From contig NC_055987.1 in the NCBI RefSeq assembly GCF_018446385.1, positions 9,757,705-9,821,704 of the forward strand: a DNA stretch of 64,000 nucleotides, in the 5' to 3' direction. Position numbers and translations under genes: made by a program. Positions 1-64,000 of this stretch are shown here, in pieces (position 1 is the stretch's first letter; every line of letters begins with the position of its first letter). Source of the DNA: Zingiber officinale. Lineage: Eukaryota > Streptophyta > Magnoliopsida > Zingiberales > Zingiberaceae. The notes beneath the pieces are model-generated. The model was not told the DNA's origin and made no database searches. It saw nothing but the letters and a program-made list of their open reading frames with translations.

Positions 1-625
1 AGATGGTTTAGGGTTTAACTTTTGTATTCTTTTTACTATTGATAGATTTCCATTTCAGTTTATTATATTTTGATTCAGTAATCATAGTTTTTAGCTTAAT
101 TGTTTTAATTCAAGTGTCTTGGTTAATTAGGTTCAATTAAGTTTGAAATTGTTCTTAATCTTGCTTAGCTTAATTTGTATCACTGTTCACTGTTCAGTAG
201 GTTAATTTCTGTAGTTAAGATTTCAATGCTTTAGATTAGGTTTAATTTGAGTCTTGTTATCTCATTCTTAGTTTAATTGTGTGTCAATGACTTAATCTCA
301 ATGTAGGAGTGACAATGCGTTAAGATTTGATTGTTGGCACATAGGTAGGTTTTATTTATGCATTAGAATAATTTCTTAATTGCTATGTTTTCATTTGTTA
401 GATTTAGATTTAAAGTTTAAATCCCCCCAACTCCATTTTTATATCGAAAACCCCAAAAATAGGAATAAAAATACAATCCTAAATTACATCATACTGTTGG
501 TTCTTCGGATCGATCCTGGGCTCGTTACTACAACATTATTGTGAAATTAAGGGGTTCAGTGAAATATTAAATTGTTAATTTGATAAGCCTATTTGTGACA
601 TTTAATATAGATTTTAGGCTTATCA
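1..625 (+). mobile_element. 3' end of an Athila/Tat-type LTR (partial, continues left)
   Basis: AT-rich with no coding potential. From about 495 the sequence has the look of an Athila/Tat-type LTR terminus: a stretch around a GATCGATCCTGGGCTCGTTA word, then ends in TTATCA at 625. From 626 the sequence matches, by eye, the internal 3' region of the SIRE-like element at the far end of the window (63.24-63.30 kb), so 625/626 is an insertion junction. The left LTR end lies outside the window, so length and target-site duplication cannot be checked. Confidence 0.35.
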
Positions 626-1168
626 TTGCTCCAATAACCAAGAAGGCCTAGTGCCTCGCCACGACCTGGAAGCCGAAATATCGAAATAAAAATATTTAAT
701 TAACCTTCTGATAAAAGCATTAATATTAGAATTAAACAATGCTTTAAAAAGTTTTTAAACATATCCTTAGGAACTCTTTAAATTTTTTTTCTAGAAAAAT
801 TTTTTCTTGAAATTTTAACTTAGAAATTTTCCTTTGAAAATTCTAAAAAAATCATCTTAACTTAGAAATTTTTTTTTAACACTTAGAAATTTTTTTTAAG
901 TAAAACCTAATTCAACTTTTGTAACTTGTTTGCCCCTGTTTTTGCTGTGATCAAAGGGGGAGAATAAAGAAAAGTACAAGTTTAGGGGGAGTTAGGAGGA
1001 GTTAGGAAGTTTAAATTTTTAATATTTTTTCTAAATATTGTTTCAATTTTACTTATTGCAAAACTTATGCTTAATATGCTAGTTTAGTAATTTTTCTTTA
1101 AAATTACTTCTTGTGTCTGTTTTACCCTAACTAGAACTTGGGTTGATGCACATCAAAAAGGGAGAGAT
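626..1168 (+). mobile_element. SIRE-like copia element C, internal 3' non-coding region
   Basis: The start (CCAATAACCAAGAAGGCC, then a CGCCACGACCTGGAAGCC word) matches the reverse complement of 63.24-63.30 kb in element D, so the two belong to one family. It is AT-rich with no open frame. The last bases before the LTR, CATCAAAAAGGGAGAGAT at about 1151-1168, are a purine-rich polypurine tract and place the following LTR as the 3' LTR of a plus-strand element. The body of the element is not present to the left because another LTR ends at 625. Confidence 0.6.
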
Positions 1169-1507
1169 TGTTGGACCCCGTGGTAGTTTTGATGTGATCA
1201 ACCAAGTTAGTTAGGTCCTGCGTTTTGTCTGAACCCTGTGTCTGAGTGTGCAGGAACTTAGGAGCGCAGGAAGTCGAGCGGAAGACGCAGCTAGCGAGAA
1301 GGACGGCACGGGAAGAGAGCCGACGGGCTCGGTGCGTCCGAAGGACGAGAGAGCTGCGGAAGAGTACTCCGGTGGAGCGAGAAGAATGTGCACGACGTTC
1401 GAGGGACGAGAAGCCGGACAGAAGCCTGCTCGAGGAGAAGGTCGGGAACTGGGTTCGGATGATCCGTATTTCGGATGGCCGCAATCACCCAAGGAGCCGA
1501 ACCGGAG

Positions 1508-1875
1508 CAAGTCAACTGGAGTTGACTTGTCAACGGTTCGGTCAACATAACACCATGATCGGTCGACCGAACCCCAATCCTCAGAAGACCAACCGCTGGT
1601 GACACGTCAGAAGCCATGTCAGCAAGCCAGCCGTTGGAGGACTGATCGGTCGACCGAACCTCTTGGTCGGTCGACCGAACCAACGTTTATCCATAGACTC
1701 AGTCGAGCGTTTTGATCGGGCCAGTGCAGAGGAAGACCGTTGGCCGATCGGTCGACCGAACACAATGATCGATCGACCGAACCTGAGCTCGATCCACAGA
1801 GACTACACCTTGACGAAAAGATGGGTAGGTACAGCAAGTTCAGTCGACCGAACCTGGGGATCGGTCGACCGATCC
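1508..1875. repeat. LTR module of TCGGTCGACCGA palindromes
   Basis: A perfect 12-bp palindrome, TCGGTCGACCGA, occurs at 1559, 1646, 1667, 1748 and 1861, with near copies around 1769 and 1840, usually followed by ACC. A separate hairpin (GTCAACT, two bases, AGTTGAC) lies at about 1510-1528. The module is absent from the related LTRs of elements A and D, which carry other words in the same place. Confidence 0.85.
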
Positions 1876-1930
1876 CTCTCGAGTCAAACCTGATCCCGAA
1901 GATCAGGTTAACAAATAGACTCTAGAACCC

Positions 1931-1940
1931 CTATATAAAG
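1931..1940 (+). promoter_or_regulatory. LTR TATA box
   Basis: CTATATAAAG lies about 57 bp after the palindrome module and is followed by a GGGGTCTCGG start-like region. It is the expected Pol II promoter of the element C LTR, dividing U3 from R. Judged from motif and position only. Confidence 0.6.
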
Positions 1941-2263
1941 GGGGTCTCGGGTAGCTATTGAAATACAACGAATACGAACGAAGTAGCAACTCTAGTAATC
2001 TCTGTTTAAGCAACTACTGTGCTGTCAAAGTGTAAAAGGATTCTCCGCCTTCTGAGAAGGAGTTTTTCTTACTGCGCTTTTCTTATTGCCCTGGATTAAC
2101 AACCCACTTGGTTGTAACAAAGTTAATTTCTATCTCCTTTTATTTCTGTAGTTGATTTTATATTGTTGCTTTATTTTAAGAGTTGGAAAGCTTTGAGGAG
2201 GGTATAATTTTTATTTGCAGGCAATTCACCCCCCTCTTGCCGGTCCCCGCTGCGCCTACACGC

Positions 2264-3120
2264 CTGACGTCATCAGCCGCATGATCCCCGGTAGGGTGCT
2301 TACAGATCAAGACTCCAGATATGAGACATGGGGCGCAACTGGGGGTAATGCCTGACCTGCCCTGACTGGTCGGATTTTCTCTGCTTGGATTACATATCTA
2401 GACCTGGTACTCTCGGTAGGCCGACTCCCAGTCGGTTCTTGAGCAATCCAAAAGGGAAGATGAGGCTCTCGCCACAGCTCGTCCTTCTCATCAAGACTCG
2501 AGCCAAGTGTTATACCTGACAGATCAGCCCAAGCTGCTCCTAGTCATACCCGGGCTAGACAGAAGGCACTAGTTGACAATAAGGTCAGGGAATCGTAACT
2601 GGCTGTCAGAGAATACCTGCTGTATGTCAGAGAATATTTCAACGATCTACTGTTATCTGCAAATGGAACTTTCTTCCAGTCCATGGGAGAGTGTCACACG
2701 TCCTTCATCACTTGACAAGTCCTGACACCCGACATTTTCTGACATAAGTCAAGTTCCAGATGTACACACGGTCATATAAAAAGGGAGGTCCTCTCCCTTG
2801 AGCGGGTACATTCTCTCGCACATTCGCACTTGTCCTCTACAGTTCTTTTTCCTTTGTACACTGTTCTTCCGGACAAAAAGTACCTGACTTGAGCGTCGGA
2901 GGGTCGACGCCGGGGACTTTTTCCCTAGTATCTGGTCTCTAACGTTCCGTGTGCTTGTCTGAGTGTGCGCAAAGCTTAAGTAACACCAGCTTAATCATCG
3001 TCGTCCTTCAGTTCCACATGGGGGTCTGTTTTCCAGTGCACATACGCCAAGTGTCCTCGAGTAACCTCTCTGACAATACCTCAGTCGGCCTTTGTCTGAT
3101 TCGGATTCCGGACAGGATCA
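2264..3120 (+). mobile_element. Tat-lineage gypsy LTR (solo or truncated)
   Basis: Begins TGACGTCATCAGCC and ends GGACAGGATCA, the same end as the Tat element LTR at 16516 in this window. A TATA-like CATATAAAAAGG lies near 2772, in the same context as CATATATAAAG at about 16258. The following base pairs enter unrelated copia sequence directly, with no primer-binding site. I find no matching 5-bp duplication at the two edges, so it may be truncated rather than a clean solo LTR. Confidence 0.5.
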
Positions 3121-3544
3121 TGTAGGTTGTTTTTTCAAATTCTAAGAGATAAGGTTTCGTCTAAGAAATATTACATATCTACTAGTAGAGCGTCTATCTT
3201 CAAGAGAGCTTGCCCAATCCGCATCGCTATAGGCATATAAATCTCAAGACGAGTGACGCTATAAAAGAAAACCATGTGAAATAGTACATTTGAGATAGCG
3301 AAGTATTCTTTTCACACTCTCCTAATTTTGTTCAGTGGGAGTATGCATAAATTGACAAGCACAATTTACTACAAAGGTAATATCAAGGCATGTGATAGTA
3401 ACATATTGTAAGGCTCCGACAATACTTTGATAAACCTAGGGATCATACATCACAAAAGAGGATGAAGTTGTAGAAAAGTTGTTTATAGCAGCAATTGGTG
3501 TAGAGATTGAATGTGCTCCATCCATTTTAGCTCATTAAAGAAAT
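3121..3544 (-). pseudogene. Copia polyprotein remnant: end of RT and RNase H
   Basis: On the minus strand a broken frame reads like the end of Ty1/copia reverse transcriptase and RNase H: a SIVGALQYVTITCLDITF-like segment, then QFMHTPTEQN, SVKRILRYLKCTISHG and AYSDADWASSLEDRRSTS. Several stop codons interrupt it. It is the downstream continuation of the copia remnant at 5821-8830, from which it is separated by the 2.3-kb solo LTR. No 3' LTR of this element is seen; the remnant ends at the Tat LTR at 3120. Confidence 0.75.
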
Positions 3545-3774
3545 TGTAACGTCCCGCCTTCTACTAACTAGGCTGTAAGGCCGGGGGTTACATTATGCTA
3601 ACTATTCTTGTGCAAAAATAAACTGAATGAATTAAAACTCTATGCTGTGTGCTATAAAATTCGAACTTTGTGTTCGGGATACATTGCTGAAGTTATACAT
3701 ATGCTAAAGAAGGGATCTTAACTTCTATTTGGTTGTAAACTGAAGTTAGGCACTTCTGGCTGAAATCAGACACT

Positions 3775-4165
3775 TCAATCGATCAGCTGATCGATTGGAG
3801 TTGGTTGATCGATCCACTGATCGATTCGATGTGCTACTATGCACGGAGTCAAGTCTGGATCGATCGGCTGATCGATCCAGCCTGGCCAATCGATCTAGAG
3901 ATCGATTCAGAGGCTCTCTGATCACGGGATTTAAATTCCCGATCGATCGGTTGATCGATCCATGGCCGATCGATCAGCTGATCGATTCATCAACTTTCTG
4001 TACGCGGAAGTCCGCTTCCCAGTCGATCGGCTGATCGATCGAGGACTTCTCAATCGATCAGCTGATCGACTCAACTGCTCATTGTTCGCGGGGAATCACC
4101 TCTCAATCGATCGGCTGATCGATTGAGGACCTCTCAATCGATCAGTTGATCGATTGAGTTTCTGA
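3775..4165. repeat. GATCGATC palindrome/hairpin array in the solo LTR
   Basis: About ten near-palindromes with core ATCGATC NNNN GATCGAT. The best, at 4102-4127, has 11-bp arms (CTCAATCGATC / GATCGATTGAG). Outer arm bases differ between copies yet often stay paired: CTCAAT/ATTGAG in some, GGAT/ATCC in another near 3860. Between them lie unrelated spacers with occasional smaller palindromes such as GGGATTTAAATTCCC near 3930. Confidence 0.8.
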
Positions 4166-4844
4166 TTTCACTGAAATCAGCCACGAACTCATACAGAATT
4201 GTCAGAACTCAACTATAACATAACACAATACCACTAGACAGGTTATCACTTATACTTTGCTAGCTTATATCAAGATAACAAGCAATCCAAGCATGGCATA
4301 AAATCTAGTTTTACAATTTATGATATTTAGCATCCTAAAAGTGCAGAGAAGTAGCAACATAAGAAAATATTAAGTTTTTAAATTTGCTAGTCTCTAAAGA
4401 TCTTTAATCCAAGTTCCTTCTCACACACATCTTCATCGCATTGCCTCCAGCCTCCGCTATTTCATCTTTCCTTACCTTTATCTGCAGTATAAGGAAAAAT
4501 GCAACTATAAGCTTGGGAGCTTAGTAAGAAACCATCTACCTCAAAAAAACATGCATTTACAGAAATCATGCTTTTTTTAAAAGATGCTATCCTGATACGT
4601 AAGCTGAGAATCATGCTAGGAATGCTAAAACATGGCATGTGAGCATGGAACTCATGGTAATCAAGAACTAACATGAACCTATCTGCTATATCAATAGAAA
4701 ACTGAACTGAAGCTAAGTTGAATTCACTTATCTGTTTTATGAAGTTTGAAAACTATTTTCATAAATAGGTAAAAATACTAAACATGCTGTTGATGGGTCC
4801 GGCAACTGTACTTGCTGTGTGCGCATCCCTAACTAGGCCCGAGG

Positions 4845-5060
4845 TAGCAAATCCCGAATCTAGTAGGGTTACTAGGTTATCTAAACCTAGGGACGACTAT
4901 GGGAGTCCAACCCAAAGACAACTGAAGTCTAGTACAGTGCCACTGATAAAGTAAAATACTGATTTTTAATCTGACTATTTTGTCTTGTTCTGACTAGGTT
5001 ATCTGAACCTAAAGGCGACTGTGGGAGCCCACCCATTGGACCGTAGTCCTATATCACTGA
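4845..5060. repeat. Diverged direct repeat inside the solo LTR
   Basis: The segment around 4870 (ACTAGGTTATCTAAACCTAG, then GACGACTATGGGAGTCC) recurs around 4995 (ACTAGGTTATCTGAACCTAA, then GCGACTGTGGGAGCCC). Spacing is about 125 bp. Each copy also contains an internal inverted pair (AGGTT...AACCT). No gene is seen here. Confidence 0.55.
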
Positions 5061-5820
5061 AGCAAGGCTATATTTGCTAATTAAAATGTATCTAGGGCAT
5101 TTAACTGAACTATTAAAATGCCTATCGTAACATTTAACTATACTAGGCATTTTATCGAGCACTTGGTGTGCTCTAATTTTGCATGTAGCTAAAGTAAGAC
5201 CATAAAAGTGAACTAGAACCATAAGAGCATGCGAATAACTACTTATACTGCAGGTGAGGGGTTACTTACTTCCTGCGCTAATTTTTCTTACAATCCGATC
5301 GCTAGGTTTTCGGAGAAGATGACCGTTTCGGCGATCCTCTTGCGTCTATGCTTCCTTCTCGCGGAGGGGAACGTTCTCGTGCCGGAATTGTCGCCGGAAG
5401 GTGCTCCTATGGCCCTAGGGTGGAACCCTAGATTTTCCTTGGACTTGTGCGCCGAGAGGATGAGGAGAAGAGGGTTCGGCGGTGAGGGTTTGAGGGAGAG
5501 GAGAAGTTATCGTTAAAATAATAACTCCCCACTTAAATTCCCTATTTATATTAAGTGGTAAAAAAAACCCCTACTAAACCTTAAGTATAATTGTCCTCCA
5601 TTCCTTTCAGCACACCCCTGCCGGGGTCCCTTGGTTACTAGAGTCATCTATAAGGCGTAGAGTTTACTAGGTCTCGGGTTCAATTCCTGTTTAGATTGTT
5701 TTACGTCCTTATTTATTTTTGCTACTTCGTCTATTCTAAAAATTCTAGAAAAATATTCTAAAATTTCAGAAAAATAATAGAATATTTCTAAAATTACTTT
5801 TAGAATTTTCGGGCGTTACA

Positions 5821-6640
5821 GAAACTCAATAATATATTTTCTTTGGGAGAGGAGATAACCTTCATCATGTGGAATAAATTCAATACCAAGAAAAAAAATG
5901 AACATTTTCCAAATCGAATGGGAAATTCTTGATTAAGAAGATTTAATATAGTTCTGATGTCCTTCTGATCAATGCCGATTAATAAAATGTCATTCACATA
6001 AATAAGAAAAAATATCATAGATCTATTATTATATTTGTATAATAGAGAGGAATTAGTCTTTGATTTAGAAATTCCTTGAGTTTGTAACAATTTAGATAAT
6101 TGATGAAACCATGCTCGAGGAGCTTGCCAAAGACCATATAAAGATTTCTTGAGTTGACAAATATGAGATGGAAATTGTGGATGAATAAACCTAGACGGTT
6201 GCTTCATAAATACAGTTTCCTTAAGATGACTATGGAGAAGTGCATTAGAGATGTCTAATTGTCGTGCATGCCAATTAGAACTAATAACTATTGATAACAA
6301 TAATCTAACAAATGTAATTTTGATGACTAGAGTAAAGGTGTCATTGAAGTTAATACCAGGTTGTTAACTAAATCCTTTGGCTACAAGTCGAGTTTTGTAC
6401 TGTTCTAGAGAACCATCAGCTCGATGCTTAAGACGAAATATCCATTTAGAGCCCACAACATTCATGGAGGGAGTGTGTGAAACTAGGTTCCATGTTCTAT
6501 TACGAAGAAGTGCATCAAATTCTTTAGCCATTGCATTACACCAATTATGATCCTTGTTTGTTTTTATAAAACAAGTTGGTTCAACGGATTTTGAAAAAAA
6601 AAACACTAGAGCTCATGGAAGGAGATGTCATTGGTGGGCA
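5821..6640 (-). pseudogene. Copia reverse transcriptase, degenerate
   Basis: Minus-strand frames at 6606-6364 and 6300-5821 match Ty1/copia reverse transcriptase in order: AMAKEFDALLRNRTWNLV, VGSKWIFRLKHRADGSLEQY, LVAKGFS, then LDISNALLHSHLKETVFMKQ, LKKSLYGLWQAPRAWF and the active-site block. The family YVDD reads YVND here (IYVNDILLIG), so a catalytic aspartate is lost. A frame break separates the two parts at about 6310-6360. The frame is then cut by the solo LTR at 5820 and resumes at 3544. It cannot encode an active enzyme. Confidence 0.8.
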
Positions 6641-7160
6641 TCGTGCATATATGTCACTTAAAGGAAGCATACAACGAGGAGTAATATTATTTGAATCACT
6701 TGTTGATGGTGATGAAAAAGTAGGCTGATATAGTGATTCTGATGATGACTTGTATTATCTGATGATCCAAAATTAGAGGGTGTATTATCTATAGCTGGTG
6801 AAACTTCTAAAATTGGACATGGAATAGGTTCTAAAATATTGTCTCTTCTAATATTATCAGTACATTCTGCTCTTAATGGAGTAGTCACTTAGGGTGATTC
6901 TGATGATGTAGAAAAGTTTACAGAGAGCTCTGGAGCAAGACCTAGGATGTCATCTCCTCTTGAATCTTTAGTATGTCTGATTGGATGAGCGACCTGTGGG
7001 AACTTAGATGTGATATTAGGTGGTGTCAAAAAGATACCACATTTTCCTAAAGATAGAGTTGTTGTGGCTGCAAAAGGAAATAGAGACTTAACAAAATTAA
7101 CATGTCGAGAGTATATATATATGTTGATATATGTAGACAACGATACCTATGATGTAAATT
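6641..7160 (-). pseudogene. Copia integrase-RT spacer region, degenerate
   Basis: Between the integrase-like and RT-like frames the minus strand has only broken frames rich in Ser, Asn and Pro, as is usual for the variable linker between copia integrase and RT. No conserved motif is recognisable. Assigned by position within the element. Confidence 0.5.
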
Positions 7161-7795
7161 ACTATAATCGAGAAAAACACATTATTGAGAATGAGGATTT
7201 AGTTTATGTTTAGAGTAGGGGTGTAGCCATGGATAACATGCGCATGCAACCAAAGATATGTAAAAAGATGTAGTTGGGAGGCTGATTATAGAGTTTTCCA
7301 TGGGACATTTATGTTGAAGCAATGGAGTCAGTAGATGATTAATAAGACAAAGTGCAGTTTGAACTACGTCATCCCAAAATTTAAATGGAACTGATGCATG
7401 ATTGAGAAGACCTAAGGTAGTTTCGATTATATGACGATGTGTTCTCGCCGTGGAGTTATTTTGTTTGGAAGTGTGAGGACATGAGACTCGATGGAGAATG
7501 CCAGAAGAGTATAAATGATAATGAAGTGCTTGATATTCTCCTCTCCAATCAGAGTGGAGAGAGAGTATTTTATGACTTGCCTTTAGAATCGACAAAAGAT
7601 ATCAAAAATCATATTTTCGTTTTATAAGAAAGATCTAGGTAAACTTACTAAAGTCATTAATAAAAGTCACATAATAAAAAACCCCTGATTTGATAAAATA
7701 GGAGCAAGACCTGAAACATTAAAGTGCATTAATTCTAAACGAAAACTAGATATATGAGAAGTATAGACAAAAGGTAATTTGTGACTTTTTGCATT
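7161..7795 (-). pseudogene. Copia integrase core, degenerate
   Basis: The minus-strand frame 7595-7182 carries the copia integrase core: HSDWRGEYQALHYHLYSSGI, HRVSCPHTSKQN, HRHIIETTLGLLNHASVPFK and FWDDVVQTALCLINHLLTPL. Upstream (about 7800-7600) weaker similarity to the start of the core is visible (SHKLPFVYTSHISSFRLEL), with stops. Frame breaks and stops rule out function. Part of the same element as the RT and gag remnants. Confidence 0.75.
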
Positions 7796-8330
7796 TAAAC
7801 ATGCTTCAAAAGAATGTGATGAAAATACCACAGAAGTTGGTAAGTCAAATCGATTAATGATTTCTTGAATAGGATATAGAGATAGATGACCAAATTGTGC
7901 ATTTTAAGAGGATTTGTTGTGTGTTCCCTAATGAGAGCTTTCAAGGAAGTAGGTTGAAGGTAATAAAGATCATCTCTGATTTCTCCTCGGAGGAGGGTGG
8001 TTCCTATTATGAAATCCTTCACAAGACAAAAATGAGAATAAAATTCAAAGAATACATTATTGTCAAGAGCAAATTGATGAACTGAAAATAAATTTTTAGT
8101 GATGGATGGAACATGAAGAGTATTGTGTATATGAAAAAAATTGACCAGATAAATGAAAAAATGTATTTCCAAGATGAGCAATTTGTAAACCTTAGTCAGA
8201 TTCATTGCCTACTTGTACTGTGTTAGGACCATGATATGAGCAAGGTTCTATAAGAATGTCATAGTCTGGTGTAACATGATGAGTTACTCCAGAATCTAGA
8301 TGTCATCTTAAGATTGAAGAATTTGACGTA
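7796..8330 (-). pseudogene. Copia protease and GAG-pre-integrase region, degenerate
   Basis: Minus strand: an aspartic-protease motif LDSGVTHHVTPDYDIL at about 8305-8260, followed by NTLHVPSITKNLFSVHQFAL and FFEFYSHFCLVKDF, TTLLRGEIRDDLYYLQ. These are the protease and pre-integrase landmarks of Ty1/copia in the correct order. The DSG catalytic triad is visible, but the region is broken by stops. Confidence 0.7.
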
Positions 8331-8830
8331 GGTATATAAGGATTATTTGTAAGGGAGAATGCACCTGGATGAGATAATGAGGTTTGGGGTGAAGCTTGAT
8401 TTGAAGATGCAAAACCTTCGTAAAAGTTTGAATCAAATCTCTTATAATATTGATGAGCAAAGTGACCATGGTTGAAACATATCTGACAACATCCTCGATC
8501 TAATCCTTGACCTCATCCTCGTCCTTGTCATCGTCCTTGGTCGCCTCCTCTATTTCTTCTACCTTTATTTCTTTGATTTTATTGATGATGAGTAGCACTA
8601 TCGGTTTTGTGAGTCGTATGTGTTGTAAGAACGGTAACATCTGACATCCTTTAAGATTATAATTGTAAGAGTATTTCATGAGAGAATAAAATGCCATGAA
8701 AGGTATCAATTGACACTTGATCTATGCGAGTTGTCACATTTGGAATAAATCTGTCATTTTGAGGTCCCAAATATATATTAGTAAATCTGATTCTAAAATA
8801 AGATGTCCAATCTCGGTTAGATTGTTGGCT
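8331..8830 (-). pseudogene. Copia gag end with zinc-knuckle remnant
   Basis: Minus strand near 8500-8430: an Arg/Gly-rich run followed by CCQICFNHGHFAHQYYKRF. This is a CCHC knuckle in which the last cysteine appears as tyrosine. The downstream Ser/Pro/Asn-rich text (SNQASPQTSLSHPGAF) is typical of the gag-protease spacer of Ale/Retrofit-like copia. The upstream part of gag fades by about 8830 and no 5' LTR is seen. Confidence 0.6.
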
Positions 8831-8958
8831 AGATTATTAAAACATCTCTTATTTATAAAATAGCCAAATACATATATTAGTAAGAATAAAATAAAAAACA
8901 TTTTGACTCACAAAATACTCATTACTTATTTATTTTAAAAAAGCATAATTAATCTGAC

Positions 8959-9314
8959 ATGGCCAGGGGCAGATCTACATTAGGATAGGACATAAAGGCC
9001 CCCCCCCCCCCCTCCAAATTTTTTTAATAACATAATTTTATAGAGAATTTTTTAATATTTTATTAGTATATATATATTTAGCCCTAATTTGAAACATATA
9101 TTTAATTGGTGTAATGGTAAGTTTTATTTTTATTTTAACACACCTGAATTTATGTTTTTTTTCTCCTTTATTTTTTACATTTCAAGTAAATATACATTAT
9201 GCATTTTGAAAGTTTGGAGAGGTTATTATTATATAATACATTTAATAATTATTTTCGTCACTTAGTATACCGGCCCCCCTCCAAACTTAAAATCCTAAAT
9301 ATGTCCTTGGGCAT
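8959..9314. mobile_element. Non-autonomous element with imperfect terminal inverted repeats
   Basis: Left end GGCCAGGGGCAGATCTACAT and right end ATATGTCCTTGGGCATG are imperfect inverted copies, and inside each lies a C-run next to a CTCCAAA word (8999-9012, and about 9273-9284). The interior is AT-rich without an open frame. The build suggests a MITE-like DNA element, but I could not fix a duplication at the edges. Confidence 0.35.
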
Positions 9315-10254
9315 GACCCACCTACTTCTCAATTTTAAGAGAAAAGAATAGAACTCTTAAAACATTACTAATATTAGAGTTCTATAAGAATTTTTTTAGT
9401 CTATAATATGTCACCTCAATAATACATCAAAAATATAAAAACATATCACTCTCTCCATAATTAAAGAAACTCTTCTTGTAATTTTTTATGGACCCTATAC
9501 TATTTTTTTTGTACATCATTAAATTCCGATCTCACCCATGTTATTGATTTTGAAACGAAAGAACCTGTTTGAAATTTCACTATCATTCTTAAACTACAAA
9601 TCTCAAATCATCCATAATTGTTAGAGTTTGTTTTCCAATTTTTTTATTCATAAACCTCTTTAAAATCTCTTATTGGAGATGAGATTTTTAAAGAGGGCTA
9701 TGAAACCCAAAAGTTAAAAAAAAAAAAAAAAAACTTAAACCATCATAAGACACGAAGTTTGAGGTTTTTATTTCAAGAGCAATAGAAAATTTTCAAAGCT
9801 ATCATTTTCTTTTAAAATTGTGAATGTGGGTAGGCAACTTGATCCAATACTAATTAATGACATGATATAAAGATGTGTGATTTGCTAATATAGAACCCCC
9901 AAAAAGGTCTTTGGGAGATTTTTGCAGGTGTTTATGTTTTTGATGTGTAGCATATTGAGGGGAAAAAAAAATTCATTCAGAGCTATAACTATTGAAGATG
10001 CCTTGAAAATAAAAATTTTAAACCTAGTGCTCATAATGATTTAAGTTTTTTGGTTTTACAAACCTATTTAAAATTTTTGCATTGGCGTTGCATAAAAAAA
10101 ACGAAGCTTGACCAGAATTAATTACAATATCCACTGTAATTGATATATTCAAATTCACCCTCAGTATCTTAATGTCGTTGCAGTTCTCGAAGGGAGAAGA
10201 AAAGATCGATAAAAATAATTTGCTTTTCATTTCCTTCCATCCTAATTAATATTA
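9315..10254. other. AT-rich intergenic sequence, nothing recognised
   Basis: No frame longer than about 70 codons and no motif I recognise. Contains an A-run of about 16 near 9720. Confidence 0.6.
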
Positions 10255-10636
10255 GGTAATGCTAAATGGTTAGAATTTGACTACTAAGAATATATACATA
10301 CATGTATATGTATGGACATTTTAGTAATATCATATGTACATATTAATTACATGCATGTACATGCATGCATTATCATTGGTAGATAAAAATTTCTAGCTGG
10401 TCAGATTCTGGCCAACAAGATTTACTTAATTACATAAACCATTCCGTGTAACATTATTCCATTCAGTAAATCTTGTTGGCCAGAATCTGATCAGTTAGAA
10501 ATCTGTATCCCCCAATTATAATACATGTATGTGCATGCATATAATTAATATACACATATGATATTACTAAAATGCTCCTGTATATACATGCATGAATACA
10601 TTCTAGCTGATCAAATCCTGACCATTTAACACTACC
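10255..10636. mobile_element. Foldback MITE with long inverted arms
   Basis: The whole 382-bp unit folds on itself. Outer arms begin GGTAATGCTAAATGGT and end with the complement (ACCATTTAACACTACC). The innermost arms are nearly perfect (TCTAGCTGGTCAGATTCTGG at about 10391 against CCAGAATCTGATCAGTTAGA at about 10480), with a loop of some 35-40 bp. The arms contain TACATGCATGTA-like runs. No coding capacity. Confidence 0.65.
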
Positions 10637-11257
10637 CTATTCCATTAATACAACTAAATAATAATAATAAAACAAACAAACATTGAATTGTCCTCGGTTC
10701 TTCACAGTGTCACAGCTGCAATGCTTCCAAAACATACAATCAATTCTCCCATCCTACGTTCATCGTTGCATTTCTCTTTGTCTTTTCAATTATAATGATT
10801 TATTGATTTTAGGGCGGACTAGCGGAAACATTGAAAACCAACATATTCAACCTCGCTCAACTTTGCTTTCTCTGACCTCGACTCACGAGGCCTGCCGCGG
10901 CCCGATTTAATACTTTGCCCAAGAAAAGGCGCCTCGAACTCACTGCGTCGCACTTGGAAACCGACGCCGCCTTCACTCCATGGACCAAACCCCACCGGGA
11001 CACAAACAAATAACCTATCACGCTTTGTCAATTGTCTCTGCAGTAAAATAGGAGCTCTCGGAACTAAGAGACTGATTAAAGTAATCATTGCACAATTAGT
11101 CTCCCATCTCAATTTTGCCATCCTACTAACTTTTCTCTCGTTTGAGATTCTTCATAGAGCAGCTCGATTGTCGAAGCCTCCTCTCTCCTGTCCTGTTTCC
11201 CCCATTGAAGTCTCACTGTAAAGCCTGATGCCGCACTGCCTTCGCGCAGTCTACGGC
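10637..11257 (+). promoter_or_regulatory. Upstream region and probable 5' leader of the AGP-like gene
   Basis: GC content rises from about 10850. The stretch just before the start at 11258 is pyrimidine-rich (CCTCCTCTCTCCTGTCCTG), as in plant 5' leaders. Several ATGs lie upstream, including an in-frame one at 11228. A minus-strand frame over 10819-11121 has no recognisable features and I do not regard it as a gene. No clear TATA box could be assigned. Confidence 0.3.
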
Positions 11258-11771
11258 ATGGAGCTCTTTGCCAGCGTCGGCTGCCTTCTCTTCCTCCTCT
11301 TTCAAGCCTCTCGAGCCATGGACTTCCCGGAACTCCCTGCGTTCCCTGCTCCGGCGCCCACTTCCGGAGCCGACTTCGTGGTCTCGCCGACATCAAGAAC
11401 TCCGCCTGCCTCCGGTCCTGCTCCGGCGCCGCTGGTGGACTCGAGGCCTCTGGAGCCCAAGGAAAAATCGGCTCCGGCAAGCTCGATCCCGTTCATCAGC
11501 AGCAGTCCGGCTGTACCGCTCCCCGTGGGAGAGACCGACACGGCTACCATCCTGCCATCTCCGACGCGGGGGTCGGACAACCGGGTGCGTATGCTTTTCC
11601 TAATTTGCTGTTTCTTTTTCAATAAAGATGACGACGACGATGACTGAGAAGTGAAATTACGTTGGGCAGGCGGTGGGTGCGTCGTCGTCGTGCGACGCGG
11701 TGCGCGTGTCGTCGCTGCTCATCGTGCTCGCCTCTGCTTTGCTCTCGATTCGTGCTGTCTCTTTTCTTTGA
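11258..11771 (+). CDS. Arabinogalactan-like GPI-anchored protein, two exons (11258-11584, 11670-11771)
   Basis: The predicted 142-residue protein has three parts. An N-terminal signal peptide (MELFASVGCLLFLLFQASRA, residues 1-20) is followed by a mature part rich in Pro, Ala, Ser and Thr, with PAPAP, SP, TP and AP pairs typical of arabinogalactan proteins. The hydrophobic tail (SSLLIVLASALLSIRAVSFL) sits behind a small-residue stretch (GASSS), as in GPI-anchor signals. The tail is encoded only if an 85-bp intron (11585-11669, donor CGG|GTGCGT, acceptor GGGCAG|GCG) is removed; without splicing the frame ends in an Asp run. Start 11258 was preferred to 11228 because it puts the signal peptide at the terminus. 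AGPs are cell-surface proteoglycans of the wall and plasma membrane; the individual role cannot be read. A generic proline-rich cell-wall protein is the alternative. Confidence 0.6.
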
Positions 11772-12004
11772 TGTCCCTTTTTTTTTCTCTTCGTCTTTTT
11801 TGTTGCTTTTTTTTCTCATCGCTTTGGCTCTTCCACTTTCGAATCCATTTTTTTAGTTTTTATTTTTATTATTTGGTTTTCTCACTATTCCGATCAAAAT
11901 GTTTGTGCTTTGTCCTAATCGTTTTCTTACAAATTAGTTCTTTCCATTCAATTTTATTTTTCAGATGGATAAAAACGAAATCGTTTTCAATTCAAGAGCA
12001 TTAG
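11772..12004 (+). other. T-rich 3' region of the AGP-like gene
   Basis: Directly after the stop at 11769-11771 the plus strand is very T-rich for about 200 bp (runs such as CCCTTTTTTTTTCTC), consistent with a 3' untranslated region. No canonical polyadenylation signal stands out. Confidence 0.35.
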
Positions 12005-12115
12005 TTGAATCTTCTTTAACGCTGAATGCTGAATGTTTGATCTTTGTGTAGTTGAATCTTCTTTAACTGTAAAATTTTGAATTTCCGGTTTTCTTCACGA
12101 CTTCCTAATTTATTA
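12005..12115 (-). pseudogene. Fragment related to the tail of the NYN/LOTUS gene
   Basis: The minus strand here resembles the last codons and 3' flank of the gene ending at 48223. In both, a GGAAATTCAAA word is followed by a TACAGTTAAAGAAGATTCA word; about 56 bp match at nearly 90% by eye. Farther out, CTGAATGTTTGATCTTTGTG parallels 47484-47503. Here no MITE lies between the two homologous parts, so this is an empty-site paralogue of the 47.5-48.26 kb locus. The GTTGAATCTTCTTTAAC word is itself present twice (12004 and 12050). Confidence 0.5.
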
Positions 12116-12164
12116 ATATGACATCACAGTCAACTCTAACAATATCTCTAACCCTTGGCCGTCA

Positions 12165-12460
12165 TTTCACACCCTATCCTCGTCTTCTTTTGCATTATTG
12201 ATTGATACCGCCAACTTTTATCTTCCATTATAATTTGCAAACATTGTGACAGAAGAGGCAAACCGAGGATAGATGTAGATACAAAGATGTTACATGAACA
12301 CCCAAGATCACATGCAATTAACAAGATCAGTCCTAACAACAGCATGGATTTTTTTTTGAAAATTTACAACTAATGTGATAGATTCTCGACAAGTTTATCC
12401 GCAAATTATTTGTAAAACAAATCAAATAGTTGACCATATCAATATACCTTGTAAGGATTT
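12165..12460. repeat. Diverged duplicate, copy 1 (partner at about 13930-14205)
   Basis: Shares with the partner, in order: ATTATTGAT, AACATTGTGACAGAAGAGGC / AACATCGTGACAGAAAAGAC, GATAGATGTAGATAC / GATAGATACAGAT, an AACAACAG-TGGATTT word, ATTCTCGACAAGTTTATCCG / ATTCTCCACAAGTTTATCCA, and AAACAAATCAAATAGTTG. The two are roughly 80% alike by eye. No coding frame is shared. Confidence 0.6.
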
Positions 12461-12839
12461 TTTTTTTTAGTAATTTATCAAAGAGTGCACTCAGATTTTC
12501 AAATTGATGTAAACTATTTTGATATTTATCAAATAATTATTTTGATATTTAACAAATAATGCATTCAATTATATGTTCTTTCCAATTTACCCCATGTGGC
12601 TAATTTAATTTTTTTTCTCTTTTTTTTTTGTCAATTTTTTTTCTTTCTTCTCTTTCCTCTCTACTATGTATACAACCTATCTCCTATTTTCTCCCTCTCT
12701 CTTCTCTTTCCGTTTTCTTTTGCATGCATGCATAACGTGTATTTAACATGCAAATTATATAAGACCCACAACATTTCGAATTTAATTGATTTTTTTATAA
12801 TATTTTAATACTTTCAAAAAAAAAAAAAATTGAAACAAT
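12461..12839. other. AT-rich low-complexity sequence, nothing recognised
   Basis: Alternating T- and A-rich tracts. Short plus-strand frames are Phe/Leu runs translated from T-tracts and not genes. Confidence 0.6.
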
Positions 12840-13265
12840 CAATTAAAGGCACGATTGGACTTCTTATACCTTTAAAAATCTACAAAATCCAAAATAATTG
12901 TAATCTAATATCTCTAAATCGATCAAATCGAAATTCATTGATAAATTTAGTCAAGTCCAATTGAACTCATTTCTAATTCTATGAATTTCTAAGATTGTAA
13001 GTAGTCCAACGACTCATCCATTACTTATTTCAACTTCTTCAAAAGTGTTAAAATATTATCAAATAAATCAGCCCAATGTGAATCTGATATGAATCATATA
13101 TAAATCGTGGAGCTAACATGGTTCATATCAAGCTCACATTGGTCCTAATGGAACCATATCAAGCCCTATTAAGTAAAAAAAGCGAGTTATGAATGGGAGT
13201 CCTTCAATCCATAAACACATTCATTCCATCTCCAACTAAAACCAACCAACCGTACCATATTATAA
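12840..13265 (+). repeat. MITE-like repeat, copy 1
   Basis: Shares with 13330-13605 the sequence blocks TCTATGAATTTCT / CCTATGAATTTCT, GTCCAACGA / GTCCAATAA, TTAAAATATTATCAAA, then TCCATAAACACATTCATTCC / TCCATAAACACGTTCATTCC and AACCAACCAACC. The two lie in direct orientation about 360 bp apart. Non-coding. Confidence 0.55.
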
Positions 13266-13329
13266 CAAATTCTGTTGGGCTTGATATAATTTTATATCAT
13301 ACCCACATTAGGAAATAAATTACTGTTGA

Positions 13330-13605
13330 ACTCCCTAGACAAGTCCGATTAAATCTATTTCAAATCCTATGAATTTCTGATATGGTAAGAAGTCCAATAA
13401 TGTCTCTCATTGTTTATTTCAATTTTTCCAATGATGTTAAAATATTATCAAAAAATCAACCCAACGCGAGATTGATATGAACAATGGGCCAGATATGGAT
13501 GGAACCATATCAAACCCTATTAGGTAAAAGAAGTCGATCAGATTTAGGATCTTTCCATCCATAAACACGTTCATTCCATCTTCAATTGAAACCAACCAAC
13601 CATTC
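13330..13605 (+). repeat. MITE-like repeat, copy 2
   Basis: Direct repeat of 12950-13260. Its first part is also the inverted complement of 13770-13910, so 13330-13910 can fold back, with arms about 140 bp long. A MITE family with complete and partial copies would explain all three. Confidence 0.55.
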
Positions 13606-13744
13606 AATTTCATCTCTTTCTTTTATTTGTTTTTGAATTTCGTGTAAAAGAAGACTCTTCACATTAATGACCACCCTTTCTTTCCGTGATCTTACAATGA
13701 ACATGAGTTTTTTCATTGTAAATGAGTCCGAAGTAATCAATGAA

Positions 13745-13915
13745 TTCCAATGGTATGGAATCATATAAAACTCACGTTGGGCTAATTCTTCCGATAATAT
13801 TTTAACATTATTGGAGAAGTTGAAATAAGCAATGTAGGTACCATTGGACTCCTTGCAATCTCAAAAATCCATAAAATCTGAAATAAGTCTAGGTCCATAA
13901 GTAGGTTCCCTAGTC
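13745..13915 (-). repeat. MITE-like repeat, inverted partial copy 3
   Basis: Reverse complement of the first half of copy 2: GATAATATTTTAACATTATT against AATGATGTTAAAATATTATC, and CTCACGTTGGGC against GCCCAACGTGAG-like words in copy 2. It ends just before the duplicate at 13930. Confidence 0.55.
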
Positions 13916-13929
13916 TCCTCTCCTCTTCC

Positions 13930-14205
13930 ATTATTGATCAATGTCCACGGTTCTTCTCATCTATTATAAACATCGTGACAGAAAAGACATACTGAAGATA
14001 GATACAGATAAAAAATGGTACAAGCACCCAATATGGCAAGCAATCGACAAGGTTAGTCACAACAACAGTGTGGATTTCAAAAAAATTACAGCTAATGTAA
14101 AAGATTCTCCACAAGTTTATCCACAAAATATTAGCAAAACCACAAAATATTAGCAAAACAAATCAAATAGTTGGCCTCATCAATATCTTGCAAGGATTTT
14201 CTACA
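13930..14205. repeat. Diverged duplicate, copy 2 (partner at 12165-12460)
   Basis: See the partner at 12165-12460. This copy carries a small internal duplication of an ACAAAATATTAGCAAAAC word (about 14124 and 14144). Confidence 0.6.
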
Positions 14206-14279
14206 TAACAACGTTAATAACTTTCTTATATCTTTATGGAAATGATGATCTTATGCAAGTGCGACAGGTCTCCCTTTCC

Positions 14280-14560
14280 TTATTCTTCAATTATTCTGTA
14301 TTCACTAAGCTTTGGATTTTGGATAGTGGAGTCACTCGTCATGTCACGTTGGATCTCTCTTTTTCACTAAAACACAATCACCATTGATACCTATTGTTAA
14401 TTTTCCAACTGGATCTACATTTTCAATCACTTCAATTAGGATCATACCTTTCAATTCTGACATTACATTAGATGATGTTCTAGTGTTCCTAATTTTGCTT
14501 TTGTTTATTCAACTTTCAAAATGAAATTCCTAACCAGGGAATCTGTAGAGTAACTTTCAG
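14280..14560 (+). pseudogene. Copia protease remnant
   Basis: A plus-strand frame starting about 14308 reads LWILDSGVTRHVT, the copia protease active-site block (D-S-G), and a later LTLDDVLVFLI-like stretch resembles the LHNVLYVP block. Several stops and shifts intervene, and no flanking LTR or RT is found, so this is an isolated decayed fragment. Confidence 0.55.
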
Positions 14561-14658
14561 CACAGAATATTGCATATGCATCAGATACTCACAATGCCAT
14601 AAAGCTAAATTACATAAACCCAATGTTTCTCAATGCATATGATCAAGGAGTGACGCAC

Positions 14659-14942
14659 CTGATGTAGATGGTGGCAGGAAGCCGGCGGATCCCAGGTATT
14701 ATTATCGAGAACTCTTCAGTATGCCTCAGATCAGTCTCTTCCGCTGTCGTTGCCACTCCACAGAACGCCTCTTCCTGGAAAAGGCCCGGCGAGGACGACG
14801 GAGAAGGAAAATCTCTTCTAGCAACCCTAAACCATACGCCAAAAATGGACATGGCGGCCTTCACCACCTCATCTTCCTCGACCGCTACCAGCACGACACC
14901 TGTGGTACTGGTTGAAGAGGATGAGGAGGTGGAGGCCAACAT
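14659..14942 (-). CDS. Putative first coding exon, unknown protein
   Basis: The minus-strand frame opens at 14942 and stays open to a good donor (CATCAG|GTGCGT, boundary 14659/14658), about 94 residues. It starts with a Ser/Thr-rich stretch (MLASTSSSSSTSTTG), then an acidic VEEDEVVKAAMS segment, WFRVARRDFPSPSSSPG, and ends near RRLPATIYIR. Local GC content is well above that of the flanks. I recognise no domain. No second exon is seen downstream, where the sequence soon becomes a copia remnant and MITEs, so the gene may be truncated or may continue past a long intron. Confidence 0.35.
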
Positions 14943-15215
14943 CGTGTTTGTCAGATTTCTGGAGCATGAATTAGGGTTTTAAAAAGGATTTCTATTCTCT
15001 ATCGTCCTCGATCTGGCGTTGTGTGGGGTGACCTCGGCGTCGGAAGTGCCTGACGAGGTTGGGATCGAACGGTCTTGTCGATGGAGAAGCGATTCGAGGG
15101 TTTGCAGGCGAAGGTGGAGAAGATGTCGTCAACGGATCGACGGAAAGAAAGTGGCGGCGATGAGAAAGAGCACTCCGCCTGTCAGAACCCTAACGAGCAT
15201 ATATATATATCCGCT
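14943..15215 (-). promoter_or_regulatory. Possible 5' leader and TATA box of the lone exon
   Basis: A GC-richer stretch on the minus strand that is pyrimidine-rich and reads like a plant leader. The (AT)n run at about 15199-15212 could serve as TATA box. A plus-strand frame at 15019-15222 looks like a shadow, with many Arg and Cys residues and no motif. Confidence 0.3.
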
Positions 15216-15356
15216 TGTCTAGGTCTCACCGTTTCGTCTTAAATCAGCTTCACCGTTTCGTCTTAAATTAGCATTTTAGTTATTGTCTTCAAATGATATT
15301 TTTTACGACAATAATTGTACCGTTTATACTTTATATCCTTGATAAAACAAATAAGA

Positions 15357-15545
15357 CTTCCATTTACATAAAATTTCATATTAACTCATGTTCCATTTAT
15401 TTTATTATATTATAATATACTTCCATTTCTATCAAATTTCATATTAACTCATATTCCATTTATTTTATTATATTATAATATACTTCCATTTCTATCAAAT
15501 TTCATATTAACGCATGTACATTTAATTTATTATATTATAATATTT
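15357..15545. repeat. 63-bp tandem repeat, three copies
   Basis: Units start at 15357, 15420 and 15483, each opening CTTCCATTT, continuing AAATTTCATATTAAC and ending with a TTATTATATTATAATAT run. Copies 1 and 2 differ at only a few sites; copy 3 is slightly more diverged. Confidence 0.85.
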
Positions 15546-15678
15546 GAGATCCTCATGAAATACCCATGCTCTCAAGTAAGGCTATAAATTAATTTAATAT
15601 CTTAATAAGTATTTATTTATATTCGTTAAGTACTTATTGAATTAAATGAACAATATATACGTTAGCTTCATTAATATT
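15546..15678. other. AT-rich spacer before the Tat element
   Basis: Nothing recognised. The left edge of the Tat LTR is placed at TGATCCGG (15679), where GC content jumps. Confidence 0.4.
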
Positions 15679-16516
15679 TGATCCGGTCATGAAGGGGCCG
15701 ATCAATAGGGTGGCCAATGATATGATGAAGGTTAAAATCAAACTAATTAATGCCCCGTATCGATGGTCGATCGAACGATCCACTTGCCCGACCAACTCGA
15801 AGGGTAGCTGAGTTGATATCAACCCGATGATTACCATAGCTCGATCGCATACCGAACTTCCGACGCTCAGAACAAGATACACGTCGAGTGGTCAGCCCGC
15901 TCGGACTCGCATTGAGGCTCAGAACCGACGATCACTCTCAGATATAGCTCAGACAGTGGAGTGTTGGCCGAGCGGCCACCCCCGCTCGACCAAAGGGCCA
16001 AACTCGCCGAACGGCCACCCCACTCGACCCACTAACAGACAAAAGAAGGATCAATCGATATCCTCGTGGGGACTTGCGCCATCGATAGACGACATGGTGG
16101 GCGGCATGGACAGGCAGAGGATCGTACGATGAAAACTTCCACTGTCATGTCAGGGATATGCCTAGATCATTGAGGTATGATTTTCTGACACGTCTTTTCA
16201 AGGTATGCTTTGAGAAGCGTATGCGCCTCGAGAAACGTACACGCGCTCCCCGAGAGTCATATATAAAGACCCCCAAACTTCGACGGAGGTATGCATAATC
16301 TCTACTGTAGCTACAGTTACCCTGCCATTTTACTTCCTTATTTCTTCTACATGGTCGGTGGTTGACTTGAACATCAGAGGGTTATCGCCGGGGAACCCCT
16401 CCCTGGCTCGGCACTGATGTTGCTGTGGTTGCAGATTTCACTGATGAGAACTCCACCAATGGTTAACAGGAGCGCCAGTCCCCAACATCCATCGCCTCGA
16501 CTCTCGGACAGGATCA
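15679..16516 (+). mobile_element. Tat-lineage gypsy element, 5' LTR
   Basis: Runs from TGATCCGGTCATG to GGACAGGATCA. It is followed after a short spacer by the Tat-type primer-binding sequence. GGCC-centred palindromic words (TGGCCGAGCGGCCA near 15964) and a TATA-like CATATATAAAG at about 16258 lie inside. The left end is inferred, because no second LTR remains for comparison. Confidence 0.55.
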
Positions 16517-16519
16517 AAT

Positions 16520-16536
16520 TTGGCGTCGTATGTGGG
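16520..16536 (+). promoter_or_regulatory. Primer-binding site of the Tat element
   Basis: TGGCGTCGTATGTGGGA is close to the TGGCGCCGTCTGTGGGA form typical of Tat/Ogre elements, with two apparent transitions or transversions. It sits three bases after the LTR end. Confidence 0.65.
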
Positions 16537-16759
16537 AGCGTACCTGCATCCGAGCCGAGAAGATGGAGGGCGCTGGACGACTTCACACCGTGACGGTCAC
16601 TCAAGAGGAGCTCGATACACTAATACAAGCGCGAGTGGCAAAGATAGTCGAGCAACAATAGCAAAAGACACTAGTCGACCAACTAGCGCACCAAGCAACG
16701 TCGACCTCTGGAGGCCGAGCGGCTCACGACGATCGACCGGAGCAGTATTCTATTTGGGG

Positions 16760-17540
16760 ACAAAATAGACTGCCGACCGACACGCATGGAGAAGCTCCAC
16801 CCGTGCCTATTCTATTCCACCGGGCTTTGTTCCAGACGCCCTCGGAAATCACACAAGCAAATCAAGAGCGGAGGTCCTCTTTAGATGAAGCGCCCGTGTG
16901 GGACGCAAGGAAAGGCAAGGGGCCCTGAACCGATGCGTCTCCCGAGTGGATCAACCGCAAGTTCTCTGTAGCAATACTTCAAGACCCATTGCCAAGGCAC
17001 TACGCTCCATTGGCAATCGGAGAATACAACGGATCGACCAATCCGGATGATCATTTGAGAAAGTTCAACAACGTTGCTATACTTCACCAATACACAGATG
17101 GGGTGAAGTGCCGAGTCTTCCTTACCACGCTCTCCGGCTCTGCTCAGCGATGGTTCAGGAGACTGCCAGACGGATCAATATAAAGTTTCAAGGATTTTCG
17201 AACGACCTTCTTACATCATTTTGCAAGCAGCAAGCGCTACCAGAAGACGAGCGTCAGCTTATTTTCTTTGAAGCAAGGGTCGAGAGAAACCCTCCGAGCG
17301 TACATACAACGCTTCAATCAGATAACAATGGATATCCCCTCGGTCTCATCCGAGACCATGATAAATGCCTTCACACAGGGGCTCACCGAGGGAGATTTCT
17401 TCCGATCTCTCATTAGGAAGCCGCCCCGCGACTACGACCACATGCTCAAGAAGGCCAACGAATACATAAATGTAGACGAGGCCTAGACGGCGAGAAGGAA
17501 GGAAGCACCATCCGAACCCTCGGCGCCGACTGAGTGGCGG
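16760..17540 (+). pseudogene. Tat gag, degenerate
   Basis: In one frame with internal stops: FSVAILQDPLPRHYAPLAIG, YNGSTNPDDHLRKFNN, VFLTTLSGSAQRWFRRLPDG, then LKQGSRETLRAYIQRFNQI, MINAFTQGLTEGDFFRSL and ANEYINVDEA. This is the gypsy gag (retrotransposon capsid) core. Stops at the end of LPDGSI and after VDEA are TAA/TAG where glutamine codons would fit. Confidence 0.75.
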
Positions 17541-18119
17541 CCGTCGAGCAGCCACTAACCGCCAAAAGGACCAAGGGCAGAAGGTTGGCCGCACCAGGAG
17601 ACGAGGGCAAATGTCATACAACATGTGGCTTCCAATCGACCGAAGGCGTCAAAAGGCAAGGTATGGACGCTTATGTTTTGTTCCTTCTACCAGTCAGCGT
17701 CACAAAATACTCGTGACTATCGCGGGTTTACACTGATAGCCCGACCGACGCTAAGAGGCTATCACCGCCGATCCCCCTCGCCCATCCACCAGCATGAGCA
17801 CCAATCTGCCGAATGGTGAGAGGACACAAGAAGATCACCCGAGCGGCACCATCGCCATCAGCGGAAGGAAAGTGTCGATCTTCCCCGGGCCTCTCGCGAG
17901 TGAAACATGCCATTCGCTCGAGAGGAGGAGATAAGCATCATCGCCAGCAGGCCGACCGACTGAGACTCTTACCGAGCTCGGAAATCATACGCGCGACGAT
18001 TGGAAATTCACGCCGTAGGCTGTAGCCAGGAGAGGGTGAGTGGATCCGAAATCAGCTTCGGACCCTGGGACCTCGAGGGAGTGGAAGCCCCCATAATAAC
18101 ACCCTCATCATCTGAGCGA

Positions 18120-18480
18120 TAATCGCCAACTATACAATTCACCAGATTTTTGTTGACACAGGGAGCTCGGCGAATATAATTTTCAAGAAGGCTTTCAATC
18201 GGCTCCAGATCGACCGAGGTGAGCTACTGCCGATGACGACCCCACTATATGGGTACACCGACAACGAAGTTCTGCCGATCGGCCAAGTCAAGTTGGGTAT
18301 ATCGCGAAGCCACTCAGAAGGAACAGGACCACAAACTTCATTGTGGTGCATGCCCCCTCATCCTACAACGTCATTCTGGACCGACTGGCCCTCAACGAAT
18401 TCCAAGCGATAGTCTCAACGTACTACCAGAAGATCAAGTTTCCAGTAGAAGACCAGGTAGGAGAGGTTAAAGGCGACTAG
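18120..18480 (+). pseudogene. Tat aspartic protease, degenerate
   Basis: The plus-strand frame at about 18145-18300 reads IFVDTGSSANIIFKKAFNRL, with the D-T-G active site, then LYGYTDNEVLPIGQVKL. This is the standard Tat protease signature. The frame is later shifted. The stretch 17541-18120 between gag and protease holds only broken frames of Arg/Pro/Ser-rich linker. Confidence 0.65.
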
Positions 18481-18789
18481 TTGGCCGCTCGGCGCTGTTA
18501 TGTCGAGATGGTTAAAACCGAAGCCAAGTCCGCTCGGAAGACGCCCCGACTAGAGGTAAGCACCATCACTGAAAAGCCTCCTACTCTAATCTATGAAGAA
18601 AAGGAAGAAATACAGATCCACCCCTGTCGAGCGGAGGCAACAACTTTCATCGCATCCGACCTGGGAGCTGAGTAGAAGGCGGAACTGGTCGCCTGTCTCC
18701 AACAAAACCACGATGTATTCACGTGGTTGACACACGAGCTCCTTGGGATCCCACCTAGCATCGCGCAACACTAGCTTCACGTTCGACCA

Positions 18790-19565
18790 AACGCTCGACC
18801 GATGAAGCAGAGAAAGAGGGACTTCAGCACCGAACAAAATTTGATCATCCGAGCGGAAATAGAGAAGCTCTTGGAAGTCAGCCACATACGTGAGGATCAA
18901 TTCCCGAGTTGGCTTGCGAATGTAGTGTGGTCTCAAAGTCGGGCAACAAGTGGCAAGTCTGCATCGACTTTCGGGACCTCAACAAGGTATACCCGAAGGA
19001 CTTCTACCCGCTACCTCGGATCGATCAAATGGTAGACTCCACTGCCGGGTGAGAGCTAATATGAATGTTGGATGCGTATCAAGGGTACCACCAAGTGCCG
19101 CTCGTGCGAGAAGATCAAGAGAAGGACAGTTTCATCACGACTGATGGAACCTATTACTACAATGTCATGCCGTTCGGACTAAAGAACGCTGGCGCTACTT
19201 ATTAGACGTTGATGAATAAGTGTTCCGACGGCAGATCGACCGTAACCTGGAGGTATATATCGACGACATACTAATTAAATCCCTCCGAGCAACTGACCTA
19301 TGTGCAGATATCAAGGAGACCTACCAGACACTCAGGACGTACGGAATCAAGCTAAATCCAAGCAAGTGTCTGTTCAGTGCAAAGAGCGGGTGATTCCTAG
19401 GTTACATCGTCACCGAACGGGGCATCGAGACGAATTCCAACAAAGTGAAAGCACTATAGGATATGCCACCGCTAAGAAATCTGAAGGAAGCCCAACGTCT
19501 CACCGGTCGGATAACAGCACTATCTCGGTTCATCTCCAAATCAGCCGATCGGAGCTTGCCATTCT
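18790..19565 (+). pseudogene. Tat reverse transcriptase, degenerate
   Basis: Across two frames: FSTEQNLIIRAEIEKLLEVS, KWQVCIDFRDLNKVYPKDFY, PLPRIDQMVDSTAG, LDAYQGYHQVPL, YYYNVMPFGLKNAGATY, and the active site VYIDDILIKS at about 19255. At least four in-frame stops (after DSTAG, ELI, GATY and SAKSG) and shifts at about 18930 and 19225 destroy it. The order and motifs are those of Ty3/gypsy RT. Confidence 0.8.
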
Positions 19566-20475
19566 TTAAGATATTACACCGAGCCACCAAGTTTCAATGG
19601 GATCCAGAGTGTAACCGAGCATTCGAAGAGCTTAAGGAGTACTTCAACTCACTGCCTATACTAGCTAAGTCAATTGTCGGCGAGCCACTCCGAATTTATC
19701 TATCCTCGACCGAGCACGCGGTCGACTCAACACTAGTTAGGTCGAGCGACAAGGAATAACCAGTGTATTTCTTAAGTCATATATTGAAACACGCTGAATC
19801 TCGCTATACCAATCTCGAGAAGTTGGCTTATGTGTTAGTTCTCGTAACTCGGAGGCTCCACCCATACTTCTTCGCACATTCCATCATCGTGATGACCAAT
19901 AGTCCTTTGGGGAGAGTACTCCTCAATCCAGAAGCATCCGAACAGCTGATCAAGTGGACGACGGAGCTCAGCGAGTTCGATATCTAGTACCAGTCCCGGA
20001 CGGCCATCAAAGCGCAAGTCTTGGCGGATTTCATCACTGAGGTATAGAATCCTGAACCAGAAGCTGTTTGGAAAATATATATAGACGGTTCGACCACTCG
20101 GCAGGGGAGCGGGATCGGAATACTGTTCATCTCCCCCCAAGAGGAGCGGATGCGGCTGTCTGATTAGCTAGGCTACCGGGCAACTAACAATGAAGCCGAA
20201 TATGAATCACTTATAGCTAGCCTACAAGCCGCCCGGCACGTCGGAGCCATTAAGGTCCTCATCCACTCGGACTCACAATTGGTCGCTTAGCAACTGGTCG
20301 AGACGTTCGAGATAAGCAACACGCGGCTCAGGCTCTACGTTGAGGCTTTCAAAAAGCCGAAGGCCAACTTTCGGGAGGTCATAATACAGAAGATCCCCCG
20401 AGCGGAGAACCAAGCTGCAGACCAATTGGCCAAACTGGCCAGCTCGTTATTGCCGATTGTCATATCGCAGCCGAT
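19566..20475 (+). pseudogene. Tat dual RNase H region, degenerate
   Basis: After the RT comes the ordinary gypsy RNase H (YLSSTEHAVDSTLVRS, YFLSHILKHAESRYTNLEKL, PLGRVLLNPEASEQLIKW). It is followed by a second, archaeal-type RNase H starting WKIYIDGSTTRQGSGIGI at about 20070, with NNEAEYESLIASLQAA, VLIHSDSQLVA and NQAADQLAKLAS. The additional domain between RNase H and integrase is the hallmark of the Tat lineage. Stops interrupt both domains. Confidence 0.8.
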
Positions 20476-20905
20476 CGAGCAGGTGTCTTTAGTGGCCCAT
20501 ATTGATCGGATGGAGGGACTTACCTTCCCAGACGATTGGAGGACGACGTTGACGGAGTTTCTGTGATCGGGAGCTACACCGTCTGACCGAGAGGAGGCCC
20601 GCTTATTAAGAAAGAGGGTTGGTCAGTTTACCCTGATCGGAGATCAGCTCTACAAGAAGACTTTCTCTAGGCCCCTACTTAAATGCATCTAGTCGGAGGA
20701 TGCCGACTACATACTACAGGAGGTACACTAAGGGTCCTGTGGAGGACACCCGGACGACCGCTCATTGGCAAGAAAGATTATACTTGTCGGATACATCTAG
20801 CCGACCCTCCAAGAGGACGCCGCTCGGATGGTAGAAATAATGAAAGACTTGAGGGGTTAAAGGGATGTCGTGCAGTCGAAACAGGACAATAATGTCGCAC
20901 AACAG
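20476..20905 (+). pseudogene. Tat integrase N-terminus, truncated
   Basis: A linker is followed by LYKKTFSRPLLKCI, HPDDRSLARKIILVGYI and PTLQEDAARMVEIMKDLRG, matching the zinc-binding start of gypsy integrase. The CC pair and the whole catalytic core are missing: similarity ends about 20870. No 3' LTR follows. Confidence 0.65.
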
Positions 20906-21129
20906 ACGAAAAGAATTTGGTACTAGTTGAGGGAGAGGAACGCGGAAGTAGTTACAAACTTCAAGGACAAAGGGGTGGATAGGAAATCGCAGGTCAGCCA
21001 CAAACTGGTCTCAGAACAAGCAGATGGTGACGGTCGGCGGGTAATTTGGCCGATCGGACGAAGAAGCCAAAATAATCTCATGATCATAAGGGATTTCAAA
21101 GGTGTTTCTAAGACTTTCAGCGTCACCCG
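20906..21129. other. Junction sequence, nothing recognised
   Basis: Lies between the truncated Tat integrase and the truncated gag of element A. No coding frame of note. Probably deletion-scarred element sequence. Confidence 0.4.
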
Positions 21130-21899
21130 CATCGGACCGTCCTTTTGTTGCGTTGGTGTTTTCTTGACTGCGATCTAAATTTATTAGTTTTAATAAATTT
21201 ATTTAACTTCCATACCAATAGTGCCACTTCAGTTTTATTGATAGATGCTTTAGAATTGGGATCGTCCATCTCGGCTTGTAGAGCAACATTGAGATTTGCC
21301 TTCTCTATTTGTTTAGGTTCTGCAATTCGAGACTCGTGAAGTTCAAATGTAGAAAATAAATTGTCCTTAGAGATGTAGTATGCATCTACTAAGGACGCTC
21401 ATTCTGGAGATCTTGGGAAGGCGTTGAGCGCGTACCAGATCGAGTCTTAGTTTGTTACCGATTCTCTGAGGTTGTTCAGTTGCGCTATCAACACCTTAAT
21501 TCTTGCTTGAAGTTGTGCTACCTTTTCGCCGTTACTCATCTGGAGATTTGTAAACTGAGTCCGGAGGATGTCCCGCCTTGCTAACTTCACTTCTGAGGTG
21601 CCTTAATGGAGCTCCAAGAATTTCTCCTAGAGGTCTTTGGTGGAGTCATAGCTTCCTATCCGACTTACCTCCTAGGGCAGCAGAACACTGAGCAGATGAA
21701 ACTCGGCTTTTCCATTGGCCACGAAATCGACTTGCTCCTTCTTCGTCCACTGATACTCTTTTTTGTCTTTTGGAGTTGTAAAATCAAATTTCATAGTTAG
21801 AAGAATGTCAAAATTCATTTTAAAAAATACCTCCATTCTTCGTCTCCATGTAGCGAAGTCTCCGTCGAATTTTGGGGGATGAATGTTTATTCCGGCCAT
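21130..21899 (-). pseudogene. SIRE-like copia element A, gag N-terminal part (truncated)
   Basis: Starts at ATG 21899-21897, 50 bp inside the primer-binding site. MAGINIHPPKFDGDFATWRR, MEVFFKMNFDILLTMKFDFT and VANGKAEFHLLSVLLP are the typical opening of copia gag of the SIRE/Maximus kind. Stops begin at about 21670. Farther on, LQAEMDDPNSKASIN-like and KTEVALLVWKLNKFIK-like text can still be followed to about 21170. The element ends there without pol or a 3' LTR. Confidence 0.75.
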
Positions 21900-21949
21900 C
21901 GTCTTGATCTTAATGCTTCAATCAGCAGTCAGTCCTTCTGAGGTGGTCT

Positions 21950-21964
21950 GGCTCTGATACCACT
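21950..21964 (-). promoter_or_regulatory. Primer-binding site of element A
   Basis: On the minus strand AGTGGTATCAGAGCC follows the LTR end directly. This is the initiator-methionine tRNA complement used by most plant copia elements. Confidence 0.8.
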
Positions 21965-22938
21965 TGTTGGTACAGCGGGACGGGCAAGAGGAGAGGGGCG
22001 AATTGCCTGTAAACAAAAAGTACCCTCCTCAAACTTTCAACTCTAAAATAATAGCAACAAGAATAATAAGAAAATAAAATAAAGTAGAATAACAGAAAAG
22101 AAAGAAGACTCAATGATTTTGACTTGGTTACAACCAAGTAGGTTGTTAATCCAAGGCGGTTGGAAAGTGCACTAGAAAAGTCTCCTTCACTGTAGGCGGA
22201 GAAGCCTTTTTACATACTAAGAAAGCACAAAAGTTGATAAGAATTGAATGCTGAGTTGAATGAATAATTACCTAGCTCCAGGGGCCTTTATATAGTTCTT
22301 GGAAAACTTATCTCGAGCCTTGAGGGTGCCTCCAACGAGGTTGAGGGCGCCTCCAGCCGAGGTGAGAGGATAAGACTTTATCCGCACGCAAACAGTCGAG
22401 TTGACCCTATTGAGGGCACCATCAACAGTGTTGAGGGTGCCTTCAATGTTGAGGGTGCCTTCAATGTTGAGGGTGCCTTCAATGTTGAGGGTGCCCTCAA
22501 CAATGTTGAGGGCGCCTTCAATGTTGAGGGCGGCCTCAACACTGTTAAGGGCGCCTTCAACGGCTTCTTCAGCTTGTCTTCATCTTCGCGAAGGCTTCCG
22601 AAGTTCTGATTGCTTGGGTGATTGCGGCCAACCGAAATAGAGCTCATTCAAACTCAATTTTCGGCCTTCTCCTCGAGCAGGCTACCATCCCGGCTTCTCA
22701 TCCCTCAAACGTCGCACACGTTCTTCTCGTCCATCGGTGTACTCTTCCGTAGCTCTTTCATCCTTCGGACGCACCGAGCCTGTCAGCTCTCTTCCCGTGT
22801 CGTGCTTCTCGCTAGCTGCGTCTTCCGCTCGACTTCCTGCGCTCCTAAGCTCCTGCACACTTAGACACAAGGATCAAATAACAAACAAGACCTAACCTAA
22901 CTAAGTTGATCACATCAAAACAACCACGGGGTCCAATA
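21965..22938 (-). mobile_element. SIRE-like copia element A, 5' LTR
   Basis: Minus-strand LTR of 974 bp from TATTGGACCCC (TG has become TA) to CTGTACCAACA. The first 350 bp are strongly similar to the LTRs of elements C and D. A TATA box (minus ACTATATAAAGG, 22285-22296) lies just after the palindrome module. It abuts a broken protease frame of element B at 22939, so either it inserted there or a deletion joined them. Confidence 0.8.
22315..22570. repeat. LTR module of GTTGAGGGYGCC words
   Basis: About nine copies of a TTGAGGGTGCC / TTGAGGGCGCC word spaced 18-30 bp, with the inverse GGCACC and TCAACA in between. The clearest hairpin is at 22415-22441: GGCACC ... TCAA ... TTGA ... GGTGCC. It occupies the same slot as the TCGGTCGACCGA module of element C. 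Confidence 0.85.
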
Positions 22939-23459
22939 TCTATGTGCTTAATTAAGCATTCCGAAGATAAGAACCTAACCTTATATCAGAAGCACACAAT
23001 TGACTGGTGCTAAGGAGATTGTATTTGAGATTTTCAACAAGTAATATTTTGTTAATAATAAAATCAGTTTTGAATTCAATATTACCTATATCAATTATCT
23101 TGAGTTTGTCATTATTTCCAAAGGCAACTGTTCATAAGCTTTTGTATCTTAATTGAGTGAATTTAGTGTAATTCCCAGTCATGTGTTTGAAGTAACTACT
23201 ATCCAATATCCACTTGGTTTCCTCATCAGAACCTTAAGAAATGAATATTGACTTGTGGCTTGATTCGGGTTCAGTCTCATCTTTTGATTCGTTCTCTAAT
23301 TCTGTTTCATAAGCCATCAGCACGAGGTAGTTGGAGTGCTTTAGTTCTCCGCCATCTGATTCATCTCTTGATGATTCATCCCACGTTGCTTTGAGGGCCT
23401 TCTTCTTCTTTAGATTCGAACAGTCAATCTTGTAGTGCCCCTTCTTGTTGCACCCAAAG
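22939..23459 (-). pseudogene. SIRE-like copia element B, gag end and protease (right half, split)
   Basis: Reading minus from 23459: the rest of a zinc knuckle (CNKKGHYKIDC), a Lys-rich and acidic tail (LKATWDESSRDESDGGELKH), then the copia protease start KWILDSSYFKHMTGN, VAFGNNDKLKIIDIGNIEF and ILLVENLKYNLLSTSQLC. The family DSG reads DSS here. It stops at 22939 where the LTR of element A begins. The 5' half of this element is at 43018-44948, on the far side of the 19.5-kb insertion. Confidence 0.8.
23455..23459. repeat. Target-site duplication CAAAG, left copy
   Basis: CAAAG precedes the LTR start at 23460 and is repeated at 43013-43017 just after the other LTR. The host codons for the gag zinc knuckle (CFGC) run across this site. 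Confidence 0.9.
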
Positions 23460-23689
23460 TGTTGGGGCAATTTCCCTAGGTCAAGTTTGACCAGTTTGAC
23501 TAAGCTAGAGTTAGGTCAAGCTTGAGTCGGGATTTGAGTTTTGATGTTTGACAATATATGGAAATTGCTAGGGCAATTATCCGTTTGACAATATATGGAG
23601 ATTGCTGGAGCAATCGTCCGATCGTGGAGATGGTCAAGGAATTGACCAGGTTGATGAGAAGACAAGTCAAGTGGGTTAATGTTGACCAG

Positions 23690-24320
23690 AGACTTGACCG
23701 AGTAAGTCCTAACTGGAGTTTAGGCAATGGGTAAGTCCTAACTGGAGTTTAGGCATCTGGGAAAGTCCTAACTGGAGGTTAAACAAGAGAGAAGTCAAGT
23801 AGGTCAAGGTTGATAGGAGACTTGACTAGGTAAGTCCTAACTAGAGTTTAGGCAATGGGAAAGTCCTAACTGGAGTTTAGGCATCTGGAAAAGTCCTAAC
23901 TGGAGGTTAGGCAAGAGAGAAGTCAAGTAGGTCAAAGTTGACAGGAGACTTGATTGAGAAAGTCCTAATTGGAGATTAGGCAAAGGTAAGTCCAACAGGA
24001 AGGTTGGCAAGAGTGAAAATCCAAGTAAGTCAGTGTTGACCAGACTTGGTGGTGAAAGTCCTGATAAGTGAGATCAGGCAATTGGAAAGTCCTAGTATAG
24101 CTAGGCAAAGGGAAAGTCCTGGTGAGGAGCCAGGCAACTGGAAAGTCTAAGTGTGATCTTGGCAAAAGGAAAGTCCTAGTGAGGAGCCAGACAATTGGAA
24201 AGTCCAAGTGTGATCTTGGCAAAGGAAAAGTCCTGGTGAAAAGTCAAGCAATTGGAAAGTCCAAGTGTGATCTTGGCAAAGCAAGTCCTAGGGTGATTTG
24301 GCTAGGAGAACCCGACAACT
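23690..24320. repeat. Array of short hairpins with covarying stems, 5' LTR copy
   Basis: Units of about 27-32 bp share a linker (GGAAAGTCC on the left, GGCAA on the right) around a small hairpin. Stems differ but stay paired: CCTAAC/GTTAGG (23895-23911), CCTAAT/ATTAGG (23964-23980), CCAAC/GTTGG (23992-24007), CCTGAT/ATCAGG (24060-24078), CCTAG/CTAGG (24091-24105), CCTGG/CCAGG (24118-24134), CCAAG/CTTGG (24204-24219). Larger hairpins with GTCAAGT/ACTTGAC arms lie between groups. Confidence 0.85.
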
Positions 24321-24514
24321 AGGTTGAGGCCGATGGAAGCTCCAGAAGGCAAGGCATGAAGGATGGGGAGATATTTGAGGGACACAAGGCTGATGGAGGA
24401 GGCTAGTTTGAGGTTGGTCGGGTGAGGCCAAATGCTAGGCATGGTGGCCCAATAGGTCACAGTTGACCGAGAGTTAGGTTGGGAGTTTGGACTTGAGTTT
24501 GAGTCAAGTCCAGG

Positions 24515-24900
24515 CTGGTCTATCGATCGGGCGATCGATTGAACCAGGGTTCAATCGATCAGTGAATCGATTGGAGTTTGCTGCGAAGGAAGAAATGGCC
24601 CAATCGATTGGTCGATCGATTGGGACCATATTTCGTGAGCACAAAGCCCTTCCCAATCGATCAGGCGATCGATTGGGAGCTGCCAATCGATCGGTCGATG
24701 GATTAGGTAGGGGTGTTCTCGCACGATCGTGAGAAGCACAGAATGCTTCTGGATCGATCCACCGATTGATCCAGATGTTCCCAATCGATCGGTCGATCGA
24801 TTGGGATTCGACCGTTGTGTAGGTTGCAGGTGTTGGATGGCTAGGATTGTGCGGATGTGACGTGGCAATCGATTGGGGTTGATCTCAATCGATTGGGAGC
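24515..24900. repeat. CAATCGATC hairpin module upstream of the TATA box, 5' LTR copy
   Basis: About eight near-palindromes, best at 24781-24804 (CCAATCGATC ggtc GATCGATTGG). One copy, 24751-24772, has GGATCGATC / GATTGATCC arms instead. Open frames across it, including a 162-codon minus-strand one, are rows of RSIDRS-like peptides from stop-free palindromes and not genes. Confidence 0.85.
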
Positions 24901-25375
24901 ACTGTATATAGCCTGAGCGGAGCGTTTTCTTCACTAGATCTTTGCGATCTTCTGCGCGATTCTTCTGCGACTTCTCTACAGCTCTCTCCATCAGTCTTGA
25001 GAATTCTTGGAGGCACGTCCAAGTCAAGAGGCGAGTCACAACAAGAAGAAGAAGCTAGGGTTAGAGTTTACTATACAAATCTTGTAAGATCTCCCTTGTA
25101 TTTGCTTCTCGTTATATTCTTGTTGTATTATGAGCTTGTAAGGCTTCTCCGCCTTCAGTAGTTACCATAAAGGAGTGGTTTTTATAGTGGAGGGTGTGTG
25201 AGTGTGTAGATCCTTGGACTAGTCACCTCTTCTTGAGGTGGATACCAAGTAAATCTACTTGTTAGCGTCGTGTGTGTCTTGTACTTGTATTTCCGCTGCA
25301 TATCATCATCAAGACGACGCAAGGAGCACGACGAAACGCTATTCACCCCCACTAGCAGGCACAAAGGTCCTAACA

Positions 25376-25390
25376 ATTGGTATCAGAGCG
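25376..25390 (+). promoter_or_regulatory. Primer-binding site of the gag-only element
   Basis: ATTGGTATCAGAGCG starts immediately after the LTR and matches the complement of the initiator-methionine tRNA 3' end. Confidence 0.85.
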
Positions 25391-25447
25391 AGGCCGCTCT
25401 TCTACAGACTAACCGCCAAGAGAGCAAGAAGCTAGAGGAAGAAGAAG

Positions 25448-27098
25448 ATGGAGAGTGAAGGACCTCTCGGATGGGACATCCGGATTCCTCCGCCATACGA
25501 CAAGGAAGACTTCACCTTTTGGAGGAATTGGCTGGAGACATGGTTCCAAATGGATTGGAACCAATGGGTTGTTTTGAGTGACCCATTTGAAGCTCCTACG
25601 GACAAGAAGGGTAAACGCCTCCGACCTCGGCATTGGACTGAAGAGCAACGAGAGCAGTCGGAGGCGGACAAGGAGGTAATGAAAATTTTGCATAATTTAC
25701 TACCTTCTAATATTTTGTTGAGTGTAGGTGAAATCACAAATGCAAGTAATCTTTGGAAAAAGATCATTGCCTATCATGAAGACCCTACACAAGTCCAAGG
25801 AGTGGAAGAGCCCAAGGAGAAGGGCTCATTGGTCCAAGAAGAGAAGGACTAATCCGATATTGACACGAGGTCAACATCCAAAGAAGAGGAGGAAGAAAAG
25901 ATGCAATCTGATGTTGGCGAGAGGTCAACATTCGAGGAGGAAAAGGAAGAGAAGGAAGAGGTGGAAGAGGTGGAAGAGGAGAGATCTTCCACATCCTCAA
26001 TAGATGAAGAAGTGGAGGAGTCCATATCCTCAAGTAAAGAGAAAGAAATAGAAGATGATGCCACCTCCACAACACAAGATAAATCAAATGGAGGATTGAG
26101 TGCTACCCCTACAAGCAAAGGTATAGAAATTTACATTGTAAATAATAAAAATCATATCATTTGTTTTGAGTGTAGGGAGCATGGGAACTACAAGAGTAAG
26201 TGTCCCAAATTGGCCAAGAAGAAGGGCCAAGTAGCACCCAAGGGCAAGGAAAAGCTCAAGGAGACAATCCTCACAACAAAGAGAAGCAAGGAACACATTG
26301 TGTGTTTCTTGTGCAACCAAAATGGACATTATCGAAGTCAATGTCCAAAGGGGAAGAAGTCAGTTAAAGTCAAAGGAGGAAGCACAAATCAAGGGGGAGC
26401 TTCTAAGAGCAAACCCAAGGTAACTTTTAATAGTGTAATTCCTTTGAGTCATGATAAAATGCATGTTAGAAATAATTCTTATCACTTTAATGTAAATTAT
26501 CATGAAAATAGAAAGCATGATAGCTTTAAGGGAAAATACATTCCTCCTCATGCTAGAACTACCATACCTAAGGTTAGGAAGGTAGATAACAATTTAGGCA
26601 ATAACTTTAAGGATTTTAGATACATGCCTAAATATAGAAATATTCAAGGATTCGATAAAAAACCAAAAATCTAAGGATTTATAGAGTGAAAACCAAGTAT
26701 TGAGGACAAGACTTGATAGTTTAGAAAGGACCTTAGTAAGAATGGAAAACATGCTTAGGGTTCAAAATGAGCATCACCTAGGGAGAACTAGACAAGAGTC
26801 ATCCAATGACTATAGAGGTTTGGGATACAAACCCAAAGCCAAGAAGGATGTGACTTCCTTTCATAGGGTTCCACATAGCTATGGAACCAAACCTAGGACT
26901 AGTGGTCAAGCTAAAAGTACAAGAGAAGTTGTCCCTAAGAGTACTTTTGCAAAGACCAATGTGACTAAGACTTCTAAGAAGTCTAATAATGTCACAAAGA
27001 AGGTCACAAGGGAGGTCATCCCTAGAGTTGACTTAGTAAAGGTGACTAAGGCTCCAAAAATGCCAAACAAAGTCACAAAATGTTACAAGGGGAGTTAG
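25448..27098 (+). CDS. Gag of the gag-only element, interrupted
   Basis: Opens at 25448 (MESEGPLGWDIRIPPPYDKE; FWRNWLETWFQMDWNQW). A TAA at 25850-25852 interrupts it, but the same frame resumes (MQSDVGERSTFEEEKEE and a long acidic run). Two zinc knuckles follow at about 26162 and 26302. The first reads CFECREHGNYKSKC, with Asn where CCHC needs His; the second, CFLCNQNGHYRSQC, is intact. The frame breaks in an A-rich stretch near 26660 and continues in another frame with a short coiled coil (VLRTRLDSLERTLVRMENML) and a basic Thr/Lys-rich tail. Gag forms the particle and binds RNA. The start context and the single stops suggest recent decay. No pol follows. Confidence 0.75.
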
Positions 27099-27375
27099 CC
27101 CTAGGAGTGACCTAGTAGAAGTGGCTAAGGCTTCTAAGAAGCCTAGAAAGGTTCTTAGGAAGGTATCTAGGGAAGTTATCCCTAGTGAGTACCTAGAGCA
27201 TCCAAGGAGCACCAATAGGTATTGGGTTCCTAGGAACATATTCTCTACACCCTAGATGAGTTTAGAGAGTGTCAACTCCAATTGGAAAGGTAGTTAACCC
27301 AACCTTGGTAAAGTTGACACTTGAGAGCATTTTCAAAGTTATTGTTAACTTTTGAAAATGAAAAGGTTTATTGGG
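27099..27375 (+). other. Gag tail remnant and start of the non-coding region
   Basis: A last in-frame stretch ends near RYWVPRNIFSTP at about 27218-27252, resembling the NLYWVPKTYLI end of the gag of element D at 63.38 kb. The sequence then turns non-coding. Confidence 0.45.
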
Positions 27376-28290
27376 TTACTCTTTGAAAGAGTGATATATG
27401 TGACAAAATTTGAAGAATTGAACTCAATCTAAATTGGCATACTTAAGAAAAGTATAAGAAAAATTGAGTTAGAATTTTGATACTTTCTTAAGGAATTAAG
27501 AGAAAGCTCATGCTTTAATCAAATGTGATTAAGCCTTGAAGGGCAAAAAGGTGCCAAGTGTGAGGATTTGAAATTAGGTTAAATTAGCACACTTGAGAAA
27601 GCAAAAGTAATGTCAAATTTAGAATTCGGCATTTTCTTATGGAATTAAGGGAAATGTAAACTTTAATCCAAAATTATCACTCTTGGAAAGAGTAACAAGT
27701 GCCAAATCTTAAGGAATTATGGTTGAATTAAATTGACACAATGTGAAGAAACATAAGAAATACCAAATTGGAGTTTTAATATTTTCTTAGGGTAATTAAA
27801 GGAAAATCTAGGTCCTAATGTAAGATGTTTACTCCTTGCAAGAATAAGTTGTGCCAAACTTTAAGAAATCACACTTAATGTAAGTTGGTACACTTGGAAA
27901 AATGATAAGAAATGTCTAGTTGAGATATTAGTATGTTCTTGAGGGATTAAGAGCAACATTAAGTTTCAATCTAAATGTTTGATCCTTAAGAGGAGTAATT
28001 TGTGTCAAAGCTTGAGGAGTTGAATTTAATTTAAATTGACACATTTAGAAAATGATAAGAAATGACAAGTTGGAATTTTGGCATTTTCTTAGAAGGTTAA
28101 AGGCAAATCTAAGCCCTAATTTGATTTCATTTACTCTTTGAAAGAGCAAAATGTACCATACTTTGAGGAATTTATTTAATGTAAAATGGCACAAATTTAG
28201 AAAGGGAAAAAGAAATATCAAAATTGGGTTTGACACTTTCTTGATGAAATTGGGCAATCTAGGATTTAATTTTAAGGTTTAGCTAAGGTT
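27376..28290 (+). repeat. Imperfect tandem array, about 150-bp units, six copies
   Basis: Units begin near 27376, 27530, 27677, 27831, 27981 and 28131. Each has in order: a CTCTTGAAAGAGT-like small palindrome, a GTGCCAAA word, GAGGAATT, an AATTGGCACACTTGAGAAA block, AAGAAAT, a TTGGAATTTTGACATTTTCTT block, GGAATTAAGGGAAA and a CTTTAATC word. Divergence between units is high (roughly a quarter of sites by eye). Confidence 0.7.
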
Positions 28291-28646
28291 TAAGGATACT
28301 TAGATAGATTATCTAGGTATATTTTGTTTATGCTAAAATGCCATGATTGTTTGCCCATAATATGTCATGACATCATATTTATTTTTTGCATTCATGATTA
28401 ATATGAAAAATATAAAAATACCATGTCATGTCATACATACATCATGTAACTATAAGAAATTTTCTTTTGAGAATTCTTTCTTTTTGATGTATGTCATAAC
28501 ATATCATGCATTATGTAATTTGCTTGTAATTAAGGACAAAAGATATTTACTAAGAATGGTAAATATCCCAACAAGTAGGATTATACCAAATGACATCCTA
28601 GGTGGATGATCATAAGTTTCATAATGCCTAGATAGATATGCATGAT
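28291..28646 (+). other. Internal non-coding sequence of the gag-only element
   Basis: AT-rich with CATGTCATG-like words; no gene seen. Broken at 28646 by the Athila-type insertion and continued from 39190 or 39195. Confidence 0.6.
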
Positions 28647-30438
28647 TGGTGTTAACCATTTTACATGTCACTTGACACATCAAATTAATAAAGATTGAAA
28701 CTCATTGTAATTAAAGCAAACACGTGTAGTAAAGAGTCCCAAGTCATATTTTTCCAAGGTTAACTAGTTAATGTGTGCTAATTCTAAAATTGGTTCCAAT
28801 CAAGTTATTACGTTAACAAAATCAATTTAACTTTTCCATTTAATTCACACTTCAAATTGAATGCTTACAAGATCACAAATAAATCAAATAATGTCCATTC
28901 TTACCTAATCATGATTAAACTTCTCCTCATCACATTTTCACAACTAATTGAGCATTATTAATTCAAATTCTTCAACCAAACTAATTTACCGATCTCATAC
29001 ATGTTCAACAACTTTCCACTGAGGTAAACAATCAATAACTCACATTAACATCCAACCTTAAATCTTCTTAATAGTGATAATGAATCCAAGATATAAAATA
29101 ATTGTTTTCCTAGACTTTGAATTGGAATTAAGCCTTAACTTGTAGAAACTGAAACATATAATGAAAAAAACTAGAATTAGATTGCAACAAAGTTAGAAAC
29201 TAAACTTGACTAATCATTACAAAAGTCTAAGGTATCAAAATTTCATATCAGGAATTAGAAATCAGGCATGGGGTTTGCAAAGAAAATTCAAACTAAAACT
29301 GAAACAACAAATGGAACTCAACGATTAAAGTGCAAGCTACCTATCAGATCTTCAGATCTGAGCAAAGGCAAACACAATTCTAAAACAAAATGAAAGAAAA
29401 CTAAACCCTAGCATTCCACAAACTCCAAACCAAAACCAATCTTCTCTATTCTGCCGTAACAACAGAAATGCATCAGAAACCTCCCCTCAACACCCAACAA
29501 CGATCACTAAGCTTACAACTATCATCAGAAGGCGCACACGGCTCTTGGAAACCTCCCCTCAAGCTCACATCTATCTAATAAACTCACCAGCCGAAGAAAA
29601 CAGAGCATGGATCTGTTATTCACAAACCAATCCAATTGATCAGATTGAGCTAGCTTGCTATGGAATGACGATCGAAAAGATGATCAGAAGCTATCGGAAA
29701 CCTCCCCTCAAGCTCTGGTGACTGTGAAAATCGCTGAACAAGAAACCTCCCTTGTTCAGGATCGCGACGATGAACAGACCCACGGCGTGCCGAGAAACCT
29801 CCCTCAAACACTCTCTGATCGCCGGAAGATGGACGTCGTCAGCTCAGAATCGTCGTCGTCGGAGAAGAAAAAGAATCGAATCTGGAATTGAAGAATGGGA
29901 ACTCGACGCTGCGACGGAGAAGATGAAGACACTGTAGAAGAAATCGCGACCGAGCCCAAGGAAGCACTGTAGCTTCTCAAACGTTTTAAACCTCTCCTCA
30001 TTTGATCGGACGATCCGGATTGATTTGGGCTGGATCAACGGTTGGATCATCTCGGATCTGAATCAAAACTTCCGGATCTTCATCAATGGACTGGATCTGC
30101 TCCTCATTAGGTCGGATGGACCAGATGCTTGACGGATGGCTCAGATATGCTTGATTGTAGATGAACGGTCCAAATAGCTCCAAGGTATAATCGCCTCATT
30201 AAGCCCTTGATTAAAGTCCAAATGCGGTCTGATTTGATCGGGTCCATGACCCTTTTGATGTCTACAAAATAAGAATCAAATATTAGCACCAAATACCATG
30301 AAAATTAGCTAATTTGTAATTAGGTCCAAAATCAAATGCAATATTGAGATATGATGTAAAATGGTAGATTAAGCTATAAAAATATCATTAAAACATGCAT
30401 TATGAATCAAGATAATATAGCCAAAATCATGGTTATCA
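28647..30438 (-). mobile_element. 3' LTR of the Athila-type element
   Basis: On the minus strand TGATAACCATG to GGTTAACACCA. Contains five copies of a GAAACCTCCC(CTCAA) word on the plus strand between about 29475 and 29805, and a short frame (MLWNDDRKDDQKL...) that recurs in the other LTR because the LTRs are duplicates. I do not consider that frame a gene. Confidence 0.8.
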
Positions 30439-31400
30439 AATCCCCCACACTTAATCTTGGACGTCTCGTTCAAGTAAGGAAAACTAAAAATCACCTCCAC
30501 ACAAATTCCCCTAGCAATACCTAAAAGATGGTAAGAAGTAATTAACTAAGGTCATCTTAAAGATCACAAACAATCATGAATACAATCCAAACAATAATCA
30601 GTAGGTATGGTAGTTTCAATCCAATTGACAAATTAAGCAAGTTGCAATCTCACAAGGTATGTACCTATTCTAGCACTTACACTCAAAACATGTATTGATG
30701 GATCTCACTCAATGTCACTCACAACATTTCACTACCATAAGCTTGCTTATTTTCTAATTCTCCGCCACTATAAACATAGCATACATGAATTAAAAGGATT
30801 TAATCAACAAGAATTGAAATGGAAGCAAAAAGAACAATGAAAGTGAATGAAATGACAAAAGAAAAGAATTCAATGAAGAAAATGAGAGATAAGAGTATTG
30901 GAGGAATATACTTGATGAGTTGACCAATTTGATGTGAAAAGAGTTGTATACCATTTGTCATTACCAATTCAACATATCAAGCTAACCTCTCCTTCAATTT
31001 AATGGCAAACAAATAATCTTGATACTCTATCTTCCACTTGATACTCTCTTGATGTGCCATTTTTCAAAATTTTTCACTGTATTTTAACTGTCTTTCCACT
31101 TCAATTTCAACATTTGGAAACAAATCTCACAACACGTATCCAACACCCTCCCCCACACTTAAAATTTGGCCGTCTCGGATAATAGAAACACCATGCTTCC
31201 CAATGTATTAACACTCTAGATGGCACTGATTTTTCCTTTCTGCATAATTCTTTTTTCTTCATTTCTCTGTTTAATGTGTTTAATTTCATGATCCGAAATC
31301 TGTACAGAGAAATGGCACTCCACAGGTTTAAAAATGACCAAAAATTTGTAACAAGAATTGGCATGCATTATACAACATTCTCAATTCTGCTTCACAGTTT
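30439..31400 (-). other. 3' internal region of the Athila-type element, near the polypurine tract
   Basis: The polypurine tract is the minus-strand reading of AATCCCCCACACTT (30439-30452). A second such word (CTCCCCCACACTTAAAATTT) lies near 31148, and a third, TCTCCCACACTTAAACTTT, near 35400; each is followed by a CGTCTCG- or CATCTAG-like word. No open frame of interest. Confidence 0.5.
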
Positions 31401-34400
31401 GTCTTCAAAATTTGATTCCAGATCATTGCAGCTACCCCCCTTCTAGCGCCACCCCGCAGCACTAACAATCATTCTGCTGAAAACTTTTTCCTGCTCCTAA
31501 ATTCCTATAAGCTTCAGATTTTGACTCTAAATTAACAATCATTGCAGAAATTTAATTCTGTTGTTGGCAAGCAAATTTCTGCATTTAGGTATCCATAGCT
31601 ACAACTTACTTGAAAAGTGATTAGAAATCAGCAAGCATCTAATTATCTTAGCTCTTACGCTTCTCCTTTTCAAAGATCAGATTTCAATTTCAATTTCAGA
31701 ATTTCCAGAGCTTCAGAATTTAAGATTCAAAACAATCAAACTTCCCTTGCTCTATACTCAAAAACTAAAGTAGCCTTGGTCACAGAACTCAGCTTCAATC
31801 AACATAACTCCAAAACTCAGCAATTCAAATTAATTCTGCAACTCATAGTTTCAGAATTCAGTTGCTCGAATTTGATTCAAAATTCAGTAAGAAATTAAAG
31901 AGTTGCAGCTCCAATTCAACCTGCAATCAAATTTAATCTCTAACTCAAAGAATTAAGGATTCCAAATGGTTAAGGGGTTCATACTTTCATATTCAAGCTC
32001 AATTTTAAGGAACAAATTCTGATATAGCTCTTAATGTGCATCACCATTCAAACAATAAGTTTCAAACTTAATGTAGTTCCAAAATCTTGAAACAACTCAG
32101 CATTTCTTCAATAATGCTGACAACATCAGTTACATCAGTTACAAATCTCTTAATTTCAGAATCTGGAGATCAGCAGTTGGCACAAGAAATACATTCTATT
32201 ACAACAACGATAGTTCAGATTTCCAGAATTGATCAGTATCTAAAAGTTAATCTTCAGCTTCATTAATCAAGATTTTAACCTGAAAGTAGATATCATCTAG
32301 CATCAAATTAATAGGACTAAAATTCAGTTATGTTCCGGATAGAAGAAATATGAAAAATTGGCACAAAACATGTACTTATTGGTACATTGATTCCAACTCT
32401 GCAATTCTGCAAAATTCCAACACTTATATAGTTTTTGTTAACATCCAAAAATTGTCACAGTACATTGATTCCTGGTCTGTTCAAAAACCACTTGAACCAA
32501 CTAATTATAGCCAAATCAGTAAGCACATATCAGTTTGCAGTTAACAGAGTACAATGGTATTTGATAAATTGCCCCATCTCTGCACTACAATTTCGCAACA
32601 ATCCAGTAGCTAACTAAAATTCAGCAACTGCATTCTTCCAAGCTTTTGAGTAAATAACATCAAATAACATTGCAAATCAGACATTGAGCTTGAATTTGAT
32701 TTCTGCAACAGATTTTGTTACTGATTTCTGATACAACTTTGATACAAGGTTTAATTTCTGAATTGCAATCTGTTTATCCAGTATCCTCCTTATCCCAGCA
32801 GCCACTCCATGGATTTACTACATATTAGCACTGTCAATTCCAGATTTCAAAATTCAGCATATAGAATTGAGCACACTGATCAAAGAGATGCACTCCTTGT
32901 ACAATTCCTCCTTCCCTCTTTCTGTTTCTGATTCTACAGATTCGAATTAATTATAAACAAAGGTCATTTGGTGGTGTGATTATTGCATGACTCTAAGGAT
33001 CATTGGCACCAGCTGTCAGCTTTTCTGAAATTCAGTTTTAGAAACTTGAATATGTGCAGTTCAATTTCTGTCGATATTGTGTACTAGTGCATTACAATGA
33101 AATGTTTAAATTCAGCTGGTTGCTTGAAAAAAAAAATTGTCTTAGCATAACCTCTCATTAAGTTCTGCAAACTTAAGAGATAGAATCAAACAAAACATAT
33201 ACCAGCTGGAAAAGGATTCTGCTGTAATCTTTAAATAGGTTCGGAACTTAACTCTTTCCTGAAAATTCCAGCTTAACAATTTAGCAACAAGATTTAGTCA
33301 TACAATCCCTTTCCAGTGCTCTGATTTCTTTTCTGTGCAGGAACTATATAAGCTGCTAATGATTCCAACCCTTAGTGTCAGATTCAGTTTCAGAGGTAAC
33401 GTCAAGTAATAAATTCAGAAATGAAACTGCATAAAAATCTTTGATTTCAGATTCCAGTCTCATGTTTGGCAATAAAAATAATAGGACTCCATTAAACACA
33501 AAGATGAACAGATGCAGTCCTTCAAGAGCTGGATTTTGATATTGCTGTACATATGAAATTTAGTTCAGTATCTACTTATCAGAATTAGCAAACAGGACTG
33601 GCACTAGCAGGATACAATTCCAACATTTCTAAATCCATTTCAGCAGCTCCATACGTATGCATTTCTGTTTAAAGATTTAGCTCCACATTTTGTATTGGCA
33701 CCAAATTCTTTTTTTTTAAAAAAAAAACTCTGTTGACCAAGATAAAAATCTATAGAACACCAATAACAATCTTGATCACAGTGAGTTTAATATTCTGGTT
33801 TCCTTTCTCTTGAAAAGTACATGGCTTATAATAACTCATTTTCCAAAATTAGCCCAAAAACAGTGATCTACAGATTTCACAAGCATGCTGGACAGATTCT
33901 AGCTACACTTCCATGATCCTTCTTTTCTTTTCTGAAATTACAGATATTCCAACTCACTGATTTAAGCTCTGAAATGCAACTGGCCGATTTAGCAACTTCA
34001 ACATTTGTAAACCTTCAGCAGCTCCTCAATTAATTCCCAGGTTCATGACAGTATCAGTACTGTCATTTCTTGCAGCCTGATAAGATTTCCTGCACATTTA
34101 TGTTCTTTCATTAATCTGATGCGAAATTACCATTTGTTTCCTCACACTTTAGAATTTCACAAGATCTTCTCCTCAACTTGATATTGCTTCTGAATTTTGA
34201 TATACCATAGCTAGCTGCATTTGTTTTCTTTTCTATTTCTACAAAGAATCCAGTTTTAACATATCCTTTCAAGTACTCTAATTTCTGCACTCCAGCACTT
34301 TGATAACAGAATCTGAACTCATCTCCTTTATATATTTTCATTTATGCACTACTCCAACTCTTCAATTATTGAAAATCTGCACCAAGAAATGGGCACTCTA

Positions 34401-35440
34401 CAGATTTGAACTTGGCACATATATTTGGCACATTGAACTTGCATGCATCCATTTATCAGCAATTGCAATTTGCTTCCAGAATTCAGATTCTCTTCCAGCA
34501 GCTTCAATTCAAAGTCATTGATGAAAGAAAATTAGTAATCCAGAATCCAATTCAGAGTTAAGTTCTGAATTCTGGTTTCCAGATTCTAGTTTCAGAATTT
34601 CACAATTTTCAGCTTCCACTCCTGATTTTCTTCATCAAGGGACTCACACCATTTCTTGTAGCAGAGTTCCAGAACTTATGATGTTCAATTCAGAGAAACA
34701 TCAAACATCAAACTGGTGCATAAAAAATGAATACAAACTTGATACAACAATTAAAGTTGCATTCTGTTTTCCAGCTTTTCTCCTAACTGTTTTTAGTGTC
34801 AATTACTGCCCTTTTCTTCAACTTTTCAGAATTTATAATGTTATTTCCAAGTGCTTCATTAGTGGAATGATATTTAACAACTAAATTTCTAATTCTGATC
34901 CATTTTGATCAGATTACAATAGCTACAAAAACCTCCTGTTTCTGCATTTCTGTGTTCTACATTTCTATCTACTTATATTCAGAGCCAAAATGTGAATTTG
35001 GCATCAAAGTAATAGTACTCCACAGATTGGAATTGGCACCCACAATTTGCAAATCCAATTCACAGCTCAACTCTTGACTCCTCTTAAGTTTCTGTTTTGC
35101 ATTACTGCACTTTTTTCTCTGCAAATTCTGCACCAAAAATTCCAGGAATTCAAATCATAAAACAGATTAGCATCCTTGCTCTATGTATCACTATTCTTTT
35201 CCATGCAGTTATGCACCTCATTATTGCCTCCCAACAGCAACACACACTCACTGGAAAATGTCTATCAGTAGACCTCACTGCCTTAAGCAATTTGGGCACT
35301 TGATAATGCTCCAACAATTCCAATAAATCACATACAATCAAAAATCAATTCTCACAAAGCCATCTAAATCCTTCATCATCCTTAAACATATACCAATCTT
35401 CTCCCACACTTAAACTTTTGTTCATCTAGTCAAGCCAACT
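31401..35440 (-). repeat. 4-kb field of degenerate CAGAATT / TTCTGCA words
   Basis: The stretch is non-coding and built from short words that recur without fixed period: CAGAATTC, TTTCAGAATT, TTCTGCAA, CAGCTTC. A longer block resembling GGCACTCCACAGATTTGAA with TTGGCAC close by recurs near 31313, 34391 and 35010. This looks like an old, scrambled repeat field in the 3' part of the element. Confidence 0.5.
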
Positions 35441-35897
35441 CATCAAGATTTCAACCAACACTCCAAATGAAATGAAGACAAAGCAAGGTGATCAAGAGTT
35501 AGAATGCTAGATAAAAATGTTTCAAGAAAAATTGTGAGGAAGGAAATTTGGAATTTATGAGAGAGCAAGAATGATAAATTTCCTTTATTTCCATGCATAC
35601 AAATGCTATTGTGACTTTGAAAAGAAGCAAAGCAAGTTCTAGAGTTTAATTTGCTATGAGTGCATGCCACACAAGAAAAAAAAATAATTAGGTAAAGGCT
35701 TAAAGTGGACCTCACTAGGTAATATTCATGCAAACAAGCTCAACTAATCAAATTGGAATCCACCACCAAATTAACCAATATCATGTGAAAAAGCATCCAA
35801 TCATGTCACATGATCTAAATTTGATGATCAAATTTAAGAAGCTTTTACCATCTTAAAAATATTACTTAAGAAATTCCCATAGAGACTTTTATTCAAA
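35441..35897 (-). other. Non-coding sequence downstream of the element's single ORF
   Basis: AT-rich; a minus-strand frame at 35443-35733 has no recognisable feature. Lies between the end of the ORF and the degenerate repeat field. Confidence 0.5.
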
Positions 35898-36908
35898 TTA
35901 AAATGCCATGTAGTAGCAAAATACAAAGTATGAAACTAAAGAAATGCATAAAAAGAATTTATTAACAAAGCATGAATTAAAATACAAAAGAAACCGAAAT
36001 TGGAACCAACTCCCCTTTAATTCCGGCGGTCGAAGAAGATTTAGCAACAAAATCCACACCGGGAATGGAGTACTTTTGGTTGCAATTAACTTCTTTTTAT
36101 TGACCATTTTTCCATTGCAAATTATCTTTGGAGGTCTGAGGCGGTTCAGTGTAAGCATCCACTCCGGAAGCTTGTACTCTCCTACAACATCAATAAAGGA
36201 AAATAACTCCCACACGCATGTGGGGTAAAAAGATAGGAGAATATTAGTGTGGGTATAAAATTTATCAAGAATTGAATCACAACTAATGAAATCAACAAAT
36301 GGTACCTCTATGGAATTTTCTGATAAATCACAAAAATCACTAACCTTGTCATCTTGAAAGGTACCTGGAGTGGTGATTGTTACCTCCTCTTCATCAAGAT
36401 ATGGCTCAAGCTTTTGTTCTGGTGAATGTTCATCCTCATGTAGTGATTCTTGGGTACTTGGCTCCATAGCAGAAGTCCCTACACTTACATCTTCAATTCT
36501 TGGTGGTTCTTGAGGTAATGCTTCCAGTAAGCACTCCCCTACACTTAAATCAACTTCCACAATTAAATTTTCACTTCCTGCATTATTCACAACATCTAGA
36601 GCAACATCATTAGTAGAATCAAAAATATTTTCAACTACATCATCACAACAATAAAAAGTACTTAAAGAATCAAATGAAGAAGTAGATGCAGTGTCAGGCC
36701 TGAGAAGATATCCACAATCCATCTCTTCACTGATGGTTTGGGTTTGTAATTGATGAATGGATGATGTAATCTGATCCAAATTATTCTGTATATTCTGTAT
36801 CCTTGAGTATTGCTGCTCTTGATGCTCATTCATTTGTTGCATAATTTCCCTGAGTTTCCATGTTGTCTCATCCATTCGAGGTTCATTCTGTTGAAAAAAA
36901 TTTGACAT
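35898..36908 (-). CDS. Single ORF of the Athila-type element, gag-like N-part and acidic middle, function unknown
   Basis: 336 codons from the ATG at 36908. The N-terminus (MSNFFQQNEPRMDETTWKLR, then EIMQQMNEHQEQQYSRIQNI) is a Gln-rich coiled coil of the kind found in the C-terminal part of Athila gag. The middle is strongly acidic with repeated Glu/Asp and Pro (LPQEPPRIEDVSVG, EDEHSPEQKLEPYLDEEEVT). Two near-repeats end in LNRLRPPKIICNGK and LNLLRPPELKGSWF. The C-terminus is hydrophobic (FFLCISLVSYFVFCYYMAF), possibly a membrane segment. Upstream in the same frame a readable stretch (ENYQCFQPEYQFYPSMDRQN) is cut off by one TAA near 36970, so the ancestral protein was longer by at least 60 residues. 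No enzyme motif. Confidence 0.5.
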   Translation of the reverse strand: MSNFFQQNEPRMDETTWKLREIMQQMNEHQEQQYSRIQNIQNNLDQITSSIHQLQTQTISEEMDCGYLLRPDTASTSSFDSLSTFYCCDDVVENIFDSTNDVALDVVNNAGSENLIVEVDLSVGECLLEALPQEPPRIEDVSVGTSAMEPSTQESLHEDEHSPEQKLEPYLDEEEVTITTPGTFQDDKVSDFCDLSENSIEVPFVDFISCDSILDKFYTHTNILLSFYPTCVWELFSFIDVVGEYKLPEWMLTLNRLRPPKIICNGKMVNKKKLIATKSTPFPVWILLLNLLRPPELKGSWFQFRFLLYFNSCFVNKFFLCISLVSYFVFCYYMAF

Positions 36909-37397
36909 AAAATTTGTTGAAACCTCTTGAAACCCATATGAACTCTGGTAGGCTAGATATGGCTCAACAAATTATCCATGTGCACTTTCATACCTGAAAC
37001 ATGAATTATCCACCCAATTAGCACTAAAATCATTAGAAAATGATTCATACCTATTTTGTCGATCCATGCTTGGGTAAAACTGATACTCAGGTTGAAAACA
37101 CTGATAATTCTCCATTCCACCTCCAAAATTCTGAAAATATGGATCCAAGCTTAAGAAATCTCCTGTTCTTCACTACAACACTAGAAATCAATGTTAGAAT
37201 ACTCAAATGCATAAAGTTTCAATCACATGAAAACATGAACAGTAAAAGCATTTAAAAATTCAAGAACTAATCAACATGAAAATACAAAAAGAAATAAGCA
37301 ATCGAATCAATCAAGATGCTAACAAATAAAATCACTCAATGATTAATCTAAAATTAAACACACATTGCTAGTCTTCCCCGGCAACGGCGCCAAAATT
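36909..37397 (-). other. Leader and broken ORF start of the Athila-type element
   Basis: The minus strand begins with the primer-binding region (complement of CCCCGGCAACGGCGCCAAAA, about 37378-37397) and an AT-rich leader. A frame with DPYFQNFGGG, MDRQNRYESFSNDFSANWVD and RYESAHG then runs into a TAA near 36970. Confidence 0.55.
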
Positions 37398-39189
37398 TGG
37401 TGTTAACCATTTTGCATGTCACTTGGCACATCAAATTAATAAAGATTGAAACTCATTGTAATTAAAGCAAACACGTGTAGTAAAGAGTCTCAAGTCGTAT
37501 TTTTCCAAGGTTAACTAGTTAATGTGTGCTAATTCTAAAATTGGTTCCAATCAAGTTATTACGTTAACAAAATCAATTTAACTTTTCCATTTAATTCACA
37601 CTTCAAATTGAATGCTTACAAGATCACAAATAAATCAAATAATGTCCATTCTTACCTAATCATGATTAAACTTCTCCTCATCACATTTTCACAACTAATT
37701 GAGCATTATTAATTCAAATTCTTCAACCAAACTAATTTACCGATCTCATACATGTTCAAAAACTTTCCACTGAGTTAAACAATCGATAACTCACATTAAC
37801 ATCCAACCTTAAATCTTCTTAACAGTGATAATGAATCCAAGATATAAAATAATTGTTTTCCTAGACTTTGAATTGGAATTAAGCCTTAACTTGTAGAAAC
37901 CGAAACATATAATGAAAAAAACTAGAATTAGATTGCAACAAAGTTAGAAACTAAACTTGACTAATCATTACAAAAGTCTAAGGTATCAAAATTTCAGATC
38001 AGGAATTAGAAATCAGGCATGGGGTTTACAAAGAAAATTCAAACTAAAACTGAAACAAGAAATGGAACTCAACGAATAAAGTGCAAGCTACCTATCAGAT
38101 CTTCAGATCTGAGCAAAGGCAAACACAATTCTAAAACAAAATGAAAGAAAACTAAACCCTAACATTCTACAAACTCCAAACCGAAACCAATCTTCTCCAT
38201 TCTACCGTAACAACAGAAATGCATCAGAAACCTCCCCTCAACATCCAACAACGATCACTAAGCTTACAACTATCATCAGAAGGCGCACACGGCTCTTGGA
38301 AACCTCCCCTCAAGCTCACATCTATCTAATAAACTCACCAGCCGAAGAAAATAGAGCATGGATCTGTTATTCACAAACCAATCCAATTGATCAGATTGAG
38401 CTAGCTTGCTATGGAATGACGATCGGAAAGATGATCAGAAGCTATCGGAAACCTCCCCTCAAGCTCTGGTGACTGTGAAAATCGCTGAACAAGAAACCTC
38501 CCTTGTTCAAGATCGCGACGATGAACAGACCCACGGCGCGCCGAGAAACCTCCCTCAAACACTCTCTAATCGCCGGAAGATGGACGTCGTCAGCTCAGAA
38601 TCGTCGTCGTCGGAGAAGAAAAAGAATCGAATCTGGAATTGAAGAATGGGAACTCGACGCTGCGATGGAGAAGATGAAGACACTGTAGAAGAAATCGCGA
38701 CCGAGCCCAAGGAAGCACTGTAGCTTCTCAAACGTTTTAAACCTCTCCTCATTTGATCGGACGATCCGTATTGATTTGGGCTGGATCAACGGTTGGATCA
38801 TCTCGGATCCGAATCAAAACTTCCGGATCTTCATCAATGGACTGGATCTGCTCCTCATTAGGTCGGATGGACCAGATGCTTGACGGATGGCTCAGATATG
38901 CTTGATTGTAGATGAACGGTCCAAATAGCTCCAAGGTATAATCGCCTCATTAAGCCCTTGATTAAAGCCCAAATGCGGTCTGATTTGATCGGGTCCATGA
39001 CCCTTTTGATGCCTACAAAATAAGAATCAAATATTAGCACCAAATACCATGAAAATTAGCTAATTTGCAATTAGGTCCAAAATCAAATGCAATATTGAGA
39101 TATGATGTAAAATGTGAGATTAAGCTATAAAAATATCATTAAAACATGCATTATGAATCAAGATAATATAGCCAAAATCATGGTTATCA
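37398..39189 (-). mobile_element. 5' LTR of the Athila-type element
   Basis: Partner of 28647-30438 and of equal length. Differences seen by eye are mostly C/T or A/G changes. Ends ATCATGGTTATCA on the plus strand, followed by ACGAT. Confidence 0.8.
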
Positions 39190-39734
39190 ACGATCCCTTA
39201 GTTTAGGGCAAAACCAACTATACATCTCACAAGAATCATAAGATGACTTGTGTGTGTTTTAATACACGTTAGATACAAGTGAGATGTTAGGATGGTGAAC
39301 AAAACTCAAGATGTTGATTTAGTGCATCTTGTTGAGTTTTAGGTTCATCAAAACACATAGTTATGTGGTTTCCAATCAGTGGGAAAGCCAATGTACAAGC
39401 CATGTGCATTGAGCCCAAAGAACATGGTTGGATATTGGTTTTGAAAATGATTTTAAAATATTTTTGAAAAACCTTGGTGAAGACTATCTTTTGATAGTTA
39501 TCATCATTGAATAGTTAGACACAAACTTGAAGAAAACACTAAAGTTTCTATAAGTTTTCAAATTTGTGTCAATCTTTGAAAATAAGAGATATTTTCATAG
39601 AAAACTATTTTTCCTTGATAAAGTATACCCTAAATAAGTTCTACATGAATTTTAATGATTTTTAGAATTTTGTAGAATTTTTGGAGAGTTTTTGAATTTC
39701 GCTGAAATTGAATTTCAGGAAATCAGAAATTCAA

Positions 39735-39935
39735 TCAATCAGCCGATCGATTGGGAAGCGACTTCCCGTGAATAGAAGGGTATTGAATCGATCAGCCGAT
39801 TAATTGACCCAGGCTGGATCGATCAGTGGATCGATTCAGAGGGTATTTCTACGAGCAGTAGCTTGCGGAATCGATCAATGGATCGATTAAAGTGATTTCA
39901 ATCGATTGAGTCCCAACTTCAATCGATTGGGAAGT
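39735..39935. repeat. GATCGAT palindromes in internal sequence
   Basis: Five near-palindromes (for example AATCAGCCGATCGATTGGG, then GGATCGATCAGTGGATCGAT) like those of the LTR modules but outside the LTR. They lie about 1.2 kb before the polypurine tract. Confidence 0.75.
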
Positions 39936-40469
39936 CTGATTTTAGCTTGGAAAGCCTGATTTTAGCACTTCAAGTCACTTCAAGTTCCAATAACCATTCC
40001 AAACCCCTTGGAATACATTTGTAGATATTTAGAGGGAGTTTTCATGATGAAAACAAGTATGGATTGTTTAAAAGAAACTAAAGTGAAGTTTAGGATAAGG
40101 TTTAGTTTCAATTTTGAATTTTGGAACCTTAAAACTTCAAGTTTTGATTTTCAGGGGTCATTAACTATTCCTATCCCTATGGTATACACCTGTATACATT
40201 TAGGGGGAGTTTTCATGTTGAAAACAAGAATGGATTGGTTAAGGTAGACTTAGGTGAAGTTTAGGTTGAGGTTTAGTTTCATTATTGAATTTTGAACCTC
40301 AAAACTTTGAATTTTGGTTTTCCTAATTATTTAGAAATCCCAAGTCATTGTTGGAGCAATGATAGAAGTTTGACCATGTTTTTAGGGGAATTACTCTTTG
40401 AAAACATAAAAATCTTTTCAAAGACCTTGGAAGGTGGGTTAAACCTTTGTGATTAATTAATACTCAAGG

Positions 40470-40790
40470 TCGAGTATTGGGGAGCAATGGAAGATTGGTT
40501 ATCTTCATTGCTAGGATGATATATGCTCTCGGATGAGCATTATGGAGTAGATTAATGCTCAAAGGGGAGCATTGGGTTAATGAAGGGGATCAGACCTTCA
40601 TTGGTAAAATGAAAATTACTCTTGGATGAACATTAAGAAGAGATTACTGCTCAAGGGAGAGCATTGAATACAATGAATGGGAGTTCATTGGGAAGTTGAT
40701 GCATGCTCTAGGATGTGCAGTGTGAAGTGAATTAGAGCTCAAGGGGGAGCTTTGACGATAATGAAGAGTATGAGATCTTCATTGTGGGGT
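40470..40790 (+). repeat. About 89-bp tandem repeat, four copies
   Basis: Units centre on a GCTCAAGGGGGAGCATTG word at about 40470, 40557, 40649 and 40739, each with a GATCTTCATTG-like partner and a CTAGGATGAGCAT-like partner. The word is itself a near hairpin (GCTC...GAGC). Confidence 0.6.
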
Positions 40791-41339
40791 TGTTAACAAT
40801 ATATAGGGTTGTCAACAACGTAGAGTTAACTCTTAAGGAGAATAGTTTATTTTCAGTTTTTGATGTGTAACAAAGAGGGAGAATGGAAGGCTAAGGTAGA
40901 CCTTCATCCCAAGTAGGGGGAGTTTGCCTAGGCCTTCATCCCAAGTAGGGGGAGTTTGCCCTCTAGGAAAGGGAGAGAATGAAGGAAACCTTCATTCATG
41001 CCTTGTCATGAAGAAGTTAAGGCTATGGGATTTAGCCTTGTGATAAAAAAGAGGTTAAGGCAATGAGATTTAACCTTGGTATAAGGAAAAGGTTAAAACT
41101 ATGGGATTTAGAGAAATTGTCAAACATCAAAAAGGAGGAGATTGTTGGGGCAATTTTCCTAGGTCAAGTTTGACCAGTTTGACTAAGCTTGAGTTGGGTC
41201 AAGCTTGAGTCAGGATTTGAGTTTTGATGTTTGACAATATATGGAGATTGCTGGAGCAATCGTCCGATCGTGGGGATGGTCAAGGGATTGACCAGGTTGA
41301 TGAGAAGACAAGTCAAGTGGGTCAGTGTTGACCGGAGAC

Positions 41340-41935
41340 TTGACCGGGTAAGTCCTAACTGGAGTTTAGGCATCTGGGAAAGTCCTAACTGGAGGTTAAG
41401 CAAGAGAGAAGTCAAGTAGGTCAAGGTTGATAGGAGACTTGACTGGGTAAGTCCTAACTGGAGTTTAGGCAATGGGAAAGTCCTAACTGGAGTTTAGGCA
41501 TCTGGGAAAGTCCTAACTGGAGGTTAGGCAAGAGAGAAGTCAACTAGGTCAAGGTTGATAGGAGACTTGACTGGGAAAGTCCTAATTAGAGATTAGGCAA
41601 AGGTAAGTCCAACAGGAAGGTTGGCAAGAGTGAAAATCCAAGTAGGTCAGTGTTGACCAAACTTGGTGGTGAAAATCTTGATAAGTGAGATCAGGCAATT
41701 GGAAAGTCCTAGTATAGCTAGGCAAAGGGAAAGTCCTGGTGAGCAGCTAGGCAACTGGAAAGTCTAAGTGTGATCTTGGCAAAAGGAAAGTCCTGGTGAG
41801 GAGCCAAGCAATTGGAAAGTCCAAGTGTGATCTTGACAAAGGGAAAATCCTGGTGAGGAGCCAGGCAATTGGAAAATCCAAATGTGATCTTGGCAAAGCA
41901 AGTCCTAGGGTGATTTGGTTAGGAGAACCTGACAA
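41340..41935. repeat. Hairpin array with covarying stems, 3' LTR copy
   Basis: Same order of stems as in the 5' LTR (CCTAAC/GTTAGG, CCTAAT/ATTAGG, CCAAC/GTTGG, CTTGAT/ATCAGG with one change, CCTAG/CTAGG, CCTGG or its decayed form, CCAAG/CTTGG). Some arms have taken single transitions since insertion, as expected of unselected LTR copies. Confidence 0.85.
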
Positions 41936-42139
41936 CTAGGATGAGGCCGATGGAAACTCCAGAAGGCAAGACGTGAAGGATGGGGAGATATCCGAGGGAC
42001 GCAAGGCTGATGGAGGAGGCTAGAAGGCTAGTTCGAGGTTGGTCGGGTGAGGCCAAATGCTAAGCATGGAGACCCAACAGGTCACAGTTGATCGAGAGTT
42101 GGGTTAGGAGTTTGGACTTGAGTTTGAGTCAAGTCCAGG

Positions 42140-42525
42140 CTAGTCAATCGATCGAGCGATCGATTGAATCAGGGTCCAATCGATCAGTGGATCGATTGGA
42201 GTGTGCTGCGAAGAAAGGAATGCCCCAATCGATTGGTCGATCTATTGGCACCATATTTCGTGAGCACAGAGCCCTTCCCAATTGATTAGGCGATCGATTG
42301 GGAGCTGCCAATCGATCGGTCGATCGATTGGGCAGGGGTGTTCTCGCGCCATCACGAGAAGCATAGAATGCTTCTGGATCGATCCACCGATCAATCCAGA
42401 TGTTCCCAATCGATCGGTCGATCGATTGGGATTCGACCGTTCGCAGGTTGCAGGTGATGGACGGCTAGGATTGTGCGGATGTGACGTGGCAATCGATTGG
42501 GGTTGATCTCAATCGATTGGGAGCA
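42140..42525. repeat. CAATCGATC hairpin module, 3' LTR copy
   Basis: Counterpart of 24515-24900, with the same eight words and single-base differences; the spacer after ATTCGACCGTT differs slightly. Confidence 0.85.
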
Positions 42526-43012
42526 CTGTATATAGCCTGGGCGGAGCGTTTTATTCGCTAGATCTTTGCGATCTTCTGCGCGATTCTTCTGCGACTTTCA
42601 CAGTGACTTCTCCACAGCTCTCTCCGCCAGTCTTGAGAATTCTTGGAAGCACGTCCAAGTCAAGAGGCGAGTCACAACAAGAAGAAGAAGCTAGGGTTAG
42701 GGTTTACTATACAAATCTTGTAAGATCTCCCTTGTCTTTGCTTCTCTTTATATTCTTGTTGTATTGTGAGCTTGTAAGGCTTCTCCGCCTTCGGTAGTTA
42801 CCGTAAAGGAGTGATTTTCATAGTGGAGGGTGTGTGAGTGTGTGGATCATTGGACTAGTCACCTCTTCTTGAGGTGGATACCAAGTAAATCTACTTGTTA
42901 GCGTCGTGTGTGTCTTGTACTTGTATTTCCGCTGCATATCATCATCAAGACGACGCAAGGAGCACGACGAAACGCTATTCATCCCCCTCTAGCGGGCACA
43001 AATGTCCTAGCA

Positions 43013-43017
43013 CAAAG
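43013..43017. repeat. Target-site duplication CAAAG, right copy
   Basis: Exact copy of 23455-23459. The minus-strand coding of element B resumes here with NKNVTCF of the zinc knuckle. Confidence 0.9.
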
Positions 43018-43650
43018 CAGGTCACATTTTTGTTGTTAGAGTTGGAGATGGAGTTGATTATCTCTTTGTTACTTTTGCATCGTTGGTTCTCTCGTGCAGT
43101 TCTATGAGCTTGTCCCAAAGTTCCTTTGTGTTTTTGTGTGGGTCGACGCGGTTCAGCTCTTCTTTTGTTAGCCCGCACTGGATTATGTTGAGGGCATTGA
43201 AGTCAATTTGTGCTTTTTTTCTTCATTTCTAGATTTCAATTTTCCGAGTCTATTGGAATTCTAGTGTTGTGGTCGACTGGAGTCTTGTACCCTTTAACGA
43301 TGTTGAACCATTGGTCGTAGTCTATTTTAGGTAGACCTCTATCCGCTTCTTCCAGTACGGAAAATCATCCCCGTTGAAGAGTGGGATATGTACGGTACTG
43401 TACCCTTTAAGTTGGGCTATTTGAATACTATAGATAGAAAACTAAAAAGGAGGTGCCAAGACTTGGTCTTGGATTAGAAGAGTTTGAGATTATAAAAAAT
43501 ATGGAGGGACTCGAGCAGTGTTGCACCAACTTTGAGTTAAAATCAAACAATCGAAAAAAAATTTATCTAAATAGGTAAATTTTACTAATTCAAATAAAAA
43601 AATCGAAATTCCCCCGGCTTGATTGGTGGTTGCACCAAATCAGAACAAAA
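43018..43650 (-). pseudogene. SIRE-like copia element B, gag N-terminal part (left half, split)
   Basis: Minus strand from 43650: LKGYSTVHIPLFNGDDFPYW, KKRIEVYLK, then IDFNALNIIQCGLTKEELNR and NTKELWDKLIELHERTNDAK, a copia gag of the SIRE/UBN2 type with stops. It ends in a Ser/Asn-rich link and NKNVTCF, the first part of the zinc knuckle completed at 23459. Part of the middle appears deleted. Confidence 0.75.
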
Positions 43651-43667
43651 CCTGCTCTGATACCACT
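43651..43667 (-). promoter_or_regulatory. Primer-binding site of element B
   Basis: On the minus strand AGTGGTATCAGAGCAGG follows the LTR end; complement of initiator-methionine tRNA. Confidence 0.8.
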
Positions 43668-44189
43668 TGTTGGATCGATTGCACGTGAGAGGGGGGTGAA
43701 TCACGTGGTTTTCAAAAACTCACCTTTTAGGTTTTAAAATCAAAGTACGAACGCAGCGGAAAACGAAGAAGAATTAGAACACAAGAAGACACGAACGATT
43801 TACTTGGTTTAGAGCATTCATCGACTCCTACTCCAAGACCTAGGTCCCGCGGACCTATCGACGGGTAATCCACTAAAGGCCTCTTCCGGTATCTCCGGAA
43901 GAGGAAATTGAGTACAAAGAAAGTTTAACAAGTGCAATACACTGCACTTATCCTTTTACAGTAATTAATTACAAAATAAAATTACCGACACTTTAAGATT
44001 AAAGTGGGAGCGCACGTGTCGATATCGGTCTGTCGGTCGCGATCAGAAGTCCTCGGAGCAGTCGTCGGGCGCAGTAGCTTTGCAGCAAAGTCGTAGCATG
44101 AGCCCGAAGGAATAGAAACTTTAAATGAACGCGCAATAGCTCGTATAAGTGTTGTACTTCAATGCCTTCTCGAGACAGTCTTATAAAAG

Positions 44190-44395
44190 GCATGGAATGT
44201 GCCTTCCATAGCCATAGAAAGCACCTCCAATGAGACAAATTTGATCCTGAATATCCCGGTTCTTATCCACGATTTCGACCAAAATTTATCCTGCGGAAGG
44301 TACCTTTCATAGCCATGGAAGGCGCCTTCGATGAATAGTACGAAGGCACCTTCCATCTCCGTTGAAGGCGCCTTCGGACACTATTCATCCGAAGA
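44190..44395. repeat. LTR module of AAGGCGCCTTC words
   Basis: GAAGGCGCCTTC is a perfect 12-bp palindrome, present near 44319 and 44365; variants GGAAGGTACCTTTC (near 44296) and CGAAGGCACCTTCC (near 44342) keep most of the dyad. CCATGG and CCATAG words lie between. Same position relative to the TATA box as the modules of other copia LTRs here. Confidence 0.8.
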
Positions 44396-44645
44396 TAATT
44401 TTCTCCTTTTTACCTTGCAAAACAATGTTAATCCAAAATACCCTACAAAACAAGTATCAGGACAATAATAATTAATAAAATGTAGTAATTAGTTCCTATC
44501 CTTTTAGGACCAGGAACTAGTAAAGGTCTCAGTTTAGGAATCCCAAATGGACCTAAATTGGACCAACGCTTACTGTCCCTTCAATCGGGACACGTCTTCA
44601 CTTGGTCACTCTCCTCTAGTGACTCACCTTAACTTACCATCTTGT

Positions 44646-44854
44646 CAGACATCCGGTTAGCCCGTCAACCTGTCTGGACTTCATGTCAACTATCCGGTCG
44701 GCTCGTTGACCTAGCTGGACTTCTTGCCAGATATCCGGTCAACCCGTCGACCTATCTGGACTTCGTACCAGCTATCCGGTCGGCCCATCAACCTAGCTGG
44801 ATTTCGTACCAGTTATCTGGTTGTCCCATTGACCTAGCTGGATTTCCTGCACAC
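44646..44854. repeat. 41-42-bp minisatellite, five copies
   Basis: Units carry TATCCGGTCGGCCCATC, then AACCTAGCTGGACTT and CGTACCAG with variants. It lies in U3 of the element B LTR near its 5' end. A plus-strand frame over it is a consequence of the repeat. Confidence 0.8.
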
Positions 44855-44948
44855 TTAATCAAGCAGTTAGATCATAACAAAATCTAACTTAACTTACTTA
44901 TCATTCATCAAAATCTGATCTAGACCGTTAGTGTAAATTGCACCAACA

Positions 44949-45215
44949 AAGATGAAACCTGTAGGTGTGATGTGGTTATAATGCTGACCAAATTGTCATG
45001 CCCCGGAGGGGGAGGGTATGATGAGTTGTCTTCTATGTCGACTAAGTCGTCAGAAGGTCTCTAGTCCAAATATGACCCTATCGAGAAGATGAGGAAATGG
45101 AACTTGTTGGTGTGATGTGGTTGGAATGCTGACCAAATTATCATGCGTCGGAGGGGAGGGTATGATGAGTTGTCTTCTATATTGACCAAGTCGTCAGAAG
45201 GTCTCTAGTCAATGC
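44949..45215. repeat. Direct repeat of about 120 bp, two copies
   Basis: GGTGTGATGTGGTT...ATGCTGACCAAATT at about 44963 recurs at about 45110, each followed by a GGAGGGTATGATGAGTTGTC word and TCGTCAGAAGGTCTCTAGTC. The copies differ at a few sites. No gene. Confidence 0.7.
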
Positions 45216-46600
45216 TACCTGCAGGCAGGGTCCGGGTTTCCTCGGTCCCTGACACCCCGATACTCGAGGCAGATCACACAAATATATAAGGAGTAGGATA
45301 ATAGTTAAACAAGAAAATGAATGAAGAGTGAGTACGGTGACGTACCCTAGCCTAGGGGTGCCCTCTAGTAGACCAGTGAGCTAGTCTTGATGCTGATCGA
45401 GTCATTGTGATCCAGAAGCGTAGATGAATGTGAGTTGGCTTAGGAGCTAGATATGGGGGTGACGACCCAGAGCATAGGCCGGAATACCCCAGCGACTCGA
45501 AGGCCGAAACACAGCACACGACATGCAAGTCGGAATATAACAACAGATTGCAGCTAGAATGCTACAGTGACACGAAGGTTGGATCGTAATAACGGCTCAC
45601 AAGCCGGATCATACCAATAGCCAACAATCATAATGGTGGTACAAAGAGCGAAATACAATGGCTTGATGGTCAGAAACAAGCTAGGTCAGGGCCGAGCGGA
45701 ATGTTGAATCATCAGATCCGTCGACACGGGTGCCGGTTAGTCGGATTCGGCGGCGGGGCCGCCGACAGTGACGCCAACAATGGCGTCGGCGGCTGGTGGC
45801 CATTCACAAGGGCTTTGGAGTGGGCGAGAGGCGGCGCTGTGGTGTTAGCATGGAGAGGGAGAAAGGGCTGCCAACGCTACGGAGGTGGCGGTGGCGACCT
45901 CAATGCTAGAGACGATGTCGGCGCTGAGGCTGCTCGCTATGACTGCTAGCGAGAGGAGCTGTCGACAAGAAGAGGAGAGGGGGCTGCCTACGTGTGGCGG
46001 CGTGCGTGAATCAGTAGATGGAGAAGGCAGCGAGAGGAAGATGACTGTGGCTTCCGCGTGGAGAAGAAGGAGGAGGGGAGTGGTGGCCTGCATCAGAAGC
46101 AGCCGGCGGGCGACATAAGAAACAGCGACGTTCCCCCCTCATAGCAATGTGTATGCGACAGGCGGCTTGGCTGGTCTAGTGGTGGCGATGTCATCCCCCG
46201 ACGTGAGGAGGTGTGTGCTATGGGGAGATAGATGCGGTGCCGACATCGACCCATCCGTGAGCATGAGAGGGGGGCAGTGACGATGAAGTTGGACAGAGCT
46301 AACTTGAGGGAGATAATGGCGTGATGCTCCTCGGCGTGTACGACTCCGACTGTTGCCTCAGTGAATGGCCAGAGGAATGGGGAAGAGGAGCAGCGACGTG
46401 CGTGGCTCTATTGGCAGGGCGGAAGAAGCTAAGAAGATGTCCCCTCTATGAACAGTGCTCCTTCCTCTACAATACCCTAACAGTGAATTCTCCAAAATGC
46501 CGCTCTCTCTTTTCCTAATTCCTCTCATGTCCCTAAGATATATCCGCATCAACGATGCTCGAGAACCCCAACAACAAGTTATCATAACGAACTCTCTCTT
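45216..46600. other. GC-rich repeat-like sequence, class unknown
   Basis: 45470-45700 shows a loose series of AAGCCGGA / AAGTCGGA words at about 40-bp intervals. 45700-46320 is GC-rich with broken Ala/Ser/Leu- or Arg/Gly-rich frames on both strands and no motif. I read it as transposon leader or LTR sequence rather than a gene, because no frame is preferred and no splice pattern emerges. Confidence 0.35.
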
Positions 46601-46621
46601 ATAAAAAATTAATTTAATTTT

Positions 46622-46685
46622 TTATATTAGATATTAAACTAATAAAAATAAATACTACACTTGATCTTAACCAAAAGACACATAA
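46622..46685 (-). pseudogene. U2 snRNA-like pseudogene, 5' half
   Basis: On the minus strand CTTTTGGTTAAGATCAAGTG followed by TAGTATTTATTTTTATTAG and TTTAATATCTAATAT reproduces the 5' half of plant U2 snRNA, including the branch-site-pairing GTAGTA. The differences I see against the U2 consensus in the core 57 bases are about eight, nearly all C-to-T on the RNA-like strand. The conserved 5' end is already lost. No upstream sequence element of plant U-snRNA genes is visible, so it is not a working gene. Confidence 0.7.
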
Positions 46686-47506
46686 ATTGAACTTAATAAG
46701 GGTGTGTCAGGACCATAAAGCGATATTTAAGAATTCCTGCAATAAGTTACTGTAATGAACTCTCCCTCGTATATAAAAAATTAATTTAATTTCACACTTG
46801 TTCCTAGAAAAAAAACTAAGAAAAAAATGTTTTCTAATATCATCAATCCAAAATATTTATAGAAGTTTCTCCACTTATGGTATTGTCAATTTTAAGAAGC
46901 GAGACTAAAAAAATAATAACAGTGCATATTTTTTAATAGATTAATGAAAAAAATTTCAATAATACATCGCTCTCATCTCAAACTCTAAATCTTTGATTAA
47001 TAAATGATAAAAATTCTAATAATATACTACAACTGAATTTCGAACTCTAAATCCCTATGTTTATTAAAAGTACTAATAAATTTTAAAATTATTTTCATTT
47101 GATAAGGAAAAAAAAATATTAACGTAATTTAATTTTAAATTTTATCAGATTAATTGAAAGTTAAGTTGATAAAAGGTATATATTCTTAATAAAATAATAA
47201 CATGCTATTACAAATTTGACATTATTTAGCTGTCACACCGCATTTTTTAATCCTAATATAACAAAAATACCTCAACAAAAGTAGATAATTTGCTAATGCA
47301 AATTTACTAATGCACCCTCTACTGGTTTCTCAATGAGCTTATACCAAACATATTTTCTTCTATCTTCTACACGCCATAACAAATAAGAAAATTTCGGTAT
47401 CAAGAAACATCATTACACAACTAAAAGTTGCAACGGTGCGAGTCAAAGAAAAATACTCAGAATGGAGCTAATAATGTGAACACTGAATATTTGATCCTCG
47501 TATACT
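46686..47506. other. AT-rich intergenic sequence
   Basis: At 46745-46795 a copy of the sequence beside the U2-like segment (AAGTTA...AACTCTC...AAAAAATTAATTTAATTT; first copy 46576-46620) is found, giving a direct repeat about 170 bp apart. The rest shows no recognisable feature. Confidence 0.5.
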
Positions 47507-47925
47507 TAGGGATGAATAAAAGTTTAGTTAAATGGATCAAATCGATTGAATTTAAAATTTTAATTCGATTTATTTGAAAATTCAATTTTTTTTTCCAAAA
47601 TATCAGTTGATTCAGTTAATTCGATTCGGATTTGGTTTAGAATTTTTTTTATTCAATTAAATCGAATAGACCGAATTTTTTAACCAAATCGATTTTTGAC
47701 ACTATAAATTTTATATCGAACTAAAATTTTATTAAGTCAAATGAAATTTTTAGAAAAAATCGATTTATTCAGTTTGTTCGATTCGATTTGTTCGATTTTA
47801 TTAAAAATTCCGTTCGATTTTTATCAAAAATCAGTTCGGTTCGATTTGTTTGAAAAAAAATAATTCGGTTCGATTCAATTATTTCAGTTCGATTCGATTT
47901 GATTTTGACTAAATATTCACCCCTA
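47507..47925. mobile_element. hAT-like MITE, about 419 bp
   Basis: Ends TAGGGATGAATAAAAGTTTAG and ACTAAATATTCACCCCTA are imperfect inverted copies of the TAGGGGTGAATATTTAGT type. The interior consists of many TTCGATTCGATT / CGGTTCGATT words and has no frame. Flanks CGTATACT (left) and CATCTAGT (right; CGTCTAGT beside the duplicated copy) could be a decayed 8-bp duplication. The related sequence at 12.02-12.06 kb lacks the insert. Confidence 0.65.
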
Positions 47926-48268
47926 CATCTAGTGTATAAATGAATCTTCTTTAACTGTAGAACTTTGAATTTCCCGCTTTCTTCAAACTACCTAAAATTT
48001 TATTAAGTCAAATCAAATTTTAAAAAAAAATCGATTTATTCAATTTGTTCGATTCGATTTGTTCGATTTTATTGAAAATTCCGTTCGATTTTTATTAAAA
48101 ATCAGTTCGATTTGATTTGTTTGAAAAAATAATAATTCGGTTCGATTCAATTAATTCAGTTCGATTCGATTTAATTTTGACTGAATATTCACCCCTACGT
48201 CTAGTGTATAAATGAATCTTCTTTAACTGTAGAACTTTGAATTTCCCGCTTTCTTCAAACTACCTAAT
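47723..48268. repeat. Tandem duplication of about 270 bp spanning half the MITE and the gene tail
   Basis: The segment from a CTAAAATTTTATTAAGTCAA word through the MITE end to a TTTCTTCAAACTACCTAA word occurs at about 47720-47992 and again at about 47990-48268. The inner copy contains the live gene's last codons and 3' flank; the outer copy is a duplicated, non-coding version. Confidence 0.8.
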
Positions 48269-49561
48269 ATGCTATCGACCAACTTTTCCTTGTCTTCTGA
48301 ATTTGAAACAAAATTATATCTTTTATGAGACCGTAATTTTGGCTTAATATCAACCAAGATCTCGGGTTTATTCGTAGCGCAATCTACGAGACCATCAGGA
48401 ACCACAGCTTGTTCCACTCCACAACCATCTTTGCTACTTTTTTTAAGACCGCCTTCCTTGCTATCATACCAGGAATCAAGAATTTGAATAAGAGAGCTTT
48501 CCTCTCCACATCTTTGAGATTTCTCTACTACATCCTGCAATGGGGGAGTGCCCTCTGAATCAGACAATTCATCTTCTGAAAGAGAATCGTCATATGTTAC
48601 TTCTCTATCCTGAATCGGAGCAGCCGTAAGATCCTCACGCACAATTGTCTCATGCACACCGCCCAGCTCCTCCCATTCTTCCCATGCACAATCTTCAGAA
48701 GCACTTTCCTGGCTAGTGTTGATACCTGCATTGCCTTTATTATCTAGTGAAGTGAGATCAAGTGTTCCAATTGTCAGTTGATTAGTAGAGCTAGAATTTG
48801 AGCGGAACCTTTCAGTAGGGATCACAAAACTGGACTCCATCCTCACCCTTGGCATTATCTCTAACAATGAAGCAAGATTGGGATAGCCAAGCGTTTCAGA
48901 CTCTAAAACATAACCATGCCTTTGTAGAAAAGCTGGTTTGAATATGCTCATGTCGAAACCATCAGGATATTCATCAAAAAGCTCAACCAAGAGCTTTCGG
49001 CAATCAAATAATATCTTTTCTCCGCTAGGAGATGATTTTATTTTCTTATTCTCATAATTGTCATCATTTGCACAAACTTCAATCAAGCTTTGTAGATCCG
49101 GATAGCCATAGGAGGAAGGAACAAGTTTTATGCTGAACATGCTCTCAAACATCTTTTCTAAATCTTCAGGTTGTACATCCTCTTTACGTGTATAGGTTTT
49201 CTGAAACCAAGATTTGAACTCCAAAACGTTTTGGGGTTGATTAACAGAATTAGTCACAGCAAATGAACTCCCCAGGGAACCAGACTTGTGACCATATGTT
49301 TCCTGCTCAGGCTGTCTGTGTATGCTAGATTTTGATATTTTGCCAGTAAAAAGTGAACTTAAACCATTGGAATTATAGCAATGTGATGTGGCACACTTTT
49401 GTTTGGCAAGATTAAGCCTAAAAGGGAACATCTGCAAAATTGATTCTTCTATCCATTTCTTTTCTACAATCATCAAATTTACCAGCTCAAAAAGTTGGGC
49501 TTTTGAAAGATCTTTAAGGACCCAAGGACCTCCCTTCTGTAACCCATGCACCAGTTGTTCC
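48223..49561 (-). CDS. NYN/LOTUS gene exon 3: C-terminal LOTUS domains and acidic tail
   Basis: Begins after CTTCAG|GGAAC with [20 protein letters not shown] and [17 protein letters not shown]. Two further LOTUS-type modules follow: one around residues 747-800 ([35 protein letters not shown]) and one around 817-876 ([38 protein letters not shown]). An acidic stretch ([28 protein letters not shown]) leads to a basic end, [15 protein letters not shown], and the stop at 48223-48225. This 1.34-kb exon has no internal lesion. LOTUS domains bind RNA or G-rich and structured nucleic acids in other proteins. Confidence 0.8.
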
Positions 49562-52500
49562 CTGAAGCAGACAATAATGCCATAGTTCAATATGACAGAT
49601 TTTAATTTACAAAAATTCATCTAGAAGAAATATATAACCCTTAGAAGATTGGTAAAAAAAAAAAAAAGACAGTTATGTTAGAATTATACCCAAGTTCTGT
49701 TCCAAAATGAATGCCATGATATATCTTCCCCTAAATAAAAAAAATAGCAGAATCATTTTTTTCTGAAACTAATGCAAAAGATAAAATGTGTGTTGGGTGG
49801 GTGAAGCACTAAAAACATAGATCAGTACCAGGTTTCTGGAATTGCAAAATAATGGATTAGATAAAAATACAGATACAAGTAACCAACAGTTGTTTGCTCT
49901 AGTGTTAAGCAAACTAGATCCAGAGGACATTTTACAAAAGATTGGGTCTTTTTAATTCATACGCTTTTTTTGGGAAGGTTTTGTTATGGACCGAGCCCGT
50001 ACAACAAAAGAGAATCTGGAGCTCATCAAATATAAGAGATACACGCACGGTAGATTTAGAAAGGAAGGTGCAAATCAAGAGAAGCAGATTTAGAAAGGAT
50101 GGTGCAAATCAAGAAAATTGATTCAGCTATAATTATTTATAGTAATTGATTTTATTTGAGTCAAGTATCTTTTATTTTAAGTAGAATTGAGTCTAGTATC
50201 TTTTTATTTTTAGTAAGAATAAAACATTTCTTATTCAGGGGGTCTCTTCTTCCTTCGTTGAGAAGGAACGTCCTAGTTATATTTAAATGGTTGAAATAAT
50301 GCAAGAAAAATTATTATTGAATTTTACAAAAGAAAGAAATTAAATCCATAGATCGAGAGGTTCTCTAATTTCCTCGAGCCTCAAATCCCTCCTATCACCA
50401 TAGGCCGCCAAGGTCGTAAAACCAAGAAGACGAAGGTTGATCCTGCCGACCAGCCGGTAAACCGTCCCATTACGCGATCCATAGCCAAGGGTCTCAACAA
50501 ATTGGTATCAAAACCCGTCATAATGGGTGACTCACAAGAACTTCAACAACATTTTGATACGTTTCTCAAAATCTACCAGGAGGATAAAGCTTCCAATGAA
50601 AACGACAGCAACTTATCCATGCTCAACTAGAGGAATTGTCGAAAAGCTTTTCTAATCTACACTCGCACAACAACCATCGAGGTGAAGAAAGCAACAATCA
50701 TGCCGATCCACAAAGGCACCGCTCAAAAGGGTATCATGGCCATAAGGAGGGATCCTCATATATACCACGATATTCGAAACTGGATTTCCCACATTATGAT
50801 GGTGAGTCTGATCCTTTGGGATGGCTCAATCGATGCGACCATTTTTTCGCCATCAATGCACTTTGGAGGAAGAAAATGTGGGCCTAGCCTCGTTCCATCT
50901 TGAGGGAGATACCAACTATGGTTCATCAAACTCGAACGTGATCGACCTCATATTCAATGGGAGGAATTCAAAGATCAATGTAATTTGAGATTTGGGCCAC
51001 CTATTCGCAACAACAAATTGGGCGAGCTTGCAAAACTTCAACAATCAGGATCCGTGGAAGACTACCAGCAAAAGTTCGAACAATTGGCGGCACGAGCGAG
51101 TTCCTTAACCTCAGAACAAAAAGTGCAAATATTCATTAATGGCCTCCAAGATCACATTACTGTGGAAGTCGCGCTTCACCACCCAGAAGATCTCACTTCG
51201 GCTATGAGTTTTGCTCGTCTTTATGAACGTCGCTCCAAACGATCTAAATCAACGGTCACACTGCGACGCACCCCCGTCCTGCCACCGAAACAACCATTTA
51301 TCAAACGATTAAATCGAACGGAAATGGAAGAACGGTGTGCCAAGGGCCTTTGTTTTAATTGCTACGAACTTTACATTCCCGATCACCGTTGCAAATGTCT
51401 TTTTTGGCTTGAGGGATTAGAAGATTATGATGAACAAAATCACGTCGAGGATGTTGAAATTTCCCTCAATGCGATCACTGGCACCCGTGCTCCTCAAACC
51501 ATGCGGATTCAAGGACGAATTAACCACACCCCCTTGTTGGTCCTCATCAACTCGGGAAGTACTCATTACTTTTTAAATTCAGCACTTGCATCAATCTTGG
51601 GCTTATCTATTGACAAAAGTCTTACGCTCTGGGTGGCAATAGCTAATGGACGACGACTACAATGCCTTGGGGTCTGCCGCAATGTATTAATCCATTTGGG
51701 TGATCACAAATTTAATATAGAATTCTTCATTCTACCATTGGGGGATAGTGAAGCAGTGTTGGGAGTCAACTGGCTTCGCACCCTTGGTCCCATCCTTTGG
51801 GATTTCTCCCAGATGCGCAAGAGCTTTCAACATACCGGCAACACCATTTATTTACAAGGACCGGGTGCTACTCTAACAGCAGAAGTGACCTCTCTCGCAA
51901 CAACTACCCTTCCAAAAGTTCATGAAAAACAACTACGACATATTCTGGAAAAGTATGCTGCAATTTTTGAGGAACCCAACGGCCTTCCACCTTTTCGTAA
52001 GTGCTGCCACAAAATTTTACTTGAACAAGGTACCAACCCTATCGTGGTGCGTCCTTATAGATACCCCCATGGGCAAAAAGATGAAATCGAGCGTCAATGC
52101 AATGACATGATTGCCAAGGGCCTGATTAGACAAAGCACATCTCCTTTCTCTTCGCCAGTTTTACTGGTAAAAAAAGCAGATGACACATGGCGCTTTTGTA
52201 TGGATTATAGGGCTCTCAATGAAAAAACAATTAAAGATAAGTTTCCTATCCATGTGATCGATGAATTGCTTGATGAATTACATGGATCCTTTTATTCTAC
52301 TAAGTTGGAACTCAGATCCGGATATCACCAAATCTGAATGGAACCGGACAACATTTCCATGACGGCTTTTCGCATTCACCATGGCCATTTTGAGTTTGTA
52401 GTAATACCATTCGGGCTCACCAACGCCCCCTCAACTTTTCAAGCTCTTATGAATAATATCTTTGGCGATTTTCTAAGAAAATTTGTACTAGTTTTCTTTG

Positions 52501-55500
52501 ATGATATACTGATTTACAGTGCTTCTTGGGAGGAACATCTCCACCATTTGCAACTCGTTTTTGGGATATTACAGCAGCAACACCTATTCCTAAAAAATTC
52601 TAAGTACTTATTTGCTCAGACGGAAATTGCCTATTTTGGTCACATCATTTCTCGTTCAGGGGTGGCTATCGATAATGGCAAAATTGAAGCAGTTCTCCAT
52701 TGGCCACAACCCACTACTCTTCGTGCCCTTCGTGGTTTTCTGGGGCTCACGGGGTACTATCGTAAATTTGTCCAAGGATATGGAGTGTTGGCATCCCCTC
52801 TAACTAGCCTCTTGCGAAGGAACTCTTTTAAATTGAATGAAGCGGCGGAATTGGCATTCCAAAATCTATAGATCGCCCTTACTTCCATACCGGTACTTAC
52901 CTTGCTCGATTTCTCAAAGCCATTTGTGGTGGATTGTGATGCTTCAGATATGGGGATTGGTGCAATTCTGCAACAAGGACGCCCTATTGCTTTTTTTTAG
53001 CCGTCCCTTGGCCCAACGACACATGAAACTCCCTGCTTATGAGAAAGAACTCATCGGATTGGCCAAAGCTATACATCATTAGCGTGCTTATCTTTAGGGA
53101 CACAAGTTCCTAGTTCGAACTGACCATTATAGTCTAAAATTTTTATTGGAACAACGGATTACCAACTCGCCTCAACAACAATGGATTAGTAAGCTGCTGG
53201 GTTTTGATTCTCATCAAATATCGAGCAGCCTGAAACAATGTGGCAGCAGATGCACTTTCACGTCGTGACAACAATAATGGATAGTTGACCGCTATCTCCA
53301 TGCCTAAATTAAATTTAACAGAGGACATTCAATCTGAATATTCTACTTCCCCGGAAATTCAGCACCTTATTCAGGTGTCACAGCATGGCGAAGGTCGCAT
53401 GGAGTACAAGGAAGGGCTTTTATTCTTCAAAGGCAGAATCTATCTCCTTGCTACATCTCCTCTCACTTCTAAAATAATATCCATGATACATAATGAGATT
53501 CACGAAGGATATTAGAAGACATTATATTGAATTACACGAAATTTCTATTGGTCCGGGATGAAGCAGTAGGTTCACATATTTGTGCGTGAATGTCCAATCT
53601 GCCAACACAATAAAGTGGAGCATTTGAAGCCCGTGGGATTACTACAATCTTTGCTTGTTCCTCACCAAGTGTGGTCGGACATTTCCATGGATTTTATTGG
53701 CGGGTTGCCTCTATCTCAGGGTAAAACTGTATTGTTTGTGGTTGTGGATCGCTTCTCTGAGTATGCCCATTTCATACCTTTATCACACCCATACATAGCT
53801 GTGAAGGTGGCTCGAGTTTTCTTTGATAACATTTTTAAGCTTCACGGTCGTACAGAAACCATCGTCAGCGACCGTGATGCAACCTTCACTAGTTCTTTCT
53901 GGAAGGAGCTATTTCGCCTTAGTGAGACGCAACTTTGTTTCTCGTCCGCTTACCATCCCCAATCGGATGGCCAGACTGAAGCCGTGAACAAGGTTATTGA
54001 GATGTATTTGCGTTGTTTTACAGAAGAATTTCCAAAGAAATGGGTAAATTGGATCTCTTGGGGAGAATTTTGTTATAATACCGGTTATCACACGTCCCTC
54101 AAGGCCACCCCGTTCGAGGTCGTGTATGGGCAATCACCTCCACGCCTATTATCATATTTGGCTGGTATTTCTCATATTGAATCAGTAAATCAGGAGCTAC
54201 AAACTCGGGAACAACTTCTGAAGCATCTACGAGGAAACTTCTTGCTGCCCAAAATCGCATGAAACTTCAATATGATTCATCCCATCGGGAGGTACGGTTT
54301 GAGATTGGAGATATGGTGTTGTTAAAGCTTCAGCCTTATCGTCAAGTAAGTTTAGCGTCCAAGAAGCATTCAAAACTATCTCCTCGCTTTTATGGGCCTT
54401 TAAAATCATTGACCGTGTGGGTCATGTCGCTTACAAACTCCAATTGCCAGACCACGCCAAGCTCCACCCAATTTTTCATATGTCCTCTTTAAACAAATAT
54501 CATGGCGGCATCCCTAGCGACCCCACTCTTCCCTCGATACATCAGGAAGATTGCATTCCTTCTCCTCTAGCAGTTCTTGACTATCGCTCACATCGTGGAC
54601 GCTCTCAAATTCTGGTTCATTGGGAGGGCTTATCTCCTGCCGAGGCTTCATGGGAAGATGCAGTGGCTATCATGGAACGTTACCCATCATTCGTGTTTGC
54701 GGACAAACCCGTTTCTAAGGGAGGGAGAAATGTTATAGACCGAGCCCATACAACAAAAGAGAATCTGGAGCCCATCAAATATAAGAGATACACACACGGT
54801 AGATTTAGAAAGGAAGGTGCAAATCAAGAGAAGTAGATTTAGAAAGGATGGTGCAAATCAAGAAAATTGATTCAGCTATAATTATTTATAGTAATTGATT
54901 TTATTTGAGTCAAGTATCTTTTATTTTAAGTAGAATTGAGTCTAGTATCTTTTTATTTTTAGTAAGAATAAAACATTTCTTATTCAGGGGTTGTCTTCTT
55001 CCTTCGTTGAGAAGGAACGTCCTAGTTGTATTTAAATGGTTGAAATAATGCAAGAAAAATTATCATTGAATTTTACAAAAGAAAGAAATTAAATCCATAG
55101 ATCGAGAGGTTCTCTAATTTCCTCGAGCCTCAAATCCCTTCTACCACCATAGGTCGTCAAGGTCATAAAACCAAGAAGACGAAGGTTGATCCTGCCGACC
55201 AGCCGGTAAACCGTCCCATTAAGCGATCCATAGCCAAGGGTCTCAACAGGTTTACATCAAACAACCTTGAAGTTATGATGCTTAGGGGAAGACTAATCTG
55301 TCAAAAAATCAAAAAACATAATTAATGCACTCAAACAAAAAACCTCAATTGTGGTGTCAGAAAATGTTGTCAAACAATTACTCATATTAGTGCAAGGTGC
55401 AAACTACATCATTGAAGATTATTTAGTATTTGTTTGACATAACATTGGAATAAATTTTTGCATTTTAAATAGATGATACTCATTTATAGGATGTAATGGG

Positions 55501-58495
55501 CAAAGTATCCCAAGAGTTACATGATGTCTGAAATCCATATTTGTAGTATCAAACTTGAAGAATGCCATACCATTTTCTTGGAGTAGAAGTTATCTATAGT
55601 TCTAAAAGTCAAGAAGTGAAACAGCCTATGTATTCTGATGGAGACTTGATAACTGTAAAGGAGCAAAATTTGCAAAGAAAAAATAAGAAATATCAGATTT
55701 GAATACATTAATAGCCCATGAACGTGTTTCTATAAGAGAAAATGTCATAGACAATAGACATTTACCTCGTTATCGATTTCGAGATAAGCTCAGCTCCTTT
55801 AGAAGTGAGTAAAAATGACTCTAGAGCATCCCAAAAGTATCCTTTTGAGAAAACACCAATAGTTTCTATCTGATGGACAAAATTATCCTCAGTGGTAACC
55901 TCCTTTCTGGGTTCACAAACACCTTCCTGGTCTTTCTCGGATTTCCCGGACCACCAACCTGCAATACTCTTGAAGAAGCTCTGTTTCATATCTGGAAGAC
56001 CAGTATGCATGTCAGGATGCCTAGTGGTCTTATCAGTTGCAGGTGACTCACCGAATTCTCTAAAACTTTTGCTAGGACTAAACTTATTCTTCCAGTTTGT
56101 CTTCTTATCTTCACATTTTAATTTCTCAGTTGGCTGGTAAGTTGATTTTGCATCAACAGAATTCTTATTAGATGTAGAATCCAGACCAGAAATGCTATCG
56201 ATTCCCCCAACTGGCAGATCAGCACTAGAATGATTCAAACCTTCCCAGATCCTTTGTAGAAATTCTCTTATGACAATAAATTTTTTTCTTTTCTTAGAAG
56301 TAGAAGAAGGGGAGCCTTGGCGCAACAGTAATGTTGTTGCCATGGGACCAACAGGTCACGGGTTCGAATCCTGAAAATAGTCTCTTGCAAAAAAACAGGG
56401 TAAGGCTGCATACAATGGATCCTTCCCCGGGACCCCGCATGGTGGGAGCTTCATGCACCGGGCTGCCCTTTTTTTTGGAAGTAGAAATGCCATGATTAGC
56501 CTCCATGTCATTCCCTCTAGTAGTCAAAGGAGAAGACTCCTTGAGGTGCTGAAACCTGAAAAAATATCTCTTAAATTTCTCAAATGCTTCCCCCTCATCC
56601 ACACCATACTGTGTTCTAGTATGAGAGGATGGATGCTTATCAAGTGTAGTGGGTGTAAGACCCACATCATTATTTGGAGTCACTGAGGGTGGTTTTTCCA
56701 TCCTGTTTTGGAGTAGGGCTCATCTCTCCATCACTGGAATCAAAATCCTGAATAGTTTTAGATCTTGATGGAGATGAATCTGCTGTTCTTAAATGCTTCC
56801 CAACCACAAGTGGTTGGCCATCAAGACCTGGACTGGTTATGAACTTCAATATGTTTGGCATTGATGCAAGAAGGTGGGAGAAGTTCTTATACCCGAAGAA
56901 ATCCTTATCTACACTCATATTCATCCTTTTGAGCTCATTTCGTAAATCTGACATATTAATCCCTTCAGGATATGAGTACAGAATTTGTTGGATGGCATTG
57001 ACTAAAGCTCTGGGAACTGGACGATGCTTACTTTCAGAACTCAGTTCCACATAATCATTGCCTTTTCTGTTAGCTTGTTTCATATCAGAGAAAGGATCAT
57101 CCAAGACAGCTTTATAATGTCCATACCAAGAACCATAAAAAGCATCTGGTGGATGGTTAAAATGCTTGGCAGAGGCATTGCCGCCCTTAACCAAACGAGT
57201 CCAGGACCACATAAGCGTGGCAGAACTGCAGAGTACGCCTGGAGTAAATTCCCTACTGGCAAGTAGTATGTTATAGTTGTTCATCCTTAAACGATGAAGG
57301 ATGTTTGCAAAGTCCTTGTCCCCAGATATCAAAAAGAAATGGACAGGAGGGGGGTTTTGTGAAACCCAATAGATAAGATCGGCCATAAAGCAGCTTTGTA
57401 AGCTCATTTTCCCACCTATAACATAAAAGGTTCCAAGATCTTTAACGACACACTTAAGATTTATTTGTTTAATTTGGTAAAGAAGGTTGACCATAAAAAA
57501 ACTATCTGAGGCTCTGAGTTAGTTCAACTTCATTAATGCTCTAAAGATATTAGACAAATCCTACAATAAAATTAGATGAAATTCACAAAGCTGACAATTT
57601 CTGCAGAGAAAAGCAAAGAAAACAAAACAATATAAGCTCTTTTAGCAAGCTACTAACTGAATACATTTCATCCTATGTAGTGACCAAGTGATTTTAATTT
57701 TGATATTCTAAAATCATAAACTTGGAACTCAAAGGGGAAATAATAGACTTGAAAGAGCCTCTTATTCAAATTAGTCTAATCAGAATAGCGTTCACATGCT
57801 TGAACTGTAGTTTCTTATACCATTTGTGCTCTAAAACATGATATCCTTAAAACAATAACCTGGAAGTAAAGAACTACAATAAGACCTACCAAATGAACAA
57901 TTCATCCTTTAACAATATTTAGAACTCTTTCTATGGAAACCAGAACCAACGCTAAGACAACTTGCAAGGTATTGGCAAAGAGAAAGCTAGATTACACAAT
58001 TGTCAAATTTGCAGTAGACAGGAATGAGAAAGCATATACGAGCAAGAGTATGAACCAATCATGCGGTACATGGTTGAGACAGATTCCGGTGGAGGTGAGA
58101 GCCTCCCGAGCAGTTCGCGAGAGCTGCTCTATGTCGCCGAATCCACTAATAGTGACCGGGCCCTTGATTCCATTGGAGCGCAAGGCCGACGTGATCCGTT
58201 GCGCCACCAGGAAAACAATGACCCCAGCGGGTAGGCTGCAGTTTTCGAAGTCCCACCAAACCGCGACCTTCACGTCCCTGCACTCCTCGTAATGATTCTT
58301 CGAGTTAGACGAACTAAAAGAATGAGTAGAAGAGGAGGATCTATGGATCCGTGGAGGGGGCTCCGGCCTCCGCGGAAGCGCTGCATCGTCGGCGACCGAG
58401 TGGAGGAGGAGGAGGAGGGAGACATGAGGACGGTAGAGGAGCAAGGACGAGCAGGAATGGAGATAGGATAAGGATCGGAAAATCCGGGAATTCAT
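48223..58495 (-). CDS. NYN-nuclease/LOTUS-domain gene, three exons, probably disrupted
   Basis: Exons: 58495-58060, 57415-55766 and 49561-48223. With the SINE and one extra base left out, the exons sum to 3,243 nt, about 1,080 residues and a multiple of three, which supports the boundaries. The product has a possible organelle presequence, an NYN (PIN-like) nuclease domain and OST-HTH/LOTUS domains. This is the architecture of Arabidopsis MNU1/MNU2, NYN-domain proteins needed for mitochondrial transcript 5' maturation, and of animal MARF1. Problems: no GT donor after exon 1, a homopolymer frameshift, a SINE in exon 2, and loss of a conserved Asp in NYN. I see these directly; that the gene is inactive is my inference. 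Intron 2 (6.2 kb) holds a gypsy element. Confidence 0.7.
49562..49981 (-). other. Intron 2 of the NYN/LOTUS gene, portion left of the gypsy element
   Basis: AT-rich, no gene. Contains the acceptor of exon 3 (AG at 49563-49562) and the left duplication GGTTT (49977-49981) of the gypsy insertion. Confidence 0.6.
49982..50499 (+). mobile_element. 5' LTR of the Reina-like element
   Basis: 518 bp. Followed by ATTGGTATCAAAACC (50501-50515), a primer-binding site close to the methionine-tRNA type (TGGTATCAGAGC) with a change at two positions. Confidence 0.9.
50524..50984 (+). pseudogene. Reina-like gag N-terminus, frameshifted
   Basis: Starts [20 protein letters not shown] at 50524. A shift near 50600 moves to a frame with [28 protein letters not shown], which are typical gypsy gag words, and another shift near 50890 leads into the next frame. 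Confidence 0.65.
50985..52871 (+). pseudogene. Reina-like gag end, protease and RT, one frame with internal stops
   Basis: One frame throughout, with a TGA at 52335-52337 and a TAG at 52869-52871. Order: gag core ([20 protein letters not shown]), zinc knuckle [14 protein letters not shown], protease [15 protein letters not shown] (the family D-S-G reads N-S-G, so the catalytic Asp is lost), RT with [68 protein letters not shown], and active site FFDDILIYS. The TGA sits where family members have Arg (CGA), a C-to-T change. Confidence 0.85.
52872..53575 (+). pseudogene. Reina-like RNase H and integrase start, broken
   Basis: [20 protein letters not shown] (RNase H) runs to a stop in a T-run at about 52999. 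The next frame continues [20 protein letters not shown] and breaks at TAG in HH*RAYL*GH, where Trp codons (TGG) would be expected. Later the frame has [20 protein letters not shown] and [14 protein letters not shown] before another stop. Confidence 0.75.
53582..54262 (+). pseudogene. Reina-like integrase core
   Basis: A 226-codon open frame: [20 protein letters not shown] (zinc-binding CC), [16 protein letters not shown] (first Asp), [35 protein letters not shown] (second Asp), [17 protein letters not shown] (Glu). The D, D and E residues are in place. The frame shifts near 54230. Confidence 0.85.
54240..54836 (+). pseudogene. Reina-like integrase C-terminus and chromodomain
   Basis: The end of integrase ([40 protein letters not shown]), then a shift near 54400, then [20 protein letters not shown] and a chromodomain at about 54565-54700 ([20 protein letters not shown]). 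The chromodomain targets chromoviruses to particular histone marks. The frame runs past the LTR start and ends at 54836. Confidence 0.8.
54717..54730 (+). promoter_or_regulatory. Polypurine tract of the Reina-like element
   Basis: AAGGGAGGGAGAAA directly before the 3' LTR. Confidence 0.85.
54731..55248 (+). mobile_element. 3' LTR of the Reina-like element
   Basis: 518 bp, same length as the 5' LTR. Followed by GGTTT. Confidence 0.9.
55249..55765 (-). other. Intron 2 of the NYN/LOTUS gene, portion right of the gypsy element
   Basis: AT-rich without features apart from the donor of exon 2 (GTAAAT, 55765-55760). With the gypsy insertion removed, intron 2 would be about 930 bp. Confidence 0.6.
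55766..56305 (-). CDS. NYN/LOTUS gene exon 2, downstream part beyond the SINE
   Basis: From the left SINE duplication the frame continues [20 protein letters not shown], a Lys-rich linker ([20 protein letters not shown]), and [19 protein letters not shown], to [20 protein letters not shown]. It ends at a canonical donor (ACGAG|GTAAAT). Phase 2 matches the acceptor of exon 3 at 49561. The conserved block FWDALESFL is shared with plant relatives. Confidence 0.75.
56306..57415 (-). CDS. NYN/LOTUS gene exon 2, upstream part: rest of NYN and first LOTUS domain
   Basis: After the acceptor TTATAG|GTGGG the protein resumes [20 protein letters not shown], then [20 protein letters not shown] (SGDxDF is a second conserved acidic motif). 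In plant relatives the segment after GGK normally reads N-S-x-D-R; here it is M-S-L-Q-S, so one conserved Asp is gone. [18 protein letters not shown] is a plant-specific signature after NYN. An OST-HTH/LOTUS domain follows at about residues 278-338 ([20 protein letters not shown] to [20 protein letters not shown]). A frameshift at 56693-56697 moves the reading frame, which then runs to the SINE at 56477. Confidence 0.75.
56309..56477 (+). mobile_element. Au-type SINE inside exon 2
   Basis: About 169 bp in plus orientation, opposite to the gene. Starts GGGGAGCCTTGGCGCAACAG (Pol III A box), has GGTTCGAATCC (B box) and the conserved GACCCCGCATGGTGGGAGC region, and ends GGGCTGCCC followed by a T-run. 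Flanked by GAAGTAGAA at 56297-56305 and 56478-56486. The insertion plus one duplication is 181 bp, so the exon frame shifts and meets stops on the other side. All of these features match the widespread plant Au SINE. Confidence 0.9.
57416..58059 (-). other. Intron 1 of the NYN/LOTUS gene
   Basis: About 644 bp, AT-rich, with acceptor TTATAG. The 5' end reads AT where GT is expected. The nearest GT (58055-58054) would put the next exon out of frame. Confidence 0.5.
58060..58495 (-). CDS. NYN/LOTUS gene exon 1: presequence and start of NYN domain
   Basis: Start ATG at 58495 was chosen over an upstream in-frame ATG (58660) because it gives a presequence of mitochondrial type: [20 protein letters not shown], then Arg/Leu/Ser-rich and without acidic residues for about 35 residues. 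The NYN domain begins at about residue 76 with [12 protein letters not shown], in which the Asp of WWDFEN is a conserved metal-binding position. It continues with [20 protein letters not shown] and ends LNHVPH. Phase and homology put the exon end at 58060, but the next bases on the minus strand are ATTGGTTC, not GT. Confidence 0.7.
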
Positions 58496-59100
58496 GGTTC
58501 CGGATGTCCAGCTTGTGAGCCGACCGTCAACTGCGGTGAGCCGCCGGCCGCAGGGGCAGGGCTGCGGACGGCAGGCCCCTGCGGACGGCAGGCAGTAGAC
58601 GGAGAAGTAGAAGGGTTTTAAGTTAAATGGGTTAAAACCCTCAATCGGAACATATGTCACGTGTCACGCATGTGATTTTTTGAGTGAGATATTGATATTT
58701 CTAACCCCTATCATTTTCTTTTAATTTTTTATAATCAGTTTTCTATCTGCACTAGGATGACAGATTTTTCGTCCCACGAGATTTGCACACTTTGTCTGAT
58801 ATTTGAAATCAATTTCTAAAGGAGCTAAATGTCTGACCACTGTATGCTAGGTCAAATATTATTTATCTGTATTGTCGTAAATCGATAATACTGGGCTTTT
58901 TAGGGTAAACAATCACTTTTTACTCCAATAAAATAATAAATTTTTCATTGCAGGTATCGTAGTTGAGATTTGAAGTATAAATACTTATACATTACTTAAG
59001 CTCCCACATGGCACTCATATTTTTCATTCCATTATGAGATGAGTAAATGTCCTTGTGGATGGAATTTGAATAAAGAATGAAATTAATTTATTATGTTATA
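58496..59100 (-). promoter_or_regulatory. Leader and upstream region of the NYN/LOTUS gene
   Basis: 58496-58660 is GC-rich and stays open in frame with the gene but has a different composition (GACRPQPCPCGRR), so I treat it as leader. Farther upstream it is AT-rich. A TATA box cannot be assigned with confidence. Confidence 0.3.
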
Positions 59101-60850
59101 TACATGATACGTATGTAAGATACAATCAGATAGATAAAATCATAAAATTAAATTAAATTAAATAATAATTATTCTAGGTATATCTTACGGATAACCTATA
59201 ACAAGAAGGGCATCAACCTTTTACGACGTTATCGAACCTCACCTCTATTCATATCCACGCCGAGCTCTTCAAGACAATTCCAAAAGAACAAGTTTCGCAT
59301 TCAAAAAATACTAACTACAAGCGAAGGAGAAGGATCAAGAAGAGGAAGAAGAAGTAAAAGAAAGATCTTCTTCCTTTAGGTGGCTCACAGCAATAAGAGG
59401 AGACCTCTTGTTGTGGTCGGCGACAGGAGAGAGGGAGAGGGAGAGAGATAGGTATTGGGTTTACATTTTCAAAACCTAATCAATCTAATAATGAATTGTA
59501 TGATAATTCTCTCTTAACCATATAATATATAATCCTCTTTAATGAGTTAGATTAGAGAGCTCAACTTCAACTCATTATGTCTTAACAAAAAAATTAGTCT
59601 ATTAACTCCTTGGTTTGATTCATAATTAAATCAAGTTGGTTCATAGATAAACCAACTTGGTTCATGACTAAACCAAATAGGATCCAACTCTTTTCATAAG
59701 AGATGTGATTCATCCGCGCGTCCGTTCCGACAAATATTTCTATATTTTATCTTATATATGGTCCAACCAAATATTTATCTCTTGATCTGAGAATCCTATT
59801 CTCTAACTTGTTTTACGTCTTTTAGAGACTCGTAGTGCGTGTGACCCAATAGATTCCCGGTTTATCTTGGTCGTCCATAATTAACTACTTAATTATGGAA
59901 CAATCATAAGTATCACCTAGTAGTACATCATGAACCCCAATTAATCGAAAAATCACAATTAATCTTAAAACTAATTCTGAACCCTTCAGCAACTACAGTG
60001 AGTCGTGTCTTATTCCTTTCATTCGTCTTATGCTCACTTGGTTCAGGACATGGTCTATGTATCTGTCCCCACTAAGCTGACTACATCACACCTAATCCAA
60101 GTAATACTTCCTCATTCTGCGGATTTAAAATCATAGTACATGTGTACAAGAGTCTCATACTCCTAACATGTAATATTTTGGTCAAAGACTTTGAATAATA
60201 ATCCTAACGAGTGATTATAGGGTATACGTCTCCTCGCAAAGAGTAGTGAATCCTCTGTGAGCTATCCAAACACCTTCGTGCACTTTGACTTATATTCAAT
60301 CATCTCAGGTCCACACATTTAAGAGATATTTACTTAAGATGTCAAAGTATAAGTCTCCATCACCAAAATGACTTGTATACCTCAAGTAGAAGGAAACTTG
60401 CACTCGAGGTGCAGTAAAAACTTCACAAACATATCTATATATATATAAAACTATATGAAGTCTTACAACAAGTCACTCTAATGAATTAGTTGGCATAACT
60501 AGCATCCACGTTAACTCTCAACATCCAATGTCTTTAGTTAGTGAAAAACAGTTATTTGGCTGAACCAAGGAGTATAACCCGTGCTAGTCTAATAGAATTG
60601 ATGATGCCCAATGCACCAATTTGACGACTAGGAAAATTTTAATACGTTCATAATTGCACATATAGAAATAATCACAAGTTGTAATCCAATCAAAAATTCT
60701 CTCATACTATGAATTGTATTGCAGACATTCAGTAAATGAGTTTAAGACTATTAAAACATATAATATGTATTTAAATAGTGAATTTATATTTATTAAATAA
60801 GTAGTAAAATCATAAGGTGATTGTCTTAGGGCATCCTTCAAAATCTAACA
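59101..60850 (-). mobile_element. Probable copia-type solo LTR
   Basis: The minus strand starts TGTTAGATTTTGAAGGATGC at 60850 and later passes a pyrimidine-rich leader (CTCTCTCCCTCTCCCTCTCT, about 59450-59430) and GATAACGTCGTAAAAGG near 59235. These are words of a familiar plant copia LTR type. No primer-binding site or coding follows. The 3' boundary is approximate and I found no duplication. Confidence 0.4.
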
Positions 60851-61751
60851 CAACCCCTCTAGTGTCGGCCCCACAGGTATAGAGTGAGATAAATATAGGT
60901 ACATTAGGCGCATGGTGAGATAAATCTTAAGTCGTCAATTCCTAATAATTGACTCTTGGTCATTACGTTAGAAATATCATCCACCGTCTGCACTATGCCT
61001 GGAGTAACTCCTAAATCTATTTAAGCATATGTTCATTATATCCAATAAACCTAATTATTAAAAAGTTTTTAAATTTTATTATCCATGGACTTAAGCTGAT
61101 CCTAAAATCATGCAGTGTGCTTAACCCCGTCCTTGACCAACTAGGCGAGCCCGACCCGATGCCAATCTGCTCAATTTATTAATAGTTGTTATGGCTTTCT
61201 ATCAAACCATGTAGATATGTTTTTGAAATTACCAAATCACGTAGGGTAGTTTTAAAATTACCAAATCACATACCTATTTTCCGTTTTACCCTTATCAGTT
61301 TACCGAGTTTTTTGGATCAATCGAATAGATTTCATTCTGTACCTAAACGTCAAAATTTTAAGTAAATCAATCAACTAATTTTTTAAATCAGTCGACTAAT
61401 TTTTTTTTTATCAAAGTTAAATTTAGATAAAATTAGTTGATATTCCAAACAACCTTAGATTGATATGAAACTATTTTATATGTGTTTAGCTATCTCTCCT
61501 AATTATATCCATGCCTTCAAATGTAAATTTGGCGTTTGGTACATCAGTTGATTTTGCTCAAAACTTATTGATGGACAAATAACCCTGAATTTACATGAAA
61601 TTGGTTCCTATGTATTTGTATATCTCTCCTGATTATATTCATACCCTCAAATATCAATTTGACTAAATATATTGAGGACAATGATTTTTTGAATATGAAT
61701 ATATTTAAAAATTTTAATTCATGTTAAAATAATCTAGTTAATGGTCCAAAC
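60851..61751. other. AT-rich intergenic sequence, nothing recognised
   Basis: No frames, repeats or motifs worth naming. CAAAC at 61747-61751 directly precedes the LTR of element D and may be one half of its target duplication. Confidence 0.55.
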
Positions 61752-62616
61752 TGTTTGTCCCTTTGGAGGCCAGCAAGAGTGAAGGGGTGAATTGCCCTAC
61801 AAAATAAAACAACCCTTTCTCATATTTTCAACTAAATAATAGCACTTGTAATTAAAATAAAAAGACTAATAAAAAGCAAACAGACACAAGGAAGTTACTT
61901 GATTTGCAATCAGGAGATTGCTAATCCAAGGAAAATATGATGCACTATCTGATGTCTCCTTCGGGTGGAATAGCCTCTTACAGTGTTAAAAGCACAGACA
62001 GAAAAGTAAAGCACGGAGAAATGGATTACAAGTGACTTAAATAAACTGTGTAGATTAGTGCTATATTTATAGAACTGTTCGGGGAGCTACGAAGGGTCCG
62101 GCCCGCCCTGGGGGGATAAACTTTATCTCCTAACGTTCAGATTGATTTAAAACTCGATCTAGTCAAAAAGTCAGGTCCGAGCGCCCGAAAGCATTCCGGA
62201 TGCCCGGACCAAGAAAGTCAACTTTTCTCGGTCCGGGACCTCTGCTCCGGTTCAGCTCGTCTCAGTCTGGGTCTTTCGCTCTGGCTCCACTAGCTTGGGT
62301 GATCTCGGCCATCCGGAATATGGCTCACCCGAACCCAAGTTCCGGCCTTCTCCTCAAGCAGCCTTCCTCCCTGGTTTCTCATCCCTCGAACGTCGCGTAC
62401 GTTCTTCTCGTCCACCCGTGTACTCTTTCGTGGTCACCTCGTCCCTAGAACGCACCGAGTCCGTCGACTCTCTCCCGTGCCGTCCTTCTCGTTAGTCGCA
62501 TCTTCCGTTCAACTTCCTGTGCTCCTAAGCTTATGCACACTTAGACACAAGGGTTAAAACAAACAGGACTTAACTTAACTTGTTTGATCACATCAAAACA
62601 CTTTGGGGTTCCAACA
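61752..62616 (-). mobile_element. SIRE-like copia element D, 3' LTR
   Basis: 865 bp on the minus strand, TGTTGGAACCCC to AGGGACAAACA. Similar to the LTRs of elements A and C over the first 350 bp. The palindrome module at 62075-62260 is followed by a minus-strand TATAAATATAG (62060-62070). The polypurine tract (minus AAAAAGGGGGAGAT) lies at about 62617-62630, so it is the 3' LTR. Confidence 0.8.
62075..62260. repeat. LTR module of GGTCCGGGCGCC-like words
   Basis: Main hairpin 62174-62210, with arms GGTCCG...CGGACC and an inner CCCG / CGGG and TCCGGA core. Further GGTCCGGCCCG and GGTCCGGGACC words occur around 62096 and 62230. Unlike the modules in related LTRs A and C. Confidence 0.75.
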
Positions 62617-62630
62617 ATCTCCCCCTTTTT

Positions 62631-63376
62631 GATGTGAGCAACCCAAGTTAAGCTAAGGTAACACAAACATAAAGTAAAAATAATTAAGTTTGTAAATAAG
62701 TGCAAATATGATTTTCAATGAAATTATACCTCCCCCTAGAGTTAACATTCTTCTCCCCCTTTGATCACATAAAAAATTGGGGTTCCTTAACAAGTCTAAT
62801 TAAGGTTAACTTTAAAATTTTTAAAAAAAATTTAAGTTAAAAGAAAATTTAATTTGTAAAGTTAAAAATAAATTGTGTGCAACGGAATAAGTAACTTTCA
62901 AAAAAAAAATCTAAGTTAAATTTCTAAGTTAGAAACATATTTCAACATAAAAATTTTCATAAGTGTTGAAGCAAAAGAAAATTTCTAAGTAAAAAAATTT
63001 CTAAGGCAAAATTTCTAAGGGAAGAACATTTTAATAGAAACTATTGAATTAAATTGTTAAGCATTTGGAAGAGTTTCTAAAAATTAAAAAAATACCTTTA
63101 AATTAATAATAAAATTTGTTGTGCAACTTAACAATATTTTAAAATTAAATATTTTTCAAAACAGATTGAGTAACCCTTTAAAGCATTTTTTTATAAAAAA
63201 TTAATTTAATACCTTTTCAATTAGTCAATTAAACTCTTATTTCGATACTTGGCTTCCAGACAGTGGCGAGACACTAGACCTTCTTGGTTATTGGAGCAAC
63301 AACCACTTTCTTAGACAAAGTCGCATAAAAAAATTAAATGTTTAATTTTCCTGCTGAAAATAATAAGTCTAATTTT
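62631..63376 (-). mobile_element. Element D, internal non-coding 3' region
   Basis: AT-rich with many AAATTTCTAAG words, no frame. 63240-63300 matches 626-690 of element C in inverse orientation. No pol-derived sequence lies between gag and the LTR. Confidence 0.6.
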
Positions 63377-64000
63377 TTAAATTAAATAAGTTTTTGGAAC
63401 CCAATAGAGGTTCCTTCCTACAAGGTTAATCAAGTATTTTCTAGGCACATAGGCTTTTGATATTTTTTTGATTTGATTTTGGTGATACCTATAGTACCAG
63501 TTTAATCCTCTATAATTTTTAAAAATAGAAATATTTGAACAGATAGGATTTTTCAAATTTTCTATTTCTTCTTTTAATTTATCATTTTCAAATTTTATTT
63601 TATCAAAGTCTTCTATTAGACAAGATTTTGCCAAAAAAAAATTTATTTCTAAAATTTCATTTTTTAATTTAGTATTTTTATTTTCTAATTTGTACATGGA
63701 TTTTGTCATAGCCTTAATACCAAAATAAATCTGATCAGGAGGTAAGAGGCATACCTCACTTACCATATCAAACTTAAAGCCTGACTCTCCCCTTGTTTCG
63801 CTGCATTCGTCTGAAGTCGCTCCCCCTTTATTGATGTTGGGTTCCGATGTACTTTGCCCTTCATAGTCTGCCATCAATGCTAGTCCGACATATTCTTGTA
63901 CTTCGGATTCAGATGATGAAGTGTCGTCCCAAGTGGCTTTTAGAATCTTGTGCTTCTTGGGTATCTTGACTTTGTCCTTCTTTAATTCTGGACAATCTTC
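63377..64000 (-). CDS. Element D gag, C-terminal part (continues past the window)
   Basis: The minus strand is open from the window end (EDCPELKKDKVKIPKKHKIL, the end of a CCHC knuckle and its basic flank), through an acidic stretch and LALMADYEGQSTSEPN, MVSEVCLLPPDQIYFGIKAM. A coiled coil follows (MYKLENKNTKLKNEILEINF; KFENDKLKEEIENLKN), then LNWYYRYHQNQIKKISKAYV and NLYWVPKTYLI with a stop. This is gag of a SIRE-like copia element. The stop is followed by non-coding sequence instead of protease and pol, so this copy is gag-only at its 3' side. It binds the element's RNA; it is not a host gene. Confidence 0.7.
   Translation of the reverse strand, partial: EDCPELKKDKVKIPKKHKILKATWDDTSSSESEVQEYVGLALMADYEGQSTSEPNINKGGATSDECSETRGESGFKFDMVSEVCLLPPDQIYFGIKAMTKSMYKLENKNTKLKNEILEINFFLAKSCLIEDFDKIKFENDKLKEEIENLKNPICSNISIFKNYRGLNWYYRYHQNQIKKISKAYVPRKYLINLVGRNLYWVPKTYLI

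Follow-up and report, generated by a model that had tools for sequence, protein, structure and literature searches.

Mini-hairpins with complementary arm changes in the U3 region of a Sirevirus-like LTR retrotransposon of Zingiber officinale

In a 64,000-nucleotide stretch of the Zingiber officinale genome (hereinafter, the window), an LTR retrotransposon carries in its U3 region a tandem array of mini-hairpins whose stems differ between units and remain complementary. Matches to the frame of this array abound in the genome, its arms have changed in pairs, these paired changes took place before the insertion of the copy in the window, and an excess of hairpins runs along the whole element. An earlier account drawn from the letters of the window (the sequence-only reading) had noticed the array: its observation is confirmed and is stronger than was stated, and its interpretation is partly supported. 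It overlooked the Sirevirus-like identity of the element and the hairpin excess that runs through all of it.

Architecture and affinities of the host element

The host element lies on the plus strand between a 5' LTR of 1916 bp (23460..25375) and a 3' LTR of 1870 bp (41143..43012), the former recognized by its blastn match to the latter and by its ends, with CAAAG target-site duplications at 23455-23459 and 43013-43017. The LTRs are 91.8% identical across a match of 1811 columns (blastn), with 104 differences in 1848 aligned sites, which corresponds to about 2.2-4.5 million years at generally assumed substitution rates. The 5' interior (25376..28645, plus strand) contains a TGGTATCAGAGC-type primer site as well as gag-like ORFs, a CCHC knuckle and many short hairpins. 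A younger nested element (28646..39190), which has its own LTRs (28646-30439 and 37397-39190, 98.2% identical) and is used below as a control, separates it from the 3' interior, or linker (39191..41142, plus strand, 1952 bp), with octamers, palindromes at 39734-39930, hairpin repeats and a terminal purine tract, AGGAGGAG-AT, adjoining the 3' LTR. The nested element contains a 336 aa minus-strand ORF without a convincing Pfam match. In a genomic copy of the host (L143), a contiguous interior of ~5 kb without the nested element matches both host parts, and the two matches join at a single point.

The gag-like ORFs (134 aa, 257 aa and further short ones) have stops between them. A zf-CCHC zinc knuckle, at 21.5 bits against a cut-off of 20.8, is the sole Pfam match among the seven host ORFs scanned, a subset of those of at least 50 aa, and no pol domain was found in them. 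The combination of LTRs and gag without pol is that of the TR-GAG elements, and the host shows it both in these seven ORFs and in copy L143. It probably represents a non-autonomous gag-only LTR retrotransposon family, in line with the sequence-only reading, which had called the element gag-only. Searches for gag homologues returned two and one unnamed short ENA proteins, and Rfam gave no match at gathering scores over positions 23000-43500. The likeness to TR-GAG and LARD elements lies in the LTRs and the interior lacking pol; the host differs from them in that its structure spans the LTRs, the gag part and the linker, with the paired changes counted. Barley LARDs have a structured interior and conserved RNA structure.

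We compared the element with the hallmarks of Sireviruses. The octamer AGGGGGAG occurs eight times on the plus strand of the window, with four exact copies in the linker, one in the 5' interior and none in either LTR or in the nested element. A terminal octamer site lies in the right place, 10 bp before the 3' LTR, and reads AGGAGGAG, with one mismatch to AGGGGGAG. The AT/TG attachment site is present (..AGGAGGAGAT / TGTTGGGG). The terminal purine tract has an inverted repeat with perfect arms of 17 nt, the left arm ending 10 bp before the LTR and the right arm beginning at LTR base 80, deeper than the published average of 28 (PMC2829016); that study reports such a repeat in almost half of classic elements as well. 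At least eight palindromic boxes are found in the LTR 5' of TATATA, the CGG-CCG core being absent, as in Tnd-1. By eye, a C-rich stretch, TTCACCCCC, a candidate for the integrase signal, is seen close to the LTR 3' end. Of the large Sirevirus gag, with its CCHC knuckle and a coiled coil after it, the knuckle is seen, in ORFs interrupted by stops. The host shows most of the Sirevirus hallmarks tested and looks Sirevirus-like (Ty1/copia).

The palindromic boxes of Sireviruses, termed RM boxes, lie in the LTR 5' of the TATA box. They are reported from 13 of 21 Sireviruses and as absent from classic copia elements, with letters that vary between elements, with dyad symmetry and with a proposed role in promoter control (PMC2829016). 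The host resembles these accounts in having short LTR palindromes 5' of TATA, symmetry kept with differing letters and extra copies in the linker; moreover, the Tnd-1 RM box ACAATCGATTGT resembles the ATCGAT-type palindromes of the host (24516..24901, plus strand), which lie 3' of the array and directly before TATATA at 24905. RM boxes as described there are near-identical copies within an element, mostly with a CGG-CCG core, whereas in the host array a fixed linker frames at least seven different stems, which have no such core; its copies are neither nearly identical nor of one box type. With six core stem types at 5 bp (seven when the sixth pair is counted), we therefore treat it as a variant rather than a typical RM array. 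It looks like a Sirevirus-type palindromic LTR control region, of a known kind and in an unusual form.

In maize, a 2016 study is reported to have found an over-representation of small RNAs on palindrome-structured Sirevirus regions (PMC10760457, PMC5311732), and a tug of war that sets function against small-RNA recognition was proposed for these palindromes (PMC10760457). The host array is similar to the maize region in being a hairpin-forming, fast-evolving part of the LTR, the maize one being described as rich in matching small RNAs; the maize motif CACCGGAC..GTCCGGTG differs from that of the host. Among the titles and opening abstract lines listed in our search of the literature on Sirevirus palindromes and covariation, in which the 2016 study was represented by papers citing it, none deals with stem-swapping frame arrays, and we found no description of an element-wide hairpin excess that includes the gag region.

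Further palindromic features occur in the window. Two related copia-type LTRs, termed LTRb (1169-2260 on the plus strand and 22938-21963 on the minus strand), are 86% alike over the first ~325 bp and share the 3' third; in the middle, one LTR has TCGGTCGACCGA palindromes and the other TTGAGGGC..GCCCTCAA-like ones, which occupy the same slot, differ in letters and are still palindromic. The Vitis RM box CGGTCGACCG (PMC2829016) has five occurrences in LTRb. Another LTR, LTRc (44948-43668, minus strand), bears a U3 array at ~44850-44640 with the frame AAGTCC..GGCAA and longer nested covarying stems of 7 bp (for instance, CCAGCTA/TAGCTGG and CCAGATA/TATCTGG); a permutation test of its outer stems is weak, since 6 of 120 permutations pair as well as the real arrangement. 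Outside the host, 3776-4150 is a dense array of ATCGATC..GATCGAT palindromes. In a test of ATCGATC palindromes, the outer arms form 41 of 72 pairs, a value reached by 1886 of 100,000 shuffles and likewise weak. An AT-rich tandem duplication of 272 bp, with 95% matching, is found at 47721-48267.

The mini-hairpin array and the paired changes of its arms

The array extends over 23660..24310 in the 5' LTR and 41306..41920 in the 3' LTR (both on the plus strand), with one unit fewer in the latter. Each unit, of ~26-31 nt, starts with AAGTC and ends with G(G)CAA, and the slot in between holds a short stem with a loop of ~5-7 nt; four larger hairpin units of 39-40 nt are set in the same frame. The sequence-only reading had placed the array in U3, and its position 5' of the TATA box agrees with this. 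All seven stem types that it listed are found in the sequence, as are its larger GTCAAGT/ACTTGAC hairpins, which lie inside the same AAGTC frame. Of the extent it gave, 23690..24320, the array itself stands, but the start is nearer to ~23660 and there is a second copy in the 3' LTR. Its picture of complementary stems holds with respect to the paired arm changes but was slightly too clean, some units having decayed: perfect 5-bp cores are seen in 12 of the 16 units of the 5' LTR and in 8 of the 15 units of the 3' LTR. Watson-Crick pairs fill 141 of 155 core cells, and all departures at core pairs 1-5 are of the transition type (G.U or A.C). The units are kin by tandem duplication, with periods of 29, 57 and 128. 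Two 37-nt direct repeats at 23546..23619 (plus strand), present as a single copy in the 3' LTR, form the hairpins AATTGC/GCAATT and GATTGC/GCAATC, which are related by a paired change.

Hairpins with stems of at least 5 pairs and loops of 3-9 nt number 12 in 23660-24310, whereas 100 dinucleotide shuffles average 3.5 and never exceed 7. In the six core stem types 30 of 30 pairs are Watson-Crick, which is equalled by 1 of 720 re-pairings; when the 16 distinct raw core arm pairs are taken, decayed ones included, 67 of 80 are Watson-Crick, and none of 200,000 shuffles (mean 49.0) reaches this figure. We then aligned 15 units, using here and in the tree simulations one LTR copy per unit and omitting u5; some LTR boundaries in the computations are one base off. 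The share of paired cells (95.9%, raised because the better-paired LTR copy was chosen for several units), the cells with two-sided change (14) and the covariation score (0.503) were each reached in 0 of 500 shuffles, while the pairs with two-sided change (3) were matched by 168 of 500 and the further pair types (4) by all 500. In tree-aware simulations of independent evolution, 1 of 5000 runs on a tree of the linker and loop, and 0 of 5000 on a tree of the whole unit, match the pairing that is observed. These simulations, together with the fully paired cores, bear out the earlier claim that the arms change in pairs. Parsimony on the array units yields six paired changes of pair state, at pairs 3-5, and three one-sided changes, at pair 2, one of which occurs in a single LTR only.

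A comparison of LTR5 with LTR3 sheds light on the timing. Across the hairpin pairs, 19 have changed one-sidedly and none two-sidedly (for the array units alone, 10 one-sided and 0 paired among 75 pairs). The paired changes are therefore older than this insertion, and since then the hairpin arms have only decayed, singly, which is what the sequence-only reading had said of simple decay, namely that it hits the arms one at a time.

That reading had also considered that the array might be absent from other copies or that paired substitutions might be no more frequent than chance; neither is the case. In the 3.09 Gb genome the frame GGAAAGTCC..GGCAA has 47,859 matches (22,207 + 25,652), against 126 (55 + 71) for the reversed pattern. 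We collected 83 distinct inserts from the window and 60 loci, dropping inserts with a second AAGTC; the search pattern leaves pairs 3-5 free, and the loci were hand-picked, about one per cluster of 100 listed frame places with several listed places omitted, and every one of them comes from the initial 7.2 Mb of contig C1. In these inserts the inner pairs 3, 4 and 5 are Watson-Crick in 82, 83 and 65%, as opposed to 42, 53 and 36% with independent arms, and all three are kept in 40 of the 83, against a mean of 10.2 and a maximum of 18 in 1000 shuffles. At pair 3, with inserts counted once per locus (152), T-A occurs 79 times, A-T 50, T-T 5 and A-A 3; genome-wide, the T..T non-pair at this position has 418 matches as against those 47,859, for which the permitted gap range was slightly wider.

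The LTR hairpins outside the array show the same tendency. Across 30 copies there are 16 two-sided Watson-Crick cells (13 states) versus 2 non-Watson-Crick ones, whereas slid controls give 0-6 versus 6-24; the 13 paired states compare with 0-3 in the slid controls, with the proviso that ~5 of them lie in ATCGAT palindromes, where CpG decay in both arms can mimic a paired change from C-G to T-A. One-sided cells between copies number 201, versus the 16 paired ones. In the interior, paired states amount to 12 in the 5' interior (3 copies; slid controls 2-8), 7 in the gag part (0-4) and 7 in the linker when 12 copies are used (0-4); with 9 copies the linker gives 2 against 0-4, which is no surplus. 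In the interior the surplus of paired changes is modest, and everywhere most of the changes are one-sided.

Individual examples can be read in the window itself. The linker repeats at ~40450-40790 hold the hairpins ATACTC/GAGTAT, ATGCTC/GAGCAT and AGCTC/GAGCT, which are paired changes outside the LTR, as well as AATGAAGG/CCTTCATT and AATGAAGA/TCTTCATT, again with paired changes between repeats. In the gag part, the hairpins AGACTTC/GAAGTCT (26968-26984) and AGGCTTC/GAAGCCT (27128-27144) are one paired change apart. Beyond plants, a 15-mer of the array occurs at 6 places in viral and 66 in bacterial or archaeal contigs; when the LTR was compared with these 72 loci by BLAST, its ten best matches were 18-27 nt long and were taken as chance.

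Hairpin excess along the whole element

A census of hairpins with stems of at least 6 pairs and loops of 3-9 nt, set against shuffled sequence, gives 15 stems versus 3.0 in LTR5, 29 versus 8.1 in the 5' interior, 17 versus 3.2 in the gag part, 23 versus 4.6 in the linker and 14 versus 2.8 in LTR3. This amounts to a 3.6- to 5.3-fold excess over the gag-only element, gag region included. The nested element has no excess (23 versus 19.8), and the flanking parts of the window give 70 versus 47.5 (45-64 kb) and 49 versus 39.1 (4.6-22 kb). Once like stems are clustered, the gag part is still distinct (15, shuffle maximum 8), the linker is barely above its shuffles (11, maximum 10) and LTR3 is no longer distinct (6, maximum 6). 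Three internal pieces of other copies have 50 versus 12.1, 48 versus 12.3 and 33 versus 5.8 stems, and the 60 frame loci a 4.09-fold excess, compared to 1.48-fold at 20 evenly spaced control loci. One of the control loci, L155 (C1:82000000-82002400), has a 4.6-fold excess and is probably another such element. The presumed interior of the neighbouring copia-type LTRb element (16000-21950) shows no hairpin excess (0.96-fold), which makes it less likely that reverse transcription yields such hairpins as a general by-product and is taken as a point for selection at the level of the element.

Predicted folding was compared with that of the phage MS2 genome. In 150-nt windows the mean folding z is -3.07 for the linker, -1.95 for the 5' interior, -0.06 for the nested element, -2.70 for copy L143 and -2.89 for MS2; the array has a value of only about -1.1. 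The folding excess is similar on both strands of the host, and in the MS2 control the two strands also differ little (-2.89 versus -2.43), making the folding strand test weak. Genome-scale ordered RNA structure is a term used for RNA viruses; unlike these and MS2, the host is a DNA-integrated plant element whose RNA folding is predicted only. With this qualification, we put forward a proposal that we ourselves regard as rather doubtful: along its whole length, the gag region too, the RNA of this abundant family would form chains of short hairpins, with a predicted folding strength close to that of the MS2 genome, and these hairpins would keep pairing despite turnover of letters. Such a genome-scale ordered RNA structure might let the family alter its letters when attacked by small RNAs and still function.

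Selection for pairing, its competitors and significance

In our judgement the best reading, held tentatively at a little short of an even chance, is selection for pairing while the letters drift, in the palindrome-rich U3 of a Sirevirus-like gag-only element. In the tandem array with its fixed linker AAGTCC..GGCAA, short stems would be replaced by other complementary stems: during replication, selection would hold segments base-paired yet tolerate changes of letter, such that the hairpin rather than its letters would matter, while in an integrated copy free of this selection the arms would decay singly. By analogy, the likeliest roles may be the two proposed for Sirevirus palindromes, namely transcription control by the LTR and small-RNA recognition of the transcript; letter drift might perhaps aid escape from existing small RNAs. 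The sequence-only reading had suggested packaging, dimerisation or export, and no result points to any of these in particular. What counts against selection for pairing is that between copies one-sided changes far exceed paired ones. Nor does anything single out the RNA strand as the target of selection: among the one-sided changes between copies G.U, which selection on RNA should favour on the sense strand, has no clear advantage over A.C (108 versus 91 distinct states, p 0.26), and the folding excess is alike on the two strands. No clear signal came from the strand tests, and these two are weak, the former in that dead copies dominate and the latter by the MS2 comparison.

The foremost competitor, which we hold to be unlikely though worth serious weight, is arm-to-arm copying: template switching, likeliest in reverse transcription, would use one arm as the template for its partner and generate paired changes in one step with no selection for structure. 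Template switching is described as creating and repairing stems in DNA replication and in RNA genes (PMC8794818), and quasi-palindrome mutation is described from yeast (PMC3820800). Like the RNA hairpins of the former work, those of the host have short, perfect stems and arms that change in pairs; that work concerns DNA replication and RNA genes (PMC8794818), while the host is a retrotransposon in which the evidence for template switching is mixed. The stems are near-perfect, the excess being ~60 for perfect stems against ~5 for those with one G.U (host, at least 6 pairs; an rRNA control has too few stems), and the hairpin excess peaks at loops of 3-5 nt, which also suits copying. Moreover, by a hand count 4 of 14 paired changes in the repeated hairpins of the window are double transversions, for which the LTR ratio of 85:19 predicts 2.4% under independent hits and 18% under copying. 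Between copies, however, this transversion argument was not upheld: double transversions make up 6 of 32 paired states, which fits independent hits (~14%) better than copying (36%), given that transversions are 112 of 311 one-sided states (36%). Copying is further disfavoured in that no inverted loops were seen by eye in the array, no paired change has arisen since insertion, and the presumed interior of the neighbouring copia-type element is without an excess.

Rather improbable is the view that the array consists of dyad-symmetric DNA boxes bound by protein, in which paired changes would preserve the half-site symmetry for dimeric transcription factors. The location of the array 5' of TATA is in its favour, such a role having been proposed, and dyad symmetry reported, for RM boxes (PMC2829016), as is the equality of the folding excess on both strands. 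But at least seven half-sites with loops of ~5-7 nt in one array are unlike a single binding specificity, and the hairpin excess and paired changes reach into the gag part and the linker, far from the promoter. A process of steady template switching on the integrated copy, during replication of the host DNA, would follow the stem-repair logic outlined in PMC8794818. It is very unlikely: after insertion there were 0 paired and 19 one-sided changes, compared with 6 paired and 3 one-sided changes of pair state among the units (Fisher p 0.0002). Lastly, ordinary tandem-repeat decay, with complementarity by chance or by the shared ancestry of few units, could draw on the tandem kinship of the units, on the two of five alignment measures that fall within shuffles and on the one-sided decay of the dead copy, but we regard it as refuted, unless the frame search is badly biased, by the core re-pairing, the other three alignment measures, the tree simulations, the 83-insert and 30-copy tests and the rarity of T..T at inner pair 3.

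Why Sirevirus-type LTRs keep hairpins despite possible small-RNA silencing is posed as a question in PMC10760457. Tens of thousands of frame matches with many interchangeable stems in one genome constitute a natural experiment, in which intact stems can be set beside broken ones with respect to their age, their small RNAs and their transcription, and selection is separable from arm-to-arm copying. Covariation in a repeat family need not imply a classical RNA gene. The hairpin richness of the entire element is the more open feature, beyond the array itself.
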